Shown here: positions 1-48,245 of the stretch, piece by piece | Layout: each line of letters opens with the position of its first letter | Position numbering within the stretch: the stretch's first letter is position 1 | Assembly: GCA_025062375.1 (NCBI GenBank) | Contig: JANXAG010000009.1 | Span: 1-48,245 of the forward strand | Origin: Anaerolineae bacterium | Lineage (GTDB): Bacteria > Chloroflexota > Anaerolineae > SpSt-600 | Length of the DNA: 48,245 nt | Direction: 5' to 3' | Program-made: the position numbers and the translations under genes | Notes under the pieces: generated by a model | The model's database searches: none | What the model was told of the DNA's origin: nothing | The model's input: only the letters and a program-made list of their open reading frames with translations

Positions 1-497
1 GGGTAGAGAGGGGTACGGTTAAGGTGGGAGATGAGGTGGAGGTAGTGGGTTATCGTGCTGAGCCGATAAGGACGGTGGTGACGGGTGTGGAGATGTTTCG
101 CAAGGTTCTGGACTATGGGCAGGCTGGTGACAACATAGGTTGTTTGCTGAGGGGTGTGGAGAAGAAGGATGTAAGGAGGGGTATGGTTTTGGCGGCGCCT
201 GGGACGATAAAGCCCCATACGGAGTTTGAGGCGGAGGTTTACGTATTGAGGAAGGAGGAAGGTGGTAGGCATACTCCGTTTTTCAGTGGGTATCGTCCTC
301 AGTTTTACATTCGGACGATGGATGTGACGGGGGAAGTGAGGCTGCCTGAGGGTGTGGAGATGGCGATGCCTGGGGATAACCTGAGGCTCAGGGTGAAGCT
401 TATAGTTCCTGTGGCTTTGGAGCCTGGTTCAAGGTTCGCCATCCGTGAGGGAGGTAAAACCGTAGGAGCAGGCGTAATCACCAAGATAATTGAGTAG
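1..497 (+). CDS. tuf: Elongation factor Tu, C-terminal part (5' truncated)
   Basis: The reading frame is open from the window edge and ends at TAG. It encodes domains 2 and 3 of EF-Tu, the GTPase that delivers aminoacyl-tRNA to the ribosome. Recognisable stretches are [13 protein letters not shown] at the edge, [10 protein letters not shown], the beta-barrel segment [19 protein letters not shown] (tRNA-binding domain 3), and the C-terminal [15 protein letters not shown]. The GTP-binding domain lies outside the window. It sits 32 nt before rpsJ, the usual str-S10 junction. Codon choice in this piece is rich in G and T third positions, somewhat unlike the following genes. Confidence 0.97.
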
Positions 498-529
498 TTT
501 GGGGGATTCCCTGAGGAGGTGAGGCCTAT

Positions 530-838
530 ATGGCCAGGCAGAAGATCAGGATACGTCTAAAGGCTTACGACCACAGAGTCCTTGATGAATCAGCAAGACA
601 AATAGTGGAAGCGGCGGAGCGGACAGGGGCCAGGGTTATAGGTCCTGTGCCCCTGCCTACCAAAATTGAACGCTTTTCCGTAATCCGCTCCCCTTTCATT
701 GATAAGCGCTCAATGGAGCAATTTGAAATAAGGACCCACAAGCGCCTCATTGACGTGATAGACCCTACTTCCAAGACCATTGACACTTTAATGAGGCTGA
801 ACCTTCCTGCGGGCGTTGACATAGAGATTAAACTTTAA
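530..838 (+). CDS. rpsJ: 30S ribosomal protein S10 (uS10)
   Basis: 102 residues, the normal bacterial length, starting at ATG after a GAGGTGAGG-type ribosome binding site. The segment [20 protein letters not shown] and the loop GPVPLPTK are the classic S10 signature; the loop reaches into the 30S head. In many bacteria S10 also serves as NusE in antitermination. First gene of the S10 operon part of the cluster, between tuf and rplC. Confidence 0.98.
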
Positions 839-862
839 CCTCAATTCAAGCGGAGTCTAAAG

Positions 863-1516
863 ATGAAAGGGATCATTGGTAAAAAGCTCGGCATGACCCG
901 TATATTTAACGAAAAGGGAGAAGTCGTGCCTGTAACGGTGATTCAGGCTGGGCCTTGCTTTGTAACTCAGGTGAAAACTGAGGAAAAAGATGGCTACAAG
1001 GCCATCCAGCTGGGGTTTGAAGAGGTTAAGCCCAAAAGCCTGACCCGGCCTGAAGTCATGAGGTTGAAGAAGAACCATCTTCCGCCCCTACGTTACCTTA
1101 GGGAGATAAGGGTTGATAATCCAGAAGATTACCATGTGGGGCAGAAGATAACCGTGAGCATCTTTGAGGTAGGGGAGAAGGTGGACGTTACAGGCTGGAC
1201 TAAAGGGCGCGGATTTGCGGGAGTGATGAAGCGCTGGGGGTTTAGTGGTGGCCCCAAAACTCACGGCCAATCAGACCGCACCAGGGCTCCTGGATCTATA
1301 GGCGCTGGTACTGACCCTGGTCGAGTTATAAAGGGGTTGCGGATGGCTGGGAGAATGGGCAATGAGAGGAAGACTATTCAGAATCTGGAAGTAGTGTTTG
1401 TAGATCCTCAGCGCAACCTCCTTGGAGTTAAGGGAGCAGTGCCGGGGGCGAGGAATAGCCTGCTCATAATAAAGCAGGCCAGGAAAACCGAGGAAAAAAG
1501 GAAGAAGTATGTATAA
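863..1516 (+). CDS. rplC: 50S ribosomal protein L3 (uL3)
   Basis: 217 residues beginning MKGIIGKKLGMTRIF, the invariant L3 start. The central loop TKGRGFAGVMKRWGF and the segment APGSIGAGTDPGRVIKG form the extension that runs to the peptidyl-transferase centre. L3 is an early 23S rRNA assembly protein. Its 3' end overlaps the rplD start by 8 nt, indicating translational coupling. Confidence 0.98.
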   Translation: MKGIIGKKLGMTRIFNEKGEVVPVTVIQAGPCFVTQVKTEEKDGYKAIQLGFEEVKPKSLTRPEVMRLKKNHLPPLRYLREIRVDNPEDYHVGQKITVSIFEVGEKVDVTGWTKGRGFAGVMKRWGFSGGPKTHGQSDRTRAPGSIGAGTDPGRVIKGLRMAGRMGNERKTIQNLEVVFVDPQRNLLGVKGAVPGARNSLLIIKQARKTEEKRKKYV

Positions 1517-2156
1517 GCTGGAGGAGCTTATGCCGCAGGTTCCCGTTTACAACATGGAAGGCCAGGTGGTAGGGGAAATTAACCTCAGAGACGATATATT
1601 TGGCATAGAGCCTCATGTAGCGGTGATGCACCAGGCGTTGGTGAGGCAGTTGGCCAATGCTCGCCTGGGGACTCACAGCACCAAAACGAGGGGTGAGGTA
1701 AGTGGTGGCGGAAGGAAACCCTGGCCTCAGAAGCACACAGGTAGAGCTCGCCAGGGTTCCATAAGAGCTCCTCAGTGGGTAGGGGGTGGCATTGTGTTTG
1801 GCCCCAAACCCAGGAGCTACTATCAGAAGATGCCCAAAAAGATGCGCCGCCTGGCTTACAAGTCCGCCCTTTCCGTCAAGGCCAGGCAGGACCAGATCGT
1901 TATCTTGGACGAACTGCATTTTGATACTCCCAGAACCAAGGCTATGAGGGAACTTCTGGCCAAATTGCCTGTGAATGGGAGCGTTCTTATCCTTCTGCCT
2001 TCCAAGGATGAAAATATCCAGAAGTCTGCGAACAATCTGCCCAACGTTAAAACGATCCTGGCCAATTACCTGAACATAAAGGACCTTCTGGGGTACGATT
2101 ACCTGGTTATGCCCAGGAAATCGGTGGAGATCATTGAGTCAATCCTGGGTAACTGA
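1509..2156 (+). CDS. rplD: 50S ribosomal protein L4 (uL4)
   Basis: 215 residues. The long internal loop with KTRGEVSGGGRKPWPQKHTG and GSIRAPQWVGGG is the L4 arm that lines the exit tunnel. In enteric bacteria L4 autoregulates the S10 operon; nothing visible here proves the same control. The start overlaps rplC by 8 nt; ATG at 1509 gives a plausible N-terminus (MYKLEELMPQVPVYN). Confidence 0.98.
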   Translation: MYKLEELMPQVPVYNMEGQVVGEINLRDDIFGIEPHVAVMHQALVRQLANARLGTHSTKTRGEVSGGGRKPWPQKHTGRARQGSIRAPQWVGGGIVFGPKPRSYYQKMPKKMRRLAYKSALSVKARQDQIVILDELHFDTPRTKAMRELLAKLPVNGSVLILLPSKDENIQKSANNLPNVKTILANYLNIKDLLGYDYLVMPRKSVEIIESILGN

Positions 2157-2168
2157 AGGGGGGTAGCC

Positions 2169-2456
2169 ATGCACCTTTATGAAATCATCCGCAGGCCAAT
2201 TGACACGGAGAAAACGAGGATTCTGGCGGAGCAGGGACAGTATGTTTTTGAAGTGGACCCGCGGGCCAACAAAATCCAGGTGAAACAAGCGGTGGAGAAA
2301 ATCTACAACGTAAAGGTGGAAGAAGTGCGTATAATTAATCTCCCGGCCAAGAAGGCCCGTCGGGGTTATCGGATTGTTGTAAGGAAGCCGGCCAGAAAGA
2401 AAGCCGTGGTGAAGTTGGCTCCTGGTGAAAAAATCCAGATCTTTGAAGGAGTGTAG
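2169..2456 (+). CDS. rplW: 50S ribosomal protein L23 (uL23)
   Basis: 95 residues, normal length. The opening [14 protein letters not shown] and the motif [19 protein letters not shown] are diagnostic for L23, which sits at the tunnel exit and docks trigger factor and SRP. Its TAG stop overlaps the GTG that precedes the rplB ATG, so rplW and rplB are essentially contiguous. Confidence 0.98.
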
Positions 2457-2458
2457 TG

Positions 2459-3283
2459 ATGGGGATTAAGGTTTACAAGCCTACTTCCCCTGGAAGAAGG
2501 GGGATGAGCGTTTCCACCTTTGAGGAAATAACCAAGAAAGAGCCCGAAAAATCCCTTGTGGTCCCTCTGGAGAAGCATTCGGGGCGGAACCATCAGGGGA
2601 GGATAACTGTCCGCCATCGCGGGGGAGGCCACAAGCGGCTCTATCGCATTATTGATTTCAAGAGGGATAAAATTGGGATCCCGGGCAAAGTTATAGCTAT
2701 TGAATATGACCCCAACCGTTCGGCCCGGATCGCTCTTGTCCAGTATGCTGATGGGGAGAAGCGTTACATTATCGCTCCCCTGGGCCTCAAAGTAGGTGAT
2801 ACGGTCATGTCGGGGCCTGAGGCTGAGATAAAGGTGGGAAATGCTCTTCCTCTGGCCAACATTCCTGTGGGGACCTTTATCCACAACATTGAGCTCTATC
2901 CCGGCAGAGGGGGGCAACTGGTAAGGGCCGCAGGAACAGCCGCCCAGCTCCTGGCCAAAGAGGGGGATTACGCTCAGGTTCGGCTTCCGTCGGGGGAAAT
3001 AAGGCTTATCCATTTGAGGTGCATGGCCACCATAGGCCAGGTGGGAAATGTGGACCATGCCAACATAAGGCTGGGCAAAGCTGGAAGGAAACGGTGGCTT
3101 GGGTGGCGTCCCACTGTCCGGGGTTCGGCCATGAGCCCGAGGGATCACCCCCACGGCGGAGGGGAGGGTAGAGCACCGATAGGCCTTCCTCACCCCAAAA
3201 CTCCCTGGGGGAAGTGTGCTCTGGGCAAGAAAACCCGTCGCAACAAATTTACCGATAAGTTCATAATCAAGCGCAGGAAGTAA
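2459..3283 (+). CDS. rplB: 50S ribosomal protein L2 (uL2)
   Basis: About 274 residues. [12 protein letters not shown] near the N-terminus and the C-terminal [18 protein letters not shown] loop, with the conserved histidine near the peptidyl-transferase centre, identify L2. ATG at 2459 is preferred over the GTG at 2456 because the GAAGGAG ribosome binding site at 2445-2451 is then 7 nt upstream. L2 bridges the subunits and is needed for 50S assembly. Confidence 0.98.
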
Positions 3284-3302
3284 AAGAGGCGGAGGTGAAA
3301 AG

Positions 3303-3590
3303 ATGAGCCGCTCTCTAAAGAAGGGGCCTTATGTAGACCCCAAGCTTCTTAGAAGAATTGAAGAAATGAACAGAACTGGGGAGAAAAAGGTCATAAAGAC
3401 CTGGTCCAGGGCTTCGGTAATAGTTCCCCAGATGGTGGGCCACACCATTGCCGTTCATGATGGCCGTCGTCATGTGCCTATATATATTACTGAGCAGATG
3501 GTGGGCCATCGGCTGGGGGAGTTTGCTCCTACCAGGACCTTCAGGGGGCATACCGTTAAAGAGAAAAGGACCCAGGTTAAGAAGAAATAA
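3303..3590 (+). CDS. rpsS: 30S ribosomal protein S19 (uS19)
   Basis: 95 residues beginning [15 protein letters not shown], the standard S19 start. The segment [18 protein letters not shown] and the closing [12 protein letters not shown] are family signatures. S19 binds 16S rRNA in the head of the small subunit together with S13. A GGAGGTG ribosome binding site precedes the ATG. Confidence 0.98.
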
Positions 3591-3603
3591 AGGGTGGTGA
3601 AAG

Positions 3604-3951
3604 ATGGAAGCCTTTCAGGTTAGAGCCATAGCCCGTTACGTCAGGATATCGCCTCAAAAGGTTCGCAGGATTTTGGGACAGCTCCGGGGCAAACAGGTGG
3701 ACGAAGCTTTGGCCCTTCTGGAGTTCATGCCCCAGAAAGCCGCCAGAATTGTATCCAAGGCCATAAAATCAGCCGTAGCTAACGCTGTAGAAAACTATGG
3801 GCTTTCCAGGGAAGACCTTTACATCGTGGGCCTCTTTGCTGATCAGGGGCCAACGCGGCGATGGAGGCGTTTTGCCGCCAGAGGGCGAGTGCGCCTTATA
3901 CGCCGGCGCTATTCTCATTTGACCGTTGTTGTAGCGGAGAAAACATCTTAA
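3604..3951 (+). CDS. rplV: 50S ribosomal protein L22 (uL22)
   Basis: 115 residues. ARYVRISPQKVRRIL and the C-terminal beta hairpin with GPTRRWRRFAARGRVRLIRR identify L22, whose hairpin reaches the tunnel constriction where macrolides bind. It is followed at once by the AAGGAGGT that serves rpsC, whose first base is the last base of the rplV stop codon. Confidence 0.98.
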   Translation: MEAFQVRAIARYVRISPQKVRRILGQLRGKQVDEALALLEFMPQKAARIVSKAIKSAVANAVENYGLSREDLYIVGLFADQGPTRRWRRFAARGRVRLIRRRYSHLTVVVAEKTS

Positions 3952-3958
3952 AGGAGGT
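3951..3958 (+). promoter_or_regulatory. Ribosome binding site deciding the TTG start of rpsC
   Basis: AAGGAGGT lies 4 nt before TTG at 3963. No ATG in the rpsC frame lies between this site and the conserved start of S3, so the site fixes a TTG initiation codon. Confidence 0.8.
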
Positions 3959-3962
3959 AAGC

Positions 3963-4646
3963 TTGGGCCGGAAAGTTCACCCTATCGGATTCAGGCTTGG
4001 CTATAATAAAGAGTGGTTCTCGGTCTGGTATGCCGAGGGCAAAGAATATGCTGAAGTCCTTCACCAGGACCTTAAAATTCGTCAGCTCATTGATAAAGAG
4101 CTGGCGGAAGCAGCGGTTTCCAGGGTAAAGATAGAACGCTTCCCCAGGCAGATTAACATAACGATTCACTCGGCTAAACCGGGCCTGGTTATAGGCCGCA
4201 AAGGAGCTGCAATTAACAAAATCCGGCAGGAAATTGAGGACCTTACTGGTCAGAAGGTTAACATAAAAGTTGAAGAAATAAAGAAGCCTGAGCTGGATGC
4301 TGTTTTAGTCGCCAGGAGCATCGCCGAACAGATAGAGAAAAGGGTTTCCTACCGCCGGGCTATGAAACAGGCTGCAGCAAGGGTCATGAAAGCTGGTGCT
4401 AAGGGTGTAATGATTCAGTGCAAGGGGAGGTTAGCTGGCGCGGAGATGGCCCGGAAGGAGACGGTGAAAGAGGGGAGAATCCCTCGCAACACCCTTAAGG
4501 CTGATATTGACTATGCTTTGGCAGAAGCCCTTACCACTCTGGGTAAGATAGGGGTTAAGGTGTGGATATACAAGGGTGACATTTTGCCCAAGAAGCCCGA
4601 ATTTGAAGCTTTCCTGATCGCTGAAGAAGCTACTGCGTCAGAATGA
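3963..4646 (+). CDS. rpsC: 30S ribosomal protein S3 (uS3), TTG start
   Basis: 227 residues from TTG, read as M-G-R-K-V-H-P-I-G-F-R, the conserved S3 start. An upstream ATG at 3861 in the same frame lies inside rplV and adds an unrelated N-terminus, so it is rejected. The KH RNA-binding loop GLVIGRKGAAINKIR is at about residues 77-91, and the C-terminal domain carries GAKGVMIQCKGRLAGAEMAR. S3 lines the mRNA entry tunnel. It ends at TGA, which shows UGA is a normal stop in this genome. Confidence 0.97.
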   Translation: MGRKVHPIGFRLGYNKEWFSVWYAEGKEYAEVLHQDLKIRQLIDKELAEAAVSRVKIERFPRQINITIHSAKPGLVIGRKGAAINKIRQEIEDLTGQKVNIKVEEIKKPELDAVLVARSIAEQIEKRVSYRRAMKQAAARVMKAGAKGVMIQCKGRLAGAEMARKETVKEGRIPRNTLKADIDYALAEALTTLGKIGVKVWIYKGDILPKKPEFEAFLIAEEATASE

Positions 4647-4663
4647 ATTGGGGGTAAAGAGCC

Positions 4664-5089
4664 ATGTTGATGCCTAAAAGGGTTAAGTATCGCAAGCAGC
4701 AAAGGGGGCGTTTGAAGGGGAAAGCCTCCAGGGGTAATACTTTGGAATTTGGGGATTATGGCCTTCAAGCTCTTGAGCCCTGCTGGCTTACGGCCCGTCA
4801 GATAGAGGCTGCCCGCCGGGCTATTATCCGTTTCGTGCGCCGGACTGGCAAACTCTGGATTCGGGTTTTTCCGGATAAGCCCATAACCCGCAAACCCGCT
4901 GAAACCCGGATGGGCAGCGGTAAAGGGAACGTTGATCAGTGGGTGGCGGTAGTGAAGCCCGGCCGCATTATCTTTGAGCTGGCAGGTGTAAAAGAGGAGG
5001 ATGCGGAGGAGGCTTTCCGCCTCGCTGCTCACAAACTCCCCATTAAAACACAGATAGTAAAGCGAGCAGAATTGGTTAAGGAGGTTTAG
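4664..5089 (+). CDS. rplP: 50S ribosomal protein L16 (uL16)
   Basis: 141 residues starting [16 protein letters not shown], the usual L16 opening. [20 protein letters not shown] and [20 protein letters not shown] are signatures of the domain contacting the A-site tRNA elbow. Standard position between rpsC and rpmC, with only a 3-nt gap to rpmC. Confidence 0.98.
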
Positions 5090-5092
5090 GCC

Positions 5093-5305
5093 ATGAAGCC
5101 TCAGGATATAAGGGAAATGACTGATGAGGAAATCAGGGCGAAAATTGAGGAACTTTATCGGGAACTTTTCAACCTGCGCTTCCAGAAGGCTATAGGGCAG
5201 GCCAAGAACACTGCTCGCTTCAAAGAAGTGCGCAGGGATATAGCGCGCCTCAAGACCATCTTGAGGGAAAGGGAGTTAGGCATCTATCCCCCCAAGGAGG
5301 GTTAA
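5093..5305 (+). CDS. rpmC: 50S ribosomal protein L29 (uL29)
   Basis: 70 residues, two-helix protein at the tunnel exit. IEELYRELFNLRFQKAIGQ followed by the basic second helix ARFKEVRRDIARLKTILRER is typical. Stop and the next ATG (rpsQ) abut without spacing. Confidence 0.97.
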   Translation: MKPQDIREMTDEEIRAKIEELYRELFNLRFQKAIGQAKNTARFKEVRRDIARLKTILRERELGIYPPKEG

Positions 5306-5560
5306 ATGAGAGAACGGCGTAAGAAGCTCGTAGGGAGAGTGGTGAGCGATAAAATGGATAAGACCGTAGTAGTTAAAGTAGAGCGCACCAAACGCCATCC
5401 CCTCTACGGCAAAGTTATAACTGTCAGCAAGAAATTTATGGCCCATGATCCCAATAACGAATGCCGTGTGGGGGATCTGGTGCGCATAATTGAATCAAGA
5501 CCCATAAGCCGGAGGAAGCGCTGGGTAGTTGTAGAAATCCTGGAGCGGGCGCAGGCTTGA
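5306..5560 (+). CDS. rpsQ: 30S ribosomal protein S17 (uS17)
   Basis: 84 residues, OB-fold primary binder of 16S r[23 protein letters not shown] and the closing [12 protein letters not shown] segment are family signatures. The ribosome binding site AAGGAGGG lies inside the 3' end of rpmC. Confidence 0.98.
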
Positions 5561-5574
5561 TGGAGGGTTAAGAG

Positions 5575-5943
5575 ATGATCCAGCAGGAAACCCGCCTCGT
5601 TGTAGCCGATAACACAGGCGCCAAAGAGATCCTTTGTATCCGGGTCCTTGGCGGTTCGGCCAAGAAATACGGCCGAATAGGGGATATTATCATCGCTTCA
5701 GTAAAAGAGGCGACTCCCGATGCTCAGGTGGAAAAGGGGGATGTGGTAAGAGCAGTAATCGTTAGGACCGCTAAGGAATACCGGAGGCCTGATGGTTCTT
5801 ACATCCGCTTTGACGATAATGCGGCGGTAATAATAGACGAAAACGGCAACCCGAAGGGGACCAGGATTTTTGGCCCGGTGGCCAGAGAGCTCCGGAGCAA
5901 AGGCTTTATGAAGATTATCTCCCTGGCGCCCGAGGTGGTCTAA
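5575..5943 (+). CDS. rplN: 50S ribosomal protein L14 (uL14)
   Basis: 122 residues, the invariant L14 length. [19 protein letters not shown] and [20 protein letters not shown] are diagnostic, as is the conserved segment [21 protein letters not shown]14 forms an intersubunit bridge and is the docking site of the silencing factor RsfS. Confidence 0.98.
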
Positions 5944-5953
5944 AGGAGGAATT

Positions 5954-6307
5954 ATGAGAAAAATAAAGAAAGGCGATACCGTTGAAGTCATAAGTGGCGA
6001 CGAAAAGGGCAAGCGAGGGTCTGTTCAGAAAGTTATCATTGGCAAGAGAAGGGATGGCTCCCGTGACCCCAACGATGTACGGGTCATAGTATCGGGGGTC
6101 AACCTGGTGAAGAAGCATCAGCGTCGCCTTCCCGGGGGGCGGGGCCGAACTCAGTATGGGATAATTGACATTGAAGCGCCAATTCACATTTCCAACGTGG
6201 CTCTGGTCTGCCCGAAGTGCGATAAGCCCACAAGGGTGGGTTTCAAAGTCTTTGAAGACGGAACTAAATCCCGCTTCTGCAAGCGCTGTGGCGAACTTAT
6301 TGACTGA
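5954..6307 (+). CDS. rplX: 50S ribosomal protein L24 (uL24) with CxxC pairs
   Basis: 117 residues with the KOW motif near the N-terminus ([18 protein letters not shown]) and the sequence [20 protein letters not shown] typical of L24, an assembly initiator of the large subunit. The C-terminus has two CxxC pairs (CPKC and CKRC), a ribbon-like feature seen in many but not all bacterial L24 proteins and probably able to hold zinc. Confidence 0.97.
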
Positions 6308-6323
6308 GGAGGCAGAAAACGCT

Positions 6324-6875
6324 ATGGCCAGGGTTATGCCGAGGTTGAAGGAGCGTTACATAAACTATGTCATCCCGACCATGATGCAAGAGTTTGGTTA
6401 TAAAAACGTAATGCAGGTGCCACGTCTGGTTAAGGTGGTGGTAAATGTTGGAGTGGGGGAAGCGGTCCAGAACCCGAAAGCCATAGATGCGGCGATGCAG
6501 GACCTGGCCATCATTACTGGCCAGAAGCCCATCGTCCGCAAGGCCAGGAAGTCCATAGCGGCTTTCAAGCTGAGGGCTGGCACTCCCATTGGGGTTAAAG
6601 TTACCTTAAGGGGCAACAGGATGTATTATTTTCTGGACAGACTCTTCAATGTGGCTTTACCTCGGCAGAGGGATTTTAAGGGAGTGCCTCCCGATTCCTT
6701 TGACGGGCGCGGGAATTACACCCTGGGGCTGAGGGAGCAGCTGGTCTGGCCCGAGATCGATTACACCAAGATTGACAAAGTCAGGGGTATGGAGATAACC
6801 ATCGTGACCACTGCTAAAACCGATCAGGAAGCTAAGAGGCTCCTGGAGCTCCTAGGGATGCCTTTCAGAAGGTAA
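6324..6875 (+). CDS. rplE: 50S ribosomal protein L5 (uL5)
   Basis: 183 residues from ATG at 6324, just after a GAGGAGGC ribosome binding site. The frame is open further upstream inside rplX but that part is not L5-like. [35 protein letters not shown] and the segment [20 protein letters not shown] identify L5, which binds 5S rRNA and contacts P-site tRNA. Confidence 0.98.
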
Positions 6876-6881
6876 ACTTTT

Positions 6882-7082
6882 GTGGCAAGGGAGGAAATAG
6901 TGGCCAGGAAATGCATGAAATACCGGGAAATGCGCAGAAAATACGCTGTCAGAGTGAGAAATCGCTGTGAACTGTGTGGGAGGCCGAGGGGTTATATGCG
7001 GCGTTTCAAGCTTTGTCGCATTTGTTTCCGCAAGCTGGCCCTTGAAGGCTTAATCCCGGGTGTAATCAAGGCCAGTTGGTGA
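6882..7082 (+). CDS. rpsZ: 30S ribosomal protein S14, zinc-binding type Z (uS14)
   Basis: 66 residues if started at GTG 6882, or 60 if at GTG 6900, which has a better placed GGGAGG site 6 nt upstream and fits the roughly 61-residue type-Z length; I cannot decide between them. Two CxxC pairs ([20 protein letters not shown]) bind zinc, the hallmark of the C+ form. The ending IPGVIKASW is the family signature. S14 sits in the 30S head. Confidence 0.96.
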
Positions 7083-7097
7083 GGAGGTGTTAGCATC

Positions 7098-7496
7098 ATG
7101 ACCATGACAGACCCTATCGCCGATATGCTTGCTCGCATAAGAAACGCCCTTATGGCTAAGCACAGGGAAGTCAAGATACCCAGCTCAAAAATGAAAGTGG
7201 CCATAGCTCGCATCCTCAAAGATGAGGGCTACATTGAGGACTTCAAGGTTACCAGGGACAAACCCCAGCCCATGATAGTCATAACCCTTAAATACGATGA
7301 GAAAGGCAAGCCTGTCATAATGGGTCTTAAGAGGATAAGCAAGCCCGGCAGAAGGATATACGTGGGGAGGAAGGAGATCCCCAGGGTATTGAGTGGGATG
7401 GGGATTGCTATCCTCTCCACTCCCAAGGGGGTAATAACGGATAAGCAGGCCCGCAGGCTCAAAGTTGGGGGCGAAGTGATATGTTACGTTTGGTAG
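7098..7496 (+). CDS. rpsH: 30S ribosomal protein S8 (uS8)
   Basis: 132 residues starting [17 protein letters not shown]. The C-terminal [20 protein letters not shown] and the last residues GEVICYVW are S8 signatures. S8 binds helix 21 of 16S rRNA and is the spc-operon repressor in E. coli; no equivalent mRNA mimic was identified here. Confidence 0.98.
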
Positions 7497-7506
7497 GAGG
7501 TCAGCC

Positions 7507-8067
7507 GTGTCCAGGATAGGCCGAAAACCGATACCCATCCCACCAGGGGTGGATGTAAAAGTAAACGGTCTCACCGTTACCGTGAAAGGCCCTAAAGGTG
7601 AGTTGACCAGGACTTTTCCTGAGGGAGTTACAGTGGCTGTTCAGAACGGCCAGATTGTGGTCGGAAGGCTCAGCGATGACCGCCGTCACAGAGCCTTTCA
7701 CGGCCTAACCAGAGCCCTTTTGGCTAACATGGTGGAAGGGGTAACCAGAGGGTTTGAGAAGAAGCTGGAGATAGAAGGTGTAGGATACAAGGCTGAGTTG
7801 CAGGGGAAAGACCTGGTGCTCTGGGTGGGGTTTTCCCACCCTGTCAGGATTCAACCCCTGCCCGGGATAAGTTTTGTGGTGGATAAAAGCGGCCGCGAAA
7901 TTACAGTTCAGGGCATAGATAAAGAAAAAGTTGGAGAGATGGCGGCCATCATTCGCAGGGTTCGTCCTCCTGAGCCTTACAAAGGCAAAGGGATAAGGTA
8001 TGCCGGAGAACAAATCCGCCGCAAGCAAGGAAAGGCTGGAAAGATAGGCAAAGGAGGCAAGAAGTGA
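7507..8067 (+). CDS. rplF: 50S ribosomal protein L6 (uL6), GTG start
   Basis: 186 residues from a GTG codon with a good AGGAGG site 6-8 nt upstream. [15 protein letters not shown] at the start and [19 protein letters not shown] near the end identify L6, which sits near the sarcin-ricin loop. The stop overlaps the GTG start of rplR (GTGA). Confidence 0.98.
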
Positions 8068-8432
8068 GCTGGGAGAAGGATAGAGCTGAGGCTCGCAAGA
8101 GGCGCCACAGGCGTGTGCGCAAAAAAGTCTTTGGCACACCCGAGCGCCCACGCCTTAACGTTTTCCGAAGCCTTAAGCACATATACGCTCAGATTATTGA
8201 TGATACCATAGGCCATACCATGGTAGCGGCTTCAACCCTTGACCCCGCTATCAGGGAGAAGATAAAGGGTAAAACCAAGACCGAACAGGCCAGGGAAGTG
8301 GGGCGCCTTCTGGCCCAGAGGGCTCTGGCCAGAGGGATAACCAGGGTTGCCTTCGATAGAGGTGGATACAAATATCACGGTCGGGTCAAGGCTCTGGCCG
8401 ATGGTGCTCGTGAAAGTGGGCTGGAATTCTAA
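8064..8432 (+). CDS. rplR: 50S ribosomal protein L18 (uL18), GTG start
   Basis: 122 residues. [20 protein letters not shown] and the C-terminal [20 protein letters not shown] are signatures of L18, a 5S rRNA binder. The GTG start overlaps the rplF stop by 4 nt, so the two are translationally coupled. Confidence 0.98.
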
Positions 8433-8447
8433 CAGGAGGGACCAAAG

Positions 8448-8999
8448 ATGGATTTTATGGAAGAGTCCAGGCTATTTGAGGCTGAGGAGCTTGATGAAAG
8501 GGTGATAGAAATAAAGCGCACGGCTAAGATGATGAAGGGTGGCCGTCGCTTCCACTTCCGTGCCCTGGTGGTAGTGGGCGATAACAAAGGCCATGTGGGC
8601 ATAGGGATGGGAAAGGCCACTGAAGTCCCTGAAGCCATCCGCAAGGGGCTGGAAAAAGCCAGGCGCAATATGGTAAAAGTTAACATCCTGGGCAATACCA
8701 TACCCCATCCCGTTGTGGCCAAGTTTGCTGCCAGCAAAGTTCTCCTCAGACCCGCTACTCCGGGCACTGGGGTCATAGCTGGCGGGCCTGTTCGGGCTGT
8801 TCTGGAGGCAGCGGGGATAAAGGATGTGCTGAGTAAGGCTTTCGGGAGCACCCAGCCTGTGAACCTGGTCAAGGCCACTCTGGCCGCCTTAATGCAACTC
8901 AAGGATCCAGCGGAGGAGGCGAGAAAGAGGAACAAGCCTCTGGAGGAAGTTCTTCCCTTCTGGATGAGGAGGCGCGAAAATGAAGGCCGGGAACGGTAA
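8448..8999 (+). CDS. rpsE: 30S ribosomal protein S5 (uS5)
   Basis: 183 residues. The double-stranded RNA-binding part contains [20 protein letters not shown] and [20 protein letters not shown]; the C-terminal half carries [21 protein letters not shown]5 affects decoding accuracy and the mRNA entry site. The last 20 nt overlap rpmD. Confidence 0.98.
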
Positions 9000-9174
9000 A
9001 ATTCGTATAACCCTGGTAAAGAGCCCTATAGGCTACTCCAAAGAACAAAAGGATACCCTCAAGGCCTTGGGGCTCAGAAGGCTCTGGCAGACGGTGGAAA
9101 AGGAGAAAAGCCCTGCGATTTTGGGGATGGTGAATAAGGTTTCTCATCTGGTTAAGGTGGAGGAGGTGTCATGA
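8980..9174 (+). CDS. rpmD: 50S ribosomal protein L30 (uL30)
   Basis: 64 residues, normal for the short bacterial L30. [31 protein letters not shown] and the C-terminal [14 protein letters not shown] identify it. It overlaps rpsE by 20 nt and the rplO start by 4 nt. Confidence 0.97.
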
Positions 9175-9629
9175 AGCTTCAGGATTTGCGCCCTCCCAAA
9201 GGGGCAAAACACAGACGGAAAAGGGTGGGTCGGGGCAACGCCTCAGGCCATGGAACTTACTGTGGGAGAGGGATAAAGGGGCAAAATGCTCGCTCTGGTG
9301 GGAAGATGCCTCCTTACTTTGAAGGAGGTCAGCTTCCTCTGGTCCGGAGGCTTCCCCATAAGCGGGGATTTACTAACATCTTCAAGGTTTATTATACCCC
9401 AGTCAATCTGGAAAAACTGAACGAATTTCCGGCTGGGGCTGAGGTTAATCCTTCTGTTTTAGCCGAGGCTGGCATTATAAAATCCAAAAATGAGCCTATA
9501 GTCATTTTGGCCAGAGGGGAAATAGATCGGCCTCTGGTGGTGAAGGCCCATCGCTTTTCCCAGAAAGCCAAAGAGAAAATCCTCGCAGCGGGGGGTACTG
9601 TGGAGGTTCTTCCCCTCAAAGGGAGGTAA
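9171..9629 (+). CDS. rplO: 50S ribosomal protein L15 (uL15)
   Basis: 152 residues. The start [20 protein letters not shown], the glycine- and arginine-rich N-terminal extension ([20 protein letters not shown]), and [16 protein letters not shown] are typical of L15, a late assembly protein. Its stop is 3 nt before secY. Confidence 0.98.
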
Positions 9630-9632
9630 AAG

Positions 9633-10934
9633 ATGATTCAGGCGCTAAAGAGTGCTTTTCGTTTCCCTGATCTGCGCAAAAGGATACTTTTCACCCTGGG
9701 GATAATAGCCCTTTACAGGCTGGTGGCCCATATCCCTGTGCCAGGGGTGGACCCTGTGGCCATTAAAAAGCTTTTTGAGGCCAGCCATCTCCTGGGCTTT
9801 CTAGACATGTTCTCAGGCGGGGCTATGTCCAGCTTTTCCATTATCGCCATGGGTGTTTATCCCTACATAACTGCTTCCATCGTGATGCAACTTCTGATCC
9901 CTCTTATACCCCGGCTGGAAAAGCTTGTTAAAGAGGGAGGGGAAGAGGGGAGGCGGAAAATAGAGCGTTACACCCACTGGCTTACAGTTCCACTGGCGGC
10001 GCTTGAAGCTTTCGGCCAGGGGATTTTGTTGGCAAGAGAGGGGGTCCTGGCTAACTTTGGCTTGGCTCCTGACACTTTGCTTCCCACTATTGCTACCGTA
10101 ATCACCCTCACGGCCGGGACCATGTTCGCCATGTGGCTTGGCCAACTCATTGATGAAAAGGGCATAGGAAACGGCATCTCCCTCATAATCTTCAGCGGTA
10201 TAGTGGCACAGGTGCCTTTAAGGGTGGGAAGGATACTGATGAGCAGGCCTCTTGACCTTATCCTCTTCCTCATCATAACGGCCATAACGGTTGGAGCCAT
10301 AGTCTATATCCAGGAAGCTCAGAGGAGAATACCGGTCCAGTACGGGCGCCGGGTCAGGGCAATAAGAGGCAACAGGGTCCTGGTAGTGGGGGGGCAGGGA
10401 ACTCACATCCCTCTGAGAGTTAACTCGGCGGGGATGATCCCTCTCATCTTTGCCCAGAGCTTCCTTCTTCTGCCTGCCACCATCTCAAGCTATCTGGTTT
10501 ATGCTCCCAACAAAGTGGTGTCCAGCATAGCGGCTGGAATGAGTCAGGCCTTTGACCCCAGGAGCAACTTTTACTGGATAGCCTACTTTTTCCTGGTAGT
10601 GGCCTTCACCTATTTCTATACCGACGTCATCTTCAAGCAACAGAATCTGGCCGAGTTCCTCCAGAAGCAGGGAGGCTTCATACCGGGGATCAGGCCAGGA
10701 AAGAGCACTGAGGACTATCTTAACAAAGTGTTGCAGCGCATTACTTTCGCTGGCGCCGTTTTCCTTGGTTTAGTAGCTATTCTCCCCTGGATTGTGAGGG
10801 ACGTCACCGAAACCCAGGTCATGCTTCTTACCAGTGCTGGTCTTCTGATCGTCGTGGGGGTTGTCATAGATACCATGCGGCAGCTTGAGGCCCAGCTTAT
10901 CATGCGCCATTACGAAGGATTCCTGAGAAGGTAG
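9633..10934 (+). CDS. secY: Preprotein translocase subunit SecY
   Basis: 433 residues with about ten transmembrane helices, the channel of the Sec translocon. Recognisable are YRLVAHIPVPGVD (first helix and plug region), SGGAMSSFSIIAMGVYPYIT, the cytosolic loop RRIPVQYGRRVRAIRG that contacts ribosome or SecA, and QQNLAEFLQKQGGFIPGIRP. In the usual place between rplO and adk. Confidence 0.98.
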   Translation: MIQALKSAFRFPDLRKRILFTLGIIALYRLVAHIPVPGVDPVAIKKLFEASHLLGFLDMFSGGAMSSFSIIAMGVYPYITASIVMQLLIPLIPRLEKLVKEGGEEGRRKIERYTHWLTVPLAALEAFGQGILLAREGVLANFGLAPDTLLPTIATVITLTAGTMFAMWLGQLIDEKGIGNGISLIIFSGIVAQVPLRVGRILMSRPLDLILFLIITAITVGAIVYIQEAQRRIPVQYGRRVRAIRGNRVLVVGGQGTHIPLRVNSAGMIPLIFAQSFLLLPATISSYLVYAPNKVVSSIAAGMSQAFDPRSNFYWIAYFFLVVAFTYFYTDVIFKQQNLAEFLQKQGGFIPGIRPGKSTEDYLNKVLQRITFAGAVFLGLVAILPWIVRDVTETQVMLLTSAGLLIVVGVVIDTMRQLEAQLIMRHYEGFLRR

Positions 10935-10938
10935 TAAA

Positions 10939-11628
10939 ATGGTCCAAAGACCCCTCTACGTCGTTCTCATAGGAGCCCCGGGGGCGGGTAAGGGCACTCA
11001 GGCTGCCCTGTTGGAAAAGGAGTTGGGTATCCCTCACATCTCTTCGGGAGACATGCTAAGGGAGGCGGTGGCTAAGGGGACAGAACTTGGTCGCCTGGCC
11101 AAAAGTTACATGGATCGGGGAGAGCTTGTCCCCGACGATGTGATGGTCAAAGTGGTGCTGGAGCGCCTTTCCATGCCTGACTGTCAAAGAGGAGCCTTGT
11201 TGGACGGTTTCCCCCGAACTCCGGAGCAGGCGAGGGCGCTGGAAGAGGCGCTGGCTAAAGAGGGGAAATTTATATCCTTGGTCCCTTACATAAAAGTTTC
11301 AATGGAGAAACTCCTGGAAAGGCTTGCAGGCAGATGGATTTGCCGTAATTGTCAGGCTGTTTACCATCTGGTCTATAACCCGCCCAAGGAAGACTTAAAG
11401 TGCGATTTGTGCGGCGGGGAACTTTACCAGCGTGAAGATGATAAGCCGGAGACGGCCCGTCGCCGTCTGGAGGTCTATTTCGCCCAGACGGCCCCCCTTA
11501 TAGAGCACTACCGTAAGGCTGGTATCCTTCGGGAGATAGATGGGGAAAGGGGGATAGAGGAAATACATCGTGAGCTTGTAGCCCTTTTATCCGAGGTCCA
11601 GAGGCGAGGGGGGGATGATAATCCTTAA
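10939..11628 (+). CDS. adk: Adenylate kinase, long-lid zinc type
   Basis: 229 residues. Catalyses ATP + AMP = 2 ADP. The P-loop GAPGAGKGTQ is at residues 13-22, HISSGDMLREAV contacts AMP, and LLDGFPRTPEQ follows. The LID domain has four cysteines in CRNC and CDLC pairs, the zinc-binding LID of many Gram-positive-type enzymes. The C-terminus overlaps map by 14 nt. Confidence 0.98.
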   Translation: MVQRPLYVVLIGAPGAGKGTQAALLEKELGIPHISSGDMLREAVAKGTELGRLAKSYMDRGELVPDDVMVKVVLERLSMPDCQRGALLDGFPRTPEQARALEEALAKEGKFISLVPYIKVSMEKLLERLAGRWICRNCQAVYHLVYNPPKEDLKCDLCGGELYQREDDKPETARRRLEVYFAQTAPLIEHYRKAGILREIDGERGIEEIHRELVALLSEVQRRGGDDNP

Positions 11629-12364
11629 ATCGCCGAGGGAAATAGAGCTTATGCGGGAGGCCGGAAGGATAGTAGCCCTTACGTTGGCAACCCTGGCTGA
11701 AAAGATCAGGGAGGGGGTGACAACAGCCCAGCTGGAGGAGTGGGCCGAAGAGGTAATTCGGAAAAACAGGGCGGTTCCGTCTTTCAAGGGATACAGGGGT
11801 TTCCCCGCTTCCATATGCGTATCTGTCAACGAGGAGGTTGTGCACGGAATTCCTGATCGGAGGCGTGTTATCAGAGAAGGCGATGTGGTAAGTATAGATG
11901 TAGGGGTCATATACAAAGGCTACCACGGTGATGCGGCTGTGACCCTTGGGATTGGTCAGATAACAGAAAGAGCGCGAGAGCTCATAGAAGTAGCTAAGGG
12001 GGCTTTGAATTCAGCTATCGCTGCGGCCAGGGCGGGGAACCGCCTTGGTGATATATCTTGGGCCATCCAGAGCTATGCTGAAAGCAACGGTTTCAATGTG
12101 GTAAGAGAATATACGGGCCACGGTATAGGGCGTCACATGCATGAAGACCCCCAGGTTCCAAATGTTGGGGTACCTGGTAAGGGGGTGCTCCTGAGGCCCG
12201 GTATGACCTTGGCTCTGGAGCCCATGGTGGTAGCTGGCTCCTGGGAAGTGGAAGTCCTCCCGGATGGCTGGACCGTAGTGACAAAAGACAAAAGTCTGGC
12301 AGCACATTTTGAACACACCATCGCCATAACTGATGGGGAAGCTGAAATCCTTACAAGGCTCTAA
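11615..12364 (+). CDS. map: Methionine aminopeptidase, type I
   Basis: 249 residues. Removes N-terminal Met from nascent proteins. Metal ligands can be placed: Asp in VSIDVG, Asp in YHGDAAVT, His in [17 protein letters not shown], Glu in LALEPMVV and the last Glu near the C-terminus (DGEAEIL). It overlaps adk by 14 nt and is followed directly by rpmJ; the infA gene often found at this point is absent. Confidence 0.97.
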
Positions 12365-12378
12365 AGGAGGGGGCAGAG

Positions 12379-12495
12379 ATGAAAGTGCGTCCTTCGGCGA
12401 AGCGTCGTTGCGCCAAATGCAAGATCATAAGGCGCCGTGGGGTTGTTAGGGTGATCTGCGAGAACCCTAAACATAAACAAAGGCAAGGCAAATAG
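12379..12495 (+). CDS. rpmJ: 50S ribosomal protein L36 (bL36), zinc type
   Basis: 38 codons from ATG at 12379 to TAG at 12493-12495. Reading: [20 protein letters not shown], then [18 protein letters not shown]. The C-x2-C, C and H ligands form the L36 zinc site. It lies between map and rpsM, its usual place, with the ribosome binding site AAAGGAGGGG in front. Confidence 0.98.
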
Positions 12496-12507
12496 GAGGT
12501 TAAAGTC

Positions 12508-12897
12508 ATGGCCCGTATTGCTGGCGTTGATTTGCCCAAGGATAAGCGTGTGGAGGTGGCCTTAACCTACATTTACGGCATAGGTCTCCCCACCAGTCAG
12601 AGAATATTGCTGGAAACTGGCGTAAACCCCAGCACCAGGGTTAAGGAACTTACGGAAGAAGAGATAAGCCGCATCCGCGAATATATTGAGAAAAACCTCA
12701 AAGTGGAGGGAGACCTCCGCCGAGAGGTAGCGATGAACATAAAGCGTCTGATAGACATTGGTTGTTATCGGGGTATACGCCACAAGCGCAACCTTCCGGT
12801 GCGCGGTCAACGCACCAGGACCAACGCTCGCACCAAGCGTGGTCCTCGCAAGACTGTGGCTGGCCGCGGGCGCAAGCGCGGTGCCAAGAAGAAGTAA
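12508..12897 (+). CDS. rpsM: 30S ribosomal protein S13 (uS13)
   Basis: 129 residues starting [40 protein letters not shown] and the basic tail [16 protein letters not shown] are the signature near the P-site tRNA. A good AGGAGG site lies upstream. It is followed by an unusually long 150-nt spacer before rpsK that contains a palindromic repeat. Confidence 0.98.
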
Positions 12898-12937
12898 TGG
12901 GAAACCCTGGCGTAACTGCTCGCCCGCTTTTGGGGGC

Positions 12938-12982
12938 TTGCTTCGCTATTGCAATGGGGCGCGGTTATTGCGAGCGAAGCAA
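12938..12982. repeat. REP-like palindromic element between rpsM and rpsK
   Basis: Two perfect 9-nt inverted arms, TTGCTTCGC at 12938-12946 and GCGAAGCAA at 12974-12982, enclose 27 nt that holds related words (CTATTGCAA and TTATTGCGA). This resembles the small dispersed palindromes with a GCTTCGCTCGCAAT-type core found in many bacteria. It lies in the only long gap inside the otherwise tightly packed ribosomal cluster. Only one copy is seen in this window. Confidence 0.6.
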
Positions 12983-13047
12983 AACGCTTTCCCGGTTGCA
13001 TAGGGAAGGTGGTTATGTTAGAAAATTAAACTTTGTGAGGAGGAGGT

Positions 13048-13440
13048 ATGGCTCAGAAAAAGGCAAAGCGAACTAAAAGGAAAGAAAGAAAAATTCCGCC
13101 TGTAGCTCAGGCTCACGTCCAGGCTTCTTTCAACAACACCATCATCACCATAACGGACCATCAGGGTAACACGATAGTGTGGGGAAGTTGTGGCACTCTG
13201 GGCTACAAGGGTTCTAAGAAGAGCACCCCATATGCGGCGCAGATGGCTGCCCAGAAGGTGGCCGAGCAGGCCAAACAGCTGGGCATAAGGGAAGTAGATG
13301 TTCTCATTAAAGGACCGGGGCCTGGTCGGGAGGCAGCTATAAGGGCTTTCCAGACTGTAGGCCTCAAAATCCGGTCTATAGCCGATGTAACTCCCATACC
13401 TCATAATGGATGTAGACCGCCGAAGCGGAGGAGGGTGTAA
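13048..13440 (+). CDS. rpsK: 30S ribosomal protein S11 (uS11)
   Basis: 130 residues. [38 protein letters not shown] and the end [18 protein letters not shown] are universal S11 signatures. S11 forms part of the platform near the E site. The ribosome binding site GTGAGGAGGAGGT is strong. The TAA stop overlaps the rpsD start by one base. Confidence 0.98.
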
Positions 13441-14075
13441 TGGCGAGGTATACTGGTCCGACCTGCAGAATTTGTCGGAGAGAAGGGATAAAACTTTATT
13501 TGAAAGGGGAGCGTTGCTATACATCAAAATGTGCTATGGAGAGGAGGCCATATCCCCCTGGCATGCATGGCCCTGAGAGGCGCAGAGTTAAGCTTTCTGA
13601 CTATGGGATCAGGCTTAGGGAAAAGCAGAGGCTTCGCCGGATTTATGGGGTTGCGGAGCGCCAGTTCCGGCGTTACTTTGAAATGGCCTCTAAGGCCAAG
13701 GGGATGACAGGGCCTACTCTCATTACCATCCTGGAAAGGCGCCTTGACAACGTCGTTTACCGGCTTGGGTTTGCTTCTTCCAGGCCTCAGGCTCGCCAGC
13801 TGGTCGCGCACGGTCATTTCACCGTTAACGGCCGCAGGGTTGATATCCCTTCATATCTGGTTAAGCCTGGCGATCTCATAGCTGTAAAGGAAGAAAGTCG
13901 AGATAAACCCTACTTCAAAGCTCTGGCAGAAACTCTGGCCCAGACGAGTGTTCCTTCTTGGTTGAGCCTTGATCCATTGACTATGAGCGGGAAGGTGCTG
14001 GAGCTTCCCAGACGTGAGGACATAACCGATATCCAGATCAAAGAGCAGCTGGTGGTGGAATTCTATTCCCGGTAG
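13440..14075 (+). CDS. rpsD: 30S ribosomal protein S4 (uS4), cysteine-containing type
   Basis: 211 residues. The N-terminus has Cys residues in [11 protein letters not shown] and YTSKCAME, the zinc-binding C+ form. [20 protein letters not shown] and the S4 RNA-binding fold ([20 protein letters not shown], then [18 protein letters not shown]) confirm the family. A primary 16S rRNA binder. Confidence 0.98.
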
Positions 14076-14094
14076 TAAAGACGGAGGGGGTAAA

Positions 14095-15042
14095 TTGGAG
14101 AGGTTTTTGCCTAAAATTGAATGCTTAGCTGAAGCGAGAAACTACGCTAAATTCTCCATAGGCTATCTGGAAAGGGGATTTGGAACAACCGTGGGCAACG
14201 CCCTGCGAAGAGTGCTTCTTTCTTCCATCCCGGGCGCGGCTGTTACATCTGTAAGGGTTAGTGGGATCTACCATGAGTTTGCGCCTCTCCCACATTGCAA
14301 GGAGACGATGCTGGAATTCATCCTCAATGTAAAGAAAATAAGGCTCAAACTCCACGGCGAGGATTCCGCCAGGCTGAGGATCCAGGTCACCAGAGCTGGT
14401 GAAATCACAGCTGGCGACCTGGAATGCCCTCCCTATGTGGAGATAGTTAACCCTGAACAGTATCTCCTGACGGCTGACTCCGATGAAGTTGACCTGGATA
14501 TAGAGATGACGGTTCAAAGGGGCAAAGGGTATTCCCCTGCCGAAGAGCGCAAGAGGCTTTCAGTGGGAGAGATAGCAGTTGATGCTATCTTTAACCCGGT
14601 AAGAAGGGTTAGCTTTGAGGTTCAGAGTGCACAGGCGGGGCACCTCAGCAAGCTGGAGCGCCTTATCATGGAGATATGGACCGACGGGACTATAACTCCT
14701 GAAGAGGCTTTGAGGACAGCAGCCAGCATACTGGTGCAACATTTTTCCTTTTTAGCTGAAACAAAGCCTGTCCCCAAAGTGGAGGTGGAAGAGAAGCCTG
14801 AAGAGGTAATTTCTCGTCAGCTCTATGAGATTAGCCTTGATGATCTTGGGCTGAGCACCCGGGTTTACAATGCCCTTCGCAGGGCTGGCATTTTCACCCT
14901 GGGGGAGATACTGGAGAGGCTTTCCCAGGGCAAAGAAGGTTTCAATGATATAAGGAACTTTGGCCCCAAGGCCTATGAAGAGCTTGTTAAAACTCTTGAG
15001 GAAAAAGGTTTTCTGAAAGAAATTCCAGGGGTGGTAAGCTAA
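14095..15042 (+). CDS. rpoA: DNA-directed RNA polymerase alpha subunit, TTG start
   Basis: 315 residues from TTG with GGAGGGGG upstream. The N-terminal dimerisation domain contains GYLERGFGTTVGNALRRVLL and SSIPGAAVTSVRVSG. After a short acidic linker (residues about 222-237) the C-terminal domain carries LGLSTRVYNALRRAGIFTLG and NFGPKAYEELVKTL, which bind UP elements and activators. Standard place before rplQ. Confidence 0.98.
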   Translation: MERFLPKIECLAEARNYAKFSIGYLERGFGTTVGNALRRVLLSSIPGAAVTSVRVSGIYHEFAPLPHCKETMLEFILNVKKIRLKLHGEDSARLRIQVTRAGEITAGDLECPPYVEIVNPEQYLLTADSDEVDLDIEMTVQRGKGYSPAEERKRLSVGEIAVDAIFNPVRRVSFEVQSAQAGHLSKLERLIMEIWTDGTITPEEALRTAASILVQHFSFLAETKPVPKVEVEEKPEEVISRQLYEISLDDLGLSTRVYNALRRAGIFTLGEILERLSQGKEGFNDIRNFGPKAYEELVKTLEEKGFLKEIPGVVS

Positions 15043-15043
15043 A

Positions 15044-15397
15044 ATGAGGCACAGAGTTGTCAAGAAAAAATTGGGTAGAAGCGTGGGACATCGTCGGGCT
15101 CTTTACAGAAGCCTGCTCACAGCTCTTTTCCGGCACAAAAGGATAGAGACAACCCTGGCTAAAGCCAAAGCGGTGCAGCCCCTGGCGGAAAAGCTCATAA
15201 CTATAGCTCGCCAGGGAGATCTCCACTCCCGTCGCCTGATAGCCGCTTACCTCTGGGATAAGAAAGTGGCAACGGAGCTTTTCCGGGAGATCGCTCCCAA
15301 ATATAAAAACAGGCCCGGGGGTTACACTCGCATCCTGAAGCTTGGCTTCCGCCAGGGCGATGGAGCGGAGATGGCCATTCTGGAGCTTGTGGAATGA
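15044..15397 (+). CDS. rplQ: 50S ribosomal protein L17 (bL17)
   Basis: 117 residues starting MRHRVVKKKLGRSVGHRRAL. RIETTLAKAKAVQPLAEKLI and the C-terminal GGYTRILKLGFRQGDGAEMA are family signatures. Start is 1 nt after the rpoA stop. Confidence 0.98.
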   Translation: MRHRVVKKKLGRSVGHRRALYRSLLTALFRHKRIETTLAKAKAVQPLAEKLITIARQGDLHSRRLIAAYLWDKKVATELFREIAPKYKNRPGGYTRILKLGFRQGDGAEMAILELVE

Positions 15398-15398
15398 A

Positions 15399-16145
15399 AT
15401 GGCCCTTTACTTTAAAGCCGTTCTGGAATACGATGGCACAAGATACCTTGGGTTTCAGCTTCAACCCCATGGGCCTACTATTCAGGGGGAAATTGAGCTT
15501 GCTCTTTACAAACTCACAGGCCAGAAGGTGAGGATAAAGGCCGCTGGCCGGACTGATGCCGGGGTTCATTCGATGGGGCAGGTGATAGCCTTTCGGGTGG
15601 AATGGAAGCACTCTTTAGAGGATTTGCACAGGGGGTTAAACGCCCTTTTGCCCGAGGATATTGTGGTGAGGGAACTGACCCTGGCCCCCGAAGGCTTTCA
15701 CCCGCGCTTTAGCGCTTTGAGCCGGGAATATCGCTACACAATTTTGAATACGCCCTGGCCATCGCCCCTGCGGGGGAGGTTTGCCTATCATTTCCCGGGC
15801 AAGCTGGACCTTGAGGCCATGCAGAAAGCGGCCTCCTACTTTGTGGGGGAGCACGACTTTGCTTCCTTTGGGACTCCCCCGAAGGGGGAAAATACGGTTC
15901 GTCATGTTTATCGGGCTGAGTGGCGGAAGGAGGGAGATTTCCTGCACTTTGAAATAGAAGCCAATGCTTTTCTCAAGCGTATGGTCCGGCTCATGGTGGG
16001 GACTCTTCTCCGAGTAGGAGAAGGTAAGATCCCTCCGGAGGAGGTAAAAGCTATCCTGGAAGCGCGGGATATAAGCCTTTCTGGCCCTGCAGTCCCGGCC
16101 CGTGGCCTGTGCCTTGTGAGAGTAAACTATCCTGAGGGAGGGTGA
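15399..16145 (+). CDS. truA: tRNA pseudouridine(38-40) synthase TruA
   Basis: About 248 residues from ATG at 15399; the open frame extends upstream into rplQ but homology begins at [20 protein letters not shown]. The catalytic Asp is in [15 protein letters not shown]-terminal elements [11 protein letters not shown] and [15 protein letters not shown] are typical. It modifies the anticodon stem of tRNAs. The stop overlaps the rplM start (GTGA). Confidence 0.97.
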
Positions 16146-16582
16146 AATTGAGGCAGAGGACTTACAGGGCTAAACCTGAGGAGATAAAGCGAGAGTGGTA
16201 TCTTGTAGACGCTGCGGGCAAGACCTTGGGGCGTCTTGCCTCCGAAATAGCTAAAATCCTTAGAGGGAAGCACAAGCCCATCTACACCCCGCACCTGGAC
16301 TGCGGCGATTATGTGGTGGTCATAAACGCAGCGAAAATCAAGGTTACCGGCAAGAAGCTTACCGATAAGATTTACTATCGGCATTCGGGCTACATGGGTG
16401 GCCTTAAGGAAATTCCCCTGTGGAGGATGTTAGAAGAACATCCCGAAAGAGTTATAGAGCTGGCGGTTAAGAGGATGCTTCCCCAGAACAGGCTTGGGCG
16501 GAAAATGATAAAAAAGCTCAAGGTTTACGCCGGGGAGAATCATCCCCATCAAGCTCAACAGCCCAAGAAACTGGAAATATAA
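16142..16582 (+). CDS. rplM: 50S ribosomal protein L13 (uL13)
   Basis: 146 residues from GTG 16142 (a TTG at 16148 is an alternative). Signatures: [54 protein letters not shown] and the end [19 protein letters not shown]13 is an early assembly protein and forms the usual pair with rpsI. Confidence 0.97.
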
Positions 16583-16596
16583 GGAGGGAGAAGGAA

Positions 16597-16998
16597 ATGG
16601 AGCAACAGTTACGTTACTATTACGCTCGCGGGCGGAGGAAAGAAGCGTCAGCTCAGGTTCGCCTTTATCCAGGCGGAACCGGCAAAATAATCGTAAATGA
16701 GAAACCCCTGGAGGAATACTTCCCGCTGGAAAGAAATATATTGAACGTTTTGAGCCCCCTGAAAATCACTGGCCTGGAGGGCAAATTTGACATAACAGTG
16801 AAAGTAGAGGGCGGAGGGGTTTCAGGGCAAGCCGATGCCATAAAGCTTGGGATAGCAAGGGCTTTAATCCTTTATAACCCTCAATTAAAGCCTGCCCTTA
16901 AGCAATATGGCCTCCTTACCCGGGATCCCAGAGAGAAAGAACGCAAGAAAGTGGGCCTCAAGCGTGCTCGCAAGGCTCCCCGCTACAGCAAGCGTTAA
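16597..16998 (+). CDS. rpsI: 30S ribosomal protein S9 (uS9)
   Basis: 133 residues. YYARGRRKEASAQVRLYPG, VKVEGGGVSGQADAIKLGIA and the C-terminal tail KKVGLKRARKAPRYSKR, whose last Arg touches P-site tRNA, identify S9. Last gene of the superoperon, followed by a terminator 36 nt downstream. Confidence 0.98.
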   Translation: MEQQLRYYYARGRRKEASAQVRLYPGGTGKIIVNEKPLEEYFPLERNILNVLSPLKITGLEGKFDITVKVEGGGVSGQADAIKLGIARALILYNPQLKPALKQYGLLTRDPREKERKKVGLKRARKAPRYSKR

Positions 16999-17034
16999 AG
17001 ATTAAGACAAAAACCAGCATAATTCAAAAAATAA

Positions 17035-17069
17035 GGGGGCTGTCTCTTCCAAGACAAGCCCCGTTTTTT
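17035..17069. terminator. Rho-independent terminator, probably bidirectional
   Basis: GGGGCT (17036-17041) pairs with AGCCCC (17057-17062) and GTCT with AGAC, with a one-base bulge, followed by GTTTTTT on the + strand. On the - strand the hairpin is followed by a CTTATTTTTT run, so it can also end the tRNA-Val transcript. Confidence 0.85.
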
Positions 17070-17076
17070 CCTCAAG

Positions 17077-17150
17077 TGGGCGGTACAGGAGTTGAACCTG
17101 TGACCTCCTCCTTGTAAGGGAGGCGCTCTGACCAGCTGAGCTAACCGCCC
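17077..17150 (-). tRNA. tRNA-Val (anticodon UAC)
   Basis: 74 nt on the - strand fold as a full cloverleaf: acceptor GGGCGGT/ACCGCCC, D-stem GCTC/GAGC, anticodon stem CCTCC/GGAGG with loop CTTACAA (anticodon TAC), T-stem ACAGG/CCTGT with loop TTCAACT, discriminator A. No CCA is encoded. It converges on the ribosomal operon terminator. Confidence 0.95.
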
Positions 17151-17156
17151 ATAAAA

Positions 17157-17184
17157 ATTATAGCACAATACAAAAATTTTTCAA
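17157..17184 (-). promoter_or_regulatory. Promoter of tRNA-Val
   Basis: On the - strand, TTGAAA (17184-17179), a 16-nt spacer and TATAAT (17162-17157). The first base of the mature tRNA (17150) lies 7 nt after the -10 box, the normal start distance, so transcription may begin at or very near G1 of the tRNA. Confidence 0.7.
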
Positions 17185-17267
17185 ACCGCAGGCTCCACAG
17201 CCGTAGTCTCTATAAATCTCTGTGTATTCGCCCACAAGCAGGGCCCGAAAACCAAAAGGGGTAAAAG

Positions 17268-17297
17268 TTGACAACAGAGGGCCTCAGGAGGTAAAAT
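17268..17297 (+). promoter_or_regulatory. Promoter upstream of the HdrE-HdrD fusion gene
   Basis: TTGACA at 17268-17273 and TAAAAT at 17292-17297 with an 18-nt spacer, about 60 nt before the ATG at 17360. The rest of the 17185-17359 gap shows nothing else recognisable. Confidence 0.6.
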
Positions 17298-17359
17298 ATT
17301 TGTGAAAAAAAGTACAAAATTCAGGGTAAGCCCTATGGTGCTTTAAAAAGAGAGGTCCT

Positions 17360-19393
17360 ATGAAAACCGAAGCTTTGTTTTGGGCAATTCACATACCGCT
17401 TATGGTTCTTTTCCTGATCGGCCTGGCCGATGTCGTAGGAGTCTGGCTTCGGGGTAGGGTAGAGGGTGTTGGGGATCTTCCGGTTAAAAGGAAGTTCATC
17501 ACCCTGCTGGGCCGGGCAATTAAAACCATTTTCAGCCGCCGCTTTCTCCTTTTCCTGAAAGCGTTTATAACAGAAGCCTGGTTTAACCGTCGCCTCTGGC
17601 AGACCAGCCGCTGGCGCTGGCTTAACCATTTCCTTCTCCTCAATGGCTTCCTCCTCTTGACAGCTCTTTCAGCTCTGGCAGCTCTTTCGGAAAAAGTCCT
17701 CTACCATTTATTCCACCTTGGGCACATCCCGTGGATTTCCATGTGGTACACTGCCGACCACCCGCTTATAGCGTTCTTGAACGAAATCGGGGGGATAATG
17801 ATGACAGTGGGACTGCTTTTTTACACCATCCGCCGCTACGTGGTTCGCCCCCCGCAACTCCGCACCGGCCCTATGGATACCTGGATGGTAGTCGCTCTTG
17901 GGGTTATCCTCCTCACCGGCTGGATAACGGAGATCGTTCGTCTGAACGCTGGATACGAAGGGACTGCCCCATATCTGGCTTTCATTAGCTACCCGCTTTC
18001 CCGCCTGGTCTCCGGGCTGAATCTTCCCTGGAAGAGTCTCTTTGAGTGGCTCTTTCTGGCTCATGGCCTATTTGTTTCCGTTGTCATTGTCACAATTCCC
18101 TATTCCAAATTCTTCCACGCTGTTGCCACGGCTCTAATGGCTACGTGGGATGGAGTTCAGCAGGAAACGGCAAGGGGCCACGCTGCAGATAGCCCTGTTA
18201 CGTTTACTTTTCAGCAACTGGTGGCCCTGGATGCGTGCACCCGGTGTGGGGAGTGCGTGCGGTGGTGTCCCACTTTCGCCGAAAAGCCAGAGCTGGATGC
18301 AATTACTCCTCTGCGTAAGATTGAAACGGTCCGGCGGTTTGTGCGGCGGCAGTATGGCCTTATCGCGCGTTTCCTGGGGCCTCGTCCGCCCGGGCCGGAG
18401 GAACTCAGGGTTCATTCGAGTGGAACATATGATTGCACCCTTTGCGGGCGCTGTGCTGTGGTTTGCCCGGCTTACATCCAGACTCGTCCTCTGTGGATTG
18501 CTATGCGTGAAGACCTGGTTAAGCAGGGTGTTTATCCGGCCATCTTTGACCGGCTTCGGGAGACTTTCCTGACATCTCACAACATTTCAGGTGATGATAA
18601 CGCTAATCGGCTCATATGGAGCCAGAACCTGCCCGGGATCCCGGAAGGTGTTATCAGGAAGGACCGGGCTGAGGTGGTATATTTTGTCGGGTGCGTTGCC
18701 TCATTTTACCCCCAGTGTTATTCCATCCCTCAGAACGCGGTGCAGCTTCTGGATAGGGCTGGAGTGGATTACATGACGCTGGGGGATGAGGAGTGGTGCT
18801 GCGGTTTTCCCCTGATCATCGCTGGAATGGGTGAGGCGGTGGTAGAGACCGTGCGCCATAATCTGGAAGCCATACGTCGGACAGGGGCAAAGCGGCTGGT
18901 TACGGGGTGTCCATCCTGCTATCACACCTGGAAGCACGATTATCCTCGTATTTCAGGAGAACCCCTGGGTTTTGAGGTGTTGCATCTGACGGAGCTATTA
19001 GTAGAGTTGCTCGAGGGGGGACATCTTCCGCTTCGCCCCTTGGAGGAAACAGTTACCTACCATGATCCCTGTGATCTGGGGCGAACGAGTGGGGTATACG
19101 AAGCACCACGTCAGGTCATCCGGGCCATTCCAGGGATCACACTGGTGGAGATGGAGCACCACCACCAATATTCTCTCTGTTGCGGCGGAGGTGGTGATGT
19201 GGAGATGGCGGACAAGGAGCTGGTGACTGCGGTAGCGCGGCGGCGCCTGAAGGAGGCTCAGACGGCAGGCGCCAGAATAATTCTTTCAGCCTGCCAGCAG
19301 TGCAAGCGCACTCTGACCGCCGCGGCTCGCCAGGAAAAAGTCCGCATCCGGGTGATGGACGTGGTGGAGCTTGTGGCACAACAGGTTTTATAG
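17360..19393 (+). CDS. Membrane HdrE-HdrD fusion (heterodisulfide reductase-like, b-type cytochrome plus FeS/CCG subunit)
   Basis: 677 residues. The first ~265 residues hold about six membrane helices with histidines (for example YHLFHLGHIPW, LFLAHGLF), like the gamma subunit of nitrate reductase/HdrE heme b proteins. Then come two [4Fe-4S] motifs (CTRCGECVRWCP near residue 293, CTLCGRCAVVCP near 359) and two CCG domains (WCCGFPL near 480 with CPSCYH; HDPCDLGR with CCGGGG near 608 and CQQCK), as in HdrD, DsrK and TmcB. It probably moves electrons between the quinone pool and a cytoplasmic disulfide or other acceptor. It is a single-gene transcript with its own promoter; the substrate is unknown. 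In many organisms these two parts are separate genes. Confidence 0.88.
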   Translation: MKTEALFWAIHIPLMVLFLIGLADVVGVWLRGRVEGVGDLPVKRKFITLLGRAIKTIFSRRFLLFLKAFITEAWFNRRLWQTSRWRWLNHFLLLNGFLLLTALSALAALSEKVLYHLFHLGHIPWISMWYTADHPLIAFLNEIGGIMMTVGLLFYTIRRYVVRPPQLRTGPMDTWMVVALGVILLTGWITEIVRLNAGYEGTAPYLAFISYPLSRLVSGLNLPWKSLFEWLFLAHGLFVSVVIVTIPYSKFFHAVATALMATWDGVQQETARGHAADSPVTFTFQQLVALDACTRCGECVRWCPTFAEKPELDAITPLRKIETVRRFVRRQYGLIARFLGPRPPGPEELRVHSSGTYDCTLCGRCAVVCPAYIQTRPLWIAMREDLVKQGVYPAIFDRLRETFLTSHNISGDDNANRLIWSQNLPGIPEGVIRKDRAEVVYFVGCVASFYPQCYSIPQNAVQLLDRAGVDYMTLGDEEWCCGFPLIIAGMGEAVVETVRHNLEAIRRTGAKRLVTGCPSCYHTWKHDYPRISGEPLGFEVLHLTELLVELLEGGHLPLRPLEETVTYHDPCDLGRTSGVYEAPRQVIRAIPGITLVEMEHHHQYSLCCGGGGDVEMADKELVTAVARRRLKEAQTAGARIILSACQQCKRTLTAAARQEKVRIRVMDVVELVAQQVL

Positions 19394-19441
19394 CACTGGG
19401 GCATTAATTTGCCCTAAAATCAAAGAAATCAGGAGGGAGCC

Positions 19442-20701
19442 ATGAGTAACGAATTGCAGATTGATGCCTATCCACCGGCTAAAATGGCCAGCCGCATGGA
19501 AGAAGTTGGGGTTACCAAAGCCAACATGGATTTCTGGACCATGTTCGCCCTTGCTATTCTGGCGGGGGCGTTCATTGGCACGGGGGGCATATTCCTCACC
19601 ACGGTAACAACCGGATTGAGTGCGGCTGGTGTGCCTTTTGGCCTGGTTCGTTTGATAGGGGGCCTGGTTTTCTGCCTCGGCCTGATTGCGGTCTCTGTAG
19701 CCGGAGCGGAGCTATTCACTGGCAATAACCTCATCATAATGGCATATGCCAGTGGCCGGGTAACAACCGCTCAGCTTCTGCGCAACTGGGTTATTGTGTA
19801 TGCGGGGAACTTCGTCGGCTCTATCCTTACCGCTCTGGTAATGTTCCTGACGGGTCAATACATGTTTGCTTCTGGTGCGCTCGGATTGAATGCCCTTTCC
19901 ATTGCCGATGCCAAGTGCAACCTGGGGTTCATCCAGGCTATTGCGCTGGGCATTATGTGCAATGCTCTGGTGTGCCTGGCTGTCTGGCTATGCGCTTCGG
20001 CTCGGTCCACCACTGATAAGATACTCTCCATAATCTTCCCCATCACCGCCTTCGTCGCCGCCGGATTTGAGCACAGCATCGCCAACATGTATCTTATCTC
20101 CATTGGCCTCTTTATCAAATCTTGGGCGCCTCCTGCTTTTTGGGAAGCCATCGGTAAGACCCCTGCAGACTTTGTCCATCTTACTTGGGCGGCTTTCTTC
20201 CTCAAAAACCTGTTGCCTGTCACCATTGGGAACATTATCGGAGGCTCTGGTTTCGTAGGACTAACCTACTGGTTTGTCTACCTGCGCCCGAAGAAGAAGG
20301 TGGAGCTTGTGCCAGGAGTAGCACCGAGAATTCTGGTGGTTGATGACGACGCAGACTTTGTGGACCTGTGCCGCATGATCCTCACAAAGGAGGGATACCA
20401 GGTCAGTGCAGCCAGCGACGGACAGCAAGCCCTGCAGATGATGCGGAATGAGCGGCCAGATCTGGTGTTGCTGGACATAATGATGGCAACACCTCTTGAA
20501 GGCGTGGCAGTGGCGCGGGAAATTGCTTCCGATCCTAACCTTAAGACACTCCCCGTGGTCATCGTTTCCAGCATTGATAGCAGCCAGTATGCGAGCCTTC
20601 TTCCCGATGATGTGCACATACCGGTGGATGCCTGGATCAGCAAGCCTATAGATCCGGACCATCTTTTGCGCACTGTCCGTCGCTTCGTAAAGGGCCGATA
20701 A
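19442..20701 (+). CDS. Formate/nitrite transporter (FNT) channel fused to a response-regulator receiver domain
   Basis: 419 residues. Residues about 30-285 are an FNT-family channel (FocA/NirC type) with six membrane segments, including LAGAFIGTGGIFL, AGAELFTGNNLIIMAYASGR, WVIVYAGNFVGSI, ALGIMCNALVCLAVWL and NLLPVTIGNIIGGSGFVG. After a short basic linker (YLRPKKKVELVPG) a complete CheY-like receiver follows (residues ~294-419) with the acidic pair in VVDDDADF, phosphoacceptor Asp345 in LVLLDIMM, and the switch Lys in ISKPIDPD. The frame is continuous with no sign of error at the junction. FNT channels pass formate, nitrite or hydrosulfide; which is not clear. The fusion suggests that phosphorylation may gate or localise the channel. 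Confidence 0.88.
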   Translation: MSNELQIDAYPPAKMASRMEEVGVTKANMDFWTMFALAILAGAFIGTGGIFLTTVTTGLSAAGVPFGLVRLIGGLVFCLGLIAVSVAGAELFTGNNLIIMAYASGRVTTAQLLRNWVIVYAGNFVGSILTALVMFLTGQYMFASGALGLNALSIADAKCNLGFIQAIALGIMCNALVCLAVWLCASARSTTDKILSIIFPITAFVAAGFEHSIANMYLISIGLFIKSWAPPAFWEAIGKTPADFVHLTWAAFFLKNLLPVTIGNIIGGSGFVGLTYWFVYLRPKKKVELVPGVAPRILVVDDDADFVDLCRMILTKEGYQVSAASDGQQALQMMRNERPDLVLLDIMMATPLEGVAVAREIASDPNLKTLPVVIVSSIDSSQYASLLPDDVHIPVDAWISKPIDPDHLLRTVRRFVKGR

Positions 20702-20707
20702 AGGGGG

Positions 20708-20739
20708 GCGCCAGGCGCCTTAAGGTGCCTGGCGCTTTC
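20708..20739 (+). terminator. Rho-independent terminator after the FNT-receiver gene
   Basis: An uninterrupted 12-bp stem (GCGCCAGGCGCC paired with GGTGCCTGGCGC, one G-T pair) around a TTAA loop, followed by TTTC. It separates this gene from the next signalling gene. Confidence 0.85.
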
Positions 20740-20776
20740 TTCCGTCAAGTTGTAAAATTCTTTTTGGAGCTAATAG

Positions 20777-21943
20777 ATGAATGCTCCGGTGCGTGTTTTA
20801 GTTGTAGATGATGAAATTGGTATCCGTGAAGGATGTCGGCGGGTTCTTGGTCCCCGGGGGTTTGAAGTAGATGTAGCGGAAAATGGCCCTGTGGGCCTCC
20901 GGAAACTCAGAGAATCCCGCTATGATGTCCTTTTGTTGGATATAATAATGCCTGGCATGAGTGGCATGGAAGTCCTCCACCAGGCTCGTCAGATAGACCC
21001 CGAGCTCATATGCATTGTTATTACTGGCTATGCCACTGTAGAGTTGGCAGTTCAAGCGATTCGTGAGGGTGCTCATGACTTTATTGCCAAGCCTTTTTCC
21101 GCTGATCATCTATTGCAGGTAATTAACCGGGAGCTGGAACGCCGAGCTCTGCGCAAAGAAGCAGAGAAGCTTAAAGCTCTTGAAGAGGAAGCCCGAGAAC
21201 TGGCTCGCACCAAGGCGGAACTTCAGAAGCTGGAAGCAGTGGAAAGCCGTTTTATGGTCTCTCTAGTCCATATACTGAGAGCTCCCGTGGCTGTTATCCA
21301 AAATACGCTCCAGCTTATCCGAAAGGGTTACATACCGCCAGAGGAAATACCGGAGACTCTGGAACGGCTTGAAATTAGGGCAGGAGAGTTGCTGGAAACA
21401 CTGGATGATTTATTGCTCCTGGCCCACCTCAAAGAAAGAATTGGCCTGAGCCAAACAGAGATAACTTCCCTGGCGGAGGTCCTGAACGAGGTTTTAGTCA
21501 GCTTGAAGCCCAACGCTGATCGCCAGAGGTTGACCATGAAGGTGGATGTGCAGGATTCCCCAAAGGTGCGGGCTAATCCGGCTCATATCAGAGCCCTGTG
21601 GAAACACCTTATAGATAATGCGATCCGTTACACCCCTTCTGGTGGTCATATAACCATCTCCTTGTGGGCGGACAAGGAGCGGGGCCTGGCCATTGGAGCT
21701 GTCTCTGATACCGGAATTGGCATCCCAGCAGACGAAATTCCCCGTATATTTGAAGAATTTTATCGGGCTCAGGAGGCAAAACGCATGCGAGAAACGGGCA
21801 CGGGCCTGGGTCTGCCAATTGTCCGGCAGGTGCTGGAACTGTACGGCGGAACCATTGAGGTGGAATCGGAAGTGAGCCGGGGGAGCACCTTTCGCTTTAT
21901 GCTTCCTCTGGTAGAGGATCAGGATGAAATTAAGCTTGCTTAA
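20777..21943 (+). CDS. Receiver-histidine kinase protein (REC-HisKA-HATPase), soluble
   Basis: 388 residues. N-terminal receiver (residues 5-120) with DDE at 11-13, phosphoacceptor Asp55 (LLLDIIMPG) and Lys105 (AKPF). A coiled-coil linker rich in E, A and K (about 125-160) leads to a HisKA helix with His165 in LVHILRAPV; the Glu that normally follows the His is Ile here. The ATPase domain has an N box (HLIDNAIRYTP), G1 (SDTGIGIP) and G2 (GTGLGLPIVRQ). It has no membrane or PAS domain, so input must come through the receiver. Close paralogue of the gene at 23959, with a Cache kinase between them. Confidence 0.9.
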   Translation: MNAPVRVLVVDDEIGIREGCRRVLGPRGFEVDVAENGPVGLRKLRESRYDVLLLDIIMPGMSGMEVLHQARQIDPELICIVITGYATVELAVQAIREGAHDFIAKPFSADHLLQVINRELERRALRKEAEKLKALEEEARELARTKAELQKLEAVESRFMVSLVHILRAPVAVIQNTLQLIRKGYIPPEEIPETLERLEIRAGELLETLDDLLLLAHLKERIGLSQTEITSLAEVLNEVLVSLKPNADRQRLTMKVDVQDSPKVRANPAHIRALWKHLIDNAIRYTPSGGHITISLWADKERGLAIGAVSDTGIGIPADEIPRIFEEFYRAQEAKRMRETGTGLGLPIVRQVLELYGGTIEVESEVSRGSTFRFMLPLVEDQDEIKLA

Positions 21944-21970
21944 AGGTTTTTTGGCAGAAAGGGGTGGAAA

Positions 21971-23947
21971 ATGAGGGAAATTTTCTTGCGGCTCTTAGGT
22001 GGACGGTTGCGGACAACTTTGACTATTTCCTTTGCGCTCGTGGCGGCGTTGACGGTAGGATTGAACGCCCTGGTTGTTTCCTGGGTGATCCATGAGTATT
22101 TGGTCTCTGCTGAGGCGGAAAGGATAGCACGGGATATGAAATTGGCCGAGACTCTATATCAGCTCAAACTGGACGAGATTGCTGCTATCAGCCACCGACT
22201 GGCGCTGGACCCTTGGGTGGTGGAAAACTTCGCAGCTGCAGCTAAAGGAGATCCTGAAGCGATCCAGATCATTGACCGGCAGATTACCAATAAAATCATA
22301 GTGCTGGCTCTGGGTGGCACTCATCTTATTGCCATCCTGGATACCAAGGGAAACCTGGTGACCGGGAAAGTCCTCTGGCCTGATGGAGAGATCTCTCCCC
22401 CTCTGACTGATGGCTACTTTGGTGACCTTCCTATAGTCCGCACTGTGCTGGAAAAAGGCAAGCCTCTGGCTTCTACTGAGATTATTCCTGCGGAAGTCCT
22501 GGCTCAGGTAGGATTAGATAAGCAGGCTTATATACCATTGCTGGAAACCCCATTAGCCGCCCCGGAGCCCTTTGACCCTCGCGAAGGAACAGCGGGATTG
22601 GCCCTGGTGGGAATTTCTCCGCTCAGAGACAAGTCGGGGCAACTCATTGGCGCAATTCTTTCGGCTTACATGTTCAATAACGACTATACTTTGGTGGACC
22701 GGATCAAAGAGGTTGCCGGGATAGATACTGTCACTATCTTTTTGGGTGACCTGCGGGTTTCTACCAATGTGACTGATGAAGAGGGGCGACGTGCTATTGG
22801 CACCCGTATTTCTCAAGCTGTCCGTAAAGTTGTTTTGGAGGAAGGACGGGAGTACGTTGGGCGTGCCTTTGTTGTGAAAGAATGGTATATAACTCGTTAT
22901 GAACCACTGCGGGACCATATGGGCAATGTGGTTGGTAGTCTGTATGTGGGCGCGCGAGAGGCTAACTTTCAGGCGCTGGTGCAAAAATTTAACCAGCGGG
23001 TTGCGCTGATAGCCATCATTTGTATCCTGCTGGCGGTAGTTATAGCCTTCCCTATCAGTTACCTCTTTACTTTGCCAATTACTGAATTAGTAGTAGCGCA
23101 CCGCCGTCTGGCGTCAGGGGATATGTCTGTCCGGGTTAAGATCCACGGAAATGGCGAATTAGCGGCATTGGGTCATTCGTTCAATGTTATGGCTGAAACA
23201 CTCCACCGCACCCAGCAGGAATTGCTCCACAAAGAGAAGTTGGCTTCTATGGGTCAACTGGCCGCTGGCGTGGCTCATGAGTTAAATAACCCTCTGGGCA
23301 CCATTATGCTCTTTGCCGATGCACTTCAACGGGAGCTTCCGCCCGATGACCACCATCAGGAAGATGTGAAGATGATTTTGCAAGAGGCTGACAGGGCTAA
23401 AAAAATAGTTGCCGGCCTTCTTAACTTCGCTCGCCAGCAGGAAATCTTAGCTCAGGACACTAACTTGCATGCTCTTCTGGACCAGGTGGTGGAGAATCTC
23501 CGGCACCAGCCCATTTTTGCCGAAGTAGAAATAGTCCGGTGCTACGATCCAAAAGTCCGCATTATTCAGGCAGATCCCGCTCAACTGCAGCAAGTGTTCA
23601 TTAACCTCCTTACAAACGCTGCAGAGGCCATAAATGGGCCGGGCACCATCACTATCACTACGCGAGCATTAGACGGACAGGTAGAAATTTCTATTTCTGA
23701 TACCGGATGCGGCATCCCTGAAGAAAACATGAGCAAGCTTTTCACCCCTTTCTTCACCACAAAGCCTCCAGGAAAAGGCACGGGTTTAGGCCTTTCCATA
23801 GTTTATGGCATAATTAAAATGCATCGTGGGCAAATTTCTGTCCAGAGCCAGGTGGGCAAGGGGACGACTTTTACCATTACTTTGCCAGAAAAGTGGATGG
23901 GTAAAATGGAACGCGCTATCCCGGCTTCAGAGGAGATCATCGGTTAA
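21971..23947 (+). CDS. Cache-HAMP sensor histidine kinase
   Basis: 658 residues. A first membrane helix (about 16-38), an extracytoplasmic domain of ~300 residues with Cache-like features (AILDTKGNLVTGK, ALVGISPLRDKSGQLIGAIL, YEPLRDHMGNVVGSLYVGA), a second helix (about 340-362), and HAMP with RLASGDMSVRVKIHG. The HisKA motif GVAHELNNPLG has its His near residue 436, and the ATPase motifs are NLLTNAAEAI, SDTGCGIPEEN and KGTGLGLSIVYGI. NtrB-like HELNNP kinases usually signal to separate receivers; the two flanking receiver-kinases are obvious partners. The ligand is unknown, perhaps a small organic acid. Confidence 0.92.
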   Translation: MREIFLRLLGGRLRTTLTISFALVAALTVGLNALVVSWVIHEYLVSAEAERIARDMKLAETLYQLKLDEIAAISHRLALDPWVVENFAAAAKGDPEAIQIIDRQITNKIIVLALGGTHLIAILDTKGNLVTGKVLWPDGEISPPLTDGYFGDLPIVRTVLEKGKPLASTEIIPAEVLAQVGLDKQAYIPLLETPLAAPEPFDPREGTAGLALVGISPLRDKSGQLIGAILSAYMFNNDYTLVDRIKEVAGIDTVTIFLGDLRVSTNVTDEEGRRAIGTRISQAVRKVVLEEGREYVGRAFVVKEWYITRYEPLRDHMGNVVGSLYVGAREANFQALVQKFNQRVALIAIICILLAVVIAFPISYLFTLPITELVVAHRRLASGDMSVRVKIHGNGELAALGHSFNVMAETLHRTQQELLHKEKLASMGQLAAGVAHELNNPLGTIMLFADALQRELPPDDHHQEDVKMILQEADRAKKIVAGLLNFARQQEILAQDTNLHALLDQVVENLRHQPIFAEVEIVRCYDPKVRIIQADPAQLQQVFINLLTNAAEAINGPGTITITTRALDGQVEISISDTGCGIPEENMSKLFTPFFTTKPPGKGTGLGLSIVYGIIKMHRGQISVQSQVGKGTTFTITLPEKWMGKMERAIPASEEIIG

Positions 23948-23958
23948 GGTGATGAAAG

Positions 23959-25098
23959 ATGAATGAGCCTCCGCGTATTCTGGTTATAGACGATGAGGAG
24001 GGCATTCGGGCAGGCTGTCAGAGAGCTCTGGAACCAGAAGGTTACATCGTAGAGACCGCCGCTACAGGCCAGGAAGGGCTACGACGTTTCTTAGAGGGCA
24101 GTTTTGATCTGGTCTTAATTGATATATTCCTGCCTGATATGCGTGGCATTGACCTTTTAAAGCCTATGCTGGAAAAGGACCCCGACGTTATATGCATAAT
24201 CATCACCGGGTATGCTACTATAGAACTGGCGGTCCATGCTATCAAGGCTGGAGCTTATGATTTTCTCTCCAAGCCCTTTTCCGGTGATGTGCTGCGGTTA
24301 ACGGTAGCCCAGGGCCTGGAGCGGCGCCGGCTTTCTCTGGAGGCAAAGCGCCTGCGGAAACTTGAAGAGGAGGCGCGTGAACTGGCGCGAGCTAAAGAGG
24401 AGCTTGAGCGGTTGGACCGTTTCAAAACCATGTTTATGTTTACAGTGGCCCATGAGCTTCGGGCGCCCTTAAATGCTCTCCAGAGTTTCCTTTTAGCCAT
24501 TATCAAAGGATACATCCCACCTGATGAGTGGAAAGAAGTGCTGGAACGTGCTGTCCAGAGGACGCAGGACTTGCTAAATCTGGTGGATGATTTACTCAAG
24601 TTGGCGGCAGCGAAAAGCGAAAAAGGGTTAGAAAAACGGGAGTCGGTCTCTCTGGCAGAAGTCCTGGAGAAAGTATTCCCTCTCTTCAAAGCTGAGGCTG
24701 AGGCCAAAGGTATTAAGTGCGTTCTGGAAATCCGCCAGCGTCCGATAGTCCAAGCTGATCCAGACCAGATGGCTCAGGTTTGGAGTAACCTCATATCTAA
24801 CGCAGTAAAATACACGTTGCCTGGAGGGCAGATACGAGTAATACTGGAAGAGCGGGATGGGTGGGCTATTGGAACAGTGGAAGACACTGGTATCGGCATT
24901 GCACCTCAAGATCTGGATCGCATTTTTGAGGAATTTTACCGTACCCCTCAGGCTAAGAAAATTGCACCTCGCGGGACAGGATTGGGGCTCCCGTTGGTCA
25001 AGTCCATTGTAGAAGCGCATGGCGGAAATATTACAGTGAACTCGGAATTGGGACGCGGCAGCAGTTTCGTGTTCCGGCTACCTGCCTCCGAGAGCTGA
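23959..25098 (+). CDS. Receiver-histidine kinase protein (REC-HisKA-HATPase), soluble
   Basis: 379 residues, the same layout as the gene at 20777: receiver with VIDDEEGI, Asp55 in LVLIDIFLPD and Lys105 in LSKPF; a charged helical linker; canonical HisKA motif TVAHELRAPLNAL with His165; N box NLISNAVKYTLPGG; G1 EDTGIGIAPQD; G2 GTGLGLPLVKSI. It starts 12 nt after the Cache kinase and so is probably co-transcribed. Likely an intermediate in a phosphorelay that starts at the Cache kinase. No DNA-binding output domain is encoded nearby. Confidence 0.91.
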   Translation: MNEPPRILVIDDEEGIRAGCQRALEPEGYIVETAATGQEGLRRFLEGSFDLVLIDIFLPDMRGIDLLKPMLEKDPDVICIIITGYATIELAVHAIKAGAYDFLSKPFSGDVLRLTVAQGLERRRLSLEAKRLRKLEEEARELARAKEELERLDRFKTMFMFTVAHELRAPLNALQSFLLAIIKGYIPPDEWKEVLERAVQRTQDLLNLVDDLLKLAAAKSEKGLEKRESVSLAEVLEKVFPLFKAEAEAKGIKCVLEIRQRPIVQADPDQMAQVWSNLISNAVKYTLPGGQIRVILEERDGWAIGTVEDTGIGIAPQDLDRIFEEFYRTPQAKKIAPRGTGLGLPLVKSIVEAHGGNITVNSELGRGSSFVFRLPASES

Positions 25099-25118
25099 GA
25101 AATTTTGGCCATTAAAAG

Positions 25119-25148
25119 AGCGCCAAGCTTCAGGTGATGCCTGGCGCT
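25119..25148. terminator. Bidirectional terminator between convergent signalling and hydrogenase operons
   Basis: AGCGCCAAGC (25119-25128) pairs with GCCTGGCGCT (25139-25148) with one mismatch. On the - strand it is followed by CTTTTAAT, on the + strand by a weaker CTTTG. It lies between the 3' ends of two converging operons. Confidence 0.75.
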
Positions 25149-25177
25149 CTTTGCGTTCACCAGAACACCAGATAGGG

Positions 25178-25555
25178 CTACTTTTTCAGCTTTTCCTCTA
25201 TCAACGCCAGCAATTTATCCGGGTCAATTGGTTTGTGGATCCACTCATCCGCTGGGGCGTACTCGCCCGCAGGGACCACCCCCTGAGCACGCGCTCCGGT
25301 GAGCGATGTTACCATAATAACCGGAATATCTTTTAACTCTGGGTCTTTGGCCATCTCACGGCTGACGTCAAGCCCGTCCAGGATGTAAGACATCATGATG
25401 TCAAGGAGGACCAAGTCTGGTTTTTCCCTCCGCATCACCCGGAGCGCCTCTCTTCCGCTGGCAGCCGTAAGGACTTCATGGCCCTTGGATTTTAGAATCC
25501 GTTGCGTCAGCTTTATAAAGTCCGGATCATCGTCCACTACCAGAATCCTGGCCAT
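25178..25555 (-). CDS. CheY-like single-domain response regulator
   Basis: 125 residues, only a receiver: VVDDDPDF acidic pair, phosphoacceptor Asp in LVLLDIMMSYILDGLD, switch Lys in IHKPIDPDKLLALIEEK. It is clearly related to the receiver fused to the FNT channel (shared LVLLDIMM, KPIDPD and the same spacing). Last gene of the hydrogenase operon, about 20 nt after the cytochrome b gene. It probably acts by protein contact since there is no output domain. Confidence 0.92.
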   Translation of the reverse strand: MARILVVDDDPDFIKLTQRILKSKGHEVLTAASGREALRVMRREKPDLVLLDIMMSYILDGLDVSREMAKDPELKDIPVIMVTSLTGARAQGVVPAGEYAPADEWIHKPIDPDKLLALIEEKLKK

Positions 25556-25575
25556 TTTTAATCCTCCTTCCCCTA

Positions 25576-26289
25576 TTAATGCTTACCCCGTTTCTTAGCT
25601 TCCCAGATTTCCATCGCTCGCCTGGGTCCATAGAACCACTTGGCATGGTGTTCAGCAGCGTAATCTGCTGAGGTTACCCCAAAGCGCATGCTTACCAAAG
25701 CACCCCACATCAAAGGATGTGCTACTGCCAGATAAAGGTGAACCATCAACATGCTCACGGATAAAATCATTGCCAGGTCATGAAGCACCACTGCCAACTG
25801 GAAGATGCTGGGAGAAACAAACCCTTTCCCAAACCACATCGTCAAACCGGTTACCCCAAATATTGCCCATGTTATCATTGTCACCAGCCCGAAGAGTTTC
25901 TCGCCGGCGTTGAATCGGCCCTGAGGGGGCATGGCCTCATGCCTGCCGAAAAGATAATAAGGTATAGCTCCCTTCAGCCAGCCTATGTCCTCTTTTTCTG
26001 GTAAGAAGTCCCGGACAAGCATTATGAAGCGGCGGGGCTGCAAGATAGCATAGACAATGGGCACGAGGCCAAAAAAGACCGCCGCAATTCTGTGGACGAG
26101 GCGAATAAATATGCCTGCTTCTCCCTGAGCCAGTGGCTGGAGGAAGGGAAAATACATGATCATCCCGGTAATGGCCAGGGGTACAAAGGCTGCGGTGTGA
26201 ACCCAGTGGACTATTCTCTCCATAAGGGTGTATTTGGGAATCCACTGAATGGTGATAATATCGGGCTTACCTTTGATTTGAACGCTCAT
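25576..26289 (-). CDS. Hydrogenase cytochrome b subunit (FdnI/formate dehydrogenase-gamma type)
   Basis: 237 residues, four to five membrane helices with conserved histidines for heme b: RIVHWVHTAAFV, RLVHRIAAVFFG, VVLHDLAMILSV and MVHLYLAVAHPLMWG. The sequence style matches cytochrome b556 of formate dehydrogenase-N more than HyaC. It would take electrons from the FeS protein and pass them to quinone. Its ATG overlaps the stop of the FeS gene by 3 nt. Confidence 0.9.
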   Translation of the reverse strand: MSVQIKGKPDIITIQWIPKYTLMERIVHWVHTAAFVPLAITGMIMYFPFLQPLAQGEAGIFIRLVHRIAAVFFGLVPIVYAILQPRRFIMLVRDFLPEKEDIGWLKGAIPYYLFGRHEAMPPQGRFNAGEKLFGLVTMITWAIFGVTGLTMWFGKGFVSPSIFQLAVVLHDLAMILSVSMLMVHLYLAVAHPLMWGALVSMRFGVTSADYAAEHHAKWFYGPRRAMEIWEAKKRGKH

Positions 26290-27176
26290 TTCACTTCCTC
26301 CATTCGGATATAACGGCGGGCAATGAGGAAAACGACCACTATCCCCAAAATGGCGGCTCCAAAGGCTACTTCTCCCAGGGGCTGGATCAGCTTCTGCCAG
26401 ATGGAGGCAAGCTCCGGTGTGCGTGGAACAGAGGGCAATCCATATTGTTCTGGTTCATCCAGCAGAATGCTAAGCCGGTGCAGCCCACCTGCCTCTTTTT
26501 CCCCGTAGAGGCGGGCATTTATCCCCTGAGCCTGTAACTCGGCCACCCGTGCCCGAGCTTTTTCCAGCAATTCTACCCGTTTGCCCCAGTTCAGGGCGCC
26601 CACCGGGCAAATTTCCGCACAGGATGGCCCACCAATGCCCCTCCAGATACGGTCCTGACAGAAAGTGCATTTGGCGGATTTTGCTCTTCCGGTGAATACA
26701 TTTACAACCTGAAGATGCGGAACACCATAGGGGCAGAACTGAGTGCAGTAGCCACAACCGTTGCACTTATCCCGATCTAAGGAAACAAATCCCAGCGGGT
26801 CATGTGAGAGCGCACTTGTTGGGCAAACGATTACGCATGCGGCGTTAGTGCAATGCATGCACTGATAATTGAAAAAGTGCCACCCTTTTTCTGTCCGCTT
26901 TAATTTGATGATATTCCAGGTGATAGCTGAAAGGCCCAAAGGGGACTCATAAATCCTCATGGGGTCTGTGCTTTCTGGGGGGAGCTTGTTCCACCGTTTG
27001 CAGGCCATTTGGCAAGCCCGGCAGCCGACGCATTTCAATGGATCAAAGAGAATTGCTAAGCGCTCGGGAGAGACCGCTGAAGTTGATACCGTCTCGGAGC
27101 GTGGATTTGTTAGCAAGGCACCCAGACCCAGAGCTGAGAGGCCCAAGAATTCCCGACGGGTCATGGTTCCGCTCAT
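26286..27176 (-). CDS. Tat-exported four-cluster ferredoxin protein with C-terminal anchor (HybA/FdnH-like)
   Basis: 296 residues. Twin-arginine signal TRREFLGLSALGLGALL at the N-terminus. Cys groups CVGCRACQMACK, CMHCTNAACVIVCP, CNGCGYCTQFCP and CTFC...CAEICP bind four [4Fe-4S] clusters, as in FdnH and HybA. A membrane helix lies near residues 265-287 (GAAILGIVVVFLIARRYI). It passes electrons from the small subunit to the cytochrome b. The start overlaps the end of the protease gene (ATGA). Confidence 0.93.
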   Translation of the reverse strand: MSGTMTRREFLGLSALGLGALLTNPRSETVSTSAVSPERLAILFDPLKCVGCRACQMACKRWNKLPPESTDPMRIYESPLGLSAITWNIIKLKRTEKGWHFFNYQCMHCTNAACVIVCPTSALSHDPLGFVSLDRDKCNGCGYCTQFCPYGVPHLQVVNVFTGRAKSAKCTFCQDRIWRGIGGPSCAEICPVGALNWGKRVELLEKARARVAELQAQGINARLYGEKEAGGLHRLSILLDEPEQYGLPSVPRTPELASIWQKLIQPLGEVAFGAAILGIVVVFLIARRYIRMEEVK

Positions 27177-27658
27177 TTTTCACCTCCCTCAGCGGGTTGA
27201 ATTCCCCAGCGTTCTAACTCGGCCAAAATGTTCCGGATCACCGTTTCCATCTGAGCGGCGACGATCGGGGTGAGTTCCAGCCCTACTTCCAGGGAAGCGG
27301 GCTGAACTCCCCAGAGGACCAGTTCGGAAGGATAGCGATCCAGGAAACGAGCCGTTGCCAGGAGGTCGCTCAATCCCATCTGGTGTGAAGAGTACTTCAG
27401 GCTTAGAACAGCTGGAATTTCTTCTCCTTCCAAACGAACCACTGTGCCCGGGGGAGCTCCTATCTGAACAGCATCCACGATAAGTAATCGGTCCGCTTTT
27501 TCCACGTAAGGTAAAAGGTCCAACGCCAGCGTTCCGCCATCCAGGATTTCCACCTCCTGCGGGAACTGATACCGTTCCCGCAAGAGGTGGACTACGTGAA
27601 CCCCGAACCCGTCGTCGCTCAGGAGGAGGTTACCTAAACCTAAGACCAGAGTCTTCAT
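27173..27658 (-). CDS. Hydrogenase maturation protease (HyaD/HybD family)
   Basis: 161 residues. GLGNLLLSDDGFGVHVV contains the first metal-binding acid; LLIVDAVQ and SSHQMGLSDLL provide the other two ligands (Asp and His). This protease senses nickel in the large subunit and cuts after the His of the L2 motif, removing the 20-residue tail seen in the neighbouring gene. The ATG overlaps the large-subunit stop codon. Confidence 0.95.
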   Translation of the reverse strand: MKTLVLGLGNLLLSDDGFGVHVVHLLRERYQFPQEVEILDGGTLALDLLPYVEKADRLLIVDAVQIGAPPGTVVRLEGEEIPAVLSLKYSSHQMGLSDLLATARFLDRYPSELVLWGVQPASLEVGLELTPIVAAQMETVIRNILAELERWGIQPAEGGEK

Positions 27659-29373
27659 GGACAGGCCCAGTCATTCAGGCGGATCCGGGTTACCTCCCGG
27701 CCCTGGGCATCCGTCACGTGGACGGCGCAGGCCATGCACGGGTCAAAGGAATGGATGGTGCGCAGAATCTCTATGGGCCGCTCCGGGTCAACTACGGGGG
27801 TTCCCACCAGTGAGGCTTCATAAGCCCCAGGCTGCCCTTGGGCGTCTCGTGGGGATGCGTTCCAGGTAGAAGGCACGACTGCCTGGTAATTGGCTATCTT
27901 GCCGTTTACGATGCGCACCCAGTGGCCCAGGGATCCGCGCGGCGCCTCGTGAGGCCCCCACCCCTGCGCTTCCTTAGGCCAGGTGGCAGGATCCCACTTT
28001 TCCCCGTTGTGGATCTGAAGGTCACCCCGGCTGATGTTATCGGCGAGTTCGTCAACCCACGCATTTAATTGCTCAGCGATAACTAGAGTTTCAATGCCGC
28101 GCGCCGCTGTCCGGCCCAGGGTGGAGAAGAGAGCCTCAGGCCCTACCCCCAGTTGCGTAAGGACACTGTCCACCAGTTCCTTTACGCGCTTGTGGCCAGA
28201 GGCGTAAGCGATCAGCATTCGGGCCAGCGGGCCAACTTCCATAGCTTTTCCATCATACCGTGGGGCCTTGAGCCAGGAGTATTTGCCGTCGGTGTTGAGG
28301 TATTCGTAAGGCGGCTTGGGACCAGTGTAGTTGGGGATGGTCTCCCCCTCCCAGGGATGTTTGGCGACAGTGTCCCCTTCGGTGTACTGATACCAGGAGT
28401 GCGTCACATATTCGGCGACCTTCTGCTGGTCCAGCGGGTAGACCCTGCTCAGATCCCGGTTGAGGATAACGCCTGAAGGGAGGAAGAAGTTCCCTGCTCT
28501 GTCGGGATACTCGCCGTAGGACAGGAAGTTGCCCAACCCTTCACCGAGTTTCGTCCATTCGTCCTTGTAGAAAGAAGCGATAGCCAGGAGGTCGGGGATA
28601 TAGACCTGCTGGACGAAGGTGAGGGCTTTGGTGAAGAGTTTCTTCAGAAAAGCCAATTTATCGGCATTCAGTGCAGTTTCGCTGTCGGGGTCCACCGGGA
28701 TTGCCATGCCGCCCACCAGGTAAGTTTGCGGATGGGGGTTCTTTCCTCCCAGTATAGCATGGGCCCGGATAACGTCCCGCTGCCAGTCCAGTGCTTCCAG
28801 GTAATGGGCCACAGCCATCAGGTTGGCTTCGGGCGGCAGACGGTAAGCGGGGTGGCCCCAGTAACCGTTGGCGAAGAGACCCAGCTGGCCGCTTCGCACA
28901 AAAGCATCCAGCTTTTCTTTGATTGTTCGGAAATAGTCGGGGCTGGAGTTGGGCCAATCAGAAATGGACTGTGCCAGCTGGGCTGTCTTGTCTGGATCAG
29001 CTTTGAGGGCGCTGGTAATATCCACCCAATCCAGGGCATGGAGATGGTAAAAGTGAATGACGTGGTCCTGAACATACTGAATTCCAGCGATCAGGTTCCG
29101 GATAATGCGGGCGTTATCCGGAATCCATATTCCAAGGGCATTTTCTACGCTTCGCACGGAAGCGAGGGCGTGCACCGTCGTTCAGACCCCTCATATCCGT
29201 TGAGCCATCAGCCAGGCTTCGCGTGGGTCACGGCCTTTCATAATGATTTCCAGTCCCCGGAACATTGTGCCGGAAGCCCATGCTTCGGTGACGCGGCCGT
29301 CTTCCACGCGAGCCTCAATGCGCAGGTGGCCTTCAATACGGGTGATAGGATCAATCACTATTTTCTGAGCCAT
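27655..29373 (-). CDS. [NiFe] hydrogenase large subunit with two in-frame UGA codons (candidate selenocysteines) in the L1 nickel-binding motif
   Basis: Read as one gene of 572 residues from ATG 29373. The L0 motif DPITRIEGHLRIE is near residue 8. The L1 motif reads Q-R-I-UGA-G-V-UGA-T-T-V-H, with UGA codons 61 (29193-29191) and 64 (29184-29182). Both fall on the Ni-binding Cys of the family motif RICGVCxxxH, and the flanking sequence is fully conserved with no frameshift. The L2 motif DPCMACAVH (Cys546, Cys549, His552) has normal Cys codons and is followed by a 20-residue tail for the protease. A conventional caller would split it into 29191-29373 and 27655-29175. Selenocysteine is the best reading; a decayed gene is unlikely because only those two codons differ. 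The enzyme should oxidise periplasmic H2. Its start overlaps the small-subunit gene by 23 nt. Confidence 0.88.
29148..29164 (-). promoter_or_regulatory. Candidate bacterial SECIS-like hairpin in the hydrogenase large-subunit mRNA
   Basis: On the - strand, CGCTTC, loop CGTGC, GAAGCG: a perfect 6-bp stem with a 5-nt loop whose second base is G. It begins 17 nt after UGA codon 64 and 26 nt after UGA codon 61. Bacterial SECIS hairpins usually have a short apical loop with a G at its start, at about this distance from UGA. One element could serve both codons. Not tested by folding software. Confidence 0.5.
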
Positions 29374-30466
29374 GGGACTCCTCCTCTTTCTTCTTTGTCA
29401 GCTGGTAGAGTGCAACAGTTCCGGCCACGCCGGCCGCTACTCCCACGGCAGCACCAATAGCTCCTGCCGCAGTTGGGGATATTTCTACGACAGGCTTTAC
29501 TTCAGGATAGGCTGTCGGTGGCGTCAGGACGTGGATAGGAACGGGCTCGTAGGCAGGCATCTCCCAGAAGTTAGGAGCAGCACAGGCAATACAGCCGTGG
29601 CCTGCGCCCACCGGCCAGCTGGTTCCTTCATTCCACCGGATGGAAGGACAGTTCTGGAAAGCTACAGGCCCTTTGCAGCCCATCTTGTAGAGGCACCAGC
29701 CGTTGCGGTGGCCCTCATCGCCCCAAGCTTCTACAAATTCTCCAGCATCAAAGTGGCCGCGTCGCTCGCAGTTATCGTGGATGCGGCGGCCATAGGCGAA
29801 GAGAGGCCGTCCCAAATCGTCCAAAGCAGGCAGTTCTTTGAAGGTCAAATAGTGAACTATTGTAGCCGTCAGGTTATCCGCGTTCATAGGGCACCCCGGC
29901 AAGTTGACGATGGGCACTCCGGAAATGATGTCTTTTACACCCTTAGCTCCGGTGGGATTAGGAGGTGTCGCTGGCCAGCCGCCGTAGAAAGCGCAGGCTC
30001 CTACGGTGATGATAGCTGCTGTGTTTGCTGCTGCTTCTTTTAGAATTTCCAGCGCTGATCGCCCGGCAATGCAGCAGTATACCCCGTCATCTTTGACTGG
30101 GATGGAGCCTTCCACGACCGTAATGTATCCGCCTTCCCGAATAGTATCGTGGAGGGACTTTTCAGCGGCGTGGCCTGAGGGAGCCATGACCGTTTCATGG
30201 TAGTTCAGGGAGATAATATCCAGCACCAGTTCAGCGACGGTGGGTCGGTTAGCGCGCAGGAGGGACTCAGTGCAGCCCGCACAATCTTGAAATTCCAGCC
30301 AGATAACAGATGGTCGGCGGGCACTTTCTAATGCCTGGGCAATCTTAGGGGCCTGGTCTGCCGGGAGAGCTAATATTCCAGCCATAACCGTGCAGAACTT
30401 CATAAATTCGCGGCGAGTAATGCCCCGAGCAGCCAGTTCATCGGCGATGTTAACTCTGGAACTCAT
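29351..30466 (-). CDS. [NiFe] hydrogenase small subunit, Tat-exported and membrane-anchored
   Basis: 371 residues. Tat motif ITRREFMKFCTVMAG near residue 17. The proximal cluster begins at EFQDCAGCTESLL (Cys62, Cys65) with VGACAFYGG and LPGCPMNADN; the distal His/Cys set is HDNCERRGHF and GWCLYKMGCKGP; the medial [3Fe-4S] set is SWPVGAGHGCIACAAPNFW. A glycine-alanine helix near residues 335-358 followed by KKKEEE anchors it in the membrane. This is a group 1, periplasm-facing uptake hydrogenase. First gene of the operon; GAGGAGGAG before the next ATG lies in its 3' end. Confidence 0.95.
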   Translation of the reverse strand: MSSRVNIADELAARGITRREFMKFCTVMAGILALPADQAPKIAQALESARRPSVIWLEFQDCAGCTESLLRANRPTVAELVLDIISLNYHETVMAPSGHAAEKSLHDTIREGGYITVVEGSIPVKDDGVYCCIAGRSALEILKEAAANTAAIITVGACAFYGGWPATPPNPTGAKGVKDIISGVPIVNLPGCPMNADNLTATIVHYLTFKELPALDDLGRPLFAYGRRIHDNCERRGHFDAGEFVEAWGDEGHRNGWCLYKMGCKGPVAFQNCPSIRWNEGTSWPVGAGHGCIACAAPNFWEMPAYEPVPIHVLTPPTAYPEVKPVVEISPTAAGAIGAAVGVAAGVAGTVALYQLTKKKEEESHGSENSD

Positions 30467-30503
30467 AGAAGCCCTCCTTTGTAAAAGTCGCTAAACTGCC
30501 ACT

Positions 30504-30532
30504 ATTATGCAATATAATTTCTGAATTGCCAA
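30504..30532 (-). promoter_or_regulatory. Proximal promoter of the hydrogenase operon
   Basis: On the - strand, TTGGCA (30532-30527), 17-nt spacer, CATAAT (30509-30504), 38 nt before the small-subunit ATG. An AAAGGAGG ribosome binding site precedes the ATG. Confidence 0.55.
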
Positions 30533-30544
30533 ATCAAAACCCGC

Positions 30545-30809
30545 CCATCCCACGCATCGGCAGGAGGAAAAGAGCAAAGGTTGAAATTCAGCGCGGGATC
30601 TTTAACTAATGCTGGGGGGTTTCTTATCCCTTTCCACGAAAGGGCCAGGGGGAAAATTTGGGTTCCCTCAGACGCACACATCAGGAGGATAGCCCAACTG
30701 AGTAAGGCTATTTCCTTTGTATTCACTCGCTCGGCTATACAACGATGTAGCTTTACCTTTAACGCGTGGGCCTCTGCCATTTTAGCCCCGTCTATGCCTC
30801 GCCCGGCTT
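30545..30809 (-). ncRNA. Candidate structured RNA or long 5' leader upstream of the hydrogenase operon (family unknown)
   Basis: It lies downstream of a near-consensus promoter. CCCACGCGTT (30770-30761) pairs over 10 bp with GATGCGTGGG (30558-30549), using two G-U pairs that would be A-C mismatches if the + strand were transcribed. Directly inside, AAAGGT (30760-30755) pairs with ACCTTT (30581-30576), leaving a 17-nt pyrimidine-rich bulge. Inner hairpins include ATAGCC/GGCTAT and CCTTTC-GTG-GAAAGG. A 6S-like closing-stem shape is possible, but I do not recognise a known family. It could be a separate small RNA or the leader of the hydrogenase mRNA. Confidence 0.4.
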
Positions 30810-30815
30810 GATAGC

Positions 30816-30844
30816 ATTATATCAAATATAACAAAAACCGTCAA
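30816..30844 (-). promoter_or_regulatory. Near-consensus promoter on the - strand
   Basis: TTGACG (30844-30839), 17-nt spacer, TATAAT (30821-30816). It fires toward the hydrogenase operon, about 345 nt before the small-subunit ATG. One mismatch from the sigma-70/A consensus makes it the strongest promoter in the window. Confidence 0.75.
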
Positions 30845-30980
30845 GTTATCCCCCAGGTCGGTGAACTCCCGCGTGTCTTGGTTGTCCATCCTCTGGAATT
30901 TGCTCCTGAATTTGGAAGTTTTGCGGAAACCAAGGGGTTGTGTTATCCTGTGTTACGATTTGCGGTTTGAGGGTGGAAGC

Positions 30981-31943
30981 GTGGGAAAAGGGTTTTTGAT
31001 TTTTGATGCCCACAATGACCTCCTCCACAGGGCTTTCGTGAGCTCCATCAATATCCTCAAAAGGAGCAACAAGGGCCATTCAGACATTCCGAGGCTTATG
31101 GAGGGGGGAGTGAGCGCTCAGGTTCTGGCCCTCTTCATTCCAACCGATGAGCTCTCTTCAGGGCCCCTGCGTTACACCCTTCACCTCATGGATATATTGT
31201 TCAAATCCATAGAAGAAAGCAACGGACAGGTTATTCTGGCCACTAAAGCGGCGGACATAAAGAGGGCGAAAGAGGAGGGGAAGCTCACCATTATCCTCTC
31301 CATGGAAGGAGCTGAAGGTCTGGAAGAGGATTTTTCCGTGTTAAAGATGCTATATCGTCTCGGGTTAAGGATGTTGGGGATTGCCTGGAGCCGCCGCAAC
31401 AAGGCTGCCGATGGAGTTACCGAGGAGGGACTTGATGAAGGGCTTACCCCCTACGGCGTGGAGCTGGTAAGAGAGCTAAACCGTCTGGGCATAGTCATCG
31501 ATGTGAGTCATCTTGCTCCCAAAGGGGTAGCCCAAGTCCTTAAATTGAGCAAGCACCCTGTGGTGGCATCGCACTCTAACGCTTATGCCCTCTGCCCTCA
31601 CCACCGCAACCTGACCGATGCTCAGATTAGGGCCATTGCTGAAAAAGGTGGGGTGATAGGAATAAATTTTGTGCCTCGTTTCCTTACCCCGAGGCCTGAA
31701 AAAGCCACCCTTGAAGACGTCTTGGACCACATTGAACATATCGTTAAAGTTGGGGGGGTAGACTGCGCAGGATTAGGTTCAGATTTTGATGGTTTCACCG
31801 ATCCTCCCCCCAAGGGGCTTGAGGATGCCACCTGTTTTCCCCGCATTGCCGATGGCCTTCTGAAAAGAGGTTACAGTGAAGACCAGGTGGAAAAAATCAT
31901 GGGGGGCAATTTCCTCAGGGTTTTCGAGGAGGTGGTGGGATAA
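30981..31943 (+). CDS. Membrane dipeptidase-like zinc peptidase (family M19)
   Basis: 320 residues from GTG 30981, with GAGGGTGG 4 nt upstream; a longer frame from 30861 adds sequence with no family likeness. Zinc ligands are placed in IFDAHNDLLHR (H, D), LSMEGAEGL (E), VIDVSHLAPKG (H), VASHSNAYALCPHHRN (H) and GLGSDFDGF (D). M19 enzymes cleave dipeptides, often with D-residues. No signal peptide is seen, so it is probably cytoplasmic. Its 3' end overlaps the converging PBP gene by 29 nt. Confidence 0.92.
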   Translation: MGKGFLIFDAHNDLLHRAFVSSINILKRSNKGHSDIPRLMEGGVSAQVLALFIPTDELSSGPLRYTLHLMDILFKSIEESNGQVILATKAADIKRAKEEGKLTIILSMEGAEGLEEDFSVLKMLYRLGLRMLGIAWSRRNKAADGVTEEGLDEGLTPYGVELVRELNRLGIVIDVSHLAPKGVAQVLKLSKHPVVASHSNAYALCPHHRNLTDAQIRAIAEKGGVIGINFVPRFLTPRPEKATLEDVLDHIEHIVKVGGVDCAGLGSDFDGFTDPPPKGLEDATCFPRIADGLLKRGYSEDQVEKIMGGNFLRVFEEVVG

Positions 31944-34326
31944 CTTCAAACTCTATTTCCTGGCTCTTTAGAACCTTACCCCCCAGATACCCCAGGGCCC
32001 AGAGCCGGTGTTTCCCCTCTTGCAGGGGCCACATAAAGCGATACGGCGGGCTTTCGAGAGAGGCAACCCTTACCCCATCAATTACTATCTCAACTTTATC
32101 CAGCAGGAGCGCTGTTTCCACGAGGATCTCAGCCCTCTGCTCTTCCACAGGAACTGAGCTTACCAGACGATAGCGGGAATTGGGTCGCGGATTCACGATT
32201 AAGATGGGCCCCTCTTCTGCTGACTTTTGGTGGAATACAGGAAGCCCCTGCTCCCTTGCCCAGGCATGGGCCTCGGGAGGAAAAACGATTACCACTTTTT
32301 CCATCACCCTCTCCGGTGGTGTGGAAGGCAAAGCAGGAAGGCCTGTAAGGAGATCAATCCGCACGAGCTGGTGTAAAGAGCAGGTTTCAGTGGGTTCAGT
32401 CCCGGAGATAAAAAGCTCTTTGCGGCGATGGGGACAGTGAGAGGATGGCCGCTTTCCTGAAAGAGAACAGACTTCCACCTCCACTATCCCATGGGGCCTC
32501 GGAAAATTCCGGGAAGGAATGTTTCGGTGAACTTTTTCCATGAAATCGTGCCATATGGGCGCAGCTCCCGTTATTCCGCTGACTTCATACATAGGGGAAT
32601 GATCCGCATTGCCCACCCACACCCCCGTTACCAGCCTTGTGGTGTAGCCTATGGTCCAGTTATCGCGCCAATCGGTCGTGGTGCCGGTCTTTACGGCGGC
32701 GGGGTGGCTAAGGTTAAGAACGCTTCCCCGGCCGAAGCCTATGGCCCGGGCTTCATCGTCTGAAAGGATGTGTGTTATAAGATAGGCTATCCTTTCATCT
32801 AAAACGCGAAGGCCTGGGCGGGGTTCAGCTTCCCAAAGGGTTTTGCCCGTGGAGTCTTCTATTCTGACAAGAGCGAAAGGCATAACCCTGTAGCCACCGT
32901 TGGCAAAAGCGGCATAGGCGGCGGTAAGCTCCAGCAGGGAAACTTCTCCTCCGCCCAGAGTTAAGGATAAGCCATATCGCTCTGCATCCTTTAAGGTGGT
33001 GATGCCCAGCTCTCTTGCTAACTTCAAAACCTTTTCCACCCCTATCTCGTGGATGACCCGGACGGCTGGCACGTTGAGGGATGAGCCGAGAGCTTCTCTC
33101 AGGGAAACGGGGCCGTGAAACTGACGGTCGTAGTTTACAGGCGTGTAAGGCCTGCCTTCAGCAGTGAGGAAAGTTGTGGGGACATCCAGAAGCATGGTGG
33201 CAGGAGTGTAACCTTCGGCTAAAGCTACAGCATAGGTGAAAGGCTTAAAGGCTGAACCTGGCTGACGCGGAACGAGAGCCATGTTCACTGCACCGCTTAT
33301 GGAAGAATCAAAGAAGTTCGGACTCCCAACCATCGCCAGAATTTCACCGGTAAAGGGGTCAAGGGTCACGAGCGCGGCGTTCTTAACGTTATGAGGAGGT
33401 CTTTCATCGGTCAGGCGTTCCAGGTGCCTTCTGATAACTTCCTCTGCCTCGCGCTGGAGATCCAGGTCAAGGGTGGTATACACATGGAGGGTTCCGGAGG
33501 TAGGAGGAAGAGGCAGATGCTCCAGTTTTTCCTGAACGAAGAAGACAAAATGGGGAGCCTGGATTGGGAAAGGGACTGGAGCAAATCGCAATTCTTCGTT
33601 CAGGGCGAGCTGAGCTTCTTCCCGGGTAATGAATCCGTTTTTCACCATCAAATCCAGCACGACTTTGAGCCTGGCTTTTGCCCCCTCCGGATTCTGCAGA
33701 GGATTACAGGCCGATGGGCACTGCGGTAAGCCTGCCAGCAACGCTCCCTCCGCCAGAGAGAGCTCTCTAACCTTTTTGCCAAAGTAGGCTTCAGCGGCGG
33801 CCTGGATTCCATAAGCAAAGTTACCGTAATAAACGTGGTTGAGGTAGTAGGAAAGGATCTCATCCTTGGCATAACGCCTGGTTAAAAGCCAGGCCAGGAA
33901 TACCTCCCGGAGCTTACGGCGGAGGGTCCTTTCGTATCTTTCTTCGGGAGTCAAGATGAAGTTTCGCACCACCTGCTGGGTAATAGTGCTTCCCCCCATT
34001 ATAATATCCCGCCCTCTTATGTTGGCGATGATAGCCCTCAGCACTCCTTTGGGGTCAAAGCCAGGATTGGAGTAAAAAGATGCGTCTTCAGTAGCGATGG
34101 TGGCCTGGCGGATGAAAAGGGGTATTTCTTCCAGAGGCAAAGGTGAGTATTTACCACTATAAGGCCCGGGGGCTTCGTAAAGGAGCCGTCCTTTCCGGTC
34201 GTAAAACCTCACGCTGGAAAGGCCGGGAACTTCTGAGGGGAGGGTGGGAGCTGGTAAACCTTTGAGGAGCCAGGCGAGAAAACCCAGCAAAAGGATCAGA
34301 AAAACTAAAGAGAGCCAGCGCTTCAT
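31915..34326 (-). CDS. pbpC: Bifunctional penicillin-binding protein, PBP1C-like
   Basis: 803 residues. N-terminal membrane anchor (about 4-24); glycosyltransferase 51 domain with ATEDASFYSNPGFD and GGSTITQQVVRNF; transpeptidase domain with the active-site Ser in QPGSAFKPFTYA (SxxK), GSSLNVPAVR (SxN) and KTGTTTDWRDNW (KTG). The C-terminus has four Cys in the CSLSGKRPSSHC...TETCSLH region and an Ig-like tail (about 690-795), as in PBP1C. It makes and crosslinks peptidoglycan outside the membrane. The start overlaps the coaX stop, so the two are co-transcribed. Confidence 0.93.
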   Translation of the reverse strand: MKRWLSLVFLILLLGFLAWLLKGLPAPTLPSEVPGLSSVRFYDRKGRLLYEAPGPYSGKYSPLPLEEIPLFIRQATIATEDASFYSNPGFDPKGVLRAIIANIRGRDIIMGGSTITQQVVRNFILTPEERYERTLRRKLREVFLAWLLTRRYAKDEILSYYLNHVYYGNFAYGIQAAAEAYFGKKVRELSLAEGALLAGLPQCPSACNPLQNPEGAKARLKVVLDLMVKNGFITREEAQLALNEELRFAPVPFPIQAPHFVFFVQEKLEHLPLPPTSGTLHVYTTLDLDLQREAEEVIRRHLERLTDERPPHNVKNAALVTLDPFTGEILAMVGSPNFFDSSISGAVNMALVPRQPGSAFKPFTYAVALAEGYTPATMLLDVPTTFLTAEGRPYTPVNYDRQFHGPVSLREALGSSLNVPAVRVIHEIGVEKVLKLARELGITTLKDAERYGLSLTLGGGEVSLLELTAAYAAFANGGYRVMPFALVRIEDSTGKTLWEAEPRPGLRVLDERIAYLITHILSDDEARAIGFGRGSVLNLSHPAAVKTGTTTDWRDNWTIGYTTRLVTGVWVGNADHSPMYEVSGITGAAPIWHDFMEKVHRNIPSRNFPRPHGIVEVEVCSLSGKRPSSHCPHRRKELFISGTEPTETCSLHQLVRIDLLTGLPALPSTPPERVMEKVVIVFPPEAHAWAREQGLPVFHQKSAEEGPILIVNPRPNSRYRLVSSVPVEEQRAEILVETALLLDKVEIVIDGVRVASLESPPYRFMWPLQEGKHRLWALGYLGGKVLKSQEIEFEVIPPPPRKP

Positions 34327-35096
34327 TTCCGATTCAACTCATAGATAATCCGAAGCCCTTTCAGGGTAAGCCACGGGTCTACTACCTGGATAACCTTGGT
34401 CTCCCGGGCGATCAGGGGCGCGTGAGAACCGGTGGCAATAACCTTCATATCAGGCCCCAGTTCTTCCCGGAAGCGGGCTACCATTCCTTCCACAAGCCCC
34501 GCATACCCGAAAATTAAGCCCGACTGGATGCTGTGGGTGGTGTTAGTGCCTATGGCTTTTGGGGGGCGTTCCAGCTCAACTCTGGGCAATTTAGCTGCGT
34601 GGAGGAAAAGGGCTTCCGCGGCTATGGCGATACCGGGAGCAATAGCGCCTCCCAGATAATCCCCTTCTTTGGAAATAGCGTCAAAGATGGTAGCAGTGCT
34701 GAAATCCACCACGCAGGCAGGGCCACCGTAAAGACGGAAGACAGCAGCAGCATTGGCCACCCGGTCAGCTCCCACTTCTCTGGGGTTTTCGTAGCGGATC
34801 CGAACCCCTGTTTTAACCCCTGCTCGCACTACCAGAGGAGTGAGGTTGAAATAACGGCGACTTATCTCTTCAAAAGTTGAAGTTATGGGCGGGACCACAC
34901 TGGAAATGACCAGACCTTCCACCTCTTGGGGGGAGCGACCAGCCTGGGAGAAGAGGGAGAGGATAAGGATGGCGTATTCATCTGCGGTTCGGTGATGCTG
35001 AGTGGATATGCACCAATGAGAGGCCAGTTTCTCCCCTTCCCACAGGCCGACAGTTATCTTGGTATTGCCTATGTCTATCGCCAGGAGCGCGCCCAT
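34323..35096 (-). CDS. coaX: Type III pantothenate kinase
   Basis: 257 residues from ATG 35096; the frame is open to 35300 but that part lacks homology and runs under the hdrC promoter. Motifs: AIDIGNTKITVGLWEGEKL (phosphate loop), REVGADRVANAAAVFRLYGG, and VVDFSTATIFDAI, where the family usually has Gly-Thr-Ala-Thr, so Ser replaces Gly here. It phosphorylates pantothenate, the first step to CoA. The stop overlaps the PBP start (ATGA). Confidence 0.95.
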   Translation of the reverse strand: MGALLAIDIGNTKITVGLWEGEKLASHWCISTQHHRTADEYAILILSLFSQAGRSPQEVEGLVISSVVPPITSTFEEISRRYFNLTPLVVRAGVKTGVRIRYENPREVGADRVANAAAVFRLYGGPACVVDFSTATIFDAISKEGDYLGGAIAPGIAIAAEALFLHAAKLPRVELERPPKAIGTNTTHSIQSGLIFGYAGLVEGMVARFREELGPDMKVIATGSHAPLIARETKVIQVVDPWLTLKGLRIIYELNRK

Positions 35097-35192
35097 AGCG
35101 CCTTTCCTCAACAGTTTGCACTGATTGAATGATAGGGCAACTTCTGGAAAAAGGCAAACCCGCAAATGAGCCTGCAGAACCTTCAAAAACCG

Positions 35193-35221
35193 TTGACAAA
35201 AAAACTGAGCTGAGGTAATAT
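35193..35221 (+). promoter_or_regulatory. Promoter of the hdr operon
   Basis: TTGACA at 35193-35198, 17-nt spacer, TAATAT at 35216-35221, about 40 nt before hdrC. The spacing is ideal. The divergent coaX gene starts about 100 nt away. Confidence 0.75.
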
Positions 35222-35262
35222 TTGGTAGCGCGCCAGGAGGAGGTTTCTTTGAGGTTGAGGAT

Positions 35263-35673
35263 ATGGGAGCGGTAATTTCTCTGGAGAAAATTTTCCTCAA
35301 TCCACTGGCCAGGAGGGTTGAGGAGCTGAGCGGCCAGGATCTTCTGGCCTGTTATCAGTGCGGAGAATGTTCAGCCGGGTGCCCTGCTGCTTTCGCCATG
35401 GATCTCCTGCCAAGTCAGGTTATTCGTCTTCTCCAGCTGGGCCAGGTTGAAGATGTCCTTAAATCGGCCACTATCTGGTTCTGCGCGGCTTGCCAGGCCT
35501 GTTACGCCCGTTGTCCCAAAGGGGTGGACCTATCAAGGATTATGGAAGCCCTGAGGGAACTGGCGATGGAAAGGGATGGAGAACGCCTCAAATACAATCA
35601 AATTCCCGAAGAAGAACTGGATTCTTTTCCTCAGCAGGCAATAATCGCGGGCTTCAGAAAATATACCCTTTAG
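35263..35673 (+). CDS. hdrC: Heterodisulfide reductase subunit C-like ferredoxin
   Basis: 136 residues with two [4Fe-4S] motifs: Cys30, 33, 36, 40 (CYQCGECSAGCP) and Cys74, 77, 80, 84 (CAACQACYARCP). Length and spacing match HdrC, which links HdrA to HdrB. ATG 35263 is the only sensible start, yet the strong AGGAGGAGG lies 20 nt upstream; a short TTG leader frame overlapping the start could be translated from it. First gene of the operon. Confidence 0.95.
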   Translation: MGAVISLEKIFLNPLARRVEELSGQDLLACYQCGECSAGCPAAFAMDLLPSQVIRLLQLGQVEDVLKSATIWFCAACQACYARCPKGVDLSRIMEALRELAMERDGERLKYNQIPEEELDSFPQQAIIAGFRKYTL

Positions 35674-35757
35674 GAGTTTTCCCGATGACTGTCCTTAGAA
35701 CCGGCGCAGAACCCTTCTGGAGTTTGCTCCCGAAACCGCGCAAATGGAGGAGGGTTC

Positions 35758-36639
35758 GTGAAAGTCAGCTATTTTCCGGGATGCACCCTTAACACCAAGG
35801 GCAAAGGGTTTGACCGCTCAGTCCGCGAGGCGATGGCTGTCCTGGGGGTTGAACTGGAGGAGCTTCCCGATTGGAACTGTTGTGGGGCCTCTTTTCCCCT
35901 CCTTGTGGACAATTTGCTGGATCTGGCAGGCCCGGCCAGAATCCTCGTAGCTGCTTCTGCCCGGGGGGAGAAACTCACCACCGCTTGCACCACCTGTTAC
36001 AACGTCCTTAAGCGGACAAACCGGGTGCTTCGCCTGGACCAGGAGAAGCGGGAGAGGCTCAATTATTTCCTTGAAGCCGATTACCAGGGCCAGGTGGAAG
36101 TGCTGGATGTGCTTCAAATCATCAGAGATGAGGTTGGATTTGAAAGAGTAAAGTGGGAAGTAAAGAAGGGCCTCGCAGGTTTGAGGGTGGCCTGTTATTA
36201 TGGGTGCATGGTCCTTCGCCCTCCGGCCGAAGTAGCCTACGATGACCCCGAAAACCCTCATGCCCTTGACGACCTCATGGCTTCCTTGGGAGCTGAGCCT
36301 ATCCTGTGGGGCGGGAAAGTGGAATGCTGTGGTAATTATCTGGTGGCTATCAAGCCTGAAGTGGCTATGGAGATGAGTTACAGGATTATATCTTCTGCCT
36401 TCCGGGCAGGGGCCGAGGTTATTGCAACCAATTGCCCGCTGTGTCAATTTAACCTGGATCGGTGGCAAAAGGACCTGATGGTAACTAGGGGGGGCTTCAG
36501 GCCCATGCCTGTGCTTTATTTCACCCAGCTTTTGGCTTTAGCCCTTGGCCTTGACCCCAACCATTATGAACTGGATAAGCATTACGTTGACCCAAGGCCC
36601 CTGCTCAGGGCAAAGGGGTTGTGGAATGAATCAGGCTAA
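35758..36639 (+). CDS. hdrB: Heterodisulfide reductase subunit B-like (two CCG domains), GTG start
   Basis: 293 residues from GTG with GGAGGAGG upstream. Two CCG cysteine sets: Cys9, Cys41-42, Cys77 and Cys80; then Cys146, Cys150, Cys190-191, Cys226 and Cys229. In HdrB these hold the two non-cubane [4Fe-4S] clusters that cleave heterodisulfide. In bacteria lacking CoM-S-S-CoB the acceptor is unknown. It follows hdrC after 84 nt, and its end overlaps the cation-efflux gene by 14 nt. Confidence 0.95.
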   Translation: MKVSYFPGCTLNTKGKGFDRSVREAMAVLGVELEELPDWNCCGASFPLLVDNLLDLAGPARILVAASARGEKLTTACTTCYNVLKRTNRVLRLDQEKRERLNYFLEADYQGQVEVLDVLQIIRDEVGFERVKWEVKKGLAGLRVACYYGCMVLRPPAEVAYDDPENPHALDDLMASLGAEPILWGGKVECCGNYLVAIKPEVAMEMSYRIISSAFRAGAEVIATNCPLCQFNLDRWQKDLMVTRGGFRPMPVLYFTQLLALALGLDPNHYELDKHYVDPRPLLRAKGLWNESG

Positions 36640-37549
36640 ACAGCGCCTTGCCTGGGCCCTTATCCTGACCAGCGTGATTCTGGCCACTGAGGTTGCAGGA
36701 GGGCTGTGGACCAGAAGCCTGGCTTTGCTTTCCGATGCTGCTCATGTCTTTTTTGATATTCTGGCACTGGGTTTCAGCTACCTCGCCCTGCGATTGGCTT
36801 CACTGCCTCCTGACGACCGTTACACTTATGGGTTTCACCGGGTGCAGGTGCTGGCCGCACTGGTAAACGGAGCCACCCTGGTCCTGGTGGCCTTCGGTAT
36901 TTTGCGCGAAGCCTGGGAACGGTTCCTCCATCCGGAGAATATACTGGCAGGCCCCATGCTTGTGGTGGCATTGATAGGTTTTGGCATTAACCTTCTGGTA
37001 ATCCTCATCCTTCGGCGCCACGACCACCACGACCTTAACGTCCGCAGCGCTTTCCTTCACGTCCTGGGCGATACCCTTTCCTCTATTGGTGTTATCGCCG
37101 CTGGAGCGATCATTTTCTTCACCAGGTGGTTCTGGGTGGATCCCCTCATCAGTGTGTTCATTGTGTTGATCATCCTGGCAGGATCTGGAAGGCTGCTGAA
37201 AGAAACAGTGCCAATCCTTATTGAAGGGATGCCGGCGGGCATCAGAGCTTCCCAGGTGGCCGAGGCTATGCTTCAAGTGGAGGGAGTGCAGGAGGTGCAC
37301 GATCTACATGTTTGGACCATCAGTCCCGGGTTCGTGGCCCTAAGCGCTCATGTGGTCCTGGCTGACCAGGCCCTCAGCCAGGCTCAGAGCATTATGGAGG
37401 AACTGAAACACCTTCTGACCGCCAGGTTCGGGATTGAGCATACAACGATTCAATTTGAATGCCAAAGCTGCGGACAGGGAACGTCTGTTTGCGTTGTAGG
37501 GATGTCGCCCTGGTCAAGAGAAAAGGGAGAATCAAACCATGCCCATTAA
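36626..37549 (+). CDS. Cation diffusion facilitator (CDF/ZitB-CzcD family) metal efflux protein
   Basis: 307 residues from ATG 36626; an earlier ATG at 36545 lies inside hdrB and adds no homology. Six membrane helices; metal site in LLSDAAHVFFDILAL (Asp, His, Asp) and HVLGDTLSSIGV (His, Asp); a His loop RRHDHHD; and a cytoplasmic ferredoxin-like C-terminal domain (VHDLHVWTISPGFVALSAHV). It expels Zn, Co, Ni or similar ions. It overlaps hdrB by 14 nt and hdrA by 11 nt, so it is locked into the hdr operon. Confidence 0.93.
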   Translation: MNQAKQRLAWALILTSVILATEVAGGLWTRSLALLSDAAHVFFDILALGFSYLALRLASLPPDDRYTYGFHRVQVLAALVNGATLVLVAFGILREAWERFLHPENILAGPMLVVALIGFGINLLVILILRRHDHHDLNVRSAFLHVLGDTLSSIGVIAAGAIIFFTRWFWVDPLISVFIVLIILAGSGRLLKETVPILIEGMPAGIRASQVAEAMLQVEGVQEVHDLHVWTISPGFVALSAHVVLADQALSQAQSIMEELKHLLTARFGIEHTTIQFECQSCGQGTSVCVVGMSPWSREKGESNHAH

Positions 37550-38840
37550 GCGGGCTTTGATAGTAGGAGCAGGCATAGCTGGGATACAGGCTGCCCTGGA
37601 CATTGCCAATGCTGGTTATGAAGTAATCCTGGTGGAAAGGCTCCCGTCCATTGGGGGACATATGCTTCAGCTTTCCGAAACTTTTCCCACGCTGGACTGC
37701 TCCCAGTGCATCCTCACCCCTCGCACTGTGGAAGTGGGTCGCCACCCCAGGATTAAGTTGTACACTTACTCAGAGGTTGAATCAATTGAAGGCGAGCTCG
37801 GGAATTTCAAAGTGCGCATCCGCCGTTATCCGGCTTATGTGGACTGGGACCTCTGCACCGGTTGTGGGGTGTGTCAGGAGAAGTGCCCCAAAAGGGTGGT
37901 TTCCACCGATTTTGAGAGGGGAATAGGCAAACGCAAGGCCATCTACACCCTGTCCCCTCAGGCTGTCCCCAATAAGCCGGTTATAGACGCTGAAAATTGC
38001 CTTTATTTCACTCAGGGCAAGTGTCGGGTGTGCGAGCGCTTTTGCCCCGTCGGGGCCATTGATTATAGCCAGAAGGAGAAAACTTTTGAAGAAGAAGCAG
38101 GGGCTATAGTCATAGCCACCGGTTACGAGCTTTTACCCCTTTCGGAGCTCGGGGAATACGGGGCCGGGACCATACCGGACGTAATAGATTCTCTGGCCTT
38201 TGAGAGGCTTCTCTCAGCATCAGGCCCCACGGGGGGAAAAGTTGTGCGCCCTTCTGACGGGAAAGAGCCAAAGGTGGTGGTTTTTGTCCAATGCGCCGGC
38301 TCCCGCGATCCCGAGCGCCATAAGCCTTATTGCTCTAAGATATGCTGCATGTACACCGCAAAGCACGCCATGCTCTTCAAACACCGGGTCCACGATGGTC
38401 AAGCCATTGTCTTCTACATAGATATACGCTCGGCAGGGAAAGGCTATGAGGAGTTCATCCACCGGGCGGTGATGGAGGACCAAGTCCTTTACATTCGGGG
38501 GAAGGTAGCTCGCATCTACCGCGAAAACGATAAAATCATAGTGCGGGGTGCGGATACCCTCTCGGGCAGGCAGGTGGAAGTAGCTGCCGATTTAGTAGTT
38601 CTGGCTGTGGCTATGATCCCACGCCCTACCACCACGGAATTAGCTGAGAAACTGGGGATAAAGGTGGACCAGCATGGCTTTCTGGTAGAAGCCGATGGAA
38701 ACCTTGCCCCGCTGGAAAGTGGCCGCCCAGGGATTTTCCTGGCTGGGGCTGGCACAGGCCCCAAGGATATACCGGAGACCGTATCCCAGGCCAGTGGGGC
38801 GGCAGGCAAAGTGCTGGCTCTCTTTTCACAATGGAGTTGA
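37539..38840 (+). CDS. hdrA: HdrA-like FAD/iron-sulfur subunit, short form (first copy)
   Basis: 433 residues. The FAD-binding GAGIAG is at residues 10-15. The HdrA motif TFPTLDCSQCILTPRTVEV has Cys54 and Cys57. An inserted ferredoxin carries Cys106, 109, 112, 116 and Cys154, 162, 165, 169. The second half holds FVQCAGSRDPERHKPYCSKI and the GIFLAGAGTGPKDIPETV FAD segment. The usual N-terminal HdrA domain and the C-terminal ferredoxin domain are absent; the next gene has both. HdrA is where electron bifurcation occurs. It overlaps the CDF gene by 11 nt. Confidence 0.93.
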   Translation: MPIKRALIVGAGIAGIQAALDIANAGYEVILVERLPSIGGHMLQLSETFPTLDCSQCILTPRTVEVGRHPRIKLYTYSEVESIEGELGNFKVRIRRYPAYVDWDLCTGCGVCQEKCPKRVVSTDFERGIGKRKAIYTLSPQAVPNKPVIDAENCLYFTQGKCRVCERFCPVGAIDYSQKEKTFEEEAGAIVIATGYELLPLSELGEYGAGTIPDVIDSLAFERLLSASGPTGGKVVRPSDGKEPKVVVFVQCAGSRDPERHKPYCSKICCMYTAKHAMLFKHRVHDGQAIVFYIDIRSAGKGYEEFIHRAVMEDQVLYIRGKVARIYRENDKIIVRGADTLSGRQVEVAADLVVLAVAMIPRPTTTELAEKLGIKVDQHGFLVEADGNLAPLESGRPGIFLAGAGTGPKDIPETVSQASGAAGKVLALFSQWS

Positions 38841-38851
38841 GGTAGAGAAAG

Positions 38852-40543
38852 ATGGCTCGCATAGGGGTTTTCATCTGCCACTGCGGGTTTAACATAGCCG
38901 GAGTGGTTGATGTAAAGCAAGTAGCGGAGGAAATTGGCAGGCTTCCGGAAGTGGTTTTCGTCACCGATTACAAATACATGTGCTCTGATCCGGGCCAGAA
39001 TCTGATTCAGAAAGCGGCTGAAGAATACAAACTGGATGGGATTGTAGTAGCCGCCTGTTCTCCATCCATGCACGAAGTTACCTTCCGCAGGGCGGCGGCT
39101 TCGGCGGGGGTCAATCCATATCGCACTGAAATAGCTAACATCCGGGAGCAGGTAAGCTGGCCCCACAGGGATTATCCGAAGGAAGCTACCCGCAAAGCAA
39201 TTGAAATCATCCGCACCATTATTGAAAAAGTTCGTTACGACGAAGCCCTTGTTCCTCTTGGCATTCCCGTTATCAAAAAGGCTCTGGTCATCGGTGGAGG
39301 TATCGCCGGCATCACAGCCGCCTTAGACATTGCTAACGCCGGGTATCCGGTGGTGCTGGTGGAGCGGGAAAAGGAGCTCGGGGGGAAGATGCGCCGCCTT
39401 TCGGGTTTATACATAAACTTTGAAGCTCCCGATGGCTTTCTGGAGCAGAAGGTTAAGGCCGCAACTGAGCACCCCGGTATCACCCTCTTGACTCAATCGG
39501 AAGTGAAAGAGGTTGGGGGATATGTGGGGAACTTCACTGTCAAGGTGGATACCCCTTCCGGGGAAAGGGCCTTTGATGTGGGGGCAATAGTGGTGGCTAC
39601 GGGCTTTGACCTCTATCCCCTTCAGGCTCTTGGGGAATACGGTGGAGGCCGCTATCCTGATGTGATCAGCGCCCTGGAGTTTGAACGGATGCTGAAGGAT
39701 GGACTGCATCGTCCTTCTGATGGGAGAGAAGTAAAGAGCGTGGCTTTCGTTCAGTGTGCGGGCTCTCGGGACCCCCAGCGCCACAGGCCTTACTGTTCCA
39801 AGATATGTTGCATGTATGTTGCCAAGCAGGCCTCTCTCTTCAAACAGAGGGTTCCCGATGGGCAGGCTCTGGTTTTCTACATAGACATTCGCTCCCAGGG
39901 GAAAAACTATGAAGAGTTTGTCCAGAGAGCCATAATGGACTATGGTGTGCTTTACATTCGGGGTAAAGTGGCTAGGGTTTACCAGGAAGGTGGCAGGGTT
40001 TTTGTGCGGGGTGTGGATACCCTTTCGGGGAGGCCAGTGGAGGCAGAGGTGGATCTGGCCATTCTGGCCAGCGCAGCGGTGGCTTCGCCGGGGGCGGAGG
40101 AGCTGGCGAAGAAACTAAAGGTCTCCACTGATGCCTTCGGCTTTTTCCAGGAAGCTCACCCGAAGCTTCGTCCGGTGGAAAGCTTGACGGCAGGAGTTTT
40201 CATTGCCGGGGCTGCCCAGTTCCCCAAGGATATTCCGGAAACGGTGGCCCAGGCTTCTGGTGCAGCCGCCAAGGTGTTGGGGCTTTTCGCTCAGCGGGAG
40301 CTGGTGCAGGAGCCAACGGTGGCTTACGTAATAGAGGACCTTTGTTCAGGTTGCAGCCTGTGCGTGGAAGCCTGCCCGTATGGAGCCCGAGCTCTCCATC
40401 CCTGGAGAGGCATCGCTACAGTGAACGTTGCTCTCTGCCAGGGCTGTGGAGCTTGTGCCATGGTATGTCCTAACAAAGCTTCTCGTGTGCGCAACTTCAC
40501 GCCAGTCCAGTATCTGGCGATGGTGGAAAAAGTGGTGGGGTAG
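38852..40543 (+). CDS. HdrA-like FAD/iron-sulfur subunit, second copy with N- and C-terminal domains
   Basis: 563 residues. The N-terminal HdrA domain (1-130) has Cys9, Cys11, Cys44 and Cys69 (GVFICHCGFNIAGVVDV). An FAD domain with VIGGGIAGITAALDIANAGY starts near 147. Two C-terminal [4Fe-4S] motifs are CSGCSLCVEACP and CQGCGACAMVCP (about 491-535). The middle Cys-x2-Cys segment and the inserted ferredoxin of the first copy are missing: the aligned part reads KMRRLSGLYINFEAPDGF. Long stretches (PYCSKICCMY, VFYIDIRS, LYIRGKVAR) are almost identical to the first copy. The two proteins look complementary. Confidence 0.92.
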   Translation: MARIGVFICHCGFNIAGVVDVKQVAEEIGRLPEVVFVTDYKYMCSDPGQNLIQKAAEEYKLDGIVVAACSPSMHEVTFRRAAASAGVNPYRTEIANIREQVSWPHRDYPKEATRKAIEIIRTIIEKVRYDEALVPLGIPVIKKALVIGGGIAGITAALDIANAGYPVVLVEREKELGGKMRRLSGLYINFEAPDGFLEQKVKAATEHPGITLLTQSEVKEVGGYVGNFTVKVDTPSGERAFDVGAIVVATGFDLYPLQALGEYGGGRYPDVISALEFERMLKDGLHRPSDGREVKSVAFVQCAGSRDPQRHRPYCSKICCMYVAKQASLFKQRVPDGQALVFYIDIRSQGKNYEEFVQRAIMDYGVLYIRGKVARVYQEGGRVFVRGVDTLSGRPVEAEVDLAILASAAVASPGAEELAKKLKVSTDAFGFFQEAHPKLRPVESLTAGVFIAGAAQFPKDIPETVAQASGAAAKVLGLFAQRELVQEPTVAYVIEDLCSGCSLCVEACPYGARALHPWRGIATVNVALCQGCGACAMVCPNKASRVRNFTPVQYLAMVEKVVG

Positions 40544-40551
40544 AGCTAACA

Positions 40552-42744
40552 ATGGGGCCAATCACTCCGAAGAAACTTTTGGTTTTCGTTCTAACGTTAT
40601 ACCTCGTAATGGGAGTTACTTTTGCTGTGATTTTCCCCCTGGGAGAAGCCCCTGATGAACCGGGGCATTTCACTTATGTTCGCTACGTGGCTCTCGAACA
40701 GAAACTCCCCGTCCTCAAGCCAAAGTATGAAGAAAATGAGACGGTTGCTGCACATCATCCCCCCGCTTACTACGTCCTTGTAGCAGCTTTAACAAGTCCC
40801 TTCATAGATGGCAATCTGCGCCTTTACCGTAACCCTTTATTTGACTGGGGGTGGAAAGCCACACATTTTATCAAAGGGCCGGAACATTCGTTTCCATGGC
40901 GCGGCGACCATTTAGCCTGGCATGTTGCGAGGTTTATTTCTCTGGCGCTGGGTTTGGTCAGCCTGAGAATAATTTACCTTGCAGGACGTAGACTTTTGGG
41001 CTCCGAATGGGCGGCAGTGGCCTGCGTAGCTTATGTGGGGTTAAATCCGCAGTTCATTTACCTGCACAGCTATGTTACCAATGATGTCCTTGCTACCCTG
41101 GCAGGAACACTGCTGGTTTTTTCTGCTTTGAACTTTTACCATAGACCCACGGTTATTAATGCCCTTTTCTCAGCTATTGCTATATCTCTGGCTGTTCTTG
41201 CCAAACTCACAGCTGTGGCCATGCTCCCTGCCCTTATCCTCGCTTTCATCTTGAGCTGGCGTCGCCTTTCCGCACGATCCAGAATGCAGATTCTGGCTAT
41301 TTTAATTTCAGTCCCCGCGCTTCTGAGCGGGTGGTGGTTTGTGCGGAACCTGAAACTCTATGGGGATTTAACCGGGCTCAACATGCTAAGGGTAACCCTT
41401 GCCCGTAATTACTACGAAAGCCCCTTGGGAATCTCAGAGCTTATCCGGCTGTTGCGTCCCATGTTTGAGCAAACCTTCAAAAGCAGTTGGGGTTACTTTG
41501 GATGGCTAACTTTGCCTATGCTCGACTGGATTTTCCTCGCCATTTTTATTGCGCATGTAGTAGCCGCTGCAGGGATAATAATGAAGCTCAAGGGCTTGCT
41601 GAACAAACCAGAAGCCTGGATAATTGGGTTATCGTGGGCGGGATTGCTGGTCTCTTTCCTCAACTACAACAGGATCGCGAATTCATCAGGTTGGCAAGGG
41701 CGTTTTCTTTTCCCAGCCGTTTCGGTTGTGGCCGTGGCCTTCATAGCTGGTTGGCGTTACTGGTTAAGTAAAAGAGACCAGGTTCTTTCCCTGCTGGTTA
41801 CCGGTGCAGGGACGTCTTTAACCATTTACGCCCTTGTGGCTTTGATCTTACCGGTTTACTTGCCCCCTCAATTTTTACCCGCAGATATTAGCCTTCGGAA
41901 CCGAATTGATATACCGTTTGAGGGTGGCTTGCGCCTCATCGGCTACGAGCTCCCGTTGAAAAAGTTTAAACCAGGGGATTCTTTGAAGCTTACCCTTTAC
42001 TGGAAACTTGATGTCCCCTCGTCAGTAGCTTACCGGGTCAAAGTTACGGCCTATACTTTTACCGGTGAATGCGTCATTCCTACGGCAGAATCGTTCCTAT
42101 TCAGGCGCTATCCTGTGCCCCTATGGAAACATGGGATGATTGTGAAAGACGAATACCGCCTGCACATAGAAGAGGATGTAGAGCAAGTAACAGCTCCGCT
42201 CACCCTCTTTGTGCTTCAGGGACACAATGCTCAACCTGTGCCGAGACTTGACAGGCCGGAGGGTTCCAGAGAAAACAAGGCTGAAATTACCTGGATAACG
42301 GTGGGGACCCGAAGGGGACCCACGGATGAGCCTGAAAGAAAGCTGGAAGCCGTTTTCGGCGATGAAATGATCCGATTGTTAGGCTACACCCTTCATGGTG
42401 AGCCTGTCAGGGCAGGGGGAACTATTACTGTAACCCTTTACTGGAAGGCGGAGAAACCTGTGGAATTTAACTATCACGTTTTCGTTCACGCTTTGAACGA
42501 GAAAGGGGAATTGATAGCCCAGCATGATAGCCCGCCCCGTTCAGGTCTGTATCCAACTTCCGTCTGGTCACCGAAGGAGATAATAGTTGATTCGCATCCA
42601 TTAACAGTACCACAGGACTATGAGGGTAAAATCAAGCTTCTGGTGGGGCTATACTCCCTTGAGACTATGGAAAGGCTAAAGGTCAGGAGCAAGGAAGGCG
42701 TTGAACTTTTGGACCGTGCAGTGCCTCTGGGAGAAGTGTATTGA
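40552..42744 (+). CDS. DUF2142-like multi-spanning membrane protein with C-terminal beta repeats
   Basis: 730 residues. The start PLGEAPDEPGHFTYVRYVAL is typical of DUF2142/GT-C-like membrane proteins (an acidic loop after helix 1). About ten to twelve helices run to residue ~445. The rest is soluble and holds two related modules: GGLRLIGYELPLKKFKPGDS with LKLTLYWK, and EMIRLLGYTLHGEPVRAGGT with ITVTLYWKAEKP...HVFVHALNEKGELIAQHD. It is perhaps a lipid-linked glycosyltransferase; the substrate is unknown. It starts 8 nt after the HdrA copy although it has no evident link to it. Confidence 0.75.
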   Translation: MGPITPKKLLVFVLTLYLVMGVTFAVIFPLGEAPDEPGHFTYVRYVALEQKLPVLKPKYEENETVAAHHPPAYYVLVAALTSPFIDGNLRLYRNPLFDWGWKATHFIKGPEHSFPWRGDHLAWHVARFISLALGLVSLRIIYLAGRRLLGSEWAAVACVAYVGLNPQFIYLHSYVTNDVLATLAGTLLVFSALNFYHRPTVINALFSAIAISLAVLAKLTAVAMLPALILAFILSWRRLSARSRMQILAILISVPALLSGWWFVRNLKLYGDLTGLNMLRVTLARNYYESPLGISELIRLLRPMFEQTFKSSWGYFGWLTLPMLDWIFLAIFIAHVVAAAGIIMKLKGLLNKPEAWIIGLSWAGLLVSFLNYNRIANSSGWQGRFLFPAVSVVAVAFIAGWRYWLSKRDQVLSLLVTGAGTSLTIYALVALILPVYLPPQFLPADISLRNRIDIPFEGGLRLIGYELPLKKFKPGDSLKLTLYWKLDVPSSVAYRVKVTAYTFTGECVIPTAESFLFRRYPVPLWKHGMIVKDEYRLHIEEDVEQVTAPLTLFVLQGHNAQPVPRLDRPEGSRENKAEITWITVGTRRGPTDEPERKLEAVFGDEMIRLLGYTLHGEPVRAGGTITVTLYWKAEKPVEFNYHVFVHALNEKGELIAQHDSPPRSGLYPTSVWSPKEIIVDSHPLTVPQDYEGKIKLLVGLYSLETMERLKVRSKEGVELLDRAVPLGEVY

Positions 42745-42807
42745 GTGGTAATTGTTGACGGCCAGACCTTTTGTTATTACAATAGTAGCGCACAAAAGCG
42801 GCTGAAA

Positions 42808-43254
42808 ATGATAGATTTCAACCCTTTGGAGCTCGCTAGGCAATATGCAGAGGCCCTCCAGCGCTACTTTGGAGAGCGACTGGTCTCTGTGGTGCTTTAC
42901 GGTTCCGTAGCTCGCGGGAACCATACCACCAACTCCGATATTGATTTGCTCATCATTGCAGAGAGCTTGCCCGAATCGCGGCGGGAACGCAACCGCATCC
43001 TTGTAGAAATTGAAGAGAAAGAGTTCTCATCCACCCTGGCAGCTCTGCATCGGCATTCCACCAGGATCAAAACTCCTGAGGAGGCTCTCAGATTTTCCCC
43101 TCTATACCTTGAAAAAGGGGGGTTCTTTGAAGGAGTGCTGGAACGCCTTTGCAGCAGACTGAAAGAACTGGGAGCCTGGAGAATTTGGAAAGATAAGGTC
43201 TGGTATTGGGAGCTAAAGCCGGACCTGAAATGGGGAGAAACTCTGGAATTATGA
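42808..43254 (+). CDS. MNT-type minimal nucleotidyltransferase
   Basis: About 148 residues from ATG 42808; the frame is open to GTG 42745 but the added N-terminus is not family-like. The catalytic motif YGSVARGNHTTNSDIDLLI (G-S...D-x-D) marks the minimal nucleotidyltransferase fold. Such proteins pair with HEPN proteins, and the stop here overlaps the start of a HEPN gene (ATGA). In MNT-HEPN systems the MNT protein AMPylates and neutralises the partner. Confidence 0.85.
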   Translation: MIDFNPLELARQYAEALQRYFGERLVSVVLYGSVARGNHTTNSDIDLLIIAESLPESRRERNRILVEIEEKEFSSTLAALHRHSTRIKTPEEALRFSPLYLEKGGFFEGVLERLCSRLKELGAWRIWKDKVWYWELKPDLKWGETLEL

Positions 43255-43676
43255 CCACGAAGGAGATGGCCCAGAGCTACATTAGAACAGCGGAACATTC
43301 CCTTAAACAGGCCCGCTTGGCTTACGATGATGGGCTGTGGCATTTAGCAGTTCGCAGGTCTCAGGAAAGCGTTGAGCCGGCCTTAAAGGGAGTTCTACGC
43401 CTTCTGGGATTGGAAGTCCTGCGGGTTCATGATGTAAGCTTCTTCCTGATGGAGCATCGGAGCCGATTTCCCAGCTGGTTTCAGGTCCAGACTGATAAGC
43501 TTTCTTACATATCCCGTGGGCTGCGCAAAGATCGGGAGCTCAGCCTCTACAGGGACGAAGAGATGGCTTTGCCGCCTGATTTGATTTTTTCAAAATTTGA
43601 TGCGGAAGAAGCCCTTAAAAATGCCCAATTCGTTTTAGAGCATTCAAAGCGCTTGCTTGAAGAGTTCACCACATAA
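43251..43676 (+). CDS. HEPN-domain protein
   Basis: 141 residues from ATG 43251, overlapping the nucleotidyltransferase stop by 4 nt. All-alpha pattern with YIRTAEHSLKQARLAYDDG, AVRRSQESVEPALKGVLRLL and HDVSFFLMEHRSRF, then LSLYRDEEM and a last helix with DAEEALKNAQFVLEHSKRLL: the HEPN fold (pfam05168 type). No clear R-x4-6-H ribonuclease motif is visible, so toxic activity is uncertain. It could be an adaptor or a weak toxin. Confidence 0.82.
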   Translation: MTTKEMAQSYIRTAEHSLKQARLAYDDGLWHLAVRRSQESVEPALKGVLRLLGLEVLRVHDVSFFLMEHRSRFPSWFQVQTDKLSYISRGLRKDRELSLYRDEEMALPPDLIFSKFDAEEALKNAQFVLEHSKRLLEEFTT

Positions 43677-43683
43677 CAGCAAT

Positions 43684-43692
43684 GGAGGAGGT
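43684..43692 (+). promoter_or_regulatory. Ribosome binding site deciding the start of the large HdrA
   Basis: GGAGGAGGT is followed by ATG at 43694. An ATG at 43682 overlaps this site and would add only four residues, so 43694 is the better start. Confidence 0.65.
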
Positions 43693-43693
43693 C

Positions 43694-46675
43694 ATGAGCG
43701 CGGTAAACCACAACAGGGTTCTCGTTATCGGAGCCGGGATAGCCGGCATGGAGACAGCTCTGCTTCTGGCTGAAACGGGGGTTGAGGTTTACCTCCTGGA
43801 TAAGGAGCCAGGAATAGGAGGCTCCCTCCACCTCCTGGATTACACGTTCCCAACGGATTCCTGCGGCCTTTGCTACCTTGAACCATATTTGTCCCCACGG
43901 TTCTGCCCCACTTTTGAAAGCGCCAGGCACCCCAACATACACCTTATACCCTATGCCGAAGTAGAAGCCCTTGAGGGCCAGGCTGGGGCTTTCACCGCCA
44001 GAATCCTCCACAAACCTCGCTATGTCTACGAAGAAAAGTGCATCCTCTGCAACCGCTGCGCTGAAGTTTGCCCCGAGGAGCGACCTCATCCATACGAGGG
44101 AAGAATTTCACCTCTGAAGGCCATATACAGACCCCACCTCAGGGCAATTCCTCCCACTTACGTCATAGACATGAACTATTGCACCCGCTGCGGGAGGTGC
44201 GTTGAGGTTTGCCCCACCGCAGCCATTGACCTTGACATGAAGCCCAGAACTTCGGAACTTAGCGTTGCCTCAGTGGTCATAGCTGCTGGTTACGAACCCT
44301 TTGACCCCCAGAGGAGGGCTGAATTCGGCCACGGGATTTTCCCCAATGTGCTTACCAGCCTTGAGTTCGAGCGAATGGTCAGTTTCTCCGGCTCCACCCA
44401 CGGCCAGGTAGTGCGTCCTTCCGATGGGAAACCTGCCAGGAAAATCGCTTTCATCCACTGTGTGGGCTCCCGTGACCCCGCTATCGGCAATGGTTATTGT
44501 TCTTCGGTCTGCTGCATGTATACAGCCAAGCAGGTCACTCTGGCCAGGAGGCGCAACCCCAACCTTGAAATCGCTGTCTTCTACATGGACATAAGGCCCA
44601 TCGGCAAGGTCTACGACCAGTATATCCGCCGGGTTCAGGAAACCCCAGGAGTTCGCTACATCCGGAGCATGATCTCGGGGGTATTTGAGCGCCACCCCGA
44701 GAAGGACCTCCTCATCCGCTATGTGGCCGAGGACGGAAAAATCCGAGAGGAAACCTTTGACCTGGTGGTCCTGGCGGTGGGATTTGAGGCTCCCAGAGGG
44801 CTTGACAGGCTGGGAATTAAGCTGGATAGGTGGGGGTTCCCGCTGACCCGGCCCGATGAACCCTTAAAGACCAGCCGTGAGGGTGTCTTTGTGGCCGGAG
44901 CAGCCCGTCGCCCGATGGACATACCCGATACCGTGGTGGATGCAGCTGCGGCAGCTTTCCACGCCCGCTCTCTCTTCTCTCAGCCCATCTCGTCACCTTA
45001 CCCCATTCTCCCATCTTATCCCGACCTCATTGAAGCAGAACCGCGCCCTGGAGTTTTCATCTTCTCTTGCCCCGAACTGGGTGATGAGCTGGACCTTGAA
45101 GCCCTCAGAGCCTTTGCCTATTCTACCTATGGAGCCTCTCTGCATGTTCTGGAAAGCTCCTCTAATGGCTGGGAGAGATTAATAGAGAGAGCCAGGGCCG
45201 AAGGCCTGAACCGTATAGTAGTAGCCCCATGTGGCCTTCGCCCCACCCTGGAAGTGCACCAGAAGCTCGGAACCCTTGGCCCATATGAGATTGTCCCCCT
45301 CTTTGAGGAAGCAGTGGCTCCCCTTCGAGGAGATAGAGAAAACGCCACCCGCCGGGCCAAAGCTATCATTGGGATGGCTCTCGCCAGGCTCCTTTACCTC
45401 TACCCCCGGCTTCTGTCCAAAGTTTCCCTTAACTCCTTCGCTCCCGAAGAGAGAGTGGTAGTTGTTGGAGCGGGGCTTGCGGGTATGACCGCTGCTCTTT
45501 CCCTGGCCCAGCTCGGATACAGGGTAGACCTGGTGGAGAAGGAAGCGGAGCCGGGAGGCCTCCTGCGGCTTCCGAGGGTTGTGCTGGACGGTATTGACCC
45601 CGCCGCGACCCTTGAAACTCTGGTGGAAAAGGTGAAATCCAATCCCCTTATAACCCTGCACCTGAATTCTGAGGTGGCGCGGGCGGTGAAGGCCGGGAAC
45701 AGCTACCTTGTGGAACTTTCCCCCAGCTCTGAGACAATCCTCTGTGGAGCCATAGTGGTGGCCACGGGTGGCAAGGAAGCTCAAACCACTCAATACCTGA
45801 GGGGTTCCCACCCGAAGGTCATTACCCAGCTTGAGCTGGAAAAACTCCTTAAAGAATCCACCACTTCCTTCGGGCGTGTGGCCATGATTCAATGTGTGGG
45901 CTCCCGGGATGATTCCCACCCCTACTGCAGCCGTGTGTGCTGTTACAATGCTGTGAAGAACGCTCTTATCCTCAAAGAGGCCAACCCTGATGCTGAAATT
46001 TGCGTCTTCTACCGCGATGTTGTGACCTTCGGACAATACGAGGAACTTTACACCAGAGCCAGGGAAAAGGGGGTCATCTTCATCCCTTACACTCCTGACA
46101 ATAAACCAGAGGTAAAGCCCGAGGGTGAAGATAAGCTTCTGGTGAGCCTCAAGGAGCCCACTGCCGGGGAAATAAAGCTGGAAGTGGACTGGCTGGTCCT
46201 CAGTGTGGGGATAGAACCTGGTGACAACGCCTCGCTGGCGGAGAAGCTGGGGGTCAAACTTGATGAGTTCGGTTTCTTCGCTGAAGAGCACACCAAAATG
46301 CGCCCCCTTGAACTTTCAGAGCCGGGCATTTTCGTCTGCGGGCTTGCCCAGGGGCCCCACCTTATGGAAGAGACCATTGGGCAGGCCAGGGGAGTGGCTC
46401 TCAAAGCCGCCCTTTACCTCCGCCAGATGCGTGGCCTTCCTGAGACCATTGCTACCGTTAATGAAAGGCTGTGCAGTGCATGTGAGATATGCGTTTTAGC
46501 CTGTCCCTATAAGGCCAGATTTATGGATTACGAGGTGAGAGTAGCCAGAGTTCAGGAAGAACTCTGCCGGGGTTGCGGAATATGTGCTATGGTTTGCCCC
46601 AACGGAGCTACCCAGATGAGAGCTTTTGACAAAAGAGCGCTGATGGCCGTGGTGGATGCGGCCTTAGCAAGCTAA
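43694..46675 (+). CDS. Giant HdrA-like protein made of two fused flavoprotein modules
   Basis: About 993 residues. Module 1 (about 1-440): FAD motif VIGAGIAGMETALLLAETGV, Cys in DSCGLCYLEPYLSPRF, ferredoxin Cys groups CILCNRCAEVCP and CTRCGRCVEVCP, and FIHCVGSRDPAIGNGYCSSV. A linker domain (about 450-575) follows, with VFIFSCPELGDELDLEALRA and VVAPCGLRPTLEV, like the N-terminal HdrA/MvhD-type domain. Module 2 (about 580 to end): VVVGAGLAGMTAALSLAQLG, MIQCVGSRDDSHPYCSRVCC, and two C-terminal clusters CSACEICVLACP and CRGCGICAMVCP. It resembles the fused HdrA of sulfate reducers and Anaerolineae-type bacteria. Probably the main bifurcating flavoprotein partner of MvhD. Confidence 0.92.
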   Translation: MSAVNHNRVLVIGAGIAGMETALLLAETGVEVYLLDKEPGIGGSLHLLDYTFPTDSCGLCYLEPYLSPRFCPTFESARHPNIHLIPYAEVEALEGQAGAFTARILHKPRYVYEEKCILCNRCAEVCPEERPHPYEGRISPLKAIYRPHLRAIPPTYVIDMNYCTRCGRCVEVCPTAAIDLDMKPRTSELSVASVVIAAGYEPFDPQRRAEFGHGIFPNVLTSLEFERMVSFSGSTHGQVVRPSDGKPARKIAFIHCVGSRDPAIGNGYCSSVCCMYTAKQVTLARRRNPNLEIAVFYMDIRPIGKVYDQYIRRVQETPGVRYIRSMISGVFERHPEKDLLIRYVAEDGKIREETFDLVVLAVGFEAPRGLDRLGIKLDRWGFPLTRPDEPLKTSREGVFVAGAARRPMDIPDTVVDAAAAAFHARSLFSQPISSPYPILPSYPDLIEAEPRPGVFIFSCPELGDELDLEALRAFAYSTYGASLHVLESSSNGWERLIERARAEGLNRIVVAPCGLRPTLEVHQKLGTLGPYEIVPLFEEAVAPLRGDRENATRRAKAIIGMALARLLYLYPRLLSKVSLNSFAPEERVVVVGAGLAGMTAALSLAQLGYRVDLVEKEAEPGGLLRLPRVVLDGIDPAATLETLVEKVKSNPLITLHLNSEVARAVKAGNSYLVELSPSSETILCGAIVVATGGKEAQTTQYLRGSHPKVITQLELEKLLKESTTSFGRVAMIQCVGSRDDSHPYCSRVCCYNAVKNALILKEANPDAEICVFYRDVVTFGQYEELYTRAREKGVIFIPYTPDNKPEVKPEGEDKLLVSLKEPTAGEIKLEVDWLVLSVGIEPGDNASLAEKLGVKLDEFGFFAEEHTKMRPLELSEPGIFVCGLAQGPHLMEETIGQARGVALKAALYLRQMRGLPETIATVNERLCSACEICVLACPYKARFMDYEVRVARVQEELCRGCGICAMVCPNGATQMRAFDKRALMAVVDAALAS

Positions 46676-46692
46676 TTCAAGGAGGTAAACCC

Positions 46693-47328
46693 ATGCTTGT
46701 AAAGGAAAGGATGAACAAGCCAGTGATAACCATAGGCCCTGAAACCTCCATTCAGGATGCCCTCCGCATCATGCGGGAAAACAGAATCCGTCGTCTCCCG
46801 GTGGTGGAAGGCAAGAAGCTTGTGGGTATAGTTACCGAGCGGGACCTTCTCTATGCTTCGCCCTCCCCGGCCACGACCCTTTCCATTCAGGAGATGCACT
46901 ACATGCTTTCCAAACTCAAGGTCCGGGAGATCATGAGATCCCCCGTCATCACCATAGATGAGAACGCACCTATAGAGGAAGCTGCCCGCCTCATGGCCGA
47001 CAACAAAATCGGAGGGCTTCCTGTGACCAGGGGTGGAGAGCTGGTGGGGATAATCACAGAATCGGACATCTTCAAAGTTTTCACCGAAATGATGGCTGCC
47101 AGAGAGGAAGGGCTTCGCATAACCCTCATGGTTCCGGAAAGGAAAGGGGTTCTGGCCTCTATAACGAAAGCCATTGCGGCCAGAGGGGGTAACATTGTAA
47201 GCCTGGGGCAATTCTGGGGAGAGGACCTTACCACCCGCACCGTAACAATTAAGGTCTCAGGCATTTCAAAAGAGGCCCTGGAAGAGGCTGTCTCTCAGGA
47301 AGGGATAAAAGTTCTGGATATACGCTAA
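46693..47328 (+). CDS. CBS-pair and ACT domain protein (AcuB-like), first copy
   Basis: 211 residues. First CBS domain: LVKERMNKPVITIGPETSIQ to [13 protein letters not shown]; second: VREIMRSPVITIDENAPIEE to IITESDIFKVF; then an ACT domain (about 138-211) starting ITLMVPERKGVLASITKAIA. CBS pairs bind adenine nucleotides and ACT domains bind small molecules such as amino acids, so it may sense cell energy state. It starts 17 nt after the large HdrA and is followed by a paralogue. Confidence 0.9.
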   Translation: MLVKERMNKPVITIGPETSIQDALRIMRENRIRRLPVVEGKKLVGIVTERDLLYASPSPATTLSIQEMHYMLSKLKVREIMRSPVITIDENAPIEEAARLMADNKIGGLPVTRGGELVGIITESDIFKVFTEMMAAREEGLRITLMVPERKGVLASITKAIAARGGNIVSLGQFWGEDLTTRTVTIKVSGISKEALEEAVSQEGIKVLDIR

Positions 47329-47343
47329 GGAAGGAGGTGTTAC

Positions 47344-47988
47344 ATGCTGGTTCGCGACCGAATGAGCCGTCATCCAATAACCATCAGGCCCGATGTTACA
47401 ATCCATGAGGCTCTGCAGATAATGCGGAGGGAGAAAATACGCCGCCTTCCGGTCCTTGACGAGAACGACCGGCTGGTGGGCATTGTGGCGGAAAAGGACC
47501 TGCTTTACGCTTCCCCCTCTTCGGCTAAAGCCCTCAACGTCTACGAACTCCAATACCTCCTGGCAAAACTCACCGTCGGCGATGTGATGACCCGCAACGT
47601 TATAACCGTTACCGAATTTACGCCCTTAGAAGAGGCTGCCAGGATAATGGTGGACAACAAAATTGGGGCGCTCCCGGTAATGAGAGGGGAACAGCTTGTA
47701 GGAATCATCACGGAAACCGACATCTTCAAAGTTTTCCTGGAGCTTCTGGGAGCTCGCGAAAGGGGGCTGCGCCTTACCCTGTTGGTCCCCGAAGCTAAGG
47801 GGGTCCTGGCCTCCCTCACTGGAACCATCGCTGAGCTTGGGGGGAACATCATAGCGCTGGGCACCTTTAAGGGCGAGGACCCCACAAACCGGATCGTCAC
47901 CATTAAAGTTGAAGACGTAAACAAGGACAAACTCCTGAACGCCATTCGCAGCCAGATTCTGGAAGTTCTGGACGTCAGAGAACTCTGA
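47344..47988 (+). CDS. CBS-pair and ACT domain protein, second copy
   Basis: 214 residues, the same layout and many identical segments as the preceding gene ([98 protein letters not shown]). A tandem duplication. Strong AAGGAGGTG ribosome binding site. Probably forms a heteromer with the first copy and may regulate the Hdr-Mvh complex. Confidence 0.9.
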
Positions 47989-47996
47989 GGAAGCTC

Positions 47997-48245
47997 ATGG
48001 AGTTTGAGCCTCGCATCGTTGGGTTTCTCTGCAACTGGTGTGCTTACGCCGGGGCCGACCTGGCTGGGACTTCCAGGATTCAGTATCCACCCAACATAAG
48101 GATAATAAGGCTCATGTGCACGGGAGCACTGGACCCCATCTATGTCTTGAGGGCTTTCCTGGAAGGAGCCGATGGTATCCTTATCGCTGGGTGCCATCCA
48201 GGCGATTGCCACTACCTGAACGGCAATTACAAAGCCCGCCGTCGC
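47997..48245 (+). CDS. mvhD: MvhD-type iron-sulfur subunit (3' truncated by the window edge)
   Basis: 83 codons from ATG 47997 to the edge. [40 protein letters not shown] and [20 protein letters not shown] are the signature of MvhD, the [2Fe-2S] link between an F420-non-reducing hydrogenase or a formate dehydrogenase and HdrA. Cysteines are encoded by normal codons. It starts 8 nt after the CBS-ACT gene. Hydrogenase or formate dehydrogenase catalytic genes may follow beyond the window. Confidence 0.92.

Follow-up and report, generated by a model that had tools for sequence, protein, structure and literature searches.

A FocA-type channel fused in frame to a two-component receiver domain in Chloroflexota, with a proposed role in the control of formate flux

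The fusion gene, its channel type and likely substrate

Within the window (the whole 48,245 nt stretch of DNA analysed here, from contig JANXAG010000009.1 of an Anaerolineae bacterium) we identified a single ORF at positions 19442–20701 of the forward strand, which starts with ATG, is preceded by a GGAGG-type ribosome-binding site and specifies a protein of 419 aa without an internal stop. As a sequence-only reading of this DNA had proposed, a full FNT channel and a full CheY-like receiver lie in one frame: Pfam searches returned complete matches to Form_Nir_trans (PF01226; residues 15–278, 19484–20275; E-value 3e-78, 262.9 bits against a cut-off of 34.6) and, above its cut-off, to Response_reg (PF00072; residues 297–412, 20330–20677; E-value 6e-21). 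The channel is followed, just past TM6, by a Y280-L281-R282 motif (20279–20287), located by alignment with FocA and a check of the residues, and then by a 14-residue linker (20288–20329) leading into the receiver. The phosphorylation site described in the same reading was likewise found intact, with an acidic patch (VDDD, from residue 300), a predicted phospho-acceptor Asp345 (codon GAC, 20474–20476, within LLDIMM from residue 343), the Ser of VSSID and the Lys of ISKP. With acidic patch, acceptor Asp, Ser/Thr and Lys all present, the receiver is complete in the manner of a response regulator, and Pfam detected no HisKA or HATPase domain on the chain, such as would mark a transporter-kinase of the SLC5/STAC type. 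An AlphaFold2 model of the monomer (mean pLDDT 87.5, pTM 0.81) contained the expected membrane helices and the alpha/beta elements of the receiver, with residues ∼390–400 poorly resolved.

Several comparisons identified the channel as FocA-type. It passed the NCBIfam FocA equivalog model (TIGR04060; 302.3 against 290.1 bits), and a Foldseek comparison with E. coli FocA (9g49) gave a TM-score of 0.96 by target length, an rmsd of 1.3 and 52 % identity. Similarity to proteins in the PDB was far higher for FocA (E-value 1e-83) than for HSC (1e-23), PfFNT (1e-21) or NirC (1e-20), and a nitrite, hydrosulfide or lactate channel is accordingly disfavoured. The constriction residues FFHA (F77, F204, H211 and A214) and the slit residues LLTV/LLFNV (L81, L91, F92, T93, N174 and V177), taken from a published reference (PMC5525234), are present, as is the invariant TM6 Asn (N264). 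The constriction and the YLR motif correspond to those of formate channels (PMC5525234, PMC5572259). When the positions in Table 4 of that reference were counted by hand, 11 of 15 were as in FocA and 11 of 15 as in FdhC. Of the FocA-specific positions, L169 and F92 matched, whilst G94, N95, Y102 and M34 did not; judged by this subfamily table, the fusion channel appears to lie between the FocA and FdhC formate groups.

All five genomes searched, namely four that carry the fusion (G000, G402, G403 and G013) and one from Sumerlaeota (G404), encode a protein that resembles formate dehydrogenase and exceeds the TIGR01591 cut-off. The best such protein contains one in-frame TGA in three of these genomes (G000 contig 22, locus L136, 6200–8254, reverse strand; G403 contig 149; G013 contig 467, 5175–7193), and in G000 this TGA lies within CARL*HSPTVAGL, the site at which enzymes of this family carry selenocysteine; a tRNA search in L136 found none. 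Given a FocA-type channel and nearby genes for formate dehydrogenase, Hdr and hydrogenase, formate is the likely substrate. The 'anion flux' of the sequence-only reading can thus be narrowed to formate as the most likely ion.

Conservation and occurrence of the fusion

Full-length relatives with 88 and 86 % identity were present in two MAGs, Thermoflexus sp. and an uncultured Anaerolineae (L002 and L003), and family-wide scans added fusions in G013 (L037/L067), G437 (L131) and G438 (L129), bringing the full-length relatives to five; L126 and L127 (G721 and G633) hold the same fusions as L002 and L003, on contigs of equal length, and were not counted as extra genomes. The in-frame fusion therefore occurs in six Chloroflexota genomes with five family codes. 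These probably span two classes, G013 being placed in another class of the same phylum by an assignment that is uncertain (8 % estimated contamination). From YLR to the first receiver strand the linker measures 14 residues without indels in 6/6 fusions, and the acceptor Asp, acidic patch and Lys are invariant across them. The sequence-only reading had named two findings that would overturn it. As six genomes share the fusion with an identical 14-residue linker, the first of these, a sequencing error joining two genes at about 20300, is excluded together with an assembly artefact, and the second, absence of the fusion from all relatives, is contradicted by the five further genomes.

The six fusions formed one clade both in a channel tree of 65 sequences (SH-aLRT 98) and in a tree of 42 receivers (support 92). 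For the close pair G402/G403 we obtained dN/dS values of ∼0.05 for the channel and ∼0.13 for the receiver, most other pairs being near saturation at silent sites; these comparisons point to purifying selection on both domains.

Among the genomes sampled, the fusion is rare. FNT matches were obtained in 78 of 400 Chloroflexota genomes and in 156 of 396 genomes of the window's class (a sample that overlaps the former), and of those matches with frames long enough a receiver was present only in the six; these counts cover the matches listed, and fusions cut by contig ends, as well as weak matches in the class sample, could be missed. No fusion was found in the channel-matching genomes of Pseudomonadota (43) and Bacillota (96) or in the 86 plasmid records that matched. 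A Bacillota alignment (G1296) that apparently reached the receiver proved to be a channel ORF that stops, with no receiver. One of 40 Sumerlaeota genomes had an FNT match and the rest had none. The remaining phyla were scanned with peptides from the window protein, which catches close relatives only. In the short flanks examined there was no convincing pre-fusion state, that is, a separate receiver gene beside an unfused channel; the single receiver match so placed (L057) accompanies a divergent channel. No report of an FNT–receiver fusion was found in the literature searched, subscription literature being outside its scope.

That FNT proteins are usually single-domain, as had been stated from the sequence, holds for most of them, but FNT–CBS fusions occur too (L004 64–1287 from Sumerlaeota; L150 1094–2563, L151 1390–2904 and L160 1083–2552 from the Pseudomonadota search, L160 by likeness to L150 only). 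Separately, FNT channels from the Bacillota search (L155 573–1931, reverse strand; L156 781–2100 and 2593–3741; L157, L158 and L159) were seen to bear a conserved N-terminal extension rich in Cys, of the pattern CEHWKEYDS...YCELAAFG...IGCTAEKRKxC...MELN. This extension gave no Pfam match in the three tested and is possibly a metal or redox sensor. Together, the FNT–CBS fusions and Cys-rich extensions suggest that formate channels acquired regulatory domains in several lineages.

Redox genes, receivers and kinases around the fusion

A gene for a membrane Fe–S/CCG protein resembling HdrD, TmcB and HmcF (17360–19393, forward strand; Pfam matches, with NCBIfam matches sub-threshold) lies 48 bp ahead of the fusion gene, and homologues lie upstream of the fusion at L129. 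On the reverse strand of the window is a [NiFe]-hydrogenase operon (25576–30466) in which Pfam and NCBIfam searches recognized small and large subunits, HycI protease, an Fe–S protein and cytochrome b. On the G013 contig the fusion is followed by HdrC, HdrB, HdrA and MvhD and then by the TGA-containing, selenocysteine-type formate dehydrogenase. One stretch of the window (35209–46675) also contains HdrC-like and HdrB genes together with three that are HdrA-like; behind it come two CBS-domain-like genes (46693–47988) and, where the window ends, an MvhD-like frame.

The last gene of the hydrogenase operon (25178–25555, reverse strand) encodes a stand-alone receiver of 125 aa, which at 49 % identity resembles the fused receiver more closely than any other in the window's genome. 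A stand-alone receiver likewise ends a [NiFe]-hydrogenase operon in G402 (L124, 5304–5819), and a further one of this type was seen at L125 (2–337). Near the G438 fusion we observed a gene (L129 5542–6483, reverse strand) that joins an Lrp/AsnC transcription factor to a relative of the fused receiver. The receiver tree places the hydrogenase-linked type together with the fused receivers in one small, moderately supported group, and this suggests that hydrogen and formate traffic share a phosphorelay.

Three kinases immediately downstream had been noted in the sequence-only reading; three are indeed present on the forward strand, but they comprise two receiver-kinases and a single Cache sensor kinase, and a strong hairpin separates them from the fusion gene. 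By Pfam, the first (20777–21943, 388 aa) is a REC-HisKA-HATPase protein with the H-box VHILRAP and orthologues at L131 (67 %) and L123 (81 %); the second (21971–23947, 658 aa) is an sCache_3-HAMP-HisKA-HATPase sensor kinase with relatives in G013 (65 % identity over 640 residues), L131 and L123; and the third (23959–25098, 379 aa) is a receiver-kinase with the canonical H-box AHELRAP, relatives of which flank the fusion at L067. In three orthologues of the first type the His is kept and Ile replaces the usual Glu/Asp after it, and one G013 copy (L067 9827–10975, reverse strand) has Tyr in place of the H-box His; these substitutions lead us to prefer the Cache kinase and the canonical receiver-kinase as candidate phosphate donors. 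The intervening hairpin (20702–20741, forward strand; −33.5 kcal/mol, z −5.8), which was not listed by a consensus terminator scan, is a possible terminator or attenuator; if it terminates, the kinases would be expressed separately or less.

The gene order in G437 (L131), with fusion, receiver-kinase and Cache kinase up to the contig end, is the same as in the window, and in G013 (L067) it is rearranged to Cache kinase, receiver-kinase, fusion, receiver-kinase and Hdr genes, so that a receiver-kinase/Cache-kinase pair adjoins the fusion in three genomes. In G402 the pair is on a separate short contig (L123). Within the few kb flanking the fusion in three genomes (L002, L003 and L129) no such kinase was found, and in the draft MAG G403 the Cache kinase had no strong match. 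Inspection of the genes adjoining the fusion in the window and at L067 revealed no DNA-binding response regulator, and on this account a post-translational output is favoured. In the genomes of L129 and L131 a transcriptional output may exist; at L131 a LuxR-type regulator and its kinase lie ∼3 kb upstream of the fusion.

Proposed role of the receiver and comparison with known systems

How FNT channels are gated in cells is debated, with pH, the N-terminal helix, PflB docking and a short autoinhibitory tail all proposed. The sequence-only reading had described them as usually pH-gated, which does not stand for pH alone, as a partner protein, PflB, is already known to gate FocA by docking from the cytoplasm (PMC11841067). 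In E. coli FocA the Arg of the YLR motif (R280) is needed for formate translocation, which is lost when the last residues up to and including this Arg are removed; moreover, FNT C-termini are cytoplasmic and adjoin the end of TM6 (PMC5572259). In NitM, an FNT nitrite transporter of marine picocyanobacteria, removal of 21 C-terminal residues activates the protein (PMC4390861). Since the C-terminus is cytoplasmic and beside the TM6 end, and with NitM and PflB as precedents, a receiver beginning 14 residues past YLR would be in a good position to influence the channel mouth or adjacent receivers.

From the observed fusion, its conservation, phosphosite, FocA-type pore and neighbourhood we infer, with a probability of roughly 0.58, that phosphorylation of the receiver tail by an adjacent kinase sets formate flux post-translationally. 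In such a scheme the cytoplasmic C-terminal tail of a FocA-type channel, pentameric by family, would have been turned into a two-component receiver, and Asp345 would be phosphorylated by a sensor kinase, most likely the neighbouring Cache sensor kinase or the canonical receiver-kinase. The phosphorylated receiver would then repack against the cytoplasmic channel mouth (the TM6 end, the omega-loop gate and the N-terminal helix) or, alternatively, against its neighbours in the ring. Formate translocation would be raised or lowered without transcription, and formate entry or exit would be matched to the surrounding formate dehydrogenase/Hdr/hydrogenase redox system. As an architecture the fusion is well supported by these comparisons; its role in flux control is a proposal. 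Against that role weigh the hairpin ahead of the kinases, the flanks in three genomes where no such kinase was found, the lack of a strong Cache-kinase match in G403, the altered H-boxes, and the regulators near the fusion at L129 and L131. More tentatively, and at somewhat worse than even odds, the channel may itself be the response regulator, with one receiver per protomer and a phosphorelay shared with the [NiFe]-hydrogenase-linked receiver. If flux control by the receiver is true, two-component signalling would act directly on membrane transport instead of on genes, and a sensor could switch formate flow on or off while bypassing gene regulation. The natural fusion would also provide a defined on/off input, Asp345 phosphorylation, for FNT gating.

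The fused receiver could instead make the channel a formate transceptor, whereby channel occupancy or conformation alters the rate of receiver phosphorylation, and a pool of phosphorylated partner, common with the hydrogenase-operon receiver, reports formate flux. Transporter–signalling fusions are known in the SLC5/STAC histidine kinases CrbS and CbrA (PMC5715377, PMC9100948), and several related receivers and receiver-kinases are clustered, so phosphate could be shared; in the SLC5/STAC systems, however, it is the kinase and not a receiver that the transporter bears, a receiver normally being an output module, and we consider this account unlikely. We likewise think it improbable that the receiver is a docking platform to which, upon its phosphorylation, a kinase or a soluble formate dehydrogenase/Hdr complex is drawn, with flux altered via the docked partner and not by receiver-driven movement of the gate. 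Redox partners are encoded adjacent to the fusion in several genomes and docking of PflB on FocA is established (PMC11841067), yet PflB binds the N-terminal helix of FocA and not its C-terminus.

There is little to recommend a third account, in which the receiver tunes the kinases, as a phosphate sink or as a decoy held at the membrane, and the channel is little affected. Single-domain receivers can serve as phosphate sinks and the hydrogenase operon has a related receiver, but this account leaves unexplained the fusion to a formate channel with a linker of fixed length in six genomes. That the fusion is an artefact or is neutral and functionless can for practical purposes be discounted, for although it is rare and the examined genomes are draft assemblies, it recurs in six genomes as one clade, with a constant linker and apparent purifying selection on both domains.

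Control of formate flux through the receiver tail, the reading we prefer, can be compared with several known systems. E. coli FocA shares ∼52 % identity, fold, pore and gate residues, YLR motif and cytoplasmic C-terminus with the fusion (PMC5572259), but ends a few residues past YLR where the fusion continues into a whole receiver, and the omega-loop residues G94 and N95 of the fusion are FdhC-like, not FocA-like (Table 4, PMC5525234). NitM is alike in that a C-terminal extension controls activity (PMC4390861), but its tail is short and charged with no phosphorylatable domain, and its substrate is another. The FNT–CBS proteins also combine a channel with a C-terminal cytoplasmic regulatory domain, and that at L004 adjoins a formate dehydrogenase; in the channel tree, however, L004 falls outside the clade of receiver fusions. 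CBS domains usually bind adenine nucleotides and are not phosphorylated on Asp. Among short-receiver NCBIfam models, the fused receiver best matches that of DVU0259/DivK-like single-domain receivers (75 bits, with 77 bits for the hydrogenase-linked receiver, both below the 160-bit cut-off), but that model describes a stand-alone protein, whereas the receiver here is fused to a channel and scores below the cut-off; a literature search on the context of DVU0259 found nothing. The SLC5/STAC kinases CrbS and CbrA likewise fuse a transport domain to a two-component module (PMC5715377, PMC9100948), but there the transporter bears a kinase as sensor, whereas here the channel bears a receiver, likely as output. 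A formate channel with a C-terminal regulatory domain is, as the FNT–CBS proteins show, an arrangement that is also met elsewhere, and the SLC5/STAC kinases show that a transport domain can bear a two-component module.
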